From Polytrichum commune (lineage: Eukaryota > Streptophyta > Polytrichopsida > Polytrichales > Polytrichaceae): a DNA stretch of 64,000 bases. The notes below the pieces were generated by a model. That model was not told the origin of the DNA, did no database searches, and saw only the letters and a program-made list of their open reading frames with translations. The stretch is taken from NCBI GenBank assembly GCA_950295325.1, contig OX485806.1, positions 53,253,169 through 53,317,168 on the forward strand, given 5' to 3'. Each line of letters opens with the position of its first letter. The stretch's first letter is position 1. Positions 1-64,000 of this stretch are shown piece by piece. The translations under genes were made by a program, and so were the position numbers.

Positions 1-575
1 GCTTGGACGGGCCTTGGATAAAACCAAGAAACTTCTTAGTTGTGGGCTTGTCCGGGCGGGGGCAAGGTGATGGCGCGTGCTCATAAAAGTGCTACCCGCG
101 AGCTAACGAGAGTTGGCGCATGGGAGTCATGAACCCATGTCTTGAAAGAGCAAAGTGGGAACCGAGTCGGGCGGGACTTGGCATCACCCCCGTGCGATCG
201 AGGCGTGGCTTAACAATGGAAAGTCATCTCGGAGTTGCAACCGAGACAACTTAGTGGAAGCGTTGAGGTCTCGCCTAGATGTGTCACGTTAGGCTAGTGG
301 AGCCTAACGGGGGAGGCCCCAAAGGAGGGGCAACCCATGTGAGTCCCGAAGTAGGTGGGTCTAGTATAGGTTAGGTCCTTGGAGGAGTTCCAAGGTCGCT
401 AACGGACCACCTAGTAACGACACCTTTGGGACTATGCCAAATTTGAAGATGCATTGTGGGGGTCGCGCCCTAAGGTAAACACAATGCCGCACCATAGAGG
501 ATGGCAACTTGAGAATTGGTGTGCCGACTACGAGTATAGTCGATGGGGGCATCGACTCCGTTTGGTGGGGGTGAG
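1..575 (+). mobile_element. 3' end of the internal region of an LTR retrotransposon (left edge cut by the window)
   Basis: This non-coding stretch ends in a purine-rich tract (564-575, GGTGGGGGTGAG) directly against the TG of the LTR at 576. That is the position of a polypurine tract, so the stretch is read as the tail of a plus-strand element whose body lies left of the window. No reverse transcriptase, integrase or gag similarity is visible. The short open frames on both strands look like chance frames in GC-rich DNA. Confidence 0.5.
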
Positions 576-1548
576 TGTCGCGCACCTCTCCATGAGGAGT
601 GCCTGAAACACCATGGGCACAAGGGGGACCCCGGAGTGACACCCGGGACTTGTGGCGCCGTTGGTGAGAGGGCCCAAGTGATCCTAGTGTGGGTGAGGGC
701 CCCGGGCGTTGGGAACGCCTCCCACCCACGAAGACTAGGAGGCACAAGGGTAAGGCCATGAGTTATGCGTAGCTCATGGCGTGGTGATTCTAGAAAGCTC
801 AAGAACACCTCAATCGGAGGTGTGAGCTAGGAGTTATGGCCATTTGAGTGGGGCGCTGTCCCGGGACAGCGCCCTGTTACAGCAGTGCCTGGGAGCGATT
901 CCCGGGACTGCCAAGGTTCAAACAGGCATAACTTCCTAAATACTTGCCCGAATGGGGCAAGTGAGGAGTCCATCGGCATCTACGTGAAGCGTAGATGAAG
1001 ATGGAGTGGTTGGTTGTTATGATCAGACATCATACAAGGAAGTTATGATGGTCTGAAGCTGCTGGGCGGTTCTAGGCCCAGCAGCTAAAGGAAAATGTCC
1101 ACTTGGCCCCAACTCTTGGTAGAGAGACAAGAGGTTGGTTGACGGTGGGGTAGGGGCCCCGCGTGAAGTCCTAGAGGCTTATATGGGTGAGGTGGTGTGG
1201 CCTCACCCACCCGAGGCCGAACGGCAAGGCCTCCATGGGCTTTGGCCTATTGTGAGGCCATAGTTGCCTAGTATGGTTCGGGTTGTTGTAGTGTTGCTCC
1301 GGCAACGCGATGATCAACATGGGATTGGACTTCCATGGATGGAAGTCCACATCTAGGAATGGGCTACCGATTAAGGGGTGAGTCCCGAAAGCAAAGTAGG
1401 AGGGTTGGTTCCCTCCTATGAGCTATATGGTCCGGGGTAGGAGGAGCTAACCATTAGCATGGCGGAATGCGAATGGTTAGCGCTCGTAACCTTTGCTAGA
1501 ATTGAAAATTGGCAAGATTGTCAAGGGGGCTTAGCAAGGGTTGCGACA
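576..1548 (+). repeat. Long terminal repeat, family A (3' LTR, about 973 bp)
   Basis: The repeat begins TGTCGCGCACC and ends GGTTGCGACA, giving the TG...CA inverted termini of an LTR. A second copy, inverted relative to this one, lies at 18521-18619 plus 35753-36632, where a Copia element interrupts it. A third, partial copy is at about 1760-2068. The interrupted copy adds up to nearly the same length (about 975 bp), which supports the boundaries. The purine tract immediately to the left suggests this is the 3' LTR of a plus-oriented element. The superfamily cannot be told because no coding region is in the window. Confidence 0.65.
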
Positions 1549-1759
1549 TGGAGTCTCCCAATAGCTTCAAACCTCCATAATTTTGTCATTGAATCTTTGA
1601 TTCTATCAAGCGACTAGTCTCACGACATCTATTCTTTGCATCAATGCCAATAAACTCTTCACTTGCCCCATTCAAATAAAAATTAACAAATTATGGTTCT
1701 TTCAACATTAAGAATCTTGTGTGCCACTCCCATGTCATTGTTGTCCCACCACAATGCCC

Positions 1760-2068
1760 CTTCGAGTGCTAGGTTTTGTCCCTAGGTAGTGCCCCATTCA
1801 AATTGGCATATTTCCTAGCTCATACCTTTTATTGGGGAGTTTTTGAGCAATCTAGAATCTATCGCCTTATTCTACCCAATGTTTGTGGCCTTAACCTTGT
1901 GACTCCTAGTTTCCATCGGTGGAAGGCATTTTTAACGGCCGGGGCCTTCACCTATACTAGGATCACTTGGGCCCTCTCACCTATGGTGCCACAAGTCTCG
2001 GGTGTCATTCTAGGGTCCTTTTTGTGCCCATGGTGTTGCGGGCACTCCTCGTGGAGAGGTGCACGACA
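1760..2068 (-). repeat. Fragment of LTR family A, inverted
   Basis: About 300 bp match the outer part of the family-A LTR in the opposite orientation to the copy at 576-1548. Shared landmarks include the stretch around CTAGGATCACTTGGGCCCTC and the terminal GGTGCACGACA at 2058-2068. It is more diverged than the other two copies and lacks the rest of the LTR. The left boundary is approximate. Confidence 0.55.
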
Positions 2069-2401
2069 TTATGGACCTACATATGCAAATGTAGTGCCTA
2101 GAAATTTGTTTGCTTTGAGATTGCAGTGTGGATCTTGATGAATTGGTGCTTTGGAGTTTCAGACTTGTAGAATATATGGGTTGAGGTATTTGATTGTGTA
2201 AGGCATGTTTGAGGTGAAATAGATATTGTCTAAGTGATTTGAATGTCTTAGAACTTCTCTTGAGGTATAGAATATATGAGTTGAAATGTTTGAGAGTGAA
2301 AGAAACCTTCTTTGAGTGATTTGAATGTCCTAAGATTCTTTGAGGTGAAAAGGATTTGATTTGATAATTTTTAGCGTACAATTCCATTTTTTGAGTAGAA
2401 G
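2069..2401. other. Gene-free stretch with imperfect direct repeats
   Basis: No gene is seen. At about 2160-2360 short related phrases recur, such as GAGTGATTTGAATGTCCTA and TTGAGGTATAGAATATATG, giving an imperfect direct repeat of roughly 110 bp. It may be leader sequence of the Copia relic that follows. Confidence 0.3.
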
Positions 2402-2626
2402 ATGGCATATCTTGAAAACGAAGGGGCTAGAGTCATGGACAAACTCTATGGAGAGAGGTCTAACCTTTGGAAGTTTAAAATGGAGATGGTTTTGGATTCC
2501 ATGCATCTTTGGGTCATTATAGACAGATCCAAAGAAGGCTCCAACTTCCAACATAGATGTTGCCTCAAAGGTGAATTGATCAAAAGCATGTTGGGGTTGA
2601 GGACTAATATATGGACAATCCTCCCA
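2402..2626 (+). pseudogene. Ty1/Copia gag fragment (N-terminal part only)
   Basis: The reading frame from the ATG at 2402 gives a start resembling the N-terminus of plant Copia Gag proteins: a K-L-x-G segment, then W-K-F-K-M, then L-W-x-x-I (residues about 13-40). Similarity fades after about 75 residues and no zinc knuckle, protease or integrase follows. It is read as a short relic of an old Copia insertion. Similarity was judged by eye from the family pattern, so confidence is moderate. Confidence 0.45.
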
Positions 2627-5600
2627 CCAAGGTTGTGGACCACGCCTACACACCATCCCATTGTCTATTTGGCCAAGATCAAAATTGTGCATTTCCATGG
2701 ACCAAGCCCTTGTCACATCTCCATGGTTCCAAATGTCCTGGCATTTGCCAAAATCCTTATCAATTCCAAGGTTCCCATCACCCAATTATTCGTGTGCATG
2801 TCCGTGCTACTAGCTTTGCACACACCGACCTCTTAAAAATAGGAGGTTGGAAATTTTTTCTCAGTGGATTTTTTCTCTTGTTGGTTTCCATAAGTACATT
2901 GCATGCCTTGGTTTTTACAAACGCCCATCACAACCTATCCTCAATTTTTGCCCATTTCATCTAATTGGTGATTTTTTAAGGGTGTTGCACTCTTGAATGT
3001 GCATCCATTCATGATTTCATCGTTGGATAGGCATGTTTTGCAAGTTTGATTGATGTTTGGCGCTCCGTAGAATGCAAAACATTATGTTTCTCATACACTA
3101 TTGTATTCTATGTACAATTTTTTGTCGTACAATGCAAGAGTAGGTCATCAAATATGGACATTGTCCATTCAATACAAAATAAAAAAATTTAAAGTCATGA
3201 AGATGATGAGAACATAAGAAAAAATGGCCACAAAAGCCATTGTAGAAGAAAGAAATTTGAACTCCATTGATGTTCCAAACGTGTAGGATATGTTGATTCT
3301 ATGCCTATTAATTGTAGTTGGATATTTCTGATAGTGGCATGATTAGGTCCTAAACGTATTAATAGTTGTTTCCCTTAAATAATGTATTCGAATCCTAATC
3401 AATACATTCAATTTCTATTATTTTCCACATTTTTTCATACTTTGTTTTTGCAAATGATTTGATAATTACTATATTTGTGTTGTTGTGGTTAATGTCATGC
3501 ATAAAAATCACATTATATTCATCCAAAATTAAACATGTTATATCTATTTTTTTTTTGTTTCATATTTTAGAGCCGTTTAATAATCTCAAAATCATGAAAA
3601 ATCTCTTAATACCAAATATAGTGTTAGCAATAAAAACATTTTAGTAAAATTCAACAACCAAAATACAATTAATGACACAAGAGAATAACAATCAAATTTT
3701 GATTATTATTTACAAACAATAAATTTTATTATAAAACATATGCATACAAACAACTTCTTTATTATCGACCAATCTTTTGCTAACAAAAATCCATATGATG
3801 CAACATATGTCCTCACATCATCTCCAATTGCTTTTAACTTTGGAGGAAACAAAAAAGAAAAAGAAATCTCACCTATGGGAAGACCATTAGCAAATTCAAA
3901 TAATGCATTGATTTCCTTTAGGTTGTGTTTATTTCATGATGGAAGTAAATTTGAAGGAGATGAAACATTTGGAATTGGCAACCCCCTTAGTAAACTTGCA
4001 GTGATTAAATCCGGTCCACCAAATTTTCATTTGTGCATGAAACTCAAGTTTTGCACACTTGACCAATTTGAACTTATATTTACATATATCAAATTTAAAA
4101 ATAATAATCACACACTCATATGGAAATAGAAACAACATTAAAGATATTTTGGAAGATATTTGTGTTTAAATCCTACATGTTGAAGGACCTATAGGATGTG
4201 CAAATGGCAATGGTGTAGCATCATTTCTTTTTTCTTTTTTTTGCAACCTCATCTAATCGGTTTTGTCTCTTTGTTGGGATTTTTTCCACCTTTTGTAAAC
4301 AAATTTTTTTTGAACATTCAATGAACCATGGGTGGATTTCCACCAAGTTGTGAATCCATAATAAGAAAAGCGTATAGAATATGCAAATGTTGCTTGACTA
4401 CTCAACCCCAAAATTGAAAAATGAAAGAAAAACTTGTTTTTTGGGAATGCAACCCTTTGTATTGTACTTCTAGGGAGATGGACTCTTCTTTGGAAACTTA
4501 AATGACATGTGTGGTACAAAGCATACATGGTAATTATTGGGGACATTGACCATATGACAACAATGGATGAAAACATTAATTATTTGATATTTATTACATT
4601 TAATGTCATTTTTTCTAAATCTTACAACCTTTTTTTGCATGTTAACCTATATTTCAAAAGGATTAATACATTTTTAAAATGTTTATACTTTTAAAAATAG
4701 ATACCTCTCCATTAAGTATTCTATGTATGTTAATGCCTCTAATAAAATCCTTCTTACAATCATGTTAGTTTGTACGTTGTGTGAAGAATCCACCCTTGAA
4801 TAAGGTTCCTTAAAAAAACTAAAAGAGAAGAACTTAATAAGAAAATATAACAATCACATAAACTAAATGAATATGATATCACAACATGTTGGACTCAAAA
4901 CAAACATGTAGATCGCACAACAAATCTTCCATCCAAATAACTCAACAAATTTGTGGATTTTGTGAAAGGTATATATTCCCTTAACAATGGAATAAAAACC
5001 TTGGCCTACAAAATACAAACCTATTCACTTCTTGAAAATGCTTGTTGAAATTCATTCATATTTTTTGCACAAAATTTTTAAACCAAAAAATTATTATTCA
5101 CGCCATATTTTGTTTCATGTAGAATCATTGTTTTATGACACAATTTCAATAAGTGCATCTTCCGTGTGGAATTAAGATCCAAAAACTCATTAAGGACATG
5201 GACCAAGTTCTTTGAGATGACCAAGGACGATTTGGAATATAGTGCAAACCCTCTTCTATGTAATATCTTAAACTATATTATTAACACTACATAAGCTTGT
5301 GTGGGGTGAAAATTCATCGTATTCCGGCAACAATGATAATGAACACCACAATATATTCAATTTTTTTACCTTTTTAGGATGTCAAATCAATTCGTATGAC
5401 TTTTAGTTTCAAAAACATTTATGACAAAAAATTCAAACTCTAGACAAAACAATTGGATGTTATGCAATTTTGCATGTTCAGTTCATTGCACTCAAGATAG
5501 AAAGGATGGACACATGGCCCAAAAATGGGTCACCATTGCATGTCACCGTTTGGGAGGTTGGATAGGCAGTAATGTGGCTAAATCCATGTTACAACCAAAG

Positions 5601-6099
5601 GTTGTAGAATGCAATAAAAATGCAAAATGCTTTTACCCAAGGCAATAAACACATTGCGTATATTTTATGCAATGTTAAAAGTAATTGTGTTTTCATTGTA
5701 ATTTTATACTGTCATGTTCAAATTGTTACTTCAATGTTGTGACCCATGTCCTCCAAGGCTGCCATGTCTTCCATGTGCCAAGCCAAAAGGCTCTTATCAA
5801 GTGCAAACTCTCCCACTGTTGTGGACTAGTTGTTGGTCGTAGTGTGGGCATGCTATTACCAACCAGGGCTTTCAAGAAATCACTCATGCCCATATCGCAT
5901 CAAAATTTTCGTCTAGTTTTAACCGTGAAATTGCTGGGATTATGTTGAGAAGTAGAAGATGGCCTACCACTTTTCACACTATCACGGCCGGAAATGGTGT
6001 CTGAACTGGCGTCTGTGATGAGCCCCTCATCAGTCAATCTATCCGTTCATTGGCCGGGTCTTTACGCGTCCACCAGACGGCACTGGTCAAACTAGTTTA
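2627..6099. other. AT-rich intergenic DNA without recognisable genes
   Basis: About 3.5 kb of AT-rich sequence with many homopolymer runs and only short open frames on either strand. The longest (about 129 codons at 3740-4129) has low-complexity AT-driven composition and no family signature. No tRNA, rRNA or transposon termini were recognised. From about 5990 the composition becomes more GC-rich ahead of the MITE at 6100. Confidence 0.5.
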
Positions 6100-6612
6100 G
6101 GGGCGGTTTACACTATGGACCATGAAGTCGTCCCACGTAAGAGGCCTATTTTGCGTGGGACGACTTCCATGGTCCGAGTTACTAAAATATTAGTTTTCAT
6201 GGTTCATGGGCCATTCACTAGGTGTAAACCGAATGTGGACCATGAAGAATGACCATGCACCAAAAAGTGGAGGTGCTGATTTTTTTAATATTAAAAAAAG
6301 GCAATTTATGGAAAAAGTCAAGTTTGACCATTAAATCATTAAAAAAATCATTAAAACGGCATTTTTCTGACATGGGCCCTTGCTTATTTTCCTAGACCAC
6401 CTCTTTTGCTTGTCCCAACGGAAAACCCGTTGGACCATGGTAATGGATAGAGTAGGCTTAAAAAAATATATTTTGTGGACCTCAACCTCCGTGGTCACTC
6501 GGCCATTTTTTCCTTGGTGTAAACCCAAGTCGTCCCGGGACGACTTCAACGTCCAATCACATCGCTTAGACGGCCGTGGGACGACTTCATGGTCCATAGT
6601 GTAAACCGCCTC
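6100..6612. mobile_element. PIF/Harbinger-like MITE upstream of QSOX
   Basis: A 513-bp element with terminal inverted repeats of about 38 bp and a single mismatch (left 6100-6137, right 6575-6612), starting GGGGCGGTTTACACTATGG. It is flanked by the 3-bp duplication TTA (6097-6099 and 6613-6615), the target preference of PIF/Harbinger elements. The inside is also foldback in nature. The left repeat is followed after a short loop by its own complement (about 6117-6175), and 6527-6546 is a perfect 20-bp palindrome. It encodes nothing and would be mobilised in trans. Confidence 0.85.
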
Positions 6613-6615
6613 TTA

Positions 6616-6807
6616 GTGAATCTCTGAAGTGATGTTTCGCTGCCGCCTGGCTCCCTTTCGATCGATCACTTCTTCGATCCATCCCCTCCTCCATTTTTAT
6701 GAACCCCACACTTTAGCCCTTTTCGTATCATAGGCAACTGGGCGGTCTTTGTGCCAGGAGAGGCGACTTTGTTTAGTGCAGACCTTCTGCACATGGAATT
6801 GCATTGC
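6616..6807 (+). promoter_or_regulatory. Presumed proximal promoter and 5' UTR of QSOX
   Basis: Only about 190 bp separate the MITE end from the chosen QSOX start codon. No convincing TATA box is visible. The stretch is pyrimidine-rich at 6640-6690, as is common in plant 5' leaders. Two ATGs lie in frame upstream of the chosen start (6751 and 6793). They would place 19 or 5 extra residues before the signal peptide. The transcription start may lie inside the MITE. Confidence 0.35.
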
Positions 6808-9800
6808 ATGGCGAAGCAAGTGCTCATAATTGCGCTGTGTCTGCTCCTTTTGGCGAGCAGCTCCCGGGCGCGATGGGGCGCCAGGAGTGGCGCAGAGAAG
6901 GATCCTGACGATGTTGTGCATGAGGTCACTGTGGCCACTTTTAATTCCACCCTGGCAGCAGCACCTGCGACTTGGGCCATGGTGGAGTTTTATGCCCACT
7001 GGTATGTGCATGATGCCGGTCTCAGACCTCCACTCTTCCTCTGCCCCACATTTTTCTTTGGTTTAAAAATTCAATATCGTCGTTCTGACCTCGAATTTAC
7101 ACCAAAAAATGGATCGCACAGACCAAACAATATATAGAGTGGTGCAAAGTGTCAAAAGATGTGAATATATATTGTTAGAGCAACTGTTTTTGTGATGCTT
7201 AGATAGGATCTGTTGGTTACTCGCAATCGCCCATTCCTTTTGTGGTGAAACTAACATAGGAATGGTCTATAGGTGAATAGATGCTTGCACTTCTGTGATT
7301 CAGTGTAGTTGCTTAGCAAGATTAGAAAACGAGGGTGCGGGTATGATAGGTTCTGCTTGACCAACATTACGATATCCGTTGACGCGTTCTAGCATTCTCT
7401 TTACTACTGTGAGAGGGCCCACATGTAACAAAACAATCCTCACATTCAACAGGAATTTGTTTATCAGCACGGTCCATGTTTGTGCTGAACATTGATCTGT
7501 GCACATCTTGGTCTGACATAAGGTATGTTGGGGATATTGCAGGTGTGGTGCGTGCAAGAATTACAAGGTCAGCTGTTGTATTGAAAAATAACCCTGTTGT
7601 GCTGCTACTTGCATTTCATTGAGTTTTCATTGGTAGCATCTCTGGGTTCCAAACTCAAGGAATATATGAATATAATAGAATTCGATCTCTTGGCGTAGGC
7701 TCCATACAACTGCTTCTGGCACCATGTCTGCTGTGTGTAGTATTCACTTTTGAGTACCGATACCGATTAGCCTAATGTGGGGATTTTGTGGATTCTGCAG
7801 CCACATTATGAGAAGGTTGCTCGGCTTTTCAATGGGCCCAACGCTGTCCACACCGGTGAAGTGTACCTTGCCAAAGTGGATTGTGCTGATCAGGTATTGT
7901 TAGAAATTCTTGCATCCACCCTGTTCTGTAGTTTGTATTATCCTCAAAAAGTTTTTATCATTTTTGCGGGTGGTTTAATCTATTCCCCACCGATAAGTTG
8001 TCTTTGATTCTCTCTGTCAGTCTTTGTTTTACTACTGCGAGCCACTTTTGTTTACTGCAAAGCTGGATGAATGGTTTTCTGTTAGGCATCATATGTTGAT
8101 AGTGGTTCTGTTTATTGACATCTGGGTGTGGGTGCAACTAAGTTGAGGATTTATTCAACGGAACAAGTAGATGGTCTGTTGTGAGTTCTAGCCATTGTAG
8201 TTGCAAAGCTTCTAGTAGGGTGTAAGGTCATCTCTAGCAATGCTTCTATGGCCACAGTGATGGAAATTCTGGTCACATTGGCTGCACAGATCAATCAAGA
8301 GCTTTGTGCAAGATTTGCAGTCAAATATTATCCAACATTATTGTGGGCTGCTCCTCCAATTCTTGCATCTGGAGACCGTATAGCAAAAGGAGAGGAGCTG
8401 GAGGAAGTGACAAACGTCTTTTCTGCAGAAAAACTTCTTGATTGGATCAACAAGCAACTTGCCAAGTACATAGAAGCAATCTAAACTGTTATCCCAATCC
8501 CGTGATAGAGTTTCTGGCTGTTAATGTGATTCCTTTTTCATGTGAATGATTAATTGCATGCAATGCACATCAAACATAGACACTTCATTATTGTCTTGTA
8601 TCTTCATAGTAGAACCCCAAGAGTACAAAAGGATAATGTGGCTCTGTGTCTGTTGGATCAGAACATATTTGTTATCTGATGCAACTGCACATGAAGCTGC
8701 ACTGTCTGCTGGTTTTCATTCGTCTGATATTGTGCAGGTAACCCACTCTACTGCTCTTTATGAACTTCAATGATGTTGTCTGTATGTTATGAAGTAGCTG
8801 GTCATATTGTTATTGGTATGGTTGCCACCCCTTTTTGTCCTGAGGAGCTAAATCTTGTGTCCTTGTTTGAATAGGCAGTTGCATCAGTTCACGACACTGA
8901 AGAAGCCACTGCCACAGCATTCCAAATTATGCTTGATGAGAGGGTTCGTGTAGTTCCAACTTATTAAATGTCTTTCACAGGTGTTCAAGGCCCAAGTTCT
9001 ACTGACCATTTCACCCTTCAGACCCCTTCAATGAAATTGCACTTCTCATTTATTTAAGTTTCAATGTTTCACTGGAAGATCGTCGTCAGCATTGGCTACA
9101 AGTAGATGCTTTACTGGGATATCACTTTCTGCAACTGTGTTGTGTCTCAATCCGTGAAGGACCAGGTGCTTCATCACATGATTGAGATGACATTTGGTTA
9201 TAAATTAAGAAATTCAACCTTAAAAAAATAACTTGGTGCAAATGGTTTTCAGATCACAGCCCCATGGTTCTTGTAAATGAACAACCATTTAGCTCAATGG
9301 AAGAAGATCATGTCTCTATTAACAGACAAACACTACGATACTGAGCTTTAGTGGATTTCTTTGTGTTGCGACCCTCAGAATTTGCTATTGAAAGTTGTGT
9401 TTCTATGAACCCATGGTTATGTTAATTGCTGTACATGTGCTCCTAGGGAGTTGATTTATGTGGATATGCCAATGTATGGTGTCAAATCTGAAGACAGTTG
9501 GACATACAACTCATTTAGCTCTATTGCTTTTACAGCTGTTGACTTCCAAAAATCGAGGTCCCTTCATACAATTTCTACAACTTTTGGTGGTCCATCACCC
9601 TTCCAAAAGGTTGAGATCACCCCGTTACCCACTGAATGTGAGTGCACCGCTTGTTTACTTTTGCAGTCCAGAACGGGATACATCACAAGTGTGCATTAAC
9701 CATGTAGCATAGCTTTGGCAGAGCTGAGTAATCCTCATAGGATGTCTTAAGAGCATCATGCTTCCCCTATGCAGTGATGCTATATACATCTGTTGTGGTT

Positions 9801-12800
9801 CAGATGTGGTCTTATGATTCTCTTTGTCTTTGAAAGTGGGAACACTGATAACTGTGCGTGTCTCAATAACAGGTGTCGTAAGGGTACTGCTGATCTGTTA
9901 GTGAATTTGGCTGATCTCTGGCCTGTTGGAGAGCCTTCAGCGCTGGCATTACAGAGTCGTCGAATTTGTGGAGATTCCTCACCAGGCAATTTTTGGGTTA
10001 ACACCTGCTTACTTTTTAAACTTCATATGCCATCATTGGTAACCTGTTCCACAGATTTTGTCTACTTAGTTCCAACACTTCTGTGGAAAGTTCTGCTACT
10101 GGCAACTGGCATGTGTGCTAATGCTGTGGGATTGTGGTTTCACAACAATAGTCTGCTTCATGGTGATGTTTTCTTACAGGAGACAGAACTTGCATTTGAT
10201 TTGCTTCTAGTGCTTCTAGAGTATTTTGAGTCTTTTGCTCTGTGACTTCAAGGCATCTCGTTATGTCATGAAATGGGCATATGCAAGATTTGGGCTGGAA
10301 TAATGTTATTCACATGATGTGTACATTGAAATCCCGAGTAGCCTGATCTCAAGCCAGTGCACACGATATTGCCAAACAGACTAAAAACAATTGGCAATAT
10401 CGTGTGCGTATTGTATTGAACTTCGTTCATTAATTTGTACTCCTGGGTATGAGGGGTAGTGTGCTTTCTGTAGTTTATGTATATCTACTTGTGAAGACAT
10501 TTATACTTGAATAGAGTGCCCACGCATTTGGAACAGTTTTTGGCTACTTCTCAGCTATGAAGACTGCCCATTGAAGTACTCATGTTGCAATTTTAAATGG
10601 GTAACTACTATTTTGTGAATGACTACTAGTATTGGAGTTTTAGTTCACAATTGGGTCATTTGATTAGCTGTTCGCACTGTATTAAGAACTAAGAGCATGC
10701 CTTTCTATGTTGTTTAAGTCCACATTTTCTCCTACTACTGCATTTACTACTACTGTATAGAGGAAATGACTGTAGAACATCTTGGAAAGAAACAACCTGG
10801 AAATGGTTACCCATGATGAAGCCTCTCTATACAAGGTGTCATGAAGAGAGAAGAGCTATGTGGTGGGAGACATCTCGTACTGTTGATATGACCAAGTTCT
10901 GTCAAGCATTCAGTCTTAGTTCTTAAGAACTGCTTTGAAGTTCTAGATATATATTAATGCTACATTTTCATGGAACCTGTGCATTGAGAAGTTTGAACAG
11001 GAAAACCCTCGATCATGGTAGCAATTGTGCAACTAGAAAATGTCACCCAGCAGTTAGGTGTAATTGTGAATATCCAGCATACGAATTTGGAATTTGAATG
11101 AGGGATAATCATATGGTTTTGGCTGACTGCTTGTATGGTTCACGTATGTGTGTAGGTTTCTTGCAGAGGTGACAAACGGGGATACAAGTAAAAATTGTTA
11201 CCTTTCTTCTATGAGTTCCAATTAGGTTTTTTTAGGTGACTCCCAGTTTGTGACTTCTGTTGATACGTTGCTAAAATTGTATTGAATATGGTTGCATTGC
11301 AGATCCCTGTGTGGACATAAATAACTTGTGATAGTTTAGATAAGGGTGTGCCATTAACACTGTTTTTTATTGGGCTCGATCAAATGCATGTGATTATATA
11401 TGGGTGGCTGTGCAGCTGTGGATTGTGGTTGCTATTTCATTCATTAAGTGTCCGGGTGTCGGACAAGGAAAGTAATGCGGCCTTGCGTGCAATCCACACA
11501 TTTGTTGAGAACTTCTTCAATTGTCAAGAATGCCGTGAACACTTCCTGGAAATGAGCTCTAGGTGGGTTCTGCCTCTTAATGTAGTGGTCTTCTAGCCTT
11601 GTGTGCATGGCTCTTGGATGACTACATCTGTGGCTTACTGTATGGGTACCCTTGTCATATTGTTATGAATGAAATAAATTGATGAGGGCACCATTTGAGA
11701 TATGCAATTGTGTTCTTTAATGTCTAGGGATCATCATTGTACTGCACAGGAAATTGTTGTGCAACCTGATATAGGTTATGACCCTGAGCCATATACTATT
11801 GTTGTATCAAACATGTCCTTTTTAGTAAGATCCTAAGGTCATGGGATGTAATCAGGCTGGTGCTTTTTCTCTCTGATGTTTGCTAATTCTTCAGAATTCC
11901 TACAGCAGTGTCATGAACTCAACAAATACTCGTCGAGATCTTGTGATGTGGCTGTGGCAAGCACACAATGAGGTATGTACATTGGATCATAGTAGAGATA
12001 TTTTATCGTTACTGTGCAGTAAGTGTTTTGCAGCAGTTGTGTGTTCTTTTCAATTATTTTGAACATCGAATTGGTCTTGCTTGGGAAGGAGATGTTCTTG
12101 TTGCAGTTTCTCTGCATTTCATTCCTTCTCCTTGCTGGTGTTTTGAAATTGAATGGCAAAATCTGGAAATCATGCTTTTCTGTCCTTTACAAGTGAAGGT
12201 TCAGTTTTGAATCGCATTTCTTTGATGAAGGACGAGAATATAAGATTTGTCAAATAGTTTTGCATGCAATGTGTGTAGTGGTGGTCTTACCTCCATTCAC
12301 TAACTCTGTTTCTTCTCGCCAGTTTTCTGCATCCGGGTCTGTTTCAGCAGCTATTGGAAAGCACTAGAGACATTTTCTCACTCTTTGTTGTGTTTGTAAG
12401 CAATTTCCATGATTAAAGCTAGGGGTGGTTTTGTTTTGATATAGGTGAACCAGCGTTTAGCAAAAGCTGACCTCAGTATACCTGATTCTAAACCTGAACG
12501 GGCTGTTTGGCCATCCAAGCAACTGTGCAGCACCTGCATATCTAGCACCCATGAACAGACTACACGAGGAATCGACATAGAGTGGGCTTATGATGCTGTT
12601 TACAGTTTTGTAACAAATTGGTATGGCCCTTCCCTGCAATCCTTACCCAAAATGAAAAGCACATTGGTCAACTTGAGGGAGTCAGTTAAGGGTAGCGAGG
12701 GAGAGGATTGTAGTAGAAGCGGCAGTGCAGCAGTGAAGGGCGCAGTTTTTGGAGTTTTCATGGAGAGCTGTGCCTTTGCACTTATTGCTTGGTGGTGGCG

Positions 12801-12828
12801 CAAGCAACAAAAAAAGTGCAAGTATTGA
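6808..12828 (+). CDS. QSOX: Sulfhydryl oxidase QSOX (12 exons, 486 aa)
   Basis: A flavin-dependent oxidase that forms disulfides in secretory proteins and passes electrons to oxygen. Exons, phase-checked by hand: 6808-7001, 7543-7567, 7801-7893, 8290-8465, 8662-8737, 8875-8943, 9536-9609, 9873-9996, 11156-11187, 11416-11562, 11906-11972, 12445-12828. They join into 486 codons without a stop. The protein starts with a hydrophobic signal peptide. It then has a thioredoxin domain with W-C-G-A-C (Cys66, Cys69) and the cis-proline segment Y-Y-P-T. The ERV/ALR domain contains C-G-L-W, H-S-L-S-V-R, C-Q-E-C (324-327), a W-x-x-H-N flavin segment and the distal L-C-S-T-C (387-390). A membrane segment from about 458 is followed by a basic tail. 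One thioredoxin domain and a length near 500 fit plant QSOX. The start at 6808 is chosen because it leads straight into the signal peptide. Confidence 0.93.
10359..10407. repeat. Perfect hairpin in QSOX intron 8
   Basis: Two 17-base arms (10359-10375, GCACACGATATTGCCAA, and 10391-10407) are exact reverse complements separated by a 15-base loop. It lies inside the 1.16-kb intron between the 124-bp and 32-bp exons. It could be a miniature foldback element, a small-RNA precursor or an aid to splicing of the long intron. The sequence alone does not decide. Confidence 0.6.
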
Positions 12829-14685
12829 ATCTCCCTCTTTGACTTGTTGTACCTGGGTCTTTTTAAAACTTTACATTGGTGTAACAAATCCTATGTGACT
12901 GCAGACTTCATCATATTGTATTGTAGTGGAACTCTAGCTCTGGTCAGTTGTGCAGTAGGTTGAAAATTACAGTGCCCTTTTAATATGCAAAAGCCCTATG
13001 TGATGCCATTTAAATCAGAAAGAATTGAAGTGTGTTCCAAATGAAATGCAGGCACATGCGAAGGTAATGGTGAGGCTTACTGATGTATTTGCAACCATGA
13101 TGTCATCTCCATGTCAATCCCAAGAGGAAGACATAGTGAAGGTTTCCATACAAACATATAACTTCACAGCTGTAGAATTCGCAGCTTAGAATGATTAGTC
13201 AACACTCAAGCTGTCTAATAGATTTGTGGGAACCTGGGTGACATTGTTACAACCCCAACAGCTCTTACAGATAGAAAAAATTGTCGAACTCTTAATTGGG
13301 CAAAGTGCAAATTATGAGATATTACGACTTGAGCTTGTGATGCACAACATACATTGCAGGTTGCTTTTTGGTTCTTCGCAAAATGAGTACAATTTAGGAC
13401 TAATTTTCCACATGTCATTTCAAATAGGTCAGAACTTGCAGAATCCCACTTGGGAACCATGCCTTGGGGGGAGGGAATTAGCACATGTGAGCGCACTTCT
13501 CATTCATCCAACATAAAAGCCCCGAAATAGTATGCAACCCGGAGGTTGCTATGTTTAATTTATTTCACACCGGAATTATCTTTAAGGCCCTGTATTAGTC
13601 TATGAGATGTTTTTATGCTGGATGGATGAGAAGTATGCTTGTATGCGCTATTTCCCTCTCTGCATGCATTGGCACACAAAAGTTATATATCGGAGTACAA
13701 GCGATGGTTTTCGTCTTTGCATGTAATATAGGCTATAGAAACTTTTGGTTGCCTCATATTTTTCTCCCCCTGAAGATATTTGTGTCAGCAAATCCTATCT
13801 ACATTTAATCATTATTTGACGTGTTAGTTTCATTTTAGAATGACAAAGTCCCTTTGAATTGTAAGTGACAAAAATTGTAACCTTGGTGCTAATGAAGATT
13901 TTGTAATATTTTTGACTTCCAAGTTAATTACATGCTTTATTTGGCGGTTTCACTTTAAAAATGAAATCTAGTCAATTGCTTATTTACTCAATGGAAGTGA
14001 ACATATATATTGGATTTGAAACCTTGAAAATAAAGTGCACTCAATATGGGATTTGTGGACAAGTAGCCTTCGAAAATGCAAGTACAATAGTTTTTTTGAA
14101 ATCGGGCGGGCGGACAGCAGTTTTCGGTCGGGTGCAGAAAAAATGTCGGGGCTGCCCTAGACAGAATATCCCCCCCGAAAAGTTCGTGGGAGGGTACTTA
14201 ACGTCCTCCAAAAAAAAGGCTTTGCGCTAGAGAACCTGTCAGAGCCATGTCGTGCGTTTGCCAGCCTGTAGAGCCACGGTATTAAAAGCATGTGGTCCTG
14301 GCACGTAGTCCGAAACTGTCACTGCTGTTTGAGTGTGGCATTTATTGACATCCTCCTACATCAAAAGAGAGGAAGTCCTTGCATTGAATATGTGATGTTC
14401 GCAATGCAGACATGTGGAAACCATCCCAGCCTTACTGCAATTTACATCCTCCAATTTCATTGACTGGACGATTCCCGCTTCTGTTCGCTACACATCGTCC
14501 GTGAGACTGTGTAGCCCATGCACATACCGTTTTCTGTATTGCCAACGTATTTTTCCTTGATTTGTGTTTTCGGTGTATTGGTTTTTTTCGTGCAATGTGT
14601 TCCATTTCTTTGCTGCCATGTTTTATTTGTTCCGGCATGGTTCTCTGTGCGTGTATTCTTGCTTGACCCTTGTGCACTTGCAATG
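12829..14685. other. QSOX 3' flank and intergenic region
   Basis: The first few hundred bases after the QSOX stop are presumably 3' UTR, though no clear AATAAA was picked out. The rest has only short frames on both strands and no family signature. A GC-rich patch with homopolymers at 14100-14220 (runs of C and A) looks repetitive but was not identified. Confidence 0.4.
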
Positions 14686-14688
14686 TAA

Positions 14689-15052
14689 GAGCATCTCCAC
14701 CCTTGGGCAGAAAGGCAGGCTCTCGAAATGCGCTTTGAAGGGCTCCAAGCATGCACTAATTTTTTTTAGGGTGGCACTCCCCCACCGTTACTTGCATACT
14801 GGCTCTTTAAGCCGAAAAATTGTCAGGAATATTCCCTGTAATGACGATTCACTGAATCGCAAGTGGATGAGGCCCCGGAATGTGGGCGTAGCAAGAGCAA
14901 CGCTCACCCGCGAGGATAGTGAGTGGAGCCGGAAGTTTGAAGAGCCTTGGCAATCAAGGCCTCGGTGTTGGGGAGGGGTGGGGCATGTTTTTCTCCAAGG
15001 CCGCGTTAAAGGGCTTGCCAAGTCCCTTTAACGCGGCATGGTGGAGATGCTC
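14689..15052. mobile_element. PIF/Harbinger-like MITE, 364 bp
   Basis: The element begins GAGCATCTCCACC and ends with its exact complement GGTGGAGATGCTC (13-bp terminal inverted repeat). It is flanked by TAA on both sides (14686-14688 and 15053-15055). A 3-bp TAA/TTA duplication with a GAGCATCTCC terminus is a common form of plant Harbinger-type MITEs. It has no coding capacity. A second inverted pair near the right end, around TTAAAGGG...CCCTTTAA at 15006-15030, adds to its foldback potential. Confidence 0.82.
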
Positions 15053-15055
15053 TAA

Positions 15056-16990
15056 CCACTTGACACTTGGAACACCAACACCATACAAGTGGGCATAGCG
15101 CAACATTGAGTATAATTTGGCTTCCATATAAGCTGTTTGGCGGTGCACTTCCCAATGTTGGCTTCTTGCAAGCTTTGTGCATGTCTCTATCGTGTTATTC
15201 TAGGTGCTTCCTACTGTTGGTGCAAGTAACATTCCTGTCGTTTGCTGCTGCCTCCCTACCCTAATCGGGTGGTCTTTGTCCCACCTCCTCTTTCCCATTG
15301 CAGTTCACCAGCTCACTGCTTCCTCTCCGCCCCCCTTGCACGCCGCGAATCCCCCCGCTACAATGCCCCCTCATTGCATGCCCTTGGCATCGACATAGAA
15401 TGCTGCTACGTGCACACCGTGGCTCTGCTGGAGTTCACAAAAATTAAGCTCTTCCATGGTTGTGTGCGTTCCGTGTCGCCCATAGTCCCGACACTTTCTG
15501 CGCAGACACATTGGCATTGGGGATGCAGGCAACAACCCATCGCCTGTGTGCTTTCCCTACCTTGGAAACCATGTGATTTCGGTCCTTCCACAATTCATGA
15601 CAGGGGAGCACAATACCCTCCTCCCACACTGACGGTGCACGCATGGGCAGGTCACGTCTTTGGTCATCCTTATCGAACATCCCAGCGGCGTGCTCTGCGT
15701 GTGTCGCATGTGCACACACTAGAGACCCCACTCCCGACACCACAGCCACGTAGGCAATGGTGCGTGTTTCCTCGTTCACCGCCGCTTTAAGTTCCCTCTC
15801 TCTCCTCTTCCCCCCATGGACCTCTTTCATACGTGCACACCCGTCATTGCCATGAGTATCGACCGTGCGGTGTTGCAAAAGACGAGTTTGTTCGTGCTTC
15901 AATGGCCATTCCTATGTAATATGTGTGCACATATTCGCCTATTCCACAAAAGCATGCTCGGCGTGGTCACTGGACATTCTGTCCATAGCCTCTGCTACGA
16001 TTGCCACCTCCTCCAATACACATAGACATCCATGCCCGTGCGTATTCTCGGGCAAGTCCCTTGTGTATATTGAACAGGATTCTGGGAACATCTCACACAG
16101 AAATTCAATTAGCATCTACAAGTATTGCAGGGGGGGGTGTTTACATGTCTGTCCTGCCAAAATGTTTGCTCGTTTGGGCAGAAAGAGTATGTGTGGATTT
16201 TTGCAACACTTTGAAAATACCTTTCAAGCTCGAATATGTTGTGCAAGCGGACCAGTGTCCCATCGTGCCACCTCAAAGTGTAGCAATGCCTCTCTGGCGG
16301 CTTGCATGCGTGCAATATTTCAAGCCAGATTTGCCATCAGTCTTTGGGTTGCTTTGCCAACTGCATTCCCTTTGTCTGTTTCGCCTCATTCGTGTTGCAT
16401 TGCAGCACAATGGTCCTCGCCAGGTGTTGGAGTATGCATTCCACACATACACCATGGCACTTCTCCCTGCACTCCCAACCCACTTTTTTATGTTCTGCGC
16501 AGAAATTCATTGCCAACCACTGCTTCAACATGCATGTCCCACACTTTATCTGGGGTGTCATCCTACCACAGTTCACCACCACCCGCTTCAGAAACCAACT
16601 CGATACAAACGTGATTTTGGGTTTGCGCATACGTATAAACAGAATGGTGTACATGCACATTGCCTTCACCATGTGGTGTTCCTAGCCCGCATCCCTCCGT
16701 CGGTTGTAAGCCGACACTAGTTTGTCGGTTTGTAGGTGTGTCGATCACTGCCGCCCCTACATCGTCCCAGTCCGTGCCCGCCGTGTGCTTGCGAGCTCAT
16801 CGTTGTCGTCTCCTCCCTCCCTTTACTGTCCTTGCATTCCTGGGAATACATAGCGGTTGTCGTTGGATTCTTCTTGCCCCAGACAGTCCTCCAGCCCTGT
16901 CGAGGAAATTCGCCTACCACTTGCTTCCTTCTTTAGCACTACGCTCCATCCTGGCATTGCTTTGTCGTCCACAAAGAACACTTGCACATG
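15056..16990. other. Unassigned region, possibly the decayed 3' part of the neighbouring CACTA element
   Basis: There is no gene I can support. Frames of up to 249 codons are open on the plus strand, and overlapping ones on the minus strand, because the region is rich in C and poor in TA-containing stops. None has a recognisable domain. The minus-strand frames lie downstream of the CACTA transposase remnant at 16996-18520 and in its orientation. They could be remains of an accessory gene of that element, but I see no motif that proves it. Confidence 0.3.
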
Positions 16991-16995
16991 TCATG

Positions 16996-18520
16996 TCACC
17001 GCTCAGGTGGGGGCATCCTCTGTAGCCACCTCTCCAAGGAAAAGATTGGAGAAGAGTCTCGAGTGTAGCGTGGTGTCGCTATCATGTTGGCACTCCAGAA
17101 CCCACGCAAGTCCAAGCACAACCTGGGCGACGATTCTGTATCCTTCGCCACCCACGAAACTACCATGAGCACAACATTTATGCCCACATAATTCAACATC
17201 AAAATGTCTTTTAGTATGTTGACTCTCAGCATGTCGACCACCCCGCCTTGATCGGAGCAATTGTCGCCTTCTCTCTGAGTCTATAGCTTTGCTACTCCAC
17301 TGTCGAACGTCACATGTTGCGCCCTCCCCCCCTCCTCCAGTAAAACCCTGAAGTGTGATCCATATGCGGTCATGCTCTTAAACAAACCTACTTGCTTGCA
17401 AGGGATCAACAACAATGTCCTTAGCTTGGTCTCCTCCACCTCGTCACCGTCTGCCAACAGAGTGCAATGAGCCCGCAACCACGTGTGGAATGCGTCCCCT
17501 TGTTGCCTTGCGTTGGAGTCTTGTTCGTACTCCCTGTCCACCACAACAACCCCCCCCCCCCGTTCAGTCACCTCTGTTGCCTTCACCATAATGGGCATTT
17601 GTTGCGCTGCACATGTGTTAATTCATGTGTTCATACCTCCTCATGTCCGAAGTTGACCCATGGTGCACGATAACATATTGGTGCGCCCTATCTAGCTTTT
17701 GGCCCGACATGTTGTGCACACGCCCATGGCCCTCTACTACTAATGCCTTCATTCCTTGCTCTTCCTCTGTCTCCCATACATGTCGCTTCGTGTATGCCTG
17801 CAAGTTTAGGTACTCCGTGCAAAACCTGAGTGCTTCCTCTACACTGTACCCATTGGCCATTGATGTCTCCAGATGCGCCTTGCTTTTCACAAAAGATTTT
17901 AGAGTCCCCAAGTATCGCTTGCATTCCCCACTACTAGGCCGCACAACACCATCTCATCCACCAAATGTATTAGTATGTGTTGCATTATATCAAAGAAGGC
18001 TGGCGGGAAACAAACCTTTAAAATGCAAATTGTTTCTACAACATACAGTCGCAGTGCTTCCAATTTGGCCTTCTCCACCACTATGGCACATATTCCGCTA
18101 AAGCTCTTACCCAACCTTATTAACGCAATTATTTGCAGAGGTTGCAGCAAGGTTCTGATGACCATAGGAATGATTTGCTGCACCAAGCAATGGTAGTCGT
18201 GGAATTTGAGATCCATAAATCTTTCTTTCTTTAAATGCTTCCCCAGTGCCAGCCAGTATGACGTATGTCAAAAAATCATGTATACACCATAACAACATCG
18301 CTCTTAGTGTGAACCTGGCTTCCCCTCGCCAACATGCTGTGTCATAGCACGTTATGCCCTCTTGCCATAATTCCCTTAGTTCATCTAGTAAAGGGCCCAT
18401 ATACATATCTATGCGATCGGCCGTTATTGCATCGGGGCCTGGTATCAAGAGCCCTAGCATAATGAAAATTTTCTTTATAGTTAACCAATGAGGGATATTA
18501 TAGTTTAGCAATAGTACGAG
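16996..18520 (-). pseudogene. CACTA (En/Spm) Tnp2-type transposase, C-terminal two thirds, decayed
   Basis: Minus-strand segments in shifting frames match the intact transposase at 29087-32930. They include the L-L-I-P-G-P segment and F-T-L-R-A-M-L-L-W (18107-18520), the DUF4218-like part with H-D-Y-H and P-P-A-F-F-D-I-M (17618-18216), and a DUF4216-like part (16996-17598). Several frameshifts separate them. The remnant stops exactly at 18520, where LTR family A begins. The immediately N-terminal part of the same protein resumes at 36633 on the far side of that LTR, so this is one gene split by nested insertions. Confidence 0.8.
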
Positions 18521-18619
18521 TGTCGCACCCCTTGCTAATTCCCCTTAACCATCTTACCCATTTTCATTTATATCAAGGGTCATGAGCGCTAACCCTTTGC
18601 ATTCCCCCATGCTGATGGT
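18521..18619 (-). repeat. LTR family A, solo copy, left piece
   Basis: Starts TGTCGCACCCC at 18521 and continues at 35753-36632 once the Copia element is removed. It matches the inner end of the copy at 576-1548 in inverted orientation. No internal retrotransposon region accompanies it, so it is read as a solo LTR left by recombination. Flanks are ACGAG (18516-18520) and ATGGG (36633-36637), three of five bases alike, consistent with an old and mutated target duplication. Confidence 0.7.
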
Positions 18620-18811
18620 TATTGGGAAATGAGAGAAGAAAACAAAGCAACCAACGTAGGAAGGTAGAACACAATGCACAAGGATTGCATATAATGGAGA
18701 GAGTGATTAGCTCCTCCCCTTATGCCTTTATTTATATGTATAGGTTAGGACCAACGTTGACAACCCATATGGAACAACGTTGCCGATACAACCTAACACT
18801 ATCTTCCAATA
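18620..18811 (-). repeat. Copia 3' LTR (192 bp)
   Basis: On the plus strand it begins TATTGGGAAAT and ends ATCTTCCAATA, short inverted termini typical of Copia LTRs. It pairs with the copy at 35561-35752 at about 90 percent identity. A TATA-like stretch (TTTATTTATATG) is present in both copies. Confidence 0.88.
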
Positions 18812-18823
18812 CTCCCACTTTGC
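18812..18823 (-). other. Polypurine tract of the Copia element
   Basis: Read on the minus strand, GCAAAGTGGGAG lies directly against the start of the 3' LTR. This is the expected place and composition of the primer for plus-strand DNA synthesis. Confidence 0.7.
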
Positions 18824-18960
18824 GAGGTGGCATTGTACTCCAACCCCATTATCTCACTTAACAACTCATGCCTATCTCATGCTAATGTATTTGTTAGAAT
18901 ATCCGCTACCATATATTGTGTTGAACAATATTCTAGCTTTACAATTTAGTTTTCAATCTA

Positions 18961-20756
18961 TTATCTAATAAAATGATGTTGCACGTCTATATGCTTCGAC
19001 CTAACATGGTTGGTGGGGTTCTTGGCGAGTGCAATAGAACTTTGGTTGTCGCACGTGATGGTTGTGGCCTCTTCTTGTACATAACCTACGTCCTCCATTA
19101 GTTGCCTAAGCCAAATGGCCTCCCTCGTGCATCGGTTCATGGCCATATACTCCGCCTCCATTGTAGATTGTGCCACTGTTTGTTGCCGTTTGTTGCCGTT
19201 TGTCCACGAAACGGCTCCCTCTCCAACAAAGAAAACGTATCCGGATGTGGACCTACAATTTTCCATATCGCCGGCCCAATCCACATCGGAATAACCTTTT
19301 ATGCCGATATGTTGGCCGCCGATGGGCAACTTCATATCTAAGGTGCCCTTCAAGTACTGCATGATTCGTTTGACGGCCATCCAATGCATCGGACCCGGTT
19401 TCGACATAAACCGGCTTACTATGCTTACCGCAAATGCGAGGTTCGGTCTTGTAGCCACCATTGCATACATCAATGACCCCACTGATTCTTGATACGGAAT
19501 GTCTTTCATTTTATGTGAATGCTTCTCGTATTCCTCTTCCGAAAGCTTCACCAATGAAATTTTGGTGTTGAGCAGGGTTGCGATGGGATTGCAATCACCC
19601 ATGCCGAATCGCTCCAAAATGGTTTCGATGAAGCTTCGTTGATGCATGGTAATGGTGCGCGTCCTCCTATCCCGCTCAAAATGAACTCCGAGGAAGAAAT
19701 GCAACTCGCCGAGGTTGCTCATCTCGAATTCACGCTCAACACTAGACTTCAACTCGTTGATGGTGTCCACGTTGCTTGCCAAGATGATGAGGTCATCTAC
19801 ATATATGATTACAATCACAATGTAGTCACAAGTTTGTAGAACATACAATGAGTGGTCCGCATGGTTCCTCGTAAAACCTTTATTCACAAAAAATATGTGA
19901 ATTTACTTGTACCATGCTTGTCCGGATTGCTTCAATCCATAGAGCGATTTCTTCAACTTGCATACGAGATGCTCGCAGTCCTTTTGGACAAACCCCTCCG
20001 ATTACTCCATGTAGATGACCACGTCCAATTTGCCGTTGAAGAATGCGGTTTTGACGTCCATTTGATGCATTTCCAACCCCATGGCGGTCCCGATTGTGAG
20101 GATGACTCATATGGTGTTGAATTTGGCCACGGGTGCAAATGTTTGGCCAAAATCCACACCTTCCACTTGCGAGCATCCTTTGGCCACCAACCTTGCTTTG
20201 AAACGTACAACCACGCCGTTGGCATCTTTCTTCGTACGAAACACCCACTTACACTTTACGGCCTTGCGGCCCTTAGGCAATGGAGTTAATTCCCATGTGG
20301 CGTTGGCTATAAGATATTCGTATTCCTCTTGGATAGCCAACTCCCACTCGCTCGCATCATTCGATTCAATTGCCTCTGTCAAGTTTCTAGGTTCCCCAAC
20401 GATTGCCATGTTTGCATGCTCTTTGTCTTGGTGTTGCGGAGGTGGTTTGATTGCGGTTTTCATGGTCAAGTTTTGATGCCTCCCCGCTACGAATGGATTT
20501 CGCAGCCGGTACGTCGGCCTCCGCATCCTCCCCTACGTCGTGGTCTTCATCGGGCTCCGAAATGTTGCCGCTCGCGTCCGAGTCCTCCACGTCCAATTTG
20601 GGGGATATGTCCACCTTGACCGTGGGTGCTTCGTCAACTCTCCCACTTGGACAATCCTCCAAATGCGTTTTGTCTTTGAAAAACTCCACGTCCGGACTCT
20701 TCATGATTTCCTTCGTCTCCAAGCAAATGAGGCGATACGCCTTCATGCCCTCGCAA
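18961..20756 (-). pseudogene. Copia pol, second half: reverse transcriptase and RNase H
   Basis: From high to low coordinates the frames give a post-integrase linker (K-A-Y-R-L at about 20740), the start of Copia reverse transcriptase (K-W-V-F-R-T-K and A-R-L-V-A-K-G near 20150-20330), then a frameshifted middle. A 308-codon frame at 18961-19887 carries the catalytic Y-V-D-D box and a Copia RNase H (S-T-S-G-Y-V-F-F, T-V-A-Q-S-T-M-E-A-E-Y). Reading ends at two successive stops (TAA TAG) at a point inside the usual R-S-K-H-I-D-V-x-H-H-F-I-R block. Frameshifts make it non-functional. It joins the piece at 34161-35131 when the CACTA element is removed. Confidence 0.88.
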
Positions 20757-20759
20757 TAT

Positions 20760-20900
20760 CACTACTAGAGAAATTGTGACCGGGCCAACAGATCCACAAC
20801 AGAAAACTGTTGAGGGCTTCAGTCATTTTGGTCGCGTTGAGGCGGTCACTTTTCAACAAAAATGTGTAGAAAGGTTTCTGTTGAATCGGTTTGTTTGGAA
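20760..20900. repeat. CACTA left terminus with subterminal repeats
   Basis: Behind the CACTACTAGAGAA terminus the motif CAACAG/CTGTTG recurs in both orientations. It appears as CAACAGATC, as the near-palindrome CAACAGAAAACTGTTGAG, and as TTTCTGTTGAATC. The same motif is clustered at the right end. In En/Spm, subterminal repeats are bound by TnpA, and these are candidates for that role. Confidence 0.65.
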
Positions 20901-22072
20901 GGCAGTCTCATCCTCCGTGGCAGGCCACGTCATTCATAAACGAAGCTCTTAACATCTGAGGTGGCAGACATGTCCACGTCTGCGGGGTAAGTTTCTGGCG
21001 CGCTTTGCTGTAAAACCCACGATTTTTGACTTCCAATATTTTGCGCTTGACATTTTTGCGGTAGACTGAATTTCTAAAATTGGATATTTGCATTTACGTT
21101 CTCTGTTATTTATATGATATTTACCATTACAGATGAATTTTTTTCCTAAATGCAGGTGTTTTCTTGTCTGAGATGTCGAATTACAGTTGGACGTGTGGCA
21201 TTCTACTCTAGCATACGTGCTTTTCATACGTTACATGTCATGATGTGATTGGTCCATATATAGTGATCCCGAATTGGGCAGTTTTTAAATTGCATTTAGG
21301 GTTATTAGAACAAAATGTGAAATTCCTCGGGTTTCACGTAGGGTTTGTAGGGCTTTCGAATTTCAGATGAATACGATGGTATCAGTATTCAAGTGGTGTC
21401 TATCTACATTCTCACAAAATTGAGTCCACATAATAGACTTCGGCGTTCTTTACTGTTGAAGGCACATGTAACCCAACCTCCAATGGACGAATGAGAATCA
21501 TAATCAACTATGACCTTTCTCAAATTATAAACATGCATAAAATGATATGCACATTTACTTATTGAACACTTGGACAGAAAGCGCACCTAAAATTTAGTCT
21601 GGTCTACTCTCATCACATGGGGTACCCTCCCTAATTTCTGGCAAGTCATATGGAGGACCCCTGTTCACTTCCATACTACAATTCACCCCTACAACCACAC
21701 CATATACTTATTGCTCTGTTGCCATCAGTTTACCTATAACCCATATCCAAACTCTAAAAATACTACTCATAGTACTTTCTACATGATGCAACCATGACAT
21801 TCTAAGGTTAACATATATATCCCTTACTGTCCATACCACGGCACCCTAACTTCACACAACACATCATCCCCTCTGGATTTATTTAAAAAAATTGTTTCTC
21901 ATAACTCAGCGCCATTTTTCCAATTCGTTCTCACTCCCGCACATTATTGGTCTCTGCTGCACCCCCCCCCCCCTCCTCGTGCTCTCGTCTGAAACAACAG
22001 TCAAGTGAATATTAGACGTTCGTGTCTTCCTCTCCGAGTAACTGAACACTGTAAATCAAATGGGTTTCACGT
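20901..22072. other. CACTA non-coding arm downstream of the TnpA-like gene
   Basis: No gene is seen. Short frames on both strands lack domain signatures. A poly-C run lies at 21962-21972. This stretch probably contains the 3' UTR of the minus-strand TnpA-like gene and the left subterminal region. Confidence 0.4.
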
Positions 22073-25000
22073 TCACTTAAACAAATAGCATTTTTTGTCT
22101 TCCTGCGACAAAACCAGCATTTCATACCTTCGTGCTCCTTGTTTCGTGCTTCCTTTTTCGCCCTGATGTCTGTGTCTAGGGGTGTGAGATGATGATTCAA
22201 TGCCGTGGGCTGCCTTTAGTTCCGCAAGCTTTGCTTGCAATTTTTTAATGTACTGTTCCGTGGAATTTTCTTCTGACCCATCACCTCCCTGACTCTCATT
22301 GTAGGGTTTTCTTTTGTTTGCTGTGGCCTCCATCCCCTTCCTAATGGCACGTGATGACCGTCCTGTGTCCTGCGCAATGATGAACATTATACATCATCTA
22401 ATATCCAGTTTTGCAGTGTGCTCCCTGTGAAAACATACTGTACTCCGTAATTCAAATGTCATGACCATCAGTATTGGGATATATTCATGTTGCGTCCTTT
22501 TTCATTCGCTCTAATTCCAGAAATACCTTTGGATGGGATTTATCTGCCACTTCGCATGACAATATTTACAAAAATCTCATTCACTTGTTATCCTTTCTTT
22601 ACTACTACTTCTATCTGTGAAATAAAAAAGTTCAGTTACTGAACCAGAATCTCTCACTAAAGTATTTTGATGCTCTGTAAAATTCCAATGTCTTAGGCAA
22701 TTTTCTACCAACTCTTGGACGTCTCACAATGATATTATTTTAAAGCGTCAGACACATTTCGCGCATATTACATCTACGCTTCCTCATAAGGGTTTACAGT
22801 CATCAATATATTATGGTCCATACACTACATACTTAGTGGAAAAATAATATATATGGGCAACCTACAGTTAGCAGCCCACCTCAGGAGCACTTGTGAATTC
22901 TGACATACGTTCTATGCATGCCAAGTTTGTTGCAAAAAGGCATGATAAGATTTGCTTACCGATTCATTGTGCCCATCGCCCTCTGATTCTTCTTCTTCAT
23001 CTATGTCCTCCCAGGTCGGAGTAATTGTCTTCTTTTTGGCTTTCGTTCCAGTACTTCCTTTTGGACGGTGCGCTTCTGCATATACTTCGTCAGGGTCTGG
23101 TGACCTACCCAACACCTCCCGTAAATTCTCTCTCACCCCATTTACTCCTCTACTTCCAGTCCGATTAATTGTTTTCCTACTAGCATTCGCATGCTTTCCC
23201 TGTTCGGATTTCTCCTTCCACTGCTCGCTAGATTCGTAGCTCACAAGTCTCCCCCATACCTCAGAGTCAATGTGTTTCGGTTGACTATCACCCCGCTTTA
23301 TCATTTTAATAAGCTCGCCTCTTCTCCTCCCTACAGCTCTTCCCATCAAACCTCTTAGATATTCCTCATTCAACTCACCCGAATATTCGAAGCACTGGCT
23401 TAATCGTTCCTTGAATATAATGACATCCTCGTAAGTTTGTTTTTTGATATGGGTGCACGATGGATCGAGGCCGACTGAAAGCTTGTTGATTTCGTTCATC
23501 CATGCAGGTCTGCCCGCGCCATATGGAACTCCCTCCCTATCTACTGTAACATAGAAAGGTTTTTTTCCATCCCTCTCTCGTCTTGTTGCATCTGCTTCGC
23601 GTGTGGCTTGTTTGTGTCTTCGTTGTTTTCTTTCAGATGCAGGTGACGCTACTGGTAACTGCTCCAGTTTCACTTCTGGTCTCGGCGCCCGCTCCCTTCT
23701 GTCGTGGTCGGCATGATGAGGAAATGCAATGTTTTCAGATCTCGGAGGGGAGGATCTTGGACTGGACCTGCGGATTCGATGTTGTCGTCCCAGATTGCGA
23801 TTGCCGTGCACATCCCTTGAACAAGAGGAATCCGTGTATGATGGTGACACACTGCGTCTTCCAGAATGATGTCTGTCCTTGGATGACTGTCCCCTCAACT
23901 CGTAACTATCTGCAAATGCATAGCACCCACCACATCAATAACTGCCCACTGCAATGTGCTTCAAATTTTTGTCCAGGAATTGGGGGGAATACATTCTCAA
24001 TTAAATAAGCCACACAATCAAAAACACAGTAACTTGTCTCACCATAGCTTGGCGACCGAGCACGCTTCTGGCCATTTGGTGTACGCCACACCCTCTGTTG
24101 CTCCCAATGTATTCTTGTATATGCAGGGCTCCCTGATCTTCCATGTCGCGGGCTTCTAGGTGTATAGTACCGCGTTTGGTTCCAATTATTTTCTGTTGGA
24201 CTCCCATAGCTTCTGTCCATGTAGTCGCGATGTCGTGAATATCGTTCATGCATTGGGTATGATTCCACTTGTCTGGCTTTTTTCCATGCCCTCTGCACAA
24301 ACATATGTCATCCTCAAAGATGACTATAATCAGCTATCTCCAGCTAGGTATACCTTCACCCGGCCCAAAGCATCGAAGGCCGAGCTCTGTGCTCACATTC
24401 GCAGATTACATTTTTAAAATCCACTCATCTTTTTTCTTCACTGACAGTCAATACCCCACACCTCCCACATGACAGCACAAGGGGTTTAGGTTTCTGCACA
24501 TGAACCTTCTGTAAAAAAAAGATCCGCACTTACATACTTGCACATTGCGGATGGAAATAAATTTTACCTTCTCTATGTGTTCAAGCTCTTGGTCAGAATG
24601 GTCCTCGCTGAGCTGCACGTAAATTTCTCGATCCTGCTCTTTCTGCTTTGTTCGACCTGTGTTACCCATCCCAGATTCCAATGCTCCTCTTGTTTCAGGT
24701 TCCAATGTATCCCCTGCAATTATTCCATGTGAACTCACGTTTGTAACGTCAGGTGCAAATTCATTAATACGTTCCTCCGGTGCCTCGGGAATGTCGCCAC
24801 CTGATTGAGCAGAATTCCTCTCCATGTCAGGACTTTACATTTGAACCTTCCCTTTTTACATTCAAACCAGCATGGACTAAATTGCACCGTACAATATTCA
24901 CGATAAAATGCAGAATGATCACATTTGTAAATGTGCGCTATGATTCCTCCTGATGATGTTTATTAACTTCCTTTTCCCACATTCAGTACATTTCGATTTG

Positions 25001-26264
25001 AGCAACATTTTTGAGGCAGCAGTTCCTGATCTTACCTCCTGCGTGAGCAATCGCATCGACTGCACACGGACTGTCCGAACCCATTTCCTTAGGGGCTGGG
25101 GCCAATACATCTTCAGATTTGCCTTCATTACATTCTGTGTCAGCTATCTGTGTGCTACTACGACGCTTTCCCGGATGTAGAATTGTTTTCACAACTCGCC
25201 CACAAGCTAAGGCATCCTCTATTCGTTTCCGCCTAAGTTCTTGTGGATCGGCCACTGGGTTTTTTGTTCTGCCTGCTGCGACAACTGCGGGTCCCGTGCG
25301 CTCATATGTGACGTTGTTTTTTCCTTTTCCAGCAGCATTTTCCTGCTTTTTTCCCTTTCCTCGCCCCTTTCTTTTGTTCATTCCCTGCCCCTCTGCTTCG
25401 GCTTCCAATGCCGAATGTGCTTGCATTGGTTTCGGCGTTACCCTTGTTCGTTTTGGCGCTGTTGGTGCTTTGGATTTTTTCCCGAACCATGGTTCCGGAA
25501 GGTCCGTCTCCTTGAGACTCTTCACCATCTCGGACTCTCCAACCTGTATAACACCTCGATACTCCCAATTTAGTGGACACCTTACACAGGCAGGCACATG
25601 TTCAGCATAACACCTTGTTATTGACGTATTCTTTACATACGTAGAATTTGTTGGTTTACCTTCACATTCACAGTCCAACATGCGATCCTGGATTCCATCG
25701 AAGCGTGTCAAAAATGTTAATTTACTTTCTATATTCTCATGATGCATGGCTCAAACCATTCTTCAAATAAACTTAAGTGGTATGTGAAACTCAATTTTTC
25801 AATTCCACAGTGAGAAGACGTGTATGATATACCTCTTTTCCAATGAGGTTGTCCAAGTCCGCAGCTGCACCCTCCTCCGAAACGTGTACCGCCAATGTGC
25901 CTGCGTCTGGGTTCTCCGCGCCTGAAGAAGTTACGCTGTCTGATGTACATGAAATGATGTTGTCGTTGCTTTGAAGCTCATCGGCATCAGGAACAAATTC
26001 AGGGTCTGTGTCACCTGAGGTTTCCTCAGTGTTGGATGACTGTGGCTCCTTTTCTGCGTGCTCTTCCTCACAGTCCAGAACTTTCTCCTCTTCATCCCCG
26101 TTGCCCAATCTGCGTTTCCGCCTCAGCTCGAACACCTTCCTCAAATGCATGTGCACACCGACGGAGGCCTGCACTTCTCTTGTATGTTTGTTGCCGCCGC
26201 CACCACAGGGGTCGCCACATACCTCCACAATGTCCACATCGTCGGCGCGCGTTCGCTCCTCCAA
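22073..26264 (-). CDS. TnpA-like accessory transposase protein with a Transposase_24-type domain (6 exons, about 947 aa)
   Basis: Likely the DNA-binding partner of the CACTA transposase. Exons inferred on the minus strand, in order: 26264-25834, 25687-25036, 24800-24538, 24292-24043, 23909-22960, 22369-22073. All junctions use GT/AG and the phases close to 948 codons. The N-terminal part is acidic. Next come a cysteine-rich patch (C-E-C ... C-x-x-C) and a G-K-G-rich basic stretch. An Arg/Ser-rich part follows. The fifth exon holds a block typical of the Ptta/En/Spm plant transposase family: W-x-x-L-V, then K-S-E-Q-G-K-x-A-N, then G-S-R-G, then L-G-R-S-P-D-P-D-E-V. A short coiled coil ends the protein. 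First-exon start and exon 2 start are the least certain. Confidence 0.7.
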
Positions 26265-27604
26265 CTCTTCCCGTTCCCTCGTCCGCTTCTACGTCCACTA
26301 ATGCCTTCTTCCTAAACTTTGTATACCTACATGCACTTCAGGTAGAATGCGTTGGAGGATGCAGATTGATGCACAACACAGTGTCTGTGTAGTGTTCTTG
26401 GGGACGGCCATGGTCCTGCAGCAGCCGAGTTAACCATCTTCTAGAAACTCCGTTCATAACAGGAGGAGGTCTGTAATTGACCATAACGTAGTCGTCTTTT
26501 TGGGGACGATTTTCATCCAAGTTTCGAGGTTAGGGTATCCTGAAGGCACAGACGACGAGACAATTCTCCTTGTTGCGTTGCAATGGCCGAGATTTAACAC
26601 TCACTAATCGACAAATTGCGGCACACCAGGGCATCTTTAAAATTAACGTTCTATCCAACATTACCCAGGCAGCCATATATAGGGGTATACCACGACTCCT
26701 TTCTACAGATCGCGTGGATTATATGACAAACTCGCCGCTAAAGTCTCCACAGTAGACAAGTACGTGGATTGCTGCATGGTTAGAGTGTGTGAGTGCTTCC
26801 AAAATCGTAGCTGCTCCCAAGAAATCCTTGAAAATCTGTAGATAAAGTGCGTGGTTATCGCAAGATATCTCGTTAGGGAGCTGCTTTTCGCGTTTGACGT
26901 GGTTAGACATACCTACACTCTCTCAATGGACCCAAAGAAGGCGCAATTCGACCACAAAAATTGAAGAACAACGCGAGGGGTTGGGTAAGTATATCTCATC
27001 TTGAATTATTGGGGTGTAGCTCCTTCTGAAGCCGGAGAAGGTTGTCGTTGATGTCTATTAAGCGCACCAAATCGTTGTCCGTCGGAATCGCCATCTTCGG
27101 ATGTCTACGGTAGGCACCTTCTTTCCTGGTTATTGCACGTCAGCACCTAACAGAGATTGTGAACTCTGACCCAAATCCCAGAAGGCGACGCGTTGTTGGA
27201 AGCAATCACTGTGTGCAATCGGAATTTCGGGAACCCTACGTGTAGAGGTGAGTATACACCACCTCCCCAGTGTGTATTCTATCATCCCCTCTGCTTTGTG
27301 TAATAACACCCAGTGCCCGGAAGGGTGAAAATCACCGGTGACGAAAAAGCTATTGCGAAAGGAAGAGCATGCGGTTTGTGAAGTGGATCTGTGTTCATCC
27401 GCGGTATGTTGATTTCGGGTTTTGCTTGCAACTGAGCAAAACGTCCAATCGTACCTGATGTAGTGGGCAGCGTAGATGTCTACTCCTAAACGTGTGACAC
27501 CACCGCCACCTCCATTTCATGAGTGCTAATGAAATGGGGCTGATGATGTGATGTGCGTTGCTTTTGCCAACGTGTCATCTTAAGACGTCTCTGTTATGAT
27601 TAAA
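26265..27604. promoter_or_regulatory. Central divergent promoter region of the CACTA element
   Basis: Non-coding DNA between the minus-strand TnpA-like gene and the plus-strand genes. It must contain the start sites of at least the former. No TATA box stands out and the frames are short. Its place between divergent genes is the only functional evidence. Confidence 0.4.
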
Positions 27605-28001
27605 GTATGTTGCCAGGTAGGGAAACGATTGGATTTATGTGTTCCGTAGGATGTGCCTGTGTGATATGCTAATAGCTCAACACCCTTTTTTTGTTTACCT
27701 TCTGAACGCCTGCTCTTGGATATTTGTGAGAACTGTATCCACTGCCTGAGTGTGAGCCTAATGTGTGATTCTTGTGGTGGCAGGTGAAGTTTGAGGTTGC
27801 CGAGTATGTTGCCAGGTAGGGAAACGATTGTGCTTATGTGTTCCGTAGGATGTGCCTGTGTGATATGCTAATAGCTCAACACCCCTTTTTTGTTCTCCTT
27901 CTGAACGCTTGCTCTTGGATATTTGTGACAATTGTACCACTGCCTGTGTGTGAGCCTAATGTGTGGTTCTTGTGGTGGCAGGTGAAGTTTGAGGTTGCCG
28001 A
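27605..28001 (+). repeat. Tandem duplication, two units of about 198 bp, containing an exon-like segment
   Basis: Units start at 27605 and 27804 with GTATGTTGCCAGGTAGGGAA and differ at few positions. A partial third start lies at 28002. Each unit contains GTGGTGGCAG followed by GTGAAGTTTGAGGTTGCCGA, which looks like a splice acceptor plus a coding start. In unit one, AG/GTAGGG then looks like a donor. A short leader exon may therefore have been duplicated. The segment after unit two stays open for about 29 codons to a TAG near 28068. Confidence 0.7.
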
Positions 28002-28266
28002 GTATGTTGCATGGCGCAACAACAGTTTCGGTAGACGAATGGTAGATACAGAATCAGCCCTCCGTGAGTAGCTGTCATCCCAGCCGTAATGGTTGCCCTC
28101 TATGAATGTTCGCTAAATTTTTTGCCTCCGCATTGAGATGTAGGTGTTTATTTGGACTCCCAGTTCATAATTCAAGCTTTTTGCCTATGAGTGATCACCG
28201 AAGTCCCTGACATGTAGAAGCGGCCATTGTTGAACGTGCGCAGGAGAGTGGCGGAGCTTTCAGAGC

Positions 28267-28794
28267 ATGGACGCGGCTAGCAATGGGGACGAGGGGCTCC
28301 CCGCTTCAACGAGCAAAGGTGATACTCGATGTGTATGCTCTTCGCCAGTGCATAGCGAAGAGATTTGCATGTGCAATTACGCTTCAGGTCATGCCATCCA
28401 GGATATTTGCACAGGAGATATGAAGGACAAGAGGAGGAGTCCAAGTTTGCAACATCAAAACATACTGAGTAGGCGGGAATTGACACAACAATTGAAAGAA
28501 CTCCTAAATCGGTCAGACTTGATACTCCAGAATAGTATTCGTTTACAAATGTTGTCACAGAATTTACTTCAAACTAGCCTTCGATTGCAAGACCTGTGTG
28601 TCATTGCTGAAGACAGTGAGAGCATGACAGAGGAGATTGAGAGTATGAGTGAGGGGAATGGGTTTATGCCTCAGCAGAATGATAGCATGATTGGTCATTA
28701 TACTGCCCTAGTTCAGGATAATGGTAGTATGACTGAAGAGACGGCATGGGTAGTCGTTCCGGTTGAACAACAGTCTCTGTATGTACAATTATAA
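28267..28794 (+). CDS. Small CACTA-borne ORF, 175 aa, unknown function
   Basis: A single open frame between the divergent promoter and the transposase gene, in the same orientation as the transposase. The middle (residues about 70-120) is rich in Leu, Gln, Asn and Ser, with heptad-like leucine spacing that suggests a coiled coil. The C-terminal part is acidic with repeated S-M-T-E-E-type phrases. A cysteine cluster lies at about 22-40. I recognise no family. It could be a separate protein of the element, an alternative upstream exon, or a fortuitous frame. The internal phrase repetition argues against pure chance. Confidence 0.4.
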   Translation: MDAASNGDEGLPASTSKGDTRCVCSSPVHSEEICMCNYASGHAIQDICTGDMKDKRRSPSLQHQNILSRRELTQQLKELLNRSDLILQNSIRLQMLSQNLLQTSLRLQDLCVIAEDSESMTEEIESMSEGNGFMPQQNDSMIGHYTALVQDNGSMTEETAWVVVPVEQQSLYVQL

Positions 28795-29086
28795 TATGAC
28801 AAAACTGTTGAGTTGTCTATGAATCTATACTCCAATTTATGCAAATATTGTGGTGTCACGCAGTTGGCAATCATGTGTGCTTTCAATGTGTAGTGTTTTT
28901 AGAATAAGGCATTCGAATTGGCTGGAAGAGAAATTCCTCGATGTAGCTCGACTCAGTAGTCGTTGTTGACAGCATGTGTGTGCTTGTGCAGGAAAATGCG
29001 TTATCTCATAACCAAAGCCCAAGATGTGTAAATGAAGAGTCTGGACCAGTAGCCCGTGTAGTCAGCTTGTCTCGAAGTAGTCCAGC

Positions 29087-32000
29087 ATGCGTCGTAGATT
29101 ATGCGCTGCGTACCACATTGAACGCTCGTTAGCCCAGAGATTAGGATTACCCGAGTATCCATGTGCTTGCAATCGATGCAGAGGAGCACGTATAAAGAAA
29201 GTTCAGACTATGGCAAGACACCACATCTCCTATGGGCGCGACCCGTACCTCGTCTATCCAGTCATGGTAAATATTTGAACTCGAAGACAATATGTGTTCC
29301 GTAGGTGTTAATATATCGGTTTGATCGAAGTAGAAAAAGTGGGATAGGTGATCCGTGCCTCGTGAACTAACAATATCTGTCATGCATTCCACAGACAGTG
29401 GACGGTCAAAATGTGCGGGGACCAGCAAGAGCGCGAAATGGGTCGCCAGAAGGCTATAGAAGAGAAGGGCGTAATGGTGGCGATGAAGGATTCACGTGGC
29501 CACGCCGAACGGCAGTAGACATCGAGAACATGGCAAGGGATGCCTTCGGCCATTTCGAAGACATTCACAGAAATAGCCTCAATGGCGGCGACGGCGCAGA
29601 TCTGGGTGTTGATGTGGGAGATGGGGACAGTGAATTCAATGAGGCCAATTTAGAGCACATGATTCGGGAGTCCACGGAAAGAGTGTACGAGGGGAGCTCC
29701 CAAAACCGTTTGCAGTGCGCAATTGTTTTGTTTTCTTTGTGCACGCTGTACTCGGTTCCACACACATTTTTAGACGCTCTGTTGGCGTGGTTAGCAGGTG
29801 ACTTGTTACCCACCTCGAACAGGTTCCCAAGAACGGCATATGAGGTGAAGAGCTTGCTGATGAAGCTCGGGTTGAAACATGAGCAGGTGCACTGCTGCCC
29901 AGACGGCCATGTGCTTTACGAAGGGATAAATGCAGATCTGGAAGAATGTCCCACCTGCCACCAGGTAAGATACATCCCGGGGTCCAATAGAGTTCCGCAG
30001 CGCGTAGCTAGATATTTTGATGTGATTAGACATTTACAACGCATGTTCAAATGTCCAGAAGTTGCAAAACACATGACATGGTACCAAACACATAAATCCC
30101 GTGACCAGGTAATGAGGTCCGTTGCAGATAGCCCACAGTGGAAGACAATAGATGAGAAGGAACCTGAATTTGCTGCAGTCCATACGAATTTACGTCTAGG
30201 ACTGGTGGGGGATGGGATTATTCCATATCGCAATAATGCAATTAAGCACTCGACTTGGGTGTTGTTAATTACAGTGTACAATCTCCCACCCTGGCTTTTG
30301 ACAAAGAAGTTTTTTCTGTCACTAGCATTACTAATACCTGGCCCGAAATCTCCCACTGTCGAGAACATTGATGTATTTTTAGCACCCATAGTTAGAGATT
30401 TACAGAAATTGTGGGTAGGTGTCCCTGCCATAAACATGGCAATGCCGGAAGGGAACAGAAGATTTACATTAAGAGCCATGCTGATATGGACGGTAAACGA
30501 TTTTCCTGCCTATGGGCTTCTATCGGGCCAGCAGGTGAGTGGGTACAAGGGTTGTCCTTTATGTGGCCCAGAGACATGCGCAGAGCATGCGCAACTCCTA
30601 AGCAAAATGTTTTTCTTAGGCGGGCGACGGTTCTTAGAGATGGATCACAGGTTCCGTAGAGCCCAAGCTGCATTCAACAATCACCCGGAGTTTGACATGG
30701 CTCCCGAGAGACCAAGTGGGGAAGAGGTGCTAAGTTGGGGTACAGAAAGAAGCGCATTTCTTGCAGGTGGTGGACTAAAGAATTCCATCGAAGACCTTGT
30801 CAAGCGGCACGGTGTGAAACGGCGAAGTATATGGTTTGAACTGCCATATTGGAAGGTAGGTGTAACAATACTATTGGGCATCGAACAGGAGGTATTGTCA
30901 TTGTTTGAAGTTCATTGACTGAAGGAGAGTGGACTGCCTACAAATGTGTTTCATAACGTAACATGGTACTTGTATGTGCAGGACCTGCCGGTACGTCATG
31001 TATTAGACGTAATGCATTGTGAGAAAAACCTGGCGGAGAACATACTGCGAACGACTTTCGGAGAAAAAGACAGCCCATCCGTAAGAGCCGATATGGAGGC
31101 ACGAGGAATTAGACCTCAACTTCATTTACAACTTTGTGGACCAAATAGGGATCGTTATTACATGCTTGATGCTCCTTACGTCCTATCTCCGTCTGACAAG
31201 GCGAAAGTGTTGCTCATTTTGAAGCAATTACAAACTCCTACAAATTATGTGGTGGCTTTACATACAAAAATAAGCAAGGGGAAACTAAGCGGTCTAAAAT
31301 CTCACGATTACCATGTTCTGATGCAACAGATATTGCCGTTGTGCTTCAGGAAAGTTTCTAACAAAGCTCTTGCAGGTGCTGTGATACGACTAAGCATGAT
31401 TTTTAGAAAAATCTGTGCGAAGACAATTAATGGGGCAGAGAAGGACCAAATGTTACAGGATTGTGCAGAAACGATGTGCATGTTTGAAAAAGAAATGCCC
31501 CCTGCTTTCTTTGATATCATGTCCCATTTGCCGTATCATTTAGTACAAGAGGTGTTTTTGTGTGGCCCAGTCCACACAAGGTGGATGTATCCTTTTGAAA
31601 GGTACTTTAAATCTATGAAAGGTTTTGTGAGGAACCTTGCTAAACCTGAAGGGAGCATCGCGCAAGGGTACCAGGTAGAGGAAGCTTTAGGTTTCATTAC
31701 AGAATATATGTCAGATTACAATGTTACTACAAGGCGAATCTGGGACGACAAGGAGGAACCATCTATGGTGGACGAGATCTTGGAGGGGAAGGGGAAGCGA
31801 AAGCTATTGTCGGAGGAACTACGGAATGCAATGCATGCGTTTGTGCTCGACAACTCAATACACATAGCACCATTCCGACAGTAAGTAAAACACCTCCAGT
31901 ATTTGTGCTTTGATTGTGATAAATAGCGCAGTAGTTTGTCAAATTTTGGTAAATGGGTTCATTTTTGCTGTTGCAACGTGTGTCCACTCTACATGAAGCT

Positions 32001-32930
32001 GGTTGTTCAATCGCAGAGCCTGCATGTGGTGTAGATTCGGTGAAGGCAGTAGCACTGGAAATGCTGAGATTTTCGTCAGAGTTGTTGAACCTTAAACTCT
32101 GTTAGCCGCGCGCAATCCAATTACATTGTTATACATTTCATGTGGCGTGTGATCCCAGAACTTGTATATGACAGATGTGGGGCATTGGCCATTGCAGAAT
32201 TTACGAAGAATTGTGGGAAGCACGGACCAGCGCTCGGGCGGGATTCCGGAGACTACCATCATTACAGGCACAACGATACAAGAGCATGTACGCATATGGG
32301 TATCACTTTCGAGTTAGGAGCGCTGAGGAGACCATTACTAAAACTTGCGACTCAGGAGTTGCTGCATTTTTCCGAAGGCCATGCCGTTCTGGGAGGCGCA
32401 GCGAGAATGTAGAGGATGCTAACTTGGAGTATATTGGCCAAATTTTAGAAATTGTGGAACTTAATTATGGACACCATTGCACCGTAATTTTTGTTTGTGA
32501 TTGGGTAAAGGCGAACTACAGGGGGAGGAACGCTACTGTGATAAAAGATGAGTGGGGTTTTACGGTAGCCAATTTCAACACGATGGTATCATATGGTTAC
32601 GAGTCTTTTGCTTTCCCTGTACATTGCAACCAAGTGTTTTTTTCCGATGAGGAGGACTCGCCAGGTTGGAAAGTGGTTTTGCGAACAGACGTTCGTGGGC
32701 GTCGAGTGGACAGCGAAATGGAAGAACAACATGAAATTCCGCTGTTTGCAATGGGAGTTGATTCTGATTATCAAGGTTTGCGCGCACCGGAGGAAGTGCC
32801 TAAAATCAATCCCGATCCACTCCCATCAGGTAGGAACATACGTATTAATGAGGTATTCAATGAGGTTGTAGAAGAGGAAGCTGTGGTATTTGATAGGGAC
32901 TTAGGGGAATCATCGGAGGAAGGTGAATGA
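29087..32930 (+). CDS. CACTA Tnp2-type transposase (4 exons, about 1090 aa)
   Basis: The transposase that would cut at the CACTA termini. Exons 29087-29266, 29395-30855, 30982-31880 and 32198-32930 have GT/AG borders and join in phase without stops. The first exon has a transposase-associated Cys pattern (C-A-C-N-R-C) followed by H-H-I-S-Y-G. Exon 2 contains the zinc-like C-C-P-D-G...C-P-T-C block, then R-L-G-L-V-G-D-G, Y-N-L-P-P-W-L, L-L-I-P-G-P, and L-I-W-T-V-N-D-F-P-A-Y-G-L-L-S-G with C-P-L-C, all characteristic of the Transposase_21 family. Exon 3 is DUF4218-like (K-S-H-D-Y-H-V-L-M-Q-Q and R-W-M-Y-P-F-E-R-Y). Exon 4 is DUF4216-like. An upstream exon cannot be excluded. Intactness suggests recent activity. 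Confidence 0.88.
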
Positions 32931-34009
32931 AGATGTAGTTCAATGATATGTAGTGACAGGGTAAATCCAGGGAGAGGTGACTTAAGGATTGGTTCACGAA
33001 GAACAGATGCCAGGTGGGGAGGTCATGGATATGCAGACATGTAACATTAGAAGGGATGCAGGAATGCTAATGGCATGATGGGGCGAATTGAGCCTTCATA
33101 GTGATGTATAATCCTCTATGCAATGACAAATTCGTAGTACCAACTATTGTAATACTGTTGCAGGCTTTTTGGTTTTCTTCGTAAATGCAAACCACATGAT
33201 TTCACTACAGAGTGTCATGAGTATTTGGATGCTTCACGTATGTAAAATTCGTTGTTTGTGTAAGTACTGGATGGTTGGTATTGTAGAGGTAGTTGGATGG
33301 TGATGTTAATTTGCCGCACATGAAGGTGACAAGTATTACATGCTTGTTTTTTTCCACAGTGGGCAGGCACATTTGTGATACTGGGATTGAGACTCCTGGA
33401 TTCGTTTTTAATGAGGGTCTGTCTAATTTTGTTATTACAATTGTGTTCCCCTAAAGCAGTACTTCCCTGTACGCACAAAGAGCATAGATTTATTATGGGG
33501 TCATGTTGGATCAACATAACACCAAAGAGAAGTGTGCGAGTAATGTAGTTAGCCAGGACGTCAAGTGATTGGACGGTTTGGATTACGGTTAAATCACAGT
33601 TTTGTTTGTCGTGGTATTTGAGAAGGATGAAAATTACAATCTTTATATAAAAGGAAAACAGAATTTCTGGAATATAGACCTCACCATGGACATAAATTAC
33701 AACTGCAGTGTAATAAAAAGAAGCGCACATCATTTGAGGGAAATTACATGTATCGTGTACTTGTAAATAATAAACGACATGAAAATTACGCGGTGGCAGG
33801 AGGAAAACAGAGAACAACAAGTGTCTGTAATTTTTCACGTGAAACTACAGTGACATAATCTAGGCACTAATTGTGAAATATATGACTTCATTCAGAACAA
33901 CAAAAAAAGTTAATGCCTTGCATCTGTGGCCCACCACAGCCCAATAACACCTTTAATTTGCCATGTCAGACCCTAAACCCTAAATATCATGACACCGCAA
34001 ACCTAACAA
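32931..34009. other. CACTA right arm, non-coding
   Basis: The 3' flank of the transposase gene. A 207-codon frame on the minus strand (33215-33838) has biased, low-complexity composition and no family features, so it is not called. Nothing else is recognised before the subterminal repeats. Confidence 0.4.
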
Positions 34010-34157
34010 ACAGGCTGTGGAAGTTAACAGACACTAAGCAGCTTTTGTTGATTATCCAACAAAGAACTGTTGAATAAGGAAAATACCGAACGCTCCTACT
34101 CCAGACGACAGAAATCTGTTATATTTCTGTTGTTCCGGTCTCCATTCTCTAGTAGTG
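34010..34157. repeat. CACTA right terminus with subterminal repeats
   Basis: CTGTTG/CAACAG-type motifs recur (ACTGTTGAATAAGG, GACAGAAATCTGTTA, TTTCTGTTGTTCC) before the terminal TTCTCTAGTAGTG. They match the motif set of the left end and fit a common binding protein. Confidence 0.65.
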
Positions 34158-34160
34158 TAT

Positions 34161-35131
34161 CCAAAAACAAACATTTGACGCCCTTCGCGTCCAACTTCGT
34201 TCGCCTTTGATCCGGCACCTTCACATAAGCCACACAACCAAAAACGCGCATGTGGAAGATGTGCGACATCCTCCCGCTCCATGTCTCCTCGGGTGTCTTA
34301 TCGTCCACGGCCTTAGTTGGACACCGGTTGCGCACATACATCACATTGCACACCGCCTCCACCCAAAATTCATGGCCGAGGCGTTGGGCATGAATCATGG
34401 ACCACGCCACCTCCACGATGGTTCGGTTGGCTCGCTCCACCACGCCGTTTTATTGCGGCGTGTAAGCTGAGGGGGTTCCCCGTGCAATGCCATGTTTGCT
34501 CAAAAAATCATCAAATGCCTTTGATACATATTCCCCACCGTTGTCCATCCTAAGAATCTTCACTACGTGCTCCGATTGCATCTCCACCAAGGTTTTCCAT
34601 TCTTTGAACCTTGCCAACACCTTGCTTTTGGACTTGAGTACGTACACCCAAATCTTGCGTGAATACCTTGCGCCTCCTATCGACGGCATTTTCATCAACC
34701 CGTATACGTCGGAATGCACGAGCTCCAAGATCTTGGTGGCGCGGGTACCTCCATCCGTGGGGAATGGTCGCCTCGTTTGTTTGCCCTCCACACATCCTTC
34801 GCATGCAAAGGAATGCGCATTGCCTTGCGTCACTCTCACGTCCATCCCGCTCACCATGTTTTGAAGCATTTTCATGCTATTCGCATTGAGATGCTCCAAC
34901 CTCTTGTGCCAAAGAACTCGTTTTGGCCCCATTCATCACATTCGTGTCCAATTGGTACAAATTGGACTCCAACGATGCAACGGACAACATCTCCATGTTG
35001 CTTGCCCTCACCACGGATCCCAACGAGTTGAAATGCACCTTCAAACCCCTCGAAATGAGCTTGCTTACCGAAAGCAAGTTGGAATGCATTTTGGGCACAT
35101 GAAACACGTTGTGCATTCTAATGCTCCGCAC
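34161..35131 (-). pseudogene. Copia pol, first half: GAG-pre-integrase and integrase
   Basis: Read from 35131 downwards it gives a protease-end/GAG-pre-integrase region (N-L-L-S-V-S-K-L near 35080). Then come the integrase zinc segment (W-H-K-R-L-E-H-L ... C-E-G-C-V-E-G-K) and the core with H-S-D-V-Y-G, R-M-D-N-G-G-E-Y and V-E-R-A-N-R. A TAA stands where Copia integrases usually have a second Gln after Y-T-P-Q (near 34452), which fits a C-to-T change. The last codons before the CACTA insertion run into those at 20756 once the insertion is removed, with one base missing from a run of G, giving a frameshift. The gene cannot work. Confidence 0.88.
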
Positions 35132-35560
35132 ACTAAAGTTAGATGCAAAATGACTTGAAAATCATCAAGAGAGCAAAACTAACCTTCTTGGAACACAAAT
35201 GACCTCAAACTAAGCATAGATAGGAGGATTCTTTCAAGTCATCACTTTTTCACTCAAATTAGATGTAAAATGACTCAACAACCATCAAGAGTGTACAACT
35301 TAGCCTCTTGGAACCCTAATCACCTCAAACTCTCAAAATACGAATCAATCTCACTTAAGCACTCAAGATACAATGAACCTCAACCAAATGGGTCCTCCAC
35401 GTTGGTCCAAATGTCCAAGAATGCTCCAGGATGCTCCAAAAGTGCTCCAAAACTCTACTGAAAGCTTGAAACACCTCCAAAACGCCTCCGATCAGATCTG
35501 GCTCTCTCCTAGCTACTCCTAAGTCGATCTCTCTCCTCTAAGACGAAGTGAACCCATAAC
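35132..35560 (-). other. Copia leader remnant with a diverged direct repeat; gag deleted
   Basis: Between the 5' LTR and the first pol similarity lies only about 430 bp without coding potential. Two related stretches of roughly 90 bp start at about 35137 and 35258 (each with TTAGATG then AAAATGACT and later CCTCAAACT) and form an imperfect tandem repeat. A complete Copia would need about 1.5 kb more here for gag and protease. Confidence 0.5.
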
Positions 35561-35752
35561 TATTGGGAAATGAGAGAAAAAAACAAAGAGACTAGCGTAG
35601 GAAGGTAGAACACAATGCTCAAACATTGCATACAATGGAAATAGTGATTAGTTCCTCCCTTTATGCCTTTATTTATATGTATGGGTTAGGACCAACGTTG
35701 ACAATCCATATGGGACAATATCGCCGATACAACCTAACACTATCCTCCAATA
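35561..35752 (-). repeat. Copia 5' LTR (192 bp)
   Basis: Same length and termini as the copy at 18620-18811, TATTGGGAAAT to CCTCCAATA. No standard methionine-tRNA primer-binding site is recognisable just inside it, which may reflect decay. Confidence 0.88.
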
Positions 35753-36632
35753 ATGGATAGCTTCTCCTACCCTGGACCTTATAGTTCATAAGAGGGAACC
35801 AACCCTCAGACTTTGCTTTTGGGACTTACCCCTTAATCGGTAACCAATTCTTAGATGTGGATTTCCATCCATAGAAGTCCAATCTTTTGTTGATCATCGC
35901 ATTGCCGGAGCAACATTACAACAACCCAAACCATAGGAGGCAACTATGCCCTCACATTGGGCCCAAGTCCATGAAGGCCATGCCATTTGGCCTCGGGTGG
36001 GTGAAGCCACACCACCTCACCCATATAAGCCTCTAGGACTTTTCGTAGGGCACCTACCCCACCATCGAAAAACCTTTTGTCTCTCTACCAAGAGTTGGGG
36101 CCAAGTAGACATTTTCCCTTAGCTGCTGGGCCTAGAAGCCCCTAGCAGCTATAGACCATTATAACTTCCTTATGTGATCTTTGATGCTAACAAACAACCA
36201 ATCTATCTTCATCTACGCTTCACGTAGATACCGATGAACCCCTCACTTCTCCCATTTGGACAAGTATTGAGGAAGTTATGCCTGCTTAAACCTTGACAGT
36301 CCCGGGAGCCACTCCCAGGCCATTGCTGTACTAGGGCGCTATCACGAGACATCGCCCCACTCAAATTGTCATAACTCCTAGCTCACACCTCTGATTGAGG
36401 TGTTCTTGAGTATTCTAGAATCACCACGCCATAAGCTACACACATCTTATGGCCTTACCCTCATGCCTCCTAGTCTCCATGGGTGGGAGACATTTTCAAC
36501 GCCCGGGGCCCTCACCCACACTAGGATCACTTGGGCCCTCTCACCAACGGCGCCATAAGTCTTGAGTGTCACTCCGGGGTCCCCCTTGTGCCCATGGTGT
36601 TATGGGCGCTCCTCATAAAGAGGTGCGCGACA
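35753..36632 (-). repeat. LTR family A, solo copy, right piece
   Basis: Continuation of the solo LTR begun at 18521, inverted relative to 576-1548 and collinear with it. It ends GGTGCGCGACA at 36632. The old CACTA transposase coding resumes immediately beyond. Frames in this piece have no protein signature. Confidence 0.7.
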
Positions 36633-37073
36633 ATGGGGCATAGGGAGTGCGTCGACCTCATCTACGAATGCAGGTTTACACCGTCTGCACACAGTCCTAA
36701 ATGTATGTTCCTGTTGTCGGACTCAAACTCTGCATGCCTCAGTCTTATGTGTTCCTACTACGGAAAATCACAAGGACCCCGCATTTTCCTATCATTTGAA
36801 TTGTTGCTCCCATGCCATGTCATTAATGCGGCCAGGTGTGGTATGGAGAATATTCTCCTTAAACAGGGAATAAGGGGAAAATGTCTGAGCACCTTATGAG
36901 GGACGTTGGCCATCCCTACTCTTTTAAACCTCGAGGCAGGGCAGTTTGGGTAGCTCTCCATCTTTGCGTATTCATTCATGAAGAACACACACCCGTTTTT
37001 ACAGGCATTTATTGTGTTGTACTTGAGTCCCAATCGGCTGAGCATACCGGTAGCAACCCCCTCACTAGTCGGT
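36633..37073 (-). pseudogene. CACTA Tnp2-type transposase, N-terminal fragment
   Basis: From 37073 down, the frame reads the zinc-like block N-A-C-K-N-G-C ... Y-P-N-C followed by K-V-L-R-H-F-P-L-I-P, R-R-I-F and M-T-W-H. After a frameshift near 36760 it continues with N-I-H-L-G-L-C-A-D-G. This is the part that precedes the remnant at 16996-18520, so the two belong to one gene separated by the solo LTR and everything nested in it. Its own N-terminus is cut off at 37074 by the Gypsy LTR. I do not find the missing N-terminus to the right of 57873. Confidence 0.78.
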
Positions 37074-40000
37074 TGTCGAGGTCACCTTCAAACCCTCAGC
37101 AAACTTAGACGGTGTAACCCGCTGCTGACCGGTTTACATGGACACTACACTTATCTAAATTAACTTTTGAAGGTGTTTCCTCTTGGATAAATCTTTAAGG
37201 AGAAAGTAGCCTAAGCTTTCAAGCTTATGTTCCCCGAAATCCTAATGTCGAGGTTAAGTGTTGTGAATATAAGGAGTGTTTTCGCAATCAATGTAATGGT
37301 ATCAAAACATTCTTCAATTTCATTTCCAATTCTAAATCCTCAATCAAAGTTCACAATCACATTACTTTGAGTGTTTTCCTTAACAATCCATTGCAATGCC
37401 TTTAAGGTGAAAGTTGGCTACTTGATGGTCTTCAAAGTCTTTTATTCTTGAATGATGGTTTGAAGATCTTCTTAATGTCTTCATTCTTCTAAAGTTCCCT
37501 TTTGTCTGGTTTTCCTTTGTATTCTCTACTCATGAGAGTTTAGTTCTTCATTCTTGAATATCTCTAAATTCCTAGGAAGGATCTTCTCTAATCTTCCTAT
37601 TCTCTTGAGTGCTTCGGTCTTGCATTCCTTACGCAATCTTCTTTGTCTTCACGATGAGCTTCGGATTTTGTCAATCTCTTAGCCTCTTCACTTTTGATAT
37701 CTTGACATCTCCTTAGACCCAAAAGGTATCTTAGATCTTGGTTAAAAAAAAAATTCGTTTAAACCTTTAGTCCTCAAAGGGCTTCAAACTTGCGGTCTTG
37801 GCCTCGGGCTTGCGGTCCTCTGGTCCCGAGGGCCCTCAGTCTCCAAATCTTGAAGAAAGCTTTTAATGTCTTCAAGTCTTTTCTTGTAGTCCTTGATTTC
37901 GTAATCTCTTGAAAAGACCTTCAGATCCTAAAGTCTTCTCGGTCCTCCAGTCTCATGGGCCCTCAGTCTTGCGGCCCTTTTAGCTTTCCATGTTCTCCCG
38001 GTCTTCAAAAGTCTTCAATCAAATCTTCAAATACTTCACAGGTCTTGAGACTTCGCTCCTATGGTCTCGTGGTCTCTCAGTACCTCAGGCCCTCAATCTT
38101 CAAGGTACACCCAAAAGGGATCTTCAAATCTCCAAGTCTTCGGATTCGTTATGAATCAATCTTCAAGTCTCGTAACTCGTCGTCCGGTTCCGCGGTCCTC
38201 CAGTCGCGGTCTCCAGTCCGCGGGCCTTCAGTATCGCGGGCTCTCAGTCTAAATTCGGTCTTCAAACCCGAAGGCGTTCGTCTTCGAGTATCTTCAAATG
38301 TCGCTAAGTCTTCGGTCTTCGTCTTCACGCCTTGCGGCCTCGTGGTCCCTCAGCCGCGGGCCTTCAATCGTCTTCAAGTTCGAGGATAATATTTCAATCC
38401 TTTAAGTCTTCAAGCTCGAAAAGATCTTCGATTCCTCAAGTAAAATCGCGAAGCTCCGGTTGTCGTCAAATCGCTCCCGATAATGCTCCAAATAGGTCTT
38501 CGTTAAAACGCTCCCGATAATGCTCCTCTTGACGCTCACGTTGGATTGTTGAAATGAATAATGAGGTGTTATAGGGGCCCGTAGTGCCCCTTTATATAGG
38601 TTTTGAAATCTTATAATTGGTTGAATCGGCGGTTAGGTGTGGCCCCTAATGCCAAATGTCTAATTAGGCTAATTTTAGTCTGAATTAAGGCTGCAGTCTA
38701 AATTTAGGTCTGTCACATCTATTTATAGAAACCACACGTGCTAAATATAGATGTTCATGAGAAGTGGATTGGTTGCAATTCCTTCTAATACCTAGATGTG
38801 CCTAGGTGTGTTCGGTTACCATCCATGAGTCATCCATTCCCAATTTCATCCTTCATTGCTTAGATAGTTAAGGCGGTTAATGTCATCCAAGGGATTTTCA
38901 TCCCTTGGCTTGGATATCTCTAGTTCTTCATCCACACCCTCTAATGAGATCATTGTTAGTGACTACGTGTTCACTAAAACAATTAGGTGTTACTATCCCT
39001 AGTCACTAATGCACTCCCTTCCTACTCAAAAACGGTAACTAGGTACCCTAATTCCTTCTACCTATTAATCCGGCCGTTCCCTAAGTACTAGGATGCGTTC
39101 CCGCCGACCTTGCATCCGTTCCCAGTGCTCTAAGTGTGTTCCCGGGTCACCTCCGTTCTCGGGCGTTCCCGAACCACCTTGGCGAGTTCCCGGTGAGCTC
39201 CCTTGTTCCCGAGCCGTCTTTGGCCACGTGGCCCTTCGTAGGTCGTTCTCCGTAGATACCCAACTCCGTATAACCGGCGTCCAGAGTCCCGGCCACTACT
39301 CGTCCCGGCCTTACGACTCCCCCCAGATACCCGGTTATTACCCCTGGCCTCCCTTGCTGCTTGCTCTCGTAAGCTGCCACCTGGCGTCTCTCGGCCTTCG
39401 CTCCTTCCTCTTTGTCTTCCGCCTGGTCTGTCTTCCGCTTGGGCCCTCAGCTCTCCTGGGCTCTCTTCCCATTCACAGCGCGAAGCTCCGTTCACGATCC
39501 TCTGTGTGCGTGATGCCCCGCTCCGCTACTGCTCCTTCCTTGTTACCCGAATGCTCGGAGGTGCCTTCTGTGGTGTACATTTTACCCCTCCTTCCGGAAA
39601 GAAGCATGTCCTCATGCTTCGTTGCCTCGGTGAGGGTGGTAAGGTTTGGGATCTGAAACCTGCATTCGCGGAATGGTGCCATGGTCGACGGTGCCGAACT
39701 GCCCCTTTGTGATCGTGGTTTGTTGTTCTTCCAGCGTCCGAGTTGCATACTCCTTAAGCTGGGGTATAGTGATGTTGGTTGAGTGCTCTGGGTGATGCTC
39801 CAGCAGCCACTGGTGTCGTCTTACCGCCTCGAAGCAGATCGTGGTGTCTTCTCTCCGCAGGGACTCTCTTGCATGTTGGAATGTTTCCTGGTTGTCGCGT
39901 AAAAGCTTAGCGATTGCAATCTTCTGGCCGTGGGTGTAGGGACGTAATGTGGGGAGAGGCTGGTTGTTGTTATGTTCCTTTGCATATGTTGCCTCGTGTC

Positions 40001-40315
40001 GTGCTAGAGAGGCTATGCTGCGGAGAATGTATCTCCGAATGTAGAAGGGGGGAGATCCCGTTACCACTTCGATAATGCCCAATGGTAACTTGAAATCTCC
40101 CATTGCCCACATGAACGCCAAGGTGTCCTTTGCTCTGGCGTTAGCGTGATCCCACAGCTTTTTGAACTGCGCTTGCTTCAATGTAAGTCCTCTCTTGAGT
40201 ATGGGTAGATCGCTGACCAATAGATCGATTACCCTGTATGTTTGGTAGTACTGCATTATAGATCTAAGGGGTGCAGTGTGTTCTAACAGTTTGGTATAGA
40301 CTTCGGCCCTTGGGT
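37074..40315 (-). repeat. Gypsy 3' LTR (3242 bp or longer)
   Basis: Collinear with 54632-57873 at a constant offset of 17558 bases, without indels that I could see. The outer end is CTCGACA on the minus strand. In transcript orientation it carries the last 235 codons of the third ORF, a GC-rich block (39100-39600), a TATA box (38591-38599), then a leader full of short GAAGA/TTGAAG phrases. The inner end is placed where the two copies diverge (40315). If the 5' copy is truncated, the true LTR is longer. Confidence 0.85.
38591..38599 (-). promoter_or_regulatory. TATA box of the Gypsy LTR (3' copy)
   Basis: CTATATAAA on the minus strand, followed by a GC-rich start region. Its orientation agrees with gag and pol. 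The identical box in the 5' LTR (56149-56157) would drive the genomic transcript. Confidence 0.65.
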
Positions 40316-42392
40316 GAATGCAGGCGTGTGGCAGTGCGAATTGGTCTGTGGGGATGCTTTGATGGAGTTGTTGCTGCAGGTCCTCCTTTTCTTGTTTAAC
40401 TACCTGTAGTTCTTGCTGGAGATCGTTGAGCAATTGGTTAGCCGCTCCCTCCGCGAGCGCATGGCGTTCAGCTCTGTCCAAAGGCTGGTTGGAGTCCTGG
40501 CCGAATTCGGAATCCAGCCTAGGGTTGGAAAGGGCTGCTTTTAATGCCCGATTTTCGGTTCGTAACCCGGTGATTTCTGCTCTCTCTCGTTGCTGAATTC
40601 TTTGTGCCTCCTTTACCTTCCGATCTCGGGTGTCCAAATGGGTTTGAAGTTCCTGGATCTGTTTTTGAAAAAAAGTAATCTTTTTATCCCTGTCCTCCAA
40701 CTGGTGTGACTGGGTCTCTTCCAGCTTGCGATTGTTCGCCAGCATTTCGGAATTTCTGTGGGTAAGGGTCTGGATCTCCTTTCTTGAGCTCTCCATCTCT
40801 TCCTCTTTTTCTGCTAGCTGTTGTTGCAGTTCCGCGGCTTCTTCCCCTTTTGCTTGCAGTTGTTGCATGTACGTCTTCTCCAATTGCTGAAATTTCAATA
40901 AGTCTTCCTGGTCCCTTTGAGTAACTGTTTGAAGTTCAGTCTGCAACCTGGTCGTTTGGTCCTCCCTTTCTGCCAACTGTGTCTGGGTTTCGAAGGAGTT
41001 CTCAATGTAGAGGTCTATAAGCTCCTCCTTGTCGGCCAGCTTCTCTTCCAGTCTTCCGATCTGCAAAACGAGAGAGTTGATGGTCTCTGTCTGTGGGGCT
41101 TCGGACTGGTTCTTCCCTGTTTTTGACCCTTCGTGCAGAATTGCCTCTCTCTGCACTTTGTGGAACTGGCGGTCCACATTACGTATCAAATTTGGTGGGG
41201 CTTTGCTTGTAAGGGTAGTCAGCAGATTTTCCAACCGTCTGTGGGCTTGAGTGATCTGCTGCACAAGGTTGGGTACATCATTCGGAACCTGCCAGGGCTC
41301 CTCAGTCTCGTACACAGTTGATTGGGGCGTGTCGGTTGTTTGAGAGGGCGGGGCTGGGGCAGCTTGTCCTACCTGGGATTTTTCCATCGGAGGCTCCACT
41401 ACCCTGAAGGTGCTTTGAAGTTTTGGAGAAGGTACCGGTGCATCTATGCACCTCTTCTTGTGAGGCTTGGAGGCACTAGAAGGGTTGGTCATATGAAACC
41501 CTGCCTCTGCCTCATGGAGGAGATTCATTACCCCAGCTGCTTTTAGAATTAGTGTGAGGTGAGGCCCAATAGCGGTCCTTTCCACCTTAACCGGGTTTTC
41601 TGAATGTTTTTGGTGGAGTTTCAGAATTTCGTCACGAAGTTCTTGGTGAAATTCTTCCACCCAATCAATGGTGTTGCCATTTAGAGCTGCTAGAATTAAT
41701 TCCGCAAAAGGTATGGAGATGTGGTTGTGTCCTGTTATATTGAGACAAAATAAAGAATTGAGGATTCTGAGAGGCTTCTTGGCACCTGGGTAGGTGCAAT
41801 CCGTCACCCTCACCGTCTCTTGTCCATCTGATGTTGTCCTGGGCGATGGAAATAATTCTGTGAGCTCCCATTGCTTGGTTGAGGCGACCTTTCGGGTTGT
41901 GAACTCAAAAATATCTCGCAATTGAGTTTTCCAGTTGGTTGCTAGTAATGGAATTACCTTGCCTTGCACCGTGGTTGTCATGGTGGATACCTCGAGGTTC
42001 GCCACTGCCTCCCGAACCAAAGCCTCATGCAACACTGTCCATGTAACCCTGTTTACAAAACCATCAAGATTGATTTGTTTGAGGAACTTGGCCTCCTCCA
42101 AGGTGAATTGATGGTGCCTAAGAACTGTATCCACCACGAAAATGTATCTTGCTGGCTGCTCCTCTCCCTGCTTCCTCTTCATTTTATCAGCGAAACCTGA
42201 CTCCTCAATGGTTTTCACTGCTCTGCACAATATCTCTTGGTAAACATGAAATTTGCACGACCTCGGGTACCACTGGGACTTACTCTTGCTCCAACACACG
42301 GAGGTGAAAGCCTGCAGACATGTGTTTTGCAAATCTCTCCAAAACACTCCCTGCTCATTTAATTTCGGCTTGACCTCATATAAGCTCTCCAT
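39612..42392 (-). CDS. Third ORF of the Gypsy element, 926 aa coiled-coil protein, ends inside the 3' LTR
   Basis: An uninterrupted sense-strand frame downstream of integrase, where Athila-like elements carry an env-like ORF. Residues 1-310 form a mixed globular region (a landmark is G-P-H-L-T-L-I-L-K-A-A-G near 280). A Pro/Ser/Thr-rich linker follows. From about 439 to 620 there is a long coiled coil rich in E, Q, L and R. The last 235 residues, from the shared LTR boundary at about 692, form another globular part. No signal peptide, transmembrane segment or zinc finger is visible, so I do not call it an envelope protein. A structural or nucleic-acid packaging role is a guess. No family recognised with confidence. 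Confidence 0.6.
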   Translation of the reverse strand: MESLYEVKPKLNEQGVFWRDLQNTCLQAFTSVCWSKSKSQWYPRSCKFHVYQEILCRAVKTIEESGFADKMKRKQGEEQPARYIFVVDTVLRHHQFTLEEAKFLKQINLDGFVNRVTWTVLHEALVREAVANLEVSTMTTTVQGKVIPLLATNWKTQLRDIFEFTTRKVASTKQWELTELFPSPRTTSDGQETVRVTDCTYPGAKKPLRILNSLFCLNITGHNHISIPFAELILAALNGNTIDWVEEFHQELRDEILKLHQKHSENPVKVERTAIGPHLTLILKAAGVMNLLHEAEAGFHMTNPSSASKPHKKRCIDAPVPSPKLQSTFRVVEPPMEKSQVGQAAPAPPSQTTDTPQSTVYETEEPWQVPNDVPNLVQQITQAHRRLENLLTTLTSKAPPNLIRNVDRQFHKVQREAILHEGSKTGKNQSEAPQTETINSLVLQIGRLEEKLADKEELIDLYIENSFETQTQLAEREDQTTRLQTELQTVTQRDQEDLLKFQQLEKTYMQQLQAKGEEAAELQQQLAEKEEEMESSRKEIQTLTHRNSEMLANNRKLEETQSHQLEDRDKKITFFQKQIQELQTHLDTRDRKVKEAQRIQQRERAEITGLRTENRALKAALSNPRLDSEFGQDSNQPLDRAERHALAEGAANQLLNDLQQELQVVKQEKEDLQQQLHQSIPTDQFALPHACIHPRAEVYTKLLEHTAPLRSIMQYYQTYRVIDLLVSDLPILKRGLTLKQAQFKKLWDHANARAKDTLAFMWAMGDFKLPLGIIEVVTGSPPFYIRRYILRSIASLARHEATYAKEHNNNQPLPTLRPYTHGQKIAIAKLLRDNQETFQHARESLRREDTTICFEAVRRHQWLLEHHPEHSTNITIPQLKEYATRTLEEQQTTITKGQFGTVDHGTIPRMQVSDPKPYHPHRGNEA

Positions 42393-43922
42393 TCTAACCT
42401 CCTTGTTAGCTCTTGCCGAACAATCTGGTAGTTTCCCTAACTTCCTCTACTCTGGTGTGTGTGGGCAACTGCTGCACACAGTGATATTGAGGGGTGGTTT
42501 CTCTGCCGCAACTCACTTGGGCCTTCAGCTGAACTTGGCGGTTGGAGTTCTTGATTAGGGTTTAACAAGCTTCAGCTGGCTTGCCTTCTCTGCATGTGGG
42601 TGGTAGGCCCCACTCTTTGCTGGACTCCTGACTTGGCCAGGTAATACCCTCAACCCAATTTCTATTGTGTAAGTTTAACTTCAATTCACTTACTGACTTT
42701 GTGCAAGTGGTTCTTTGCAGGTACTGTAAGTCCCCTCCTTTACGTGGGATTCCCCACTTCGGTGGGTTGAATCCCCATTTCTTTGGGGCTCACCTTGTGT
42801 GGGCCCCTCCAATGAAATCAAAACTGGATTTTAATCTTCTCCATTATGTTTCCAATTTCTGATGTTTGTGATTGTGTGTATTGTAATTGTGGTCCATTTA
42901 CTAAACATTCATTTATCCCTAGCGCAACTCGCTTCTTCAATAATTTCGGCTTTCATAATAATTCACCCATATTTCATGTGCTCCAGGCTTTATACTTATC
43001 CCTAACACAAAACTAGTTCCTATATCCCTTCAAAATGTGACTCCAATATTCTAACCAATCTTCACCAAAATAAATAAATAAATCACGATCCTTATTGGAC
43101 CAACTTTCATCCATTTACCAAGTTCTCCTCACCCTAATGGTTGAATCTCTTTCAATCATCTAAGTGTTCTGCAATCTATTTGGGGTTTGAAAGTCCTCAT
43201 AGAAGGCTCGCTCACACATCATTCCCTTAAGGCCTTGTAACGTGTACTTCAATTCTTCATCCAATCGCTTTAAAATTCCGTTCGGCTCCAAATCAATCCT
43301 CCTTTAAACAGAGTGTCGTCCATCCATTGATATCTTCTCACTTTCCCAGATTAAGTCCTTTTTCCATAGAAGATAACAATATGAATTCAAACTCGCTTCC
43401 TTTATCCCCTGGTCCTCAAAATTCTATCCGAGCTTCGACCAGATTCTCCTTTTCGCATCCGATCCCATGTCTCATCTAGTCTTCTAGGGGTTAACCCTTC
43501 TTAAAATCGAATAAAAGAGAACATGTCCAAGCCTTGTAGTCATCTAAAGTGGTGTTCCCATTTAGAATACTCAAAAATCCTTATCTCTCTCAAGTTTCTT
43601 CCGTGATTTGTGATTTGTTTCTTCCGTGATGTTAACTTCCTAGAATACGTGCTTTTCCCAATAATGTAACTCATCCATATCATTGTGTCAGTAACTTGTT
43701 GGGAATCTCTTCCCTCCTTAAAGCAACTCCCATTCATCTTTTGGTGATCCTTGGTGGAAAGCGATTATTTTGGCTATGTTTTCCTATGCTTAGGTACTAA
43801 TGACCTTTCTCTTTAATCCTCTCATCCTTAAATTGCGATGAAAGGGCTCTTACTGGCTTACTATTCCAGTGGTCAGTCCTAGGTGAGCCTTTACCTAGAC
43901 TTTATTTATTTTTTTAGAATTT
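42393..43922 (-). other. Spacer between integrase and the third ORF
   Basis: About 1.5 kb without sizeable frames. It presumably contains the promoter or splice signals needed to express the third ORF. A run of seven G on the minus strand (43940-43946), just inside the end of pol, resembles the polypurine tracts of Tat-type elements. If it is one, the true 3' LTR would begin close to the end of pol and include the whole third ORF. Confidence 0.4.
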
Positions 43923-46900
43923 TCATTTGTGAGTTGGTTCCCCCCCAGCTGGCTCCAAGTCAGGTAAGGCAGGGTAGGCATGGGTTGTATTCCTCATAGG
44001 TGTTGTGGTTCCCAAACTTTCTCCTAAACTTGATAGTAGTTCCCATTGGGATATGGTATGTAGGTTGGTTTCTTTTTCGTCCCTTTGGTCGTGCCTTAGG
44101 GGGTTTAAGGTATCTTTTGGTTGACCACTCTCTTGTTTTGAGGGATGTATGTGGTATACTTCTAGCATTACTCTATGCATTTCCAAATCTTCAGCATCTA
44201 AGATTTCTTGACTTTGGTAAGAAGTGGAACCAATATGTGAAATGATTTCCGTATTTGATTGAGAAGATGGGGTGATGGGAATTGGTGTAGTACTAGTCCC
44301 TTTGTATAAAGGATTTTGTTTTGCTCGTATCTCCGTTTCCAAAAAGTGGCGTGCTAAAATTTGTAAGGCATAAGCCTGAGTTGATTTGGGCTCTTGGTAT
44401 GGTTTTAGCTTGTTCATGTTGACTCGTCCCAAACGGTCCCCTTGTAGGGTGGTAACATCCACTGAACCATTATCATAGACTTGTTGAATTAAATAAGGTC
44501 CTGCCCATCGTATTTTGAACTTGCCCGGCCCGGGTATCTTATGGCGCAAGTGCCACAAGATTCGTTGACCGGGATAAAAACGTGTTTTGGGTGGAGTATT
44601 TTGCTCCCCATCTTCGTTGCTTCGAGAGTTTTGACTTTTCTCCATAGCTTGAGTAAGGTCCTCTTTTAGAGTGTCGTGTTTCTTAGCCTCCTTTTGGAGT
44701 GGCTTGGTTATCCCAAGGTCACAATGTTGACATTGTCTCTTTGCCCGGGGTTTGTCATGTCTTTCCTTTCGTAAGAGTTGCATATGTTTCATGTTTTCTT
44801 CAGCTTCATGTCTGGTCAAATCCATAGTTCTGAGTTGCTCCATTCTCTTTTCTAAAATGGGATGAAACTCTTGACTCCGCTTTTGATAAATATCGGGATG
44901 AAGATAAGCCATAGGTAACAAGGCTTCTGTCCCGAATACTAATGAAAATGGAGTGTGCTTGGTGGTAACCTTATAGGCTGTCCTATAGGCCCAAAGTGCT
45001 GCATGTAACTTGGTGTCCCAATCCGTTCGATTGGCGTTAACCATTTTAGTCAAAGCAATCTTAATTACCTTGTTGGTGCTCTCCGCTTGCCCATTGGCCT
45101 GTGGGTAGTAAGTGGTTGACTTCCGGTGTAAAATCATAAATTCTTGAGTGAGCACCTTGATGGTGTCATTAATAAAATGACTTCCTTGGTCGCTCACAAA
45201 CTCTAATGGACATCCAAATTTCGTAATTATTTCTTCAAAAAGGAATTTGGCTGTGGATTTAGCCGTGTTATCCTTTAAGGCTCTGGCTTCCACCCATTTG
45301 GTGGTGTAGTCCGTAGCCGTGATAATGTACCGATTCTTGGTACCTTTAGCTGGCGGGTTGACCGGGCCAATGAAATCCAAACCCCATTTCTGAAATACCT
45401 CAATGGGCATTGTGGGATGTAAGGGTTGGAGATTGGTTGAGATTTTTGGGCCAACCCTCTGACAGATGTCACATTGGGTGCAGTAAAGATGAACATCTCT
45501 CTTCATGGTGGGCCACCAGTACAAAGCCGTTAAGACCTTGTGTAAGGTGATATTGGCTGAGAAGTGTCCTCCAGCTATCCCCTCATGAGCTTCCGCAATG
45601 ATGGCTGTAGTTATCGGTCCAGCTACGCATATCCTTCGTATACCATCGGGCCCTTCTTTTATCAGAGTCCCGTTGTGGTTTAGCATGTATGGACGACTTC
45701 GTATGGCGATTTGTTGTCGTTGCGTGGTTGAGGCTTCCGTGGTCAGCCTCCCGTGGGTTAAATAATCGATGAAAGGTGTTCTCCAGTCCGGTTCTTCTTT
45801 GTCCTTGATCGTGACAGTTTTGCAGTCAACAACATGCTCCGGGGTTTCATTGGGCCAACAAACTCTACACTTCTTGCATAGATGGTCAATGTCTGGAGGA
45901 ATTGTGGGCCACCAATAAGGCCCTTGGGTGACTTGTAAAATCATTTCATCCATTGAAAGATGAGGGTACCGTTGATTGTGAATGGTTGTCAACCATTCGA
46001 TTCCTCTTTCTTGAGAGATGCACAGTCTCGTTTGCCCATTTGCAAAACTTCGCTTTAACTTTCCTTTCTTTAGAAAGTAATGAGGTAATTCCGTCCGTAA
46101 GGTACCCAACTCTTCATGAAAGGCGAAGTCGCTTAGTTCCATTGGGTTTTTGAGGTATTGAATGATTGGTTCTCTCCAATCATGTGTCTTCTGATTCTGG
46201 AGGAAGATAGTCCCGTAGTTCTCGATTTTAAGGCCTGACGTTGCAGTGATCTGACATGGTTTACATTCGTCAATTAAGTGGTTTATATCTGAAGAAATGG
46301 TGGGCCACCAATACGGGCCTTTGTGTACTTGTGCGAGTACTTCTTTTCTCGTTAGATGCGGTATTTGATATTCATGTATCCTCTTCACCCAATCCTTGGC
46401 GTCTTCTTTGGCCACGCACATCTTAACTTCCCCATTTGGTAATCGATATTTCAACCCATCTTCGGCTATGAAATACGTCTCGGTGTTAAGGCTGAGTAAT
46501 CCCAACTCTTCATGTGTACCAACATGGTTTAACTCCTCAAAGCTCTTTAGTCGTTGTGTGATTGGTTGTCTCCAATCTGGCTTAGGTGTTGGTTTTGGTG
46601 AAGATGAGTTTTGATTTTCCCTGGGGCATTCCTTCGGTGTCTCCGTTCCTCTGCAAGTTTTGCAGTATCTTAAATGGTTGCACACGTCATTTCCCCATGT
46701 CGGCCACCAGTACGCTCCTGTGGCCACGGCCTTCCATGTTTCTATGGCAGCCAAGTGGGGTTCGCTTTCCCCATGTACCTTGGCTAGGTACCTGGGAACT
46801 TGAGTCTCGGGGATACAAACTTGGTTACCTTTTCCTCCTTTGCGTATCCGTTGTAACGTGCCGTTGCTGAACACAAAGTACTTCTGGCTTTGTGTTACCG

Positions 46901-49900
46901 TCCTTTTTACCTCTGGTGGTAGGGTTTGGTCGAAGATCTCCTTGCATGTTAGGTACTCCATATAAGGACGTCTCCAATCTGCAGCAACCCCTCTTAGTAG
47001 GTCTTTCCGGTCCAGAGGTGATGGTGTCTTCGGGTCTTTTGAAAACTCTGCTTGGTTGCTGCATACCGTACATTTCCGACGGCATAAGCTGTTAATGTCG
47101 GCTCCGCATGTGGGCCACCAATATGGCCCAAACATGATTAGGTGCCACATTATCTCTTCGCTAAGATGTTCCCCGGATTCTGTAACATGTAATTCTTGCA
47201 GGTATTTGTTGATTTCACGTCCCGCAATACATATCTTCACGTCTCCATCCGAGAATATCCTCTTTAGTTTTCCTTCTTCAATGAAATATTTTTGGCTTTG
47301 TCGAGTTATCCTTTTGTATTGATTCTTCGAGATGTGGGGTCCTTTCAAGTACCCGTATGTGAGGTATTCTATTAACAACCTCCTCCAATCCTTGTTGTCA
47401 GGTGTTTGTACGATGACGGACCCGCAAATTATGTTATGGAGCGGGCCTCGAAATCTTCTTCGACAAGACGGGCAGTCGTACATAATGTAGATTTGTATGT
47501 CACACAGCCCCATCGTGGGCCACCACCGATTCCCTTGCAAGCATCGAAGCCAAGTTTGTTGGTCGTCTAAGTGTCTCTGCTGGTGTACGTGCATTTTCCC
47601 TATCCAATGCTTTATTTGGTAACCAGCGATGCAAATTTTAGCCATTCCATTCTTCTCCAGTTTTCGAAGTTTTCCCTTTTCCAAAGTGAAAATTTCGCTC
47701 TCTCGTATGGTTTCCCGCTGCCCTCTTTGAGTTTCCATGTCCATTTTGAGTCTTCCATGCGCCAGATATTCGACTAGAGGTGTTCTCCAATCGTTAAAAG
47801 TTTCTTTGTATGGTATAATGTCCGCCCCGTTACCCGGTTCCGAAGAGCTTGCTTCTGTGTGTAACTCTTCTCCATGCTCTTCGCACTCGATGCATAGTGT
47901 GATGAGTAGTGAGACATCTTCCGTGATAGTTGGCCACCAATACGGCCCTTGTAGAACTAATTTCCTGGTGGCATTTACTGAAAGATGTTGATTTTCTCGT
48001 ATATGGAGGGTCTTGATGTAACTCCTCACATATCTTCCAGGCATACATTTCTTGGTAATGCCGTTATGAAACATGCGATGTAACTCCCCTTCAATGAGTA
48101 TGAAAAATTTGCTTCGGTACACTACCAATTTTCTTTCTTCTTTGGGTAGGGAACTCACCCAGGGGGTTCCGTGTGTTAGACAAGTTAGGTATTGGACATA
48201 TGGTGTTGTCCAATCCGATTCTGCTTTTCCTGTCATGTCTTCTTGCGCTTCCAAAGGTTGTACAGGGAGTGGATCGTCGTCGTCCTCTGAATCTTGTGGG
48301 GTAATATTCCCGGTTTCGTTTCCTTGGTCAACAACCTTACATACCGGACATTCTTGACAGTATTCCAGTACGTCTCTTCGTCGAGTAGGCCACCAATATG
48401 GGGTGCGTAGTATGTAATGCCATGTTGAAGTTAGATTGTAGTGTATCCCATCTTGCTCATGGGCTTCGCTTATGACTTCTTCAATGATGTCCCCGGCTAT
48501 ACACTCATGTATCTTGCCGGAGATACTGACTCGCTTGAGCTTTGCGTCGTCTAGGACGAAGGGCTCACTCAGTTGCCTGATCTTGTTTTGTTCTCGTGGG
48601 GTAGCTAGAGCTGACAACAATCTTCCGTGGGTAAGGTACTCAATGAAAGGTGCTCGCCAGTCTTCGAATGGTTGCACGTGAACCATGAATAAACTTGCGT
48701 CCGGAAACTGGTCTTGTACCCCTGAGGGGTCTTCTCCGCTTTCTATCCTTGATAGGTGGTCAGCCATTACATGGCTCCTACCAGGCTTATAAACTACTTC
48801 AAAATCGTACTCTTGAAGTAACAGCATCCATCTCGCGATTCGCCCGGACACCACTGGTCGATTGACCAAGTATAGCAGGGCTTGATGGTCCACGTAGAAC
48901 ACGAAATGGTTTGCTAGCAAATAGTGTCTGAATTTGCCCACTGAGTAGATCATTGCTAGGGCTTCACGCTCCGTCGTACTATAGTTCTTCTCCGCACTGT
49001 TTAAGAGTCGACTAGCGTAATGAATTGGGGAATCTCTATCCCTGTGTATGTTCTGAGCCAAAACGGCTCCAATTGCGATGTTCGAGGCATCGCAGTGTAC
49101 GTGGAACTCCATGGTCCAATTGGGAGTTACCAAAATGGGTGTAGTTGTTAACATTTTCTTCACTTCTTCGAAGGCCTCTTGACAAGATTTTGTCCAAATG
49201 TACTTCTCTCCTTTCTTGAGTAGTAAGTACAAAGGCCGAGTGATCTCAGCATACATCCATATGAATTTCCGATGGTATGTAGCTTGGCCTAGAAAACTCC
49301 GAATTCCTCGTACGGTGGTTGGTGGAGGTAATCCTTTGATAACTTCCACCTTCTTCGGATCCACCAACAATCCTTCTTTGCATACCACGTGCCCTAAGAG
49401 TCTCCCTGAATTAACGCAGAAAAAACACTTCTCTGGGTTCAGGCTTACTCCATTTTCGCGGCACTTAACGAGACATTTTTCCAAATGCTCAATGTGGTCT
49501 TCTTTGGTTCCATAAACTGTAAAATCATCTAAAAACACCTTCATGAATTTGTCGAGGTAGTCGGCAAATATCTTCATCATGCCCCTTTGGAAGGTGGCTG
49601 GTGCACACATTAATCCAAAGGGCATCACCCTGTACGCAAACGCTCCGTATTCGGTGATGAAAGACGTCTTCAGCTGATCTTCTAAGGCGATCATGATTTG
49701 GTTGTAGCCACTGTACCCGTCCATTAGCGTGTACATTTCGTGTCCTGCAACCGCTTCCAAGATAGATTCTGTAAATGGTAATGGAAAAGGGTCCACCTTC
49801 GTGACTGCATTCAGTTTTCGATAGTCGACACACACTCGCAGTTTCCCATTCTTTTTGGGTACAATCACGATTGGTGACAGCCATTCGGTTTTATCCACGG

Positions 49901-52568
49901 GATATATGAATCCTGCCTCCAAGTACTTGTCTATCTCTTCTTTCACCTTGGCTGCGTAATTGGGGTTCATCCTATAACGCATTTGTCGTATCGGCTTGGC
50001 TTCCGGCTGTAGCTCAATCTTATGCTCGCACACATGAGGGGGTATTCCCTTCATGTCCTTGTAGGTGAAAGCAAACACATCCTTGAAATTTAGAAGTAGC
50101 TCTTTCACTTTTGCTTCGTATTCTCCCAAGTCTTTCGCTATCTTGACTAACTTAGGCTCTTCCGGAGTTCCTAAGTTTAAAGTCTTTACTAAGTCTTCAT
50201 CTTCAACTGTCCACCCCGCTATCTTCTTCCCTTTGACGGCTTCTGAGGCAGGGGTGCGATCAATCTCTATCTCTCCTTCTTTTGCTTTGTAAAACTGGGA
50301 GGGATATACCGGTTTCTCTTCCATAGCTTCTTGTTCTTTCTTCGTTGTTTTTCTTGACCGAGGTTTCTCGGTTTCACCTTTTCGTGATCCAGGTTTTCCT
50401 GGCTCGTGGTGAGTATCAATCTTCACTGTGTTGCAGCTTGGTTCTCTTAGCTTCTTCAAGCTTTTCAAATCAAAGTTCCCCATGGGTAGCAGTTCTGGGA
50501 AAGCTTCATAGACTATCGCTTCTTCTTCATCGGACAATCCCATTTCCCAGTCATAGTCTTCCCAATTTAAGGGTCTCTTGGCCGGTGGTAGTGCCGGTGT
50601 TCGTTGGGTGCTTATCTCCACCTTGTTTCCACCCTGCGTTAAGGTCAATTTGTTGAGGGGCCAATCATGTTGTGCTTGGGCCTCTTTTAACCATGGCCTC
50701 CCTAGCAAAAGGGAGTAACTGTCTTCGGTACTCACCATGTCTATGACGGTGAGTGTCGTTCCAATCACGATGCCGCCGACATCCAGTCGTACGTCTCGGA
50801 TGATTCCCTTGGGCATGACCTTTCTTTGGTCAGCCATTTTTATAGTGAATGGTGCAGGCTCTATCTTCTTGAGCCCCAATTTCCTTCTCAATGTATCAGT
50901 GATGATGTTCACTCCTGATCCACCATCAATCAAAGCATCCGGAATCCTCTTGTTCTTCACAATCACTGATATCATGGGCATTTCTTCGTCGAATGCCTTT
51001 GCTGTCACTTGGTATGTAGGTGTCGGTTTCTCAGACGTTCCTTCTTGGCTGGTAAGGGCAGCCATTACCCGTTTCCTACAATAGGGGGCTATCTCTAGTA
51101 GTTGCCCTATTGAAATGTTGGCTCTTGTGTGATTCATCACATTCTCTAGAATCTCATCTACCCTTGCCTGGGTAGTCTTTGGGGCGCCTCCTTTCTCGGG
51201 GCTCCGTTCTTTAGGCTTCCTTGCCTCTTCTTCTTCTGGGTACCAAGGTGCGAACTCCTCTGGCGTGGGTAGAGCTTCGCCCTGTTCCTCCTGTATGTAT
51301 TTGATAGTTTTACTCACCTCCCGGTGGACTTCCATATCAGCTTTCCATTCCTCGCTGTTGGCTCCTATCGGCCTTTCATTTTTCTCCTTATCATCAACGT
51401 GTTCATCTTGCTCGAACACCTCCTCTTTGTCTTCATCGGGGTGTGCGTCCGGCTCGCGCACAACATCTCTCTCTTCATCAGAGTTCTCATCTCTTTGTTG
51501 GTGGTCTTCCTGCTCCTCAGAGCTGCCACTGCTCGAATTGTCGTCATCATCACTATCGTCACTTTCGCTATCTTCCTTGCCTCCCTCGGCCGCAGCCCGT
51601 TGGACTCTTGTCATCACACACACAGCAGGGGACACCACGTTGGCTCCCACGGCTGGCTTAGCATTCCTGAATCCACTCAACTCCTGTTGGTGTTTGATAA
51701 AGTGCGGACAGTCCGTCTTCCGGTGTCCCTTTTGATGACAGTAAAAACACTCGTCGGGGTTGCCATCTCGCTGAGGTACGCCAATGTACCCAGTTCTCGG
51801 CGCTGCCTTGGTGTTGGTACTGTCCATCAAGCTTCGGTTGTATTCATGATTGATAGGTCCTCTGGGACCTCCTCGGTAGGGGTATCCATCTTCCCTCCGG
51901 TAATCTTGGCTCTTGTAGGGGTAGTAGCCTTCCCTCCTGAAGTCATCTCTGTAGTTGTCGTTGGGCCTAAAATAGGGCCGTTCATCTCTGCGATATTCAT
52001 TTCCCCGGTAGGGGCCTCCCGCCTCCCGCCGGTAATCGCCTTCCCTGAATGGGGACCTTTCATCTCTTCTGAATTCTATCCTTGGTTCAAACCGAACCCT
52101 TCTGTCATTCGTTTCTCGCCTAGGAGTGATCGCTCCTGGCCTTCGATTGGATTGGGGTTGTATTTGATTTACCCCATATCTTCTATCCCGGGGTCTCCGA
52201 GATTCGTGCCTTTCATAAACACACTCACTTGTGTTATGAGTAAGGCTATTACAATTTGTACATTGTTTCATTTGACACTCTTGCACGTAGTGCCCTTCAT
52301 TTCGGCATCGCCGACAAATTATGCCCGTTCTGAATTTCCGGCTTCCCAAAGCCAGTCCTTCTATCTCTTCTCTGAGAGTCTTGATGTCATCTTTGGTTGA
52401 GTTATTTCTTCTACTCTTTGTCTTCTTTTTCTTCTTTCGCCGTTCTTCCTCTGAGTCATCACTTGACTCCTCACTGTCACTCTCATCGAGGAACCTCCCT
52501 TTCCTCATCTGTCCTAATTCCAACTTCCGTGCCGATGCTTTTGCCTCATCCAAGTCATCGGTCGGCAT
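43923..52568 (-). CDS. Gypsy gag(C-terminal)/pol polyprotein, 2881 codons, with eight tandem H-H-C-C zinc modules
   Basis: In frame with gag (52593-53768) and separated from it by one UAG. Order: zinc knuckles at about 83-96 and 102-115 (C-x2-C-x4-H-x4-C), an Arg/Tyr/Gly-rich stretch, a third knuckle near 272, and an acidic Asp/Glu/Ser block. Then come the protease (I-D-G-G-S-G at about 547), reverse transcriptase (from about 890; catalytic F-L-D-D near 1013 in place of Y-x-D-D) and RNase H (about 1150-1270). Eight modules start at 1303, 1452, 1593, 1727, 1864, 1998, 2130 and 2261. The integrase core has D near 2396, D near 2458 and E about 36 residues later. A GPY-like C-terminal region (G-P-G-K-F-K-I-R-W-A-G-P-Y) is near 2690. 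All catalytic residues appear present. A usual Gypsy pol has one zinc module, which explains about 900 extra residues here. Confidence 0.93.
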   Translation of the reverse strand: MPTDDLDEAKASARKLELGQMRKGRFLDESDSEESSDDSEEERRKKKKKTKSRRNNSTKDDIKTLREEIEGLALGSRKFRTGIICRRCRNEGHYVQECQMKQCTNCNSLTHNTSECVYERHESRRPRDRRYGVNQIQPQSNRRPGAITPRRETNDRRVRFEPRIEFRRDERSPFREGDYRREAGGPYRGNEYRRDERPYFRPNDNYRDDFRREGYYPYKSQDYRREDGYPYRGGPRGPINHEYNRSLMDSTNTKAAPRTGYIGVPQRDGNPDECFYCHQKGHRKTDCPHFIKHQQELSGFRNAKPAVGANVVSPAVCVMTRVQRAAAEGGKEDSESDDSDDDDNSSSGSSEEQEDHQQRDENSDEERDVVREPDAHPDEDKEEVFEQDEHVDDKEKNERPIGANSEEWKADMEVHREVSKTIKYIQEEQGEALPTPEEFAPWYPEEEEARKPKERSPEKGGAPKTTQARVDEILENVMNHTRANISIGQLLEIAPYCRKRVMAALTSQEGTSEKPTPTYQVTAKAFDEEMPMISVIVKNKRIPDALIDGGSGVNIITDTLRRKLGLKKIEPAPFTIKMADQRKVMPKGIIRDVRLDVGGIVIGTTLTVIDMVSTEDSYSLLLGRPWLKEAQAQHDWPLNKLTLTQGGNKVEISTQRTPALPPAKRPLNWEDYDWEMGLSDEEEAIVYEAFPELLPMGNFDLKSLKKLREPSCNTVKIDTHHEPGKPGSRKGETEKPRSRKTTKKEQEAMEEKPVYPSQFYKAKEGEIEIDRTPASEAVKGKKIAGWTVEDEDLVKTLNLGTPEEPKLVKIAKDLGEYEAKVKELLLNFKDVFAFTYKDMKGIPPHVCEHKIELQPEAKPIRQMRYRMNPNYAAKVKEEIDKYLEAGFIYPVDKTEWLSPIVIVPKKNGKLRVCVDYRKLNAVTKVDPFPLPFTESILEAVAGHEMYTLMDGYSGYNQIMIALEDQLKTSFITEYGAFAYRVMPFGLMCAPATFQRGMMKIFADYLDKFMKVFLDDFTVYGTKEDHIEHLEKCLVKCRENGVSLNPEKCFFCVNSGRLLGHVVCKEGLLVDPKKVEVIKGLPPPTTVRGIRSFLGQATYHRKFIWMYAEITRPLYLLLKKGEKYIWTKSCQEAFEEVKKMLTTTPILVTPNWTMEFHVHCDASNIAIGAVLAQNIHRDRDSPIHYASRLLNSAEKNYSTTEREALAMIYSVGKFRHYLLANHFVFYVDHQALLYLVNRPVVSGRIARWMLLLQEYDFEVVYKPGRSHVMADHLSRIESGEDPSGVQDQFPDASLFMVHVQPFEDWRAPFIEYLTHGRLLSALATPREQNKIRQLSEPFVLDDAKLKRVSISGKIHECIAGDIIEEVISEAHEQDGIHYNLTSTWHYILRTPYWWPTRRRDVLEYCQECPVCKVVDQGNETGNITPQDSEDDDDPLPVQPLEAQEDMTGKAESDWTTPYVQYLTCLTHGTPWVSSLPKEERKLVVYRSKFFILIEGELHRMFHNGITKKCMPGRYVRSYIKTLHIRENQHLSVNATRKLVLQGPYWWPTITEDVSLLITLCIECEEHGEELHTEASSSEPGNGADIIPYKETFNDWRTPLVEYLAHGRLKMDMETQRGQRETIRESEIFTLEKGKLRKLEKNGMAKICIAGYQIKHWIGKMHVHQQRHLDDQQTWLRCLQGNRWWPTMGLCDIQIYIMYDCPSCRRRFRGPLHNIICGSVIVQTPDNKDWRRLLIEYLTYGYLKGPHISKNQYKRITRQSQKYFIEEGKLKRIFSDGDVKICIAGREINKYLQELHVTESGEHLSEEIMWHLIMFGPYWWPTCGADINSLCRRKCTVCSNQAEFSKDPKTPSPLDRKDLLRGVAADWRRPYMEYLTCKEIFDQTLPPEVKRTVTQSQKYFVFSNGTLQRIRKGGKGNQVCIPETQVPRYLAKVHGESEPHLAAIETWKAVATGAYWWPTWGNDVCNHLRYCKTCRGTETPKECPRENQNSSSPKPTPKPDWRQPITQRLKSFEELNHVGTHEELGLLSLNTETYFIAEDGLKYRLPNGEVKMCVAKEDAKDWVKRIHEYQIPHLTRKEVLAQVHKGPYWWPTISSDINHLIDECKPCQITATSGLKIENYGTIFLQNQKTHDWREPIIQYLKNPMELSDFAFHEELGTLRTELPHYFLKKGKLKRSFANGQTRLCISQERGIEWLTTIHNQRYPHLSMDEMILQVTQGPYWWPTIPPDIDHLCKKCRVCWPNETPEHVVDCKTVTIKDKEEPDWRTPFIDYLTHGRLTTEASTTQRQQIAIRSRPYMLNHNGTLIKEGPDGIRRICVAGPITTAIIAEAHEGIAGGHFSANITLHKVLTALYWWPTMKRDVHLYCTQCDICQRVGPKISTNLQPLHPTMPIEVFQKWGLDFIGPVNPPAKGTKNRYIITATDYTTKWVEARALKDNTAKSTAKFLFEEIITKFGCPLEFVSDQGSHFINDTIKVLTQEFMILHRKSTTYYPQANGQAESTNKVIKIALTKMVNANRTDWDTKLHAALWAYRTAYKVTTKHTPFSLVFGTEALLPMAYLHPDIYQKRSQEFHPILEKRMEQLRTMDLTRHEAEENMKHMQLLRKERHDKPRAKRQCQHCDLGITKPLQKEAKKHDTLKEDLTQAMEKSQNSRSNEDGEQNTPPKTRFYPGQRILWHLRHKIPGPGKFKIRWAGPYLIQQVYDNGSVDVTTLQGDRLGRVNMNKLKPYQEPKSTQAYALQILARHFLETEIRAKQNPLYKGTSTTPIPITPSSQSNTEIISHIGSTSYQSQEILDAEDLEMHRVMLEVYHIHPSKQESGQPKDTLNPLRHDQRDEKETNLHTISQWELLSSLGESLGTTTPMRNTTHAYPALPDLEPAGGEPTHK
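45420..48662 (-). repeat. Tandem array of eight integrase-type H-H-C-C zinc modules
   Basis: Each unit begins D-W-R/T (plus-strand ends at 48662, 48215, 47792, 47390, 46979, 46577, 46181, 45788). Each runs through an E-Y-L-T-H-G-like helix, a strand pair ending in C-I/V-A, then H-x5/6-H, a stretch ending Y-W-W-P-T (R-W-W-P-T in unit 3), and C-x2-C. All eight keep both histidines and both cysteines. Unit length falls from 149 to 131 residues. Sequence identity between units is low outside these landmarks, so the duplication is old and the array has been maintained. Only unit 8 adjoins the integrase core. Confidence 0.93.
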
Positions 52569-52592
52569 TAAATCAATGTGCTTAGCGTATTC

Positions 52593-53768
52593 CTATTTCA
52601 ACCCATTAAGGAACCATGCTTTCTTGAATTGATTACTAGGTTGAGGGTGAATCTTTGATGATTCCACCATAACCCTTTCATAAAATTTCTCGACTGTCTC
52701 GTCTTTCTTTTGCTTGAGGGAGCCTAAGCTTTCAATGACTTCTCCCTCTGATTTCTTTGATCTGAATCTCATAAGGAAGGCAGTTCCTAAACTTGGCCAG
52801 TCCGGAAAATGGTTTGGGCCAAATTGGGAGTACCATTCCAAGGCTCGTTTCTTTAAGGTAACAGGGAATAGTTGTAATTTGATCGCGTCTGTGTCTTCTT
52901 GATTTGCGAGACACACGTTGTTGAACTCTTGCATATACGTATCGGGATCCGTCTTACCCTTGTAGGTTGGTAAGGGAACCTTCGTTCTTCGGGGTTGTGC
53001 GGCCATGTTGACTGGGTTGGGTAAGTTGCTTCCAACACCAGGTGGGTTGTTGCTCTTGGCTGGTGGTGGGCTGACTCCGGTGTTAATTCCAAGGTTTTGG
53101 AATTGCTTAAGTTTCTCTTCAAACTTCCTCCGTAGGTCGTCAAACTCTTCTTGACTGATGGGTCTTTTTACTCCTTGGTCCGTGTTATCTTGTGTGCTTT
53201 CTCCGGAGAAGCCGGAGTCTTCAAAGCTAAATTGTTCTTCAAAATTTCTTTTCAATTTCTCCCAACTCCTTGGGTTGAAAAGATTTTCCTCAGCCGTGTT
53301 TCCTTGATGGGTGTTGTCCTGCGCTTTATCTACTGGGGTATGTGTACCCGTGTTTTTACCTGTACCTTTCGTTCTCAACACATAGGTTCCAAGAGGGGTG
53401 CCTATTATCAGATCATCCTCATCTTCCTCGTTTTCTCCCTGATTCAAGTTCTCTTCATCCAAGTCTTCATGTCCTTTGCTTGTCTCACCATTACCTCCTC
53501 CTTCACTTTGACTTCTATGGTGGCTGGGCTTAGGGGTGTGGGAACCTACTGCCGGTGGTTCAGAGGCGTATCGGCTCTCTTCACTTCCTGTAGTTCGTTG
53601 TCTTGTACGCCTAGCGTACCTCTCTTCTCTTTCTCTCTTGAGTTGTTCAGTCCGCCTTATGCGGTCTTCTCTGGAATGCATGCGCTCCACATGCTTCTTC
53701 TCTGCCTCCTGTTCTCTAGGAGTTGGTGATGTACTTCTCGTACTAGATGTATCCTCATGATCAACCAT
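52593..53768 (-). CDS. Gypsy Gag, N-terminal part (391 aa) up to an in-frame UAG
   Basis: The capsid-type retrotransposon gag domain lies at about residues 270-375: P-L-P-T-Y-K-G, then A-L-E-W-Y, P-D-W-P-S-L and E-K-F-Y-E-R-V. It follows a charged, low-complexity N-terminus rich in E, R, S and T. The frame stops at UAG (52593-52595) and then continues open for 2881 codons beginning E-Y-A-K-H-I. The nucleocapsid zinc knuckles lie after the stop, so the stop is inside Gag and not at a gag/pol border. Either it is read through, or it is a single nonsense change (for example CAG to TAG) in this copy. Confidence 0.85.
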   Translation of the reverse strand: MVDHEDTSSTRSTSPTPREQEAEKKHVERMHSREDRIRRTEQLKREREERYARRTRQRTTGSEESRYASEPPAVGSHTPKPSHHRSQSEGGGNGETSKGHEDLDEENLNQGENEEDEDDLIIGTPLGTYVLRTKGTGKNTGTHTPVDKAQDNTHQGNTAEENLFNPRSWEKLKRNFEEQFSFEDSGFSGESTQDNTDQGVKRPISQEEFDDLRRKFEEKLKQFQNLGINTGVSPPPAKSNNPPGVGSNLPNPVNMAAQPRRTKVPLPTYKGKTDPDTYMQEFNNVCLANQEDTDAIKLQLFPVTLKKRALEWYSQFGPNHFPDWPSLGTAFLMRFRSKKSEGEVIESLGSLKQKKDETVEKFYERVMVESSKIHPQPSNQFKKAWFLNGLK

Positions 53769-54108
53769 GTACGCTACTGAGAGTGTTTCGGGGTCATGGT
53801 CTTGGCCGGCTCTCTCAGCTCTGACGCCTCAATGCACCCGTACTTCACCTGTTTGCCTATGGATGATTACTTGGACACTTGGTTTAAGTTCTTGTTTCTT
53901 GTTCCTGCTCCTGCCCCAAATTCAAGTTCCCCACACTACCATGCAAACCACCATACAGAGGTAAGAATATCTTTCTAACATACAAATCGTACAACAAACC
54001 TTCTTGCTTGTAATGGTAACCTCAATGTCGCGTTGCTCCTAACACATAGGCGCTAATTCCTTCTCTTCCGTCATTCCACACCTTAGAGAAAATTACTGCC
54101 TGCAGCTC

Positions 54109-54522
54109 CTATGGTAACTCAGCAATGTTTCTCTCAAATTGTGACCGGTACGTGAATCCTATTTCTCTTTCTTGATGTAATTGCCAGACCTTGTCTTCAT
54201 ACATCTTCTGCATATCCCACATGAGATCGTGGAATCTCCTGGTTCCTTCCCATTTCTTCAAGGTTGTTCGGCTGGTATCATACTTTGGATAATCCCATGG
54301 CCACTTACCCAAAGCCAAGACTTCTTGTTGCTTTGAGTTCTCTTCTTCTCCTCCTTCGCTTCCCTGCACGTAGAATCCTCGGAAATTAAATTGTTCGAGT
54401 CTCCGTTGCACTGCTCTCTCTATACGATCTTGCTTCCGTGGTCCAAATGTTTCTTCCCATTTGCGTTTCTCATTCATCTCCTGTTGGAGTCTTCCACAAT
54501 ATAGGTAGTACATGTTCTCCAT
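54109..54522 (-). CDS. Leader ORF upstream of gag, 137 aa
   Basis: An open frame between the primer-binding site and gag, in the same orientation but another frame than gag. It encodes a charged, Trp-rich protein (W-E-E-T-F-G, K-W-P-W-D-Y-P) with two amphipathic helices. Ogre-type Gypsy elements are known for an extra ORF upstream of gag, and this one occupies that place. I see no similarity to a named family. It could instead be a leader exon. Confidence 0.45.
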   Translation of the reverse strand: MENMYYLYCGRLQQEMNEKRKWEETFGPRKQDRIERAVQRRLEQFNFRGFYVQGSEGGEEENSKQQEVLALGKWPWDYPKYDTSRTTLKKWEGTRRFHDLMWDMQKMYEDKVWQLHQEREIGFTYRSQFERNIAELP

Positions 54523-54610
54523 TGATGCCTGCCATCCAACTTACTCCCAAATATTGTATGTTGTAAATTTTATCTTCTAATCTAGGTAAGTGTAACGTCC
54601 ATGTGGCGAA

Positions 54611-54628
54611 TCCCCAGCATGGTCGCCA
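54611..54628 (-). other. Primer-binding site of the Gypsy element
   Basis: TGGCGACCATGCTGGGGA on the minus strand starts three bases inside the 5' LTR. TGG matches the CCA end of a tRNA. The pattern TGGCGAC...CTGGGGA resembles the arginine-tRNA-type sites that I recall for Tat/Ogre elements. The exact tRNA cannot be assigned without the tRNA set of this genome. Confidence 0.7.
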
Positions 54629-54631
54629 AAA

Positions 54632-57600
54632 TGTCGAGGTCACCTTCAAACCCTCAGCAAACTTAGACGGTGTAACCCGCTGCTGACCGGTTTACATGGA
54701 CACTACATTTATCTAAATTAACTTTTGAAGGTGTTTCCTCTTGGATAAATCTTTAAGGAGAAAGTAGCCTAAGCTTTCAAGCTTATGTTCCCCGAAATCC
54801 TAATGTCGAGGTTAAGTGTTGTGAATATAAGGAGTGTTTTCGCAATCAATGTAATGGTATCAAAACATTCTTCAATTTCATTTCCAATTCTAAATCCTCA
54901 ATCAAAGTTCACAATCACATTACTTTGAGTGTTTTCCTTAACAATCCATTGCAATGCCTTTAAGGTGAAAGTTGGCTACTTGATGGTCTTCAAAGTCTTT
55001 TATTCTTGAATGATGGTTTGAAGATCTTCTTAATGTCTTCATTCTTCTAAAGTTCCCTTTTGTCTGGTTTTCCTTTGTATTCTCTACTCATGAGAGTTTA
55101 GTTCTTCATTCTTGAATATCTCTAAATTCCTAGGAAGGATCTTCTCTAATCTTCCTATTCTCTTGAGTGCTTCGGTCTTGCATTCCTTACGCAATCTTCT
55201 TTGTCTTCACGATGAGCTTCGGATTTTGTCAATCTCTTAGCCTCTTCACTTTTGATATCTTGACATCTCCTTAGACCCAAAAGGTATCTTAGATCTTGGT
55301 TAAAAAAAAAATTCGTTTAAACCTTTAGTCCTCAAAGGGCTTCAAACTTGCGGTCTTGGCCTCGGGCTTGCGGTCCTCTGGTCCCGAGGGCCCTCAGTCT
55401 CCAAATCTTGAAGAAAGCTTTTAATGTCTTCAAGTCTTTTCTTGTAGTCCTTGATTTCGTAATCTCTTGAAAAGACCTTCAGATCCTAAAGTCTTCTCGG
55501 TCCTCCAGTCTCATGGGCCCTCAGTCTTGCGGCCCTTTTAGCTTTCCATGTTCTCCCGGTCTTCAAAAGTCTTCAATCAAATCTTCAAATACTTCACAGG
55601 TCTTGAGACTTCGCTCCTATGGTCTCGTGGTCTCTCAGTACCTCAGGCCCTCAATCTTCAAGGTACACCCAAAAGGGATCTTCAAATCTCCAAGTCTTCG
55701 GATTCGTTATGAATCAATCTTCAAGTCTCGTAACTCGTCGTCCGGTTCCGCGGTCCTCCAGTCGCGGTCTCCAGTCCGCGGGCCTTCAGTATCGCGGGCT
55801 CTCAGTCTAAATTCGGTCTTCAAACCCGAAGGCGTTCGTCTTCGAGTATCTTCAAATGTCGCTAAGTCTTCGGTCTTCGTCTTCACGCCTTGCGGCCTCG
55901 TGGTCCCTCAGCCGCGGGCCTTCAATCGTCTTCAAGTTCGAGGATAATATTTCAATCCTTTAAGTCTTCAAGCTCGAAAAGATCTTCGATTCCTCAAGTA
56001 AAATCGCGAAGCTCCGGTTGTCGTCAAATCGCTCCCGATAATGCTCCAAATAGGTCTTCGTTAAAACGCTCCCGATAATGCTCCTCTTGACGCTCACGTT
56101 GGATTGTTGAAATGAATAATGAGGTGTTATAGGGGCCCGTAGTGCCCCTTTATATAGGTTTTGAAATCTTATAATTGGTTGAATCGGCGGTTAGGTGTGG
56201 CCCCTAATGCCAAATGTCTAATTAGGCTAATTTTAGTCTGAATTAAGGCTGCAGTCTAAATTTAGGTCTGTCACATCTATTTATAGAAACCACACGTGCT
56301 AAATATAGATGTTCATGAGAAGTGGATTGGTTGCAATTCCTTCTAATACCTAGATGTGCCTAGGTGTGTTCGGTTACCATCCATGAGTCATCCATTCCCA
56401 ATTTCATCCTTCATTGCTTAGATAGTTAAGGCGGTTAATGTCATCCAAGGGATTTTCATCCCTTGGCTTGGATATCTCTAGTTCTTCATCCACACCCTCT
56501 AATGAGATCATTGTTAGTGACTACGTGTTCACTAAAACAATTAGGTGTTACTATCCCTAGTCACTAATGCACTCCCTTCCTACTCAAAAACGGTAACTAG
56601 GTACCCTAATTCCTTCTACCTATTAATCCGGCCGTTCCCTAAGTACTAGGATGCGTTCCCGCCGACCTTGCATCCGTTCCCAGTGCTCTAAGTGTGTTCC
56701 CGGGTCACCTCCGTTCTCGGGCGTTCCCGAACCACCTTGGCGAGTTCCCGGTGAGCTCCCTTGTTCCCGAGCCGTCTTTGGCCACGTGGCCCTTCGTAGG
56801 TCGTTCTCCGTAGATACCCAACTCCGTATAACCGGCGTCCAGAGTCCCGGCCACTACTCGTCCCGGCCTTACGACTCCCCCCAGATACCCGGTTATTACC
56901 CCTGGCCTCCCTTGCTGCTTGCTCTCGTAAGCTGCCACCTGGCGTCTCTCGGCCTTCGCTCCTTCCTCTTTGTCTTCCGCCTGGTCTGTCTTCCGCTTGG
57001 GCCCTCAGCTCTCCTGGGCTCTCTTCCCATTCACAGCGCGAAGCTCCGTTCACGATCCTCTGTGTGCGTGATGCCCCGCTCCGCTACTGCTCCTTCCTTG
57101 TTACCCGAATGCTCGGAGGTGCCTTCTGTGGTGTACATTTTACCCCTCCTTCCGGAAAGAAGCATGTCCTCATGCTTCGTTGCCTCGGTGAGGGTGGTAA
57201 GGTTTGGGATCTGAAACCTGCATTCGCGGAATGGTGCCATGGTCGACGGTGCCGAACTGCCCCTTTGTGATCGTGGTTTGTTGTTCTTCCAGCGTCCGAG
57301 TTGCATACTCCTTAAGCTGGGGTATAGTGATGTTGGTTGAGTGCTCTGGGTGATGCTCCAGCAGCCACTGGTGTCGTCTTACCGCCTCGAAGCAGATCGT
57401 GGTGTCTTCTCTCCGCAGGGACTCTCTTGCATGTTGGAATGTTTCCTGGTTGTCGCGTAAAAGCTTAGCGATTGCAATCTTCTGGCCGTGGGTGTAGGGA
57501 CGTAATGTGGGGAGAGGCTGGTTGTTGTTATGTTCCTTTGCATATGTTGCCTCGTGTCGTGCTAGAGAGGCTATGCTGCGGAGAATGTATCTCCGAATGT

Positions 57601-57873
57601 AGAAGGGGGGAGATCCCGTTACCACTTCGATAATGCCCAATGGTAACTTGAAATCTCCCATTGCCCACATGAACGCCAAGGTGTCCTTTGCTCTGGCGTT
57701 AGCGTGATCCCACAGCTTTTTGAACTGCGCTTGCTTCAATGTAAGTCCTCTCTTGAGTATGGGTAGATCGCTGACCAATAGATCGATTACCCTGTATGTT
57801 TGGTAGTACTGCATTATAGATCTAAGGGGTGCAGTGTGTTCTAACAGTTTGGTATAGACTTCGGCCCTTGGGT
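54632..57873 (-). repeat. Gypsy 5' LTR (3242 bp visible, probably truncated at its outer end)
   Basis: Virtually identical to 37074-40315; one difference noticed, C at 37145 against T at 54703. The inner end abuts the primer-binding site. The outer end at 57873 reads ACCCAAGG on the minus strand and not TG, and no 5-bp repeat of the left flank (TCGGT) follows. The LTR was therefore probably cut by a later deletion or insertion, or the assembly joins two copies here. Confidence 0.82.
56149..56157 (-). promoter_or_regulatory. TATA box of the Gypsy 5' LTR
   Basis: CTATATAAA on the minus strand. Transcription would begin about 30 bases further toward lower coordinates and read a leader of about 1.5 kb before the primer-binding site. 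Confidence 0.65.
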
Positions 57874-57943
57874 ATAGGTAGCATTTCATTTTCCTAAGCA
57901 ACAGGGTTTTTGATTTTGACCACCGAGTGCATGCGGGTGCCAA
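57170..57943 (-). pseudogene. Third-ORF C-terminal part in the 5' LTR with a foreign N-terminus
   Basis: The last 235 codons are the same as in the third ORF at 39612-42392. The frame then leaves the LTR at 57873 and continues for about 23 unrelated codons into the flank. This shows that the LTR itself carries coding sequence, and that the 5' copy lacks the upstream part of the ORF. Confidence 0.75.
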
Positions 57944-58328
57944 TTGGTTGCGGTCGCTTTCAATTTCTGCTTAAGTGTTGTTTTGGGAAAGAGGATCCAG
58001 TCTTGTTATTGCATTGTTCTTTGTATTTTGTTTTGGTACCTTCCCATGTGGCGTACTAGAGTGTGCCAGCACTGCTCTATTTTGTGTTGTCCTAGATTGT
58101 GATAGGGTATTGTGGGGGTGAGGTCGGAGTAATGACCGACGAGACCCTTGTGTGTGCACCAAGTGGGCGGTGCTTGTATTCCCTTATGGTAAGGCTGGAT
58201 TGATAACCAACAAACCATAAGTTTGGTGGTGTTTGCAGGTGCAGGTCGCCTTTCACTTTTTGACCCTTTACCTTGACACCACATTAGTTTAGGTTGTTGG
58301 TTCCAGTGACCGAACCCATTGTCGGTTT
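57874..58328 (+). other. Flank and leader of the methyltransferase-bearing Gypsy element
   Basis: No gene. It lies between the end of the young Gypsy LTR and the first gag-like reading of the next element. It may be leader or the inner part of that element's 5' LTR. The sequence TTGGTTCCAGTGACCGAACC at about 58301-58320 sits where a primer-binding site is expected, but I cannot match it to a tRNA. Confidence 0.35.
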
Positions 58329-59658
58329 ATGGATATAACTCGAAGCCAATATTATCATTCTCCGTCTCCGACATCATCGGAAGGCCGATTCTCGGACCTC
58401 TTAGATGTTGAACCAGTGTAGCACCCAACGAGGCTGTTCAGCCTACTTTGGCATGGGGGACTGCCACTCGGTCTCACGTCCTTTAGGTGGGATCCTTTGA
58501 CGAGATGGAGGAGGAGACGCGAGGCGACATCCGGGACCGATTTTCCGGTCGAGTGGGGACCATTTTTTTGCAAGATTAGAAAATTTGGTTCAGGACATGG
58601 ATGAGGGAGAAGCGTCAACGCAATATCAGTTTCAATAACTGGTATGCGTTTGAGCTATTGCCCCAATATTTGGAGCACGAGGCTCTGCAGACTTATGAGT
58701 AGTGGACGGAGGCTCATTGGATGGAACTCCCCTAGGTGGAGCAGGGAGACTCGAGTTGAGTTGGTATCCGCATTGAAGGAACGCGCAACTTCTAGTTTGA
58801 TGTCCGTTCATGAGGTTAAGTCGAAGGTGCCAAGGGAGTATATGTGGTGGATGTGGAAGGAGTTTCTCCTGGTAAACCCAGGGATAAGGGTTCTGCTCCC
58901 ACTGCGTAAGTACATCGGGTCCAATTCTTCCACTCTCCTGTTATGTCCAGACTACCCAGGCGGCTTTAGCCTTTTTGCAGGCTTCGCCAGTTTTTGAGCC
59001 GTTGCGGGCATTTGAGCTGCATCTACATGAGGAGTACAAAGGTTTCCGTCGGGACCAAATGTAGCGGATATAAGATTTTAGACGGGAGAAGGACAATACA
59101 CCTCGTACCATGTATACGAGCTTGGCGAGGTTTGCCATAGAATCTGAAGGTATATTTGCGGAAAATCAATTTGTCAAGGTGTTTTTGTCCAAGATTGACA
59201 AGTGCCTCCTTGACTTGGCGCTGCCCATGATCATCATGGACTTTGGTGGTCGGGCAACACTCGCAAAGGTATTCGCCATTGTGGAGCAGTGTAATCGTGC
59301 ATTGTGTCAGCACGATGCCACTGATTTGGTGTCTTTGGTAGTGAATTCTAGCAAATCCCTGAAGGCTCCGATCGCGACTGTGGAGGTGGGCAAGACCTTG
59401 CATTGTTGGTCTTGTGGACAGGCGGGCCACGCTAAGAAGGATTGTCCTTCGAAGCAAAGGCAAGCCCAGACCGTAAGTAATCCGAAGCAGAAACCATTTG
59501 TTCCCGCGAAGGATTCGACGAAGGGGGCGGGTAAACATTTATCCAAGCAGTTGGCGTGTTCCCATTGTGGGTGGAACAATCACGCGGTGGAGAACTGCTT
59601 CGCTCTCCATCCAGAGAAACGTTTTTCTTTCGATCGGGAAATAAAATGTTGGAGGTGA
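58329..59658 (+). pseudogene. Gag of the methyltransferase-bearing Gypsy element
   Basis: The first part (58329-59100) is broken by numerous stops. The frame from 59110 is open for 182 codons. It contains a canonical zinc knuckle C-W-S-C-G-Q-A-G-H-A-K-K-D-C (59403-59444) and a second one, C-S-H-C-G-W-N-N-H-A-V-E-N-C (near 59559-59600). Both have C-x2-C-x4-H-x4-C spacing typical of nucleocapsid. The segment before the knuckles is the C-terminal part of capsid. Confidence 0.8.
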
Positions 59659-60067
59659 AGATTGGAGCATTCGAGGAAAGGTTCAAAAGTTTGGCGTCAT
59701 CCGGCCAAATCTTGGACTCACCGTCCTCCTCCGCCGCTAAGGCTAGTTTTTCCACTCCAGATTATTATATGTTCGGAGCCTTGGGAGAAATGGTGAGTTT
59801 TGCAGCGGTGACACGGGCACAACCGGTTATGATCGGCAAGAGGCTTGCCCAGGAGTTGGGGTTGGCGGCCGAAAATTTGGCTCCCTGTCCATTTACCATT
59901 GTCACATCCATTGGTCACGTGGAACGGGCCACAGGTTATACTCGGGAGCCATTACAGCTTAGCTTCCAAATAAAGCCTGGAGATCCACCCGCACCTCTTC
60001 TTCTTAGGTCTGTAGTGATGGATGTGACCAACTATGACATTTTAGTTGGTCAGCAAGCATTTTACCC
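59646..60067 (+). pseudogene. Retropepsin-like segment of the methyltransferase-bearing Gypsy element
   Basis: In the frame of 59556-60221, a pepsin-like fold is suggested by A-Q-P-V-M-I-G, L-G-L and the closing Y-D-I-L-V-G-Q-Q (about 59815-60058). The expected catalytic D-S/T-G is not readable: the sequence has A-V-T-R before A-Q-P, so the active site seems mutated. The reading frame runs into the MITE-like insertion at 60068. Confidence 0.6.
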
Positions 60068-60562
60068 CCAGGGAGTGCACTGTTCAAGTACTGTATTTAT
60101 ACACGTGGGTGCACAAAAGGGGTATTATTTAAAACAAACATGTACAAAATGTACGTACAAGAGACATATTGCTATTAAGCAAGAAGTAGATATACATGAG
60201 GCTATAGAAAAATATATGTAAAGTACGCATTTACGCATTTACGCGTTCAAGTCAGACCTGGACCAAGAATCATGTGTTTTTTCATCCACTAAGTAACGAC
60301 TTTATAACTAAAAATCCATGATTTGATATTATACATATAATAGGGCCATATTTTTGCATTTCCAAACATTTGTACACATGTTATATACAATTTCTGTATT
60401 TGTTTTTGGACCCTTGTGTATGTATGGAAATGTATTTTGAAGCAATGAGATTTGTAAGTATATTGCTTGATTTTAGCAAAAATAAAATGTATACAGGGGT
60501 ATTTTAATAAGGGGCATGCACGCACGTGATGCTTGGTTTTAATGAATAGTGCACTCCTTGAG
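60068..60562. mobile_element. Mutator-like MITE inserted in the Gypsy pol, 495 bp
   Basis: This AT-rich stretch separates two parts of one reading frame. It is flanked by the 9-bp repeat ATTTTACCC (60059-60067 and 60563-60571). Near both ends lies GGAGTGCACT(G/A)TTCA in inverted orientation (about 15 bp, one mismatch). A 9-bp duplication is typical of Mutator-type elements. Removing the insertion with one copy of the repeat restores the pol frame across the junction. The insertion has no coding capacity. Confidence 0.75.
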
Positions 60563-60571
60563 ATTTTACCC

Positions 60572-62045
60572 TCTTGACTTTGGTTTGGACAATTGGACTG
60601 AGGAGGCGTGGATCCGACCAGGTTGATCGGCTGGGGACGGCCGCAGGGAGTTTATTCCTGTGGCATTCGCGGCGGCCACGACCATAGCACCATTATCCAT
60701 GGTCTTTGGATGTGGTGCTATTGTGGATACTTTGCCTTATGGTTCCACATTGTTGGAGGAGTCAATGGCATTCATGGGGAGTACAGACGATCAACGGGAT
60801 ATGGCACCTAAGGGTGCATTGGTGCGCCATCCTAAGGATCCCCTTCCTCTCTGGCGTGATTTCGCCGAGCTATTCCGGCGATGTGAAGACATTGTCCTAC
60901 CTTATAGCCCACTGGCGTTGGCACACCCCATTTTGTGACGCCCGCCAAACGCGGGGATCACTTTGGTGGAACTGTTTGGGGGCATCGGCACGGGCTTAGC
61001 AGGCATATTGGAGGCTGGCCTCACAATCAGACGGTATGTCTATGTGGACAACTCTCCAGTGTCCACATGTGTGGCTCGTCACCATCTTCACCAGTTGACG
61101 GTATTGTACCCCTAGGAATTACGCCCGACTACCATTCGTGGGTGTTTTCCACGTCTCCCTCGTGATGTTACACTCATCAGTGAGGCCGACTTGGGTCCAG
61201 TGGATATGGTGATTGCGGGATAGCCATGCCAAGGCAACTCACGTGCTGGAGCAGGCCGAGGTTTAGAGGATCCCAGGTCTAGTATTTTCTGGGACCTCAT
61301 CCGGCTTATGTAGTGGTGGTTTACCCACCAACCTTCCCCTCTAGGGTATATCTTTGATAATGTACTTTTGTTGGGAGACTCTTGGACAGGGTGTTGGAAG
61401 ACGGCCATTATGTTCGTCAACACCTAGGAGATCCCATTTTTGTGGATGCCGTGAGCATTGGTTCTTATGCCCACCAGCCTCGGTGGATTTGGACCAACCT
61501 TGCACTGTCATTTACTTTAGCTGTAGCATTTTCTGCAATGCCTCCACCTTCTAGTCAGAAGGTGGATGACATCTTGAATCCAAACCGGATCTCTTTGCCG
61601 GTTGTTCGAGATGATTTACCCCTGTTGGCATTGGTCAACACAATGGGGGCACCGCGGGGGCCTTTCCCACCTTTATGACGTTTCCACAGTCATTCGCATT
61701 CCGTGATCGGGGGTCGGGTATGGTCAGGGATTCTTACACCAAAACCCACACCGAACCCTTGGTTGACGAACGAGAGCGGGACCATGGGATTCCGCACTGG
61801 CACCATCGCAATTTTTGGCCTTTCTGAGGGTCAACGACGCTTTGTGTTGGGCCAAGCCATGGATCTTCATACCATGGTGTGGACTGTTGGTTTATGCCTT
61901 GCATTGCAACGGCATCATAGTGACCAGTTGTTGTCTCTAGGGACAGAGGATTCTGGTCAGGGGTACAGTGGTCCACATCCATGGAGGAAGGATTTAAGGT
62001 CATGGTTGGAGAAGCCGAACGAATCTTTCGATGCGAGCAGAAGGT
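60572..62045 (+). pseudogene. DNA (cytosine-5) methyltransferase domain within Gypsy pol
   Basis: After a linker (60572-60935) the frame gives motif I, E-L-F-G-G-I-G-T-G (about 60968-60997), the SAM-binding loop. It is followed by V-Y-V-D-N (motif II-like). Motif IV is P-C-Q-G-N-S with the catalytic Cys codon at 61227-61229. Motif VI-like F-D-N-V lies near 61350. After a frameshift at about 61375 comes motif VIII-like A-H-Q-P-R-W-I-W (about 61468-61491). Further on are E-R-E-R and M-G-F-R-T-G-T (motif IX region, 61770-61810) and R-R-F-V-L-G-Q-A-M-D-L (motif X, about 61837-61870). The motif order is the usual one, not the permuted order of plant DRM enzymes. In-frame stops lie at 60936, 61113, 61221 and 61311. 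The 61221 stop replaces the residue before P-C. Size is about 330 residues with no extra regulatory domains. Confidence 0.85.
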
Positions 62046-62220
62046 GATGAAAGAGCTCTGATCTCAACGGGTTTATATTGCTTTGGCTTCTTCACCTCCG
62101 GTGGTGGCTTCATTATAACATATTGGTGGTGATGAAGAGGGGATGGACTCTATTGCTAGCACGGAGGTTGGGGGCATGGTTAATGCCCCTTCCTCTCATT
62201 AGCAATTAGAGTATGTGCCA
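62046..62220 (+). other. Linker between methyltransferase and reverse transcriptase
   Basis: Short stretch with stops in all frames and no recognisable motif. It joins the two enzyme domains of the decayed pol. Confidence 0.4.
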
Positions 62221-63812
62221 GCACTAGGTGGCTCTCTTCTAATGGAGAAGGAAACCACAGAGTTTGATGATTGGCCATTGGAATTGGGCCCTCATCTCAC
62301 TGGTGCTGAGGCACGGAAAGTACGAGCATTTATTCGCTCGTACTGTAGGTGTTTTGCTTTTAGCCTTCAAGATCTTGAAGGTTATAAAAAAAAACCCACC
62401 CACATTCGGTTGGAGGATAATCATCCCATTTTTTGGAGAGCTTAGAGGCTCAGTGTTTCCGAGCGGATTGGCATTCAGGCTCGTTGCCAAGAACTCTTGG
62501 TAGCAAGGCTAATTAAACTCTCCAATGGGGTGTATGTTTGTGCTACGGTTATGCCATCAAAAAATGATATCTTTGACAATTGGATGGAGAATCGGATGTG
62601 CGGGAATTACCGTCCAGTTAACCGGAAGACTAAGTCGGATCGGTATCCCATGCCAATCCCAGAGGAGTTGTTTGACGCCCTTGGATTTGCTCGAGTCTTT
62701 AGCACGTTGGACTTGAGATCCAGCTATCACCAACCCCCATTACTTGTGGGAAACCGGGTGAAAACTGCATTATGCGGAGTTGATCAGGATGGGAAGGATC
62801 AACTGTACCATTGGGAGTTTCTTCCATTTGGCCTCAAGAATGCACATGTTCAGTTTCAGAGACTAATGTTGATGTAATCATCTTCAGCAGGACACCACAT
62901 GAGCATGTTAGGCACCTGCAAGCCGTTTTTAAATGCTTGCAACGCTGGGGATTGCGCTTACATCATGGCAAGTGCAAGTTTTTCCATGACCGACTGGCAT
63001 ACCTAGGTCATATGATTATTCCGGGAGGTCTTGGGGTGCAACAAGCTAAGGTGGATGCCTTGCAGAAGATCCCGGCACCAGTCGATGTACCAAGACTTCG
63101 TGCTTTCTTGGACTTGGCAAATTACTACCGACGATTCGTCAAGAACTTTAGCTTGATCACCAAGCCTCTCACCATTTTCACGAGCAAGGACCAATCTTGG
63201 ACTTGGGGTTGTGAGCAACGACATGCATTCGAAACGTTGAAGCAGAGACTGGGTACAGCTCCAGTGCTTCGACGTTCAGATTTTTCCAAATCTTTCCAGT
63301 TGCATACGGACTAGAGCTCATTGTGTTTGGGAGCAATTCTCACTCAGAATGATGACTTCGGCCGGGAGTATGTTGTTGCTTATGCATCGCGAAGCAATTG
63401 TACGACGGAGGCCAATTATTCGTCTTATGAAGGAGAAGTATTGGCGACAGTGTGGGCTATTGCCCATTTCTGGCCATATTTTTATGGTCAATACTTTACT
63501 TTGGTAATTGACCATCAACCGTTACGGTGGCTCATGGAGTCCGATAAGCTTACTAGCAAGCTTGCTAGATGGTCTTTGTTGCTCCAAGAGTATGACTTTG
63601 AGATGGTGCACCGTGTTGGGATTACCAACCTGGATGCAGATGGACTTTCACGCAATCCAAGTCCTTCGGATGAGGACTTGACCGGGGCCAGGTGGCATGG
63701 AGATTGTGATCGGGAGGCGGTTCCAGGTTGGCACGCGGTTGCTTACCTCACTTTATTTTCTGGTGCGGCTATTGAGGTTCCGGTGCAGGGCTCGGATGAT
63801 GAGACTGATTAA
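62221..63812 (+). pseudogene. Reverse transcriptase and RNase H of the methyltransferase-bearing Gypsy element
   Basis: The region starts with a pre-RT segment (F-A-F-S-L-Q-D-L, 62350). The fingers and palm follow (N-Y-R-P-V-N-R-K, S-T-L-D-L-R-S-S-Y-H-Q near 62710, F-L-P-F-G-L-K-N-A near 62830). At about 62860-62880 the text jumps from F-Q-R to D-V-I-I-F-S, so the stretch with the catalytic Y-x-D-D has been lost. The connection domain (L-G-H-M, L-R-A-F-L, N-Y-Y-R-R-F-V-K) and RNase H (L-H-T-D, then a TAG at 63313 where W is usual, E-G-E-V-L-A, I-D-H-Q-P-L) follow. Several stops and frameshifts make it inactive. Confidence 0.9.
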
Positions 63813-64000
63813 ACTCAAGCTATTGCGGATATATGGGAGCATCTTCCCGTATTGCAAAAGCTTCAGCAAAAGACCTTTCATTCGTCTACCTCGGCAATAG
63901 AAAGGAACATGATTGGACATCGAATAACAAGGTTCCGTTGTGAGAACAGTTTGTTATTTTGATTGTGGTGGGATGGGACAAGGCGTATTGTCCCTAGACC
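63813..64000 (+). pseudogene. Start of the integrase zinc region, cut by the window end
   Basis: In one frame H-R-I-T-R-F-R and L-W-W-D-G-T-R-R-I-V-P (about 63917-64000) resemble the strand pair that precedes the integrase H-H-C-C motif. A TGA interrupts it. The zinc residues and integrase core would lie outside the window. Confidence 0.5.

Follow-up and report, generated by a model that had tools for sequence, protein, structure and literature searches.

An array of integrase NED+HHCC units in a Ty3/Gypsy retrotransposon lineage of Polytrichum commune

In a Ty3/Gypsy lineage of Polytrichum commune, tandem multiplication of the whole integrase NED+HHCC unit has produced an array upstream of the integrase. 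Distant relatives that we sampled carry one module, a sister family has five, and the family represented in the 64,000-nucleotide stretch of contig OX485806.1 that we analyzed (the window) has eight or eleven. An earlier note on this DNA had described eight zinc modules in one polyprotein; the observation was right and wider than stated there. The best explanation overall, to which we give an even chance, is that U1 to U7 of this selected array act as a multivalent arm aiding the intasome. Integrases differ in subunit number and in their C-terminal ends, which may bear chromodomains or tails. The Ty3/Gypsy kind is already known; new here is the amplification of the integrase N-terminal unit itself into a selected array. 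Consistent with the earlier view that the layout was undescribed, we found no account of tandem or multiple HHCC/H2C2 integrase domains, or of such moss or fern Gypsy elements, in the titles and abstract starts of the open-licence literature. The words "zinc" and "H2C2" are absent from the accessible portions of two plant surveys (main text of PMC6317226; PMC10508981).

The element, encoded on the minus strand, is a Ty3/Gypsy LTR retrotransposon (Metaviridae) (Table 1). It has an LTR pair, gag, and the order PR-RT-RNaseH-IN (with the protease match below the cut-off), and an HHCC domain, U8, directly precedes the integrase core, as Ty3/Gypsy requires. Ty3/Gypsy elements usually have one HHCC domain before the core, a number that is custom and not definition. 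The two LTR-like repeats have 1 mismatch over 3,242 bp (blastn of the window against itself), indicating that the element is ~20.8 kb long and young. Their outer edges showed neither TG nor a target-site duplication, and hence the 5′ LTR may be truncated. The inner edge was as expected (..CA, then TTTTGGCGACC..); TGG.., a candidate primer-binding site, stands beyond it, after TTT. The gag ORF is upstream of pol in the same frame, separated from it by a TAG stop that is missing from all 16 readable copies (18 fetched). The 2,889-aa frame holds zinc knuckles, a weakly matched protease, RT, RNase H, the eight modules, and the integrase core. No chromodomain was matched when pol was compared with Pfam up to an E value of 1 (a vestigial one could escape), and Pfam gave one RNase H region in pol, with no additional RNase H, a Tat-clade trait. 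The element may resemble the Athila clade. Tat elements are plant Gypsy elements that also gained a pol-type domain, often adjoining RNase H; according to the accessible part of PMC10508981, however, that domain is an additional RNase H in one or two copies, in contrast to the NED+NTD modules here.

Table 1. Features of the element (window positions)
Feature	Position	Strand	Remarks
5′ LTR as seen	54632..57873	(-)	3,242 bp; blastn of window against itself
gag ORF (capsid part), 411 aa	52593..53828	(-)	PF03732, 34.5 bits
gag C terminus (zinc knuckles) + pol ORF, 2,889 aa	43923..52592	(-)	Stop-free
Aspartic protease (weak match)	50685..50966	(-)	PF13650, 19.4 bits; PF13975, 18.2 bits; both below cut-off
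Reverse transcriptase	49386..49862	(-)	PF00078, 95.5 bits
RNase H	48807..49196	(-)	PF17919, 117.1 bits; PF17917, 114.9 bits; overlapping
Module U1 (NED+HHCC), 149 aa	48222..48668	(-)	PF17921, 40.4 bits
Module U2, 141 aa	47799..48221	(-)	PF17921, 28.9 bits
Module U3, 134 aa	47397..47798	(-)	No Pfam match alone; recognized by profile of other units
Module U4, 137 aa	46986..47396	(-)	PF17921, 23.2 bits, below cut-off
Module U5, 134 aa	46584..46985	(-)	PF17921, 28.3 bits
Module U6, 132 aa	46188..46583	(-)	PF17921, 29.1 bits; ligands present here
Module U7, 131 aa	45795..46187	(-)	PF17921, 22.0 bits, below cut-off; AlphaFold pLDDT 83
Module U8, 131 aa, integrase's own canonical NED+NTD	45402..45794	(-)	PF17921, 57.1 bits
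Integrase catalytic core, D,D35,E	45081..45395	(-)	PF00665, 38.4 bits (45102-45395); triad read from sequence
944-aa 3′ ORF, coiled-coil-like, ending inside 3′ LTR	39612..42446	(-)	Pfam matches sub-threshold only
3′ LTR (repeated part)	37074..40315	(-)	blastn of window against itself

The array occupies positions 45402-48668 (45420-48662 in the earlier note) in one stop-free frame, and the eight units of 131 to 149 residues described there were confirmed. All eight have W-W-P-T, C-x2-C, two histidines, and all four zinc ligands; the histidines are spaced H-x5-H in U1, U2, U3, U5, U6, and U7 and H-x6-H in U4 and U8. The D-W-R ... Y-L block ascribed to every unit is present in most, with D-W-T in U2 and R-L in U6. 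The residues D3, W4, L12, L44, G51, C56, H70, H77, W93, W94, P95, T96, D100, C108, and C111 (U8 numbering) are invariant in all eight units and include one Cys besides the zinc ligands. As had been claimed, the units are strongly diverged, with pairwise identities of 23 to 37%. When PF17921, the H2C2 model, was run on each unit alone (cut-off, 25.5 bits), five of eight (U1, U2, U5, U6, and U8) scored above the cut-off, and U4 and U7 had E values of <2e-4 though below it. Each unit, when left out, scored 99.9 to 117.7 bits against a profile of the other seven, whereas the best scores of shuffled units were 6.5 to 10.9 bits (999 shuffles per unit); the resemblance is therefore not due to chance. 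The PF17921 and leave-one-out scores led us to reject the idea that only U8 is real. U8 groups with single-module relatives on a module tree, and we infer that it is the working integrase NTD.

An AlphaFold model of U7 (pLDDT 83) contains a NED and a three-helix HHCC bundle; for the other units, the assignment of this fold follows from sequence. As modeled, the repeated unit is a NED plus an NTD and not a bare zinc finger, so that the earlier reading of zinc modules was correct for the HHCC part and too narrow for the unit. An AF2 model of the whole array had a pLDDT of 30, and its usable signal is limited to a repeating secondary-structure pattern. The integrases of PFV (foamy virus), MoMLV, and Ty3 have the NED+NTD fold in common with the module but carry it once per protein, with extra NTDs coming from extra integrase subunits. 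The single NED/NTD fold is described, in the accessible parts of PMC8632968, PMC3738965, and PMC11054761, as touching element DNA ends and partner integrases.

A search of the genome (408 Mb, 64 contigs) with the array gave at least 45 matches (best 42 of 1,244 candidates), and 30 loci were examined. At 16 of these, eight modules come after the RNase H end motif (14 loci keep one frame, and a frame break interrupts L017 and L037), and 7 others (L019 and L022-L027) have eleven modules there. The remaining seven are too broken for full reading, and their module counts are lower bounds: eight in L013 and L033, eight over several frames in L028, L036, and L038, at least ten in L035, and six, then a break, in L034. 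Single-unit copies, which the earlier note had named as a refutation of a maintained array, were absent from the 30 loci of the eight/eleven-module family (counts at broken loci being lower bounds). Eight modules describe the window copy, and the number varies (five, eight, or eleven). Eight control loci (L001-L008; other Gypsy elements that are the top scored Pfam matches in the genome) had one module each. Since an array-based search finds only array-bearing copies, the count was rechecked from the RT side. An array match was found ≤4.2 kb downstream of 37 of 39 RT matches with 88 to 100% identity (37 elements; among the matches listed), and a counting bias from the array query was rejected on these grounds. 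The RT matches with no array nearby are at C1:7.08 Mb (full of stops) and C5:8.16 Mb. An assembly artifact was likewise rejected, given many copies on several chromosomes and matching proteins from other sources.

Eleven-module copies contain the U1-U3 block twice, and the duplication takes in part of the RNase H tail. The two blocks, a and b, are separated by dS values of 2.1 to 3.1, compared to 0.9 to 1.36 between subfamilies. An a-type block is found in the eight-module copies L014 and L015 and a b-type block in every other eight-module copy on the tree, and a tree of U4-U8 has at least four 8/11 changes in array length. On this basis, eleven modules are likely the old state, with eight derived by block loss; recombination between copies is the alternative.

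An RT search of the same genome gave at least 102 matches (best 100 of 3,918 candidates), which fall, among the matches listed, into three tiers of identity: 88 to 100% (39 matches, the array family), 71 to 77% (21 matches), and 54 to 59% (42 matches). Modules were read in seven elements below the top tier, three from the middle and four from the lowest. L039 and L042, in the middle tier, have five modules, and L043 has three before it is broken. All four from the lowest tier (the Gypsy elements L040, L041, L044, and L045) have one NED+HHCC-type module, in contrast to the eight in the window. The five-module family includes a protein from another source, P0009, whose last module is 78% identical to U8 and whose upstream modules are ≤37% identical to any of U1 to U7. 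M3 lacks the Cys pair in L039, L042, and L043 and also the second His in L039 and L042; P0009 has kept the Cys pair. On the module tree, which included L040 and L041 and has few columns and long branches, U8 groups with M5 and the single modules, U1 with M1, and U6 and U7 with M4. These groupings suggest that the ancestor of the two upper RT tiers probably had about five modules, with later duplication. The array as a protein query matched seven proteins from other sources (P0002-P0008; 64 to 84% identity) whose covered parts show these units in an unchanged order; a whole-pol query (region 1300-2395) scored none among 1,495 candidates. U6 ligands are lost in P0004 and P0005, and P0008 is without U8 and the core. 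These seven proteins are not copies of the examined genome loci (best identity, 66 to 95%). A search of viral contigs gave no match.

We calculated pairwise dN/dS (NG86) for the 13 stop-free arrays from 22 copies. Whole-array values between stop-free copies were 0.12 to 0.24 (dS, 0.24 to 1.36), and the L009-L011 pair gave 0.09. No ratio was obtained for four of the eight closest pairs (dS, ≤0.001); in the other four it was 1.16 to 2.59 from a handful of changes, as is expected of postinsertion mutations. These pairs are no support for selection either. In three pooled pairs, values for the domains of U1 to U8 were 0.13, 0.15, 0.09, 0.11, 0.18, 0.23, 0.11, and 0.07, and those for linkers 1 to 7 were 0.20, 0.23, 0.32, 0.64, 0.78, 0.59, and 0.51. 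In eleven-module copies, block a gave 0.13 to 0.19 and the comparison of a with b gave 0.09 to 0.12. The five-module family gave 0.09 to 0.26 for M1-M5 (L039-L042) and 0.08 to 0.20 for M1-M3 (L043-L042; L043 has two stops). We conclude that each module domain is held by purifying selection, which supports the earlier claim that the array has been kept over many element generations. A polyprotein can thus gain 958 residues (U1-U7), and more in the eleven-module form, with the addition kept under selection. Pooled U1-U7 (0.14 to 0.18) are less constrained than U8 (0.02 to 0.10), RT/RNase H (0.02; two pairs whose frames are whole and whose dS can be measured), and the integrase core (0.01 to 0.02, and 0.12 in L018-L024 on few changes), and hence U1-U7 may be accessory.

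The four zinc ligands are intact in 160 of 176 modules from 22 copies. The statement that no unit has lost a ligand is true of the window copy and fails in others: 10 of the 22 copies (L016, L019-L023, L025, L027, L029, and L030), which form one clade, have a U6 missing at least three of its four ligands, while L024 keeps them. This loss is a single change on the U4-U8 tree. Outside U6, ligands are kept in 148 of 154 modules; the six losses are of single ligands, in L012 (twice), L014, L026, L027, and L030, all copies with a stop in the array, and in L026 the codon of the lost ligand is itself the stop. For the zinc region of U6, dN/dS was 0.52 within the ligand-less clade, 0.11 between zinc-complete clades, and 0.18 for L018-L024. 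The ligand-less U6 is still kept in frame, and the ligand-less M3 still has a dN/dS of 0.12 to 0.20, suggesting that zinc helps yet is dispensable in some beads. Ligand loss in U6 (one clade) and in five-module M3 is also an observation against the arm model.

U1-U7 (U1-U10 in the long form) would form a beads-on-a-string arm, either still joined to the integrase or released with it. Such an arm could make many weak contacts, both with the integrase itself and with nucleic acid, be it element cDNA or target chromatin. It may help in intasome assembly or in keeping the intasome at its target, a role that the single NED/NTD has in PFV and Ty3. Zinc would mainly stabilize each bead, so that a bead could lose zinc and remain in use. 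We favor this multivalent assembly or tethering arm. The main rival is that the element protease cuts the linkers, releasing separate small zinc proteins, such as nucleic-acid chaperones, in equal dose with the enzymes. Linkers of 20 to 38 aa lie between all modules, and linkers 4 to 7 change almost freely while the domains do not, so this is a serious contender, if on balance improbable; a shared cut site should have left a conserved motif, but none was visible by eye in the freely changing linkers, and linkers 1 and 2 are more constrained. We think it unlikely that the array is a cis-encoded intasome scaffold in which module number (1, 5, 8, or 11) tunes the size of the integration machine. 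One polypeptide would then supply the many NED/NTD contacts that some retroviruses obtain by recruiting up to sixteen integrase subunits.

The remaining alternatives appear weaker than the favored arm. Integration might be steered by modules that each recognize their own chromatin or transcription proteins; the accessible part of PMC8632968 reports the Ty3 NED in contact with TFIIIC. Modules diverged to 23 to 37% identity would suit different partners, but the one-, five-, eight-, and eleven-module families share a genome, and we consider such targeting very doubtful. The chance is slight that the element is braked in trans by free modules, with core-less NED-NTD pieces competing in intasome assembly and limiting copy number, as truncated Gag of yeast Ty1 reportedly does. 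The modules do resemble a domain that is swapped between integrase subunits (PMC11054761, accessible part), but some spreading copies would be expected to have lost a brake, and the array is near 37 of the 39 RT matches listed. Finally, the array could be a passive spacer, or a by-product that arises when repeats drive duplication during reverse transcription and that the element tolerates. The repeated changes in array length on the U4-U8 tree fit this idea, and so does the copy of the RNase H tail inside the duplicated block, a mark that direct-repeat recombination would leave. However, a spacer needs neither zinc ligands, kept nearly throughout outside U6, nor constraint on domains (0.07 to 0.23) relative to linkers 4 to 7 (0.51 to 0.78), and we disfavor it as the most improbable of these readings.

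With the natural 1/5/8/11 series in one genome, a comparison across families can test why extra NTDs are needed by some intasomes. Net charge is uneven among the modules, from −12.8 (U1) to +7.2 (U3); not all of them therefore look like DNA binders, an observation that goes against a DNA-binding arm.

The copy of the Gypsy element in the window carries a TAG stop inside gag (52593-52595, minus strand), with the capsid on one side and the zinc knuckles on the other. At the corresponding place, the stop was absent from all 16 readable copies of the 18 fetched. We conclude that gag of the window copy is broken and that gag-pol of the other copies is open at that place.

The two LTRs (54632-57873 and 37074-40315) each exceed 3 kb, with a single mismatch between them. 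Their outer edges show neither TG nor a target-site duplication; perhaps the 5′ LTR is incomplete, in which case the full LTR would be longer. No clear Pfam family was found for the ORF that follows pol or for its repeat in the 5′ LTR.

Additional features in the window
Feature	Position	Strand	Remark
944-aa ORF after pol	39612-42446	-	coiled-coil-like; extends into 3′ LTR
266-aa ORF in 5′ LTR	57170-57970	-	repeat of C-terminal part of 944-aa ORF
Second Gypsy element, remains	59535-60221, 62302-63692	+	adjoins 5′ LTR, opposite strand; one ORF looks protease-like on visual inspection; RT identity 35%

In the five-module sister family (L039, L042, and L043), module 3 lacks the Cys pair in all three copies and nevertheless has a dN/dS of 0.12-0.20. 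Among array-bearing copies of the element's own family, the arrays of L020/L021 and L025/L027 are identical or near-identical and lie 17 kb and 27 kb apart, respectively, on one chromosome; these pairs are perhaps tandem elements. Elsewhere in the window, ORFs at 29371-32930 (plus strand) appear to resemble a CACTA/EnSpm-type transposase.
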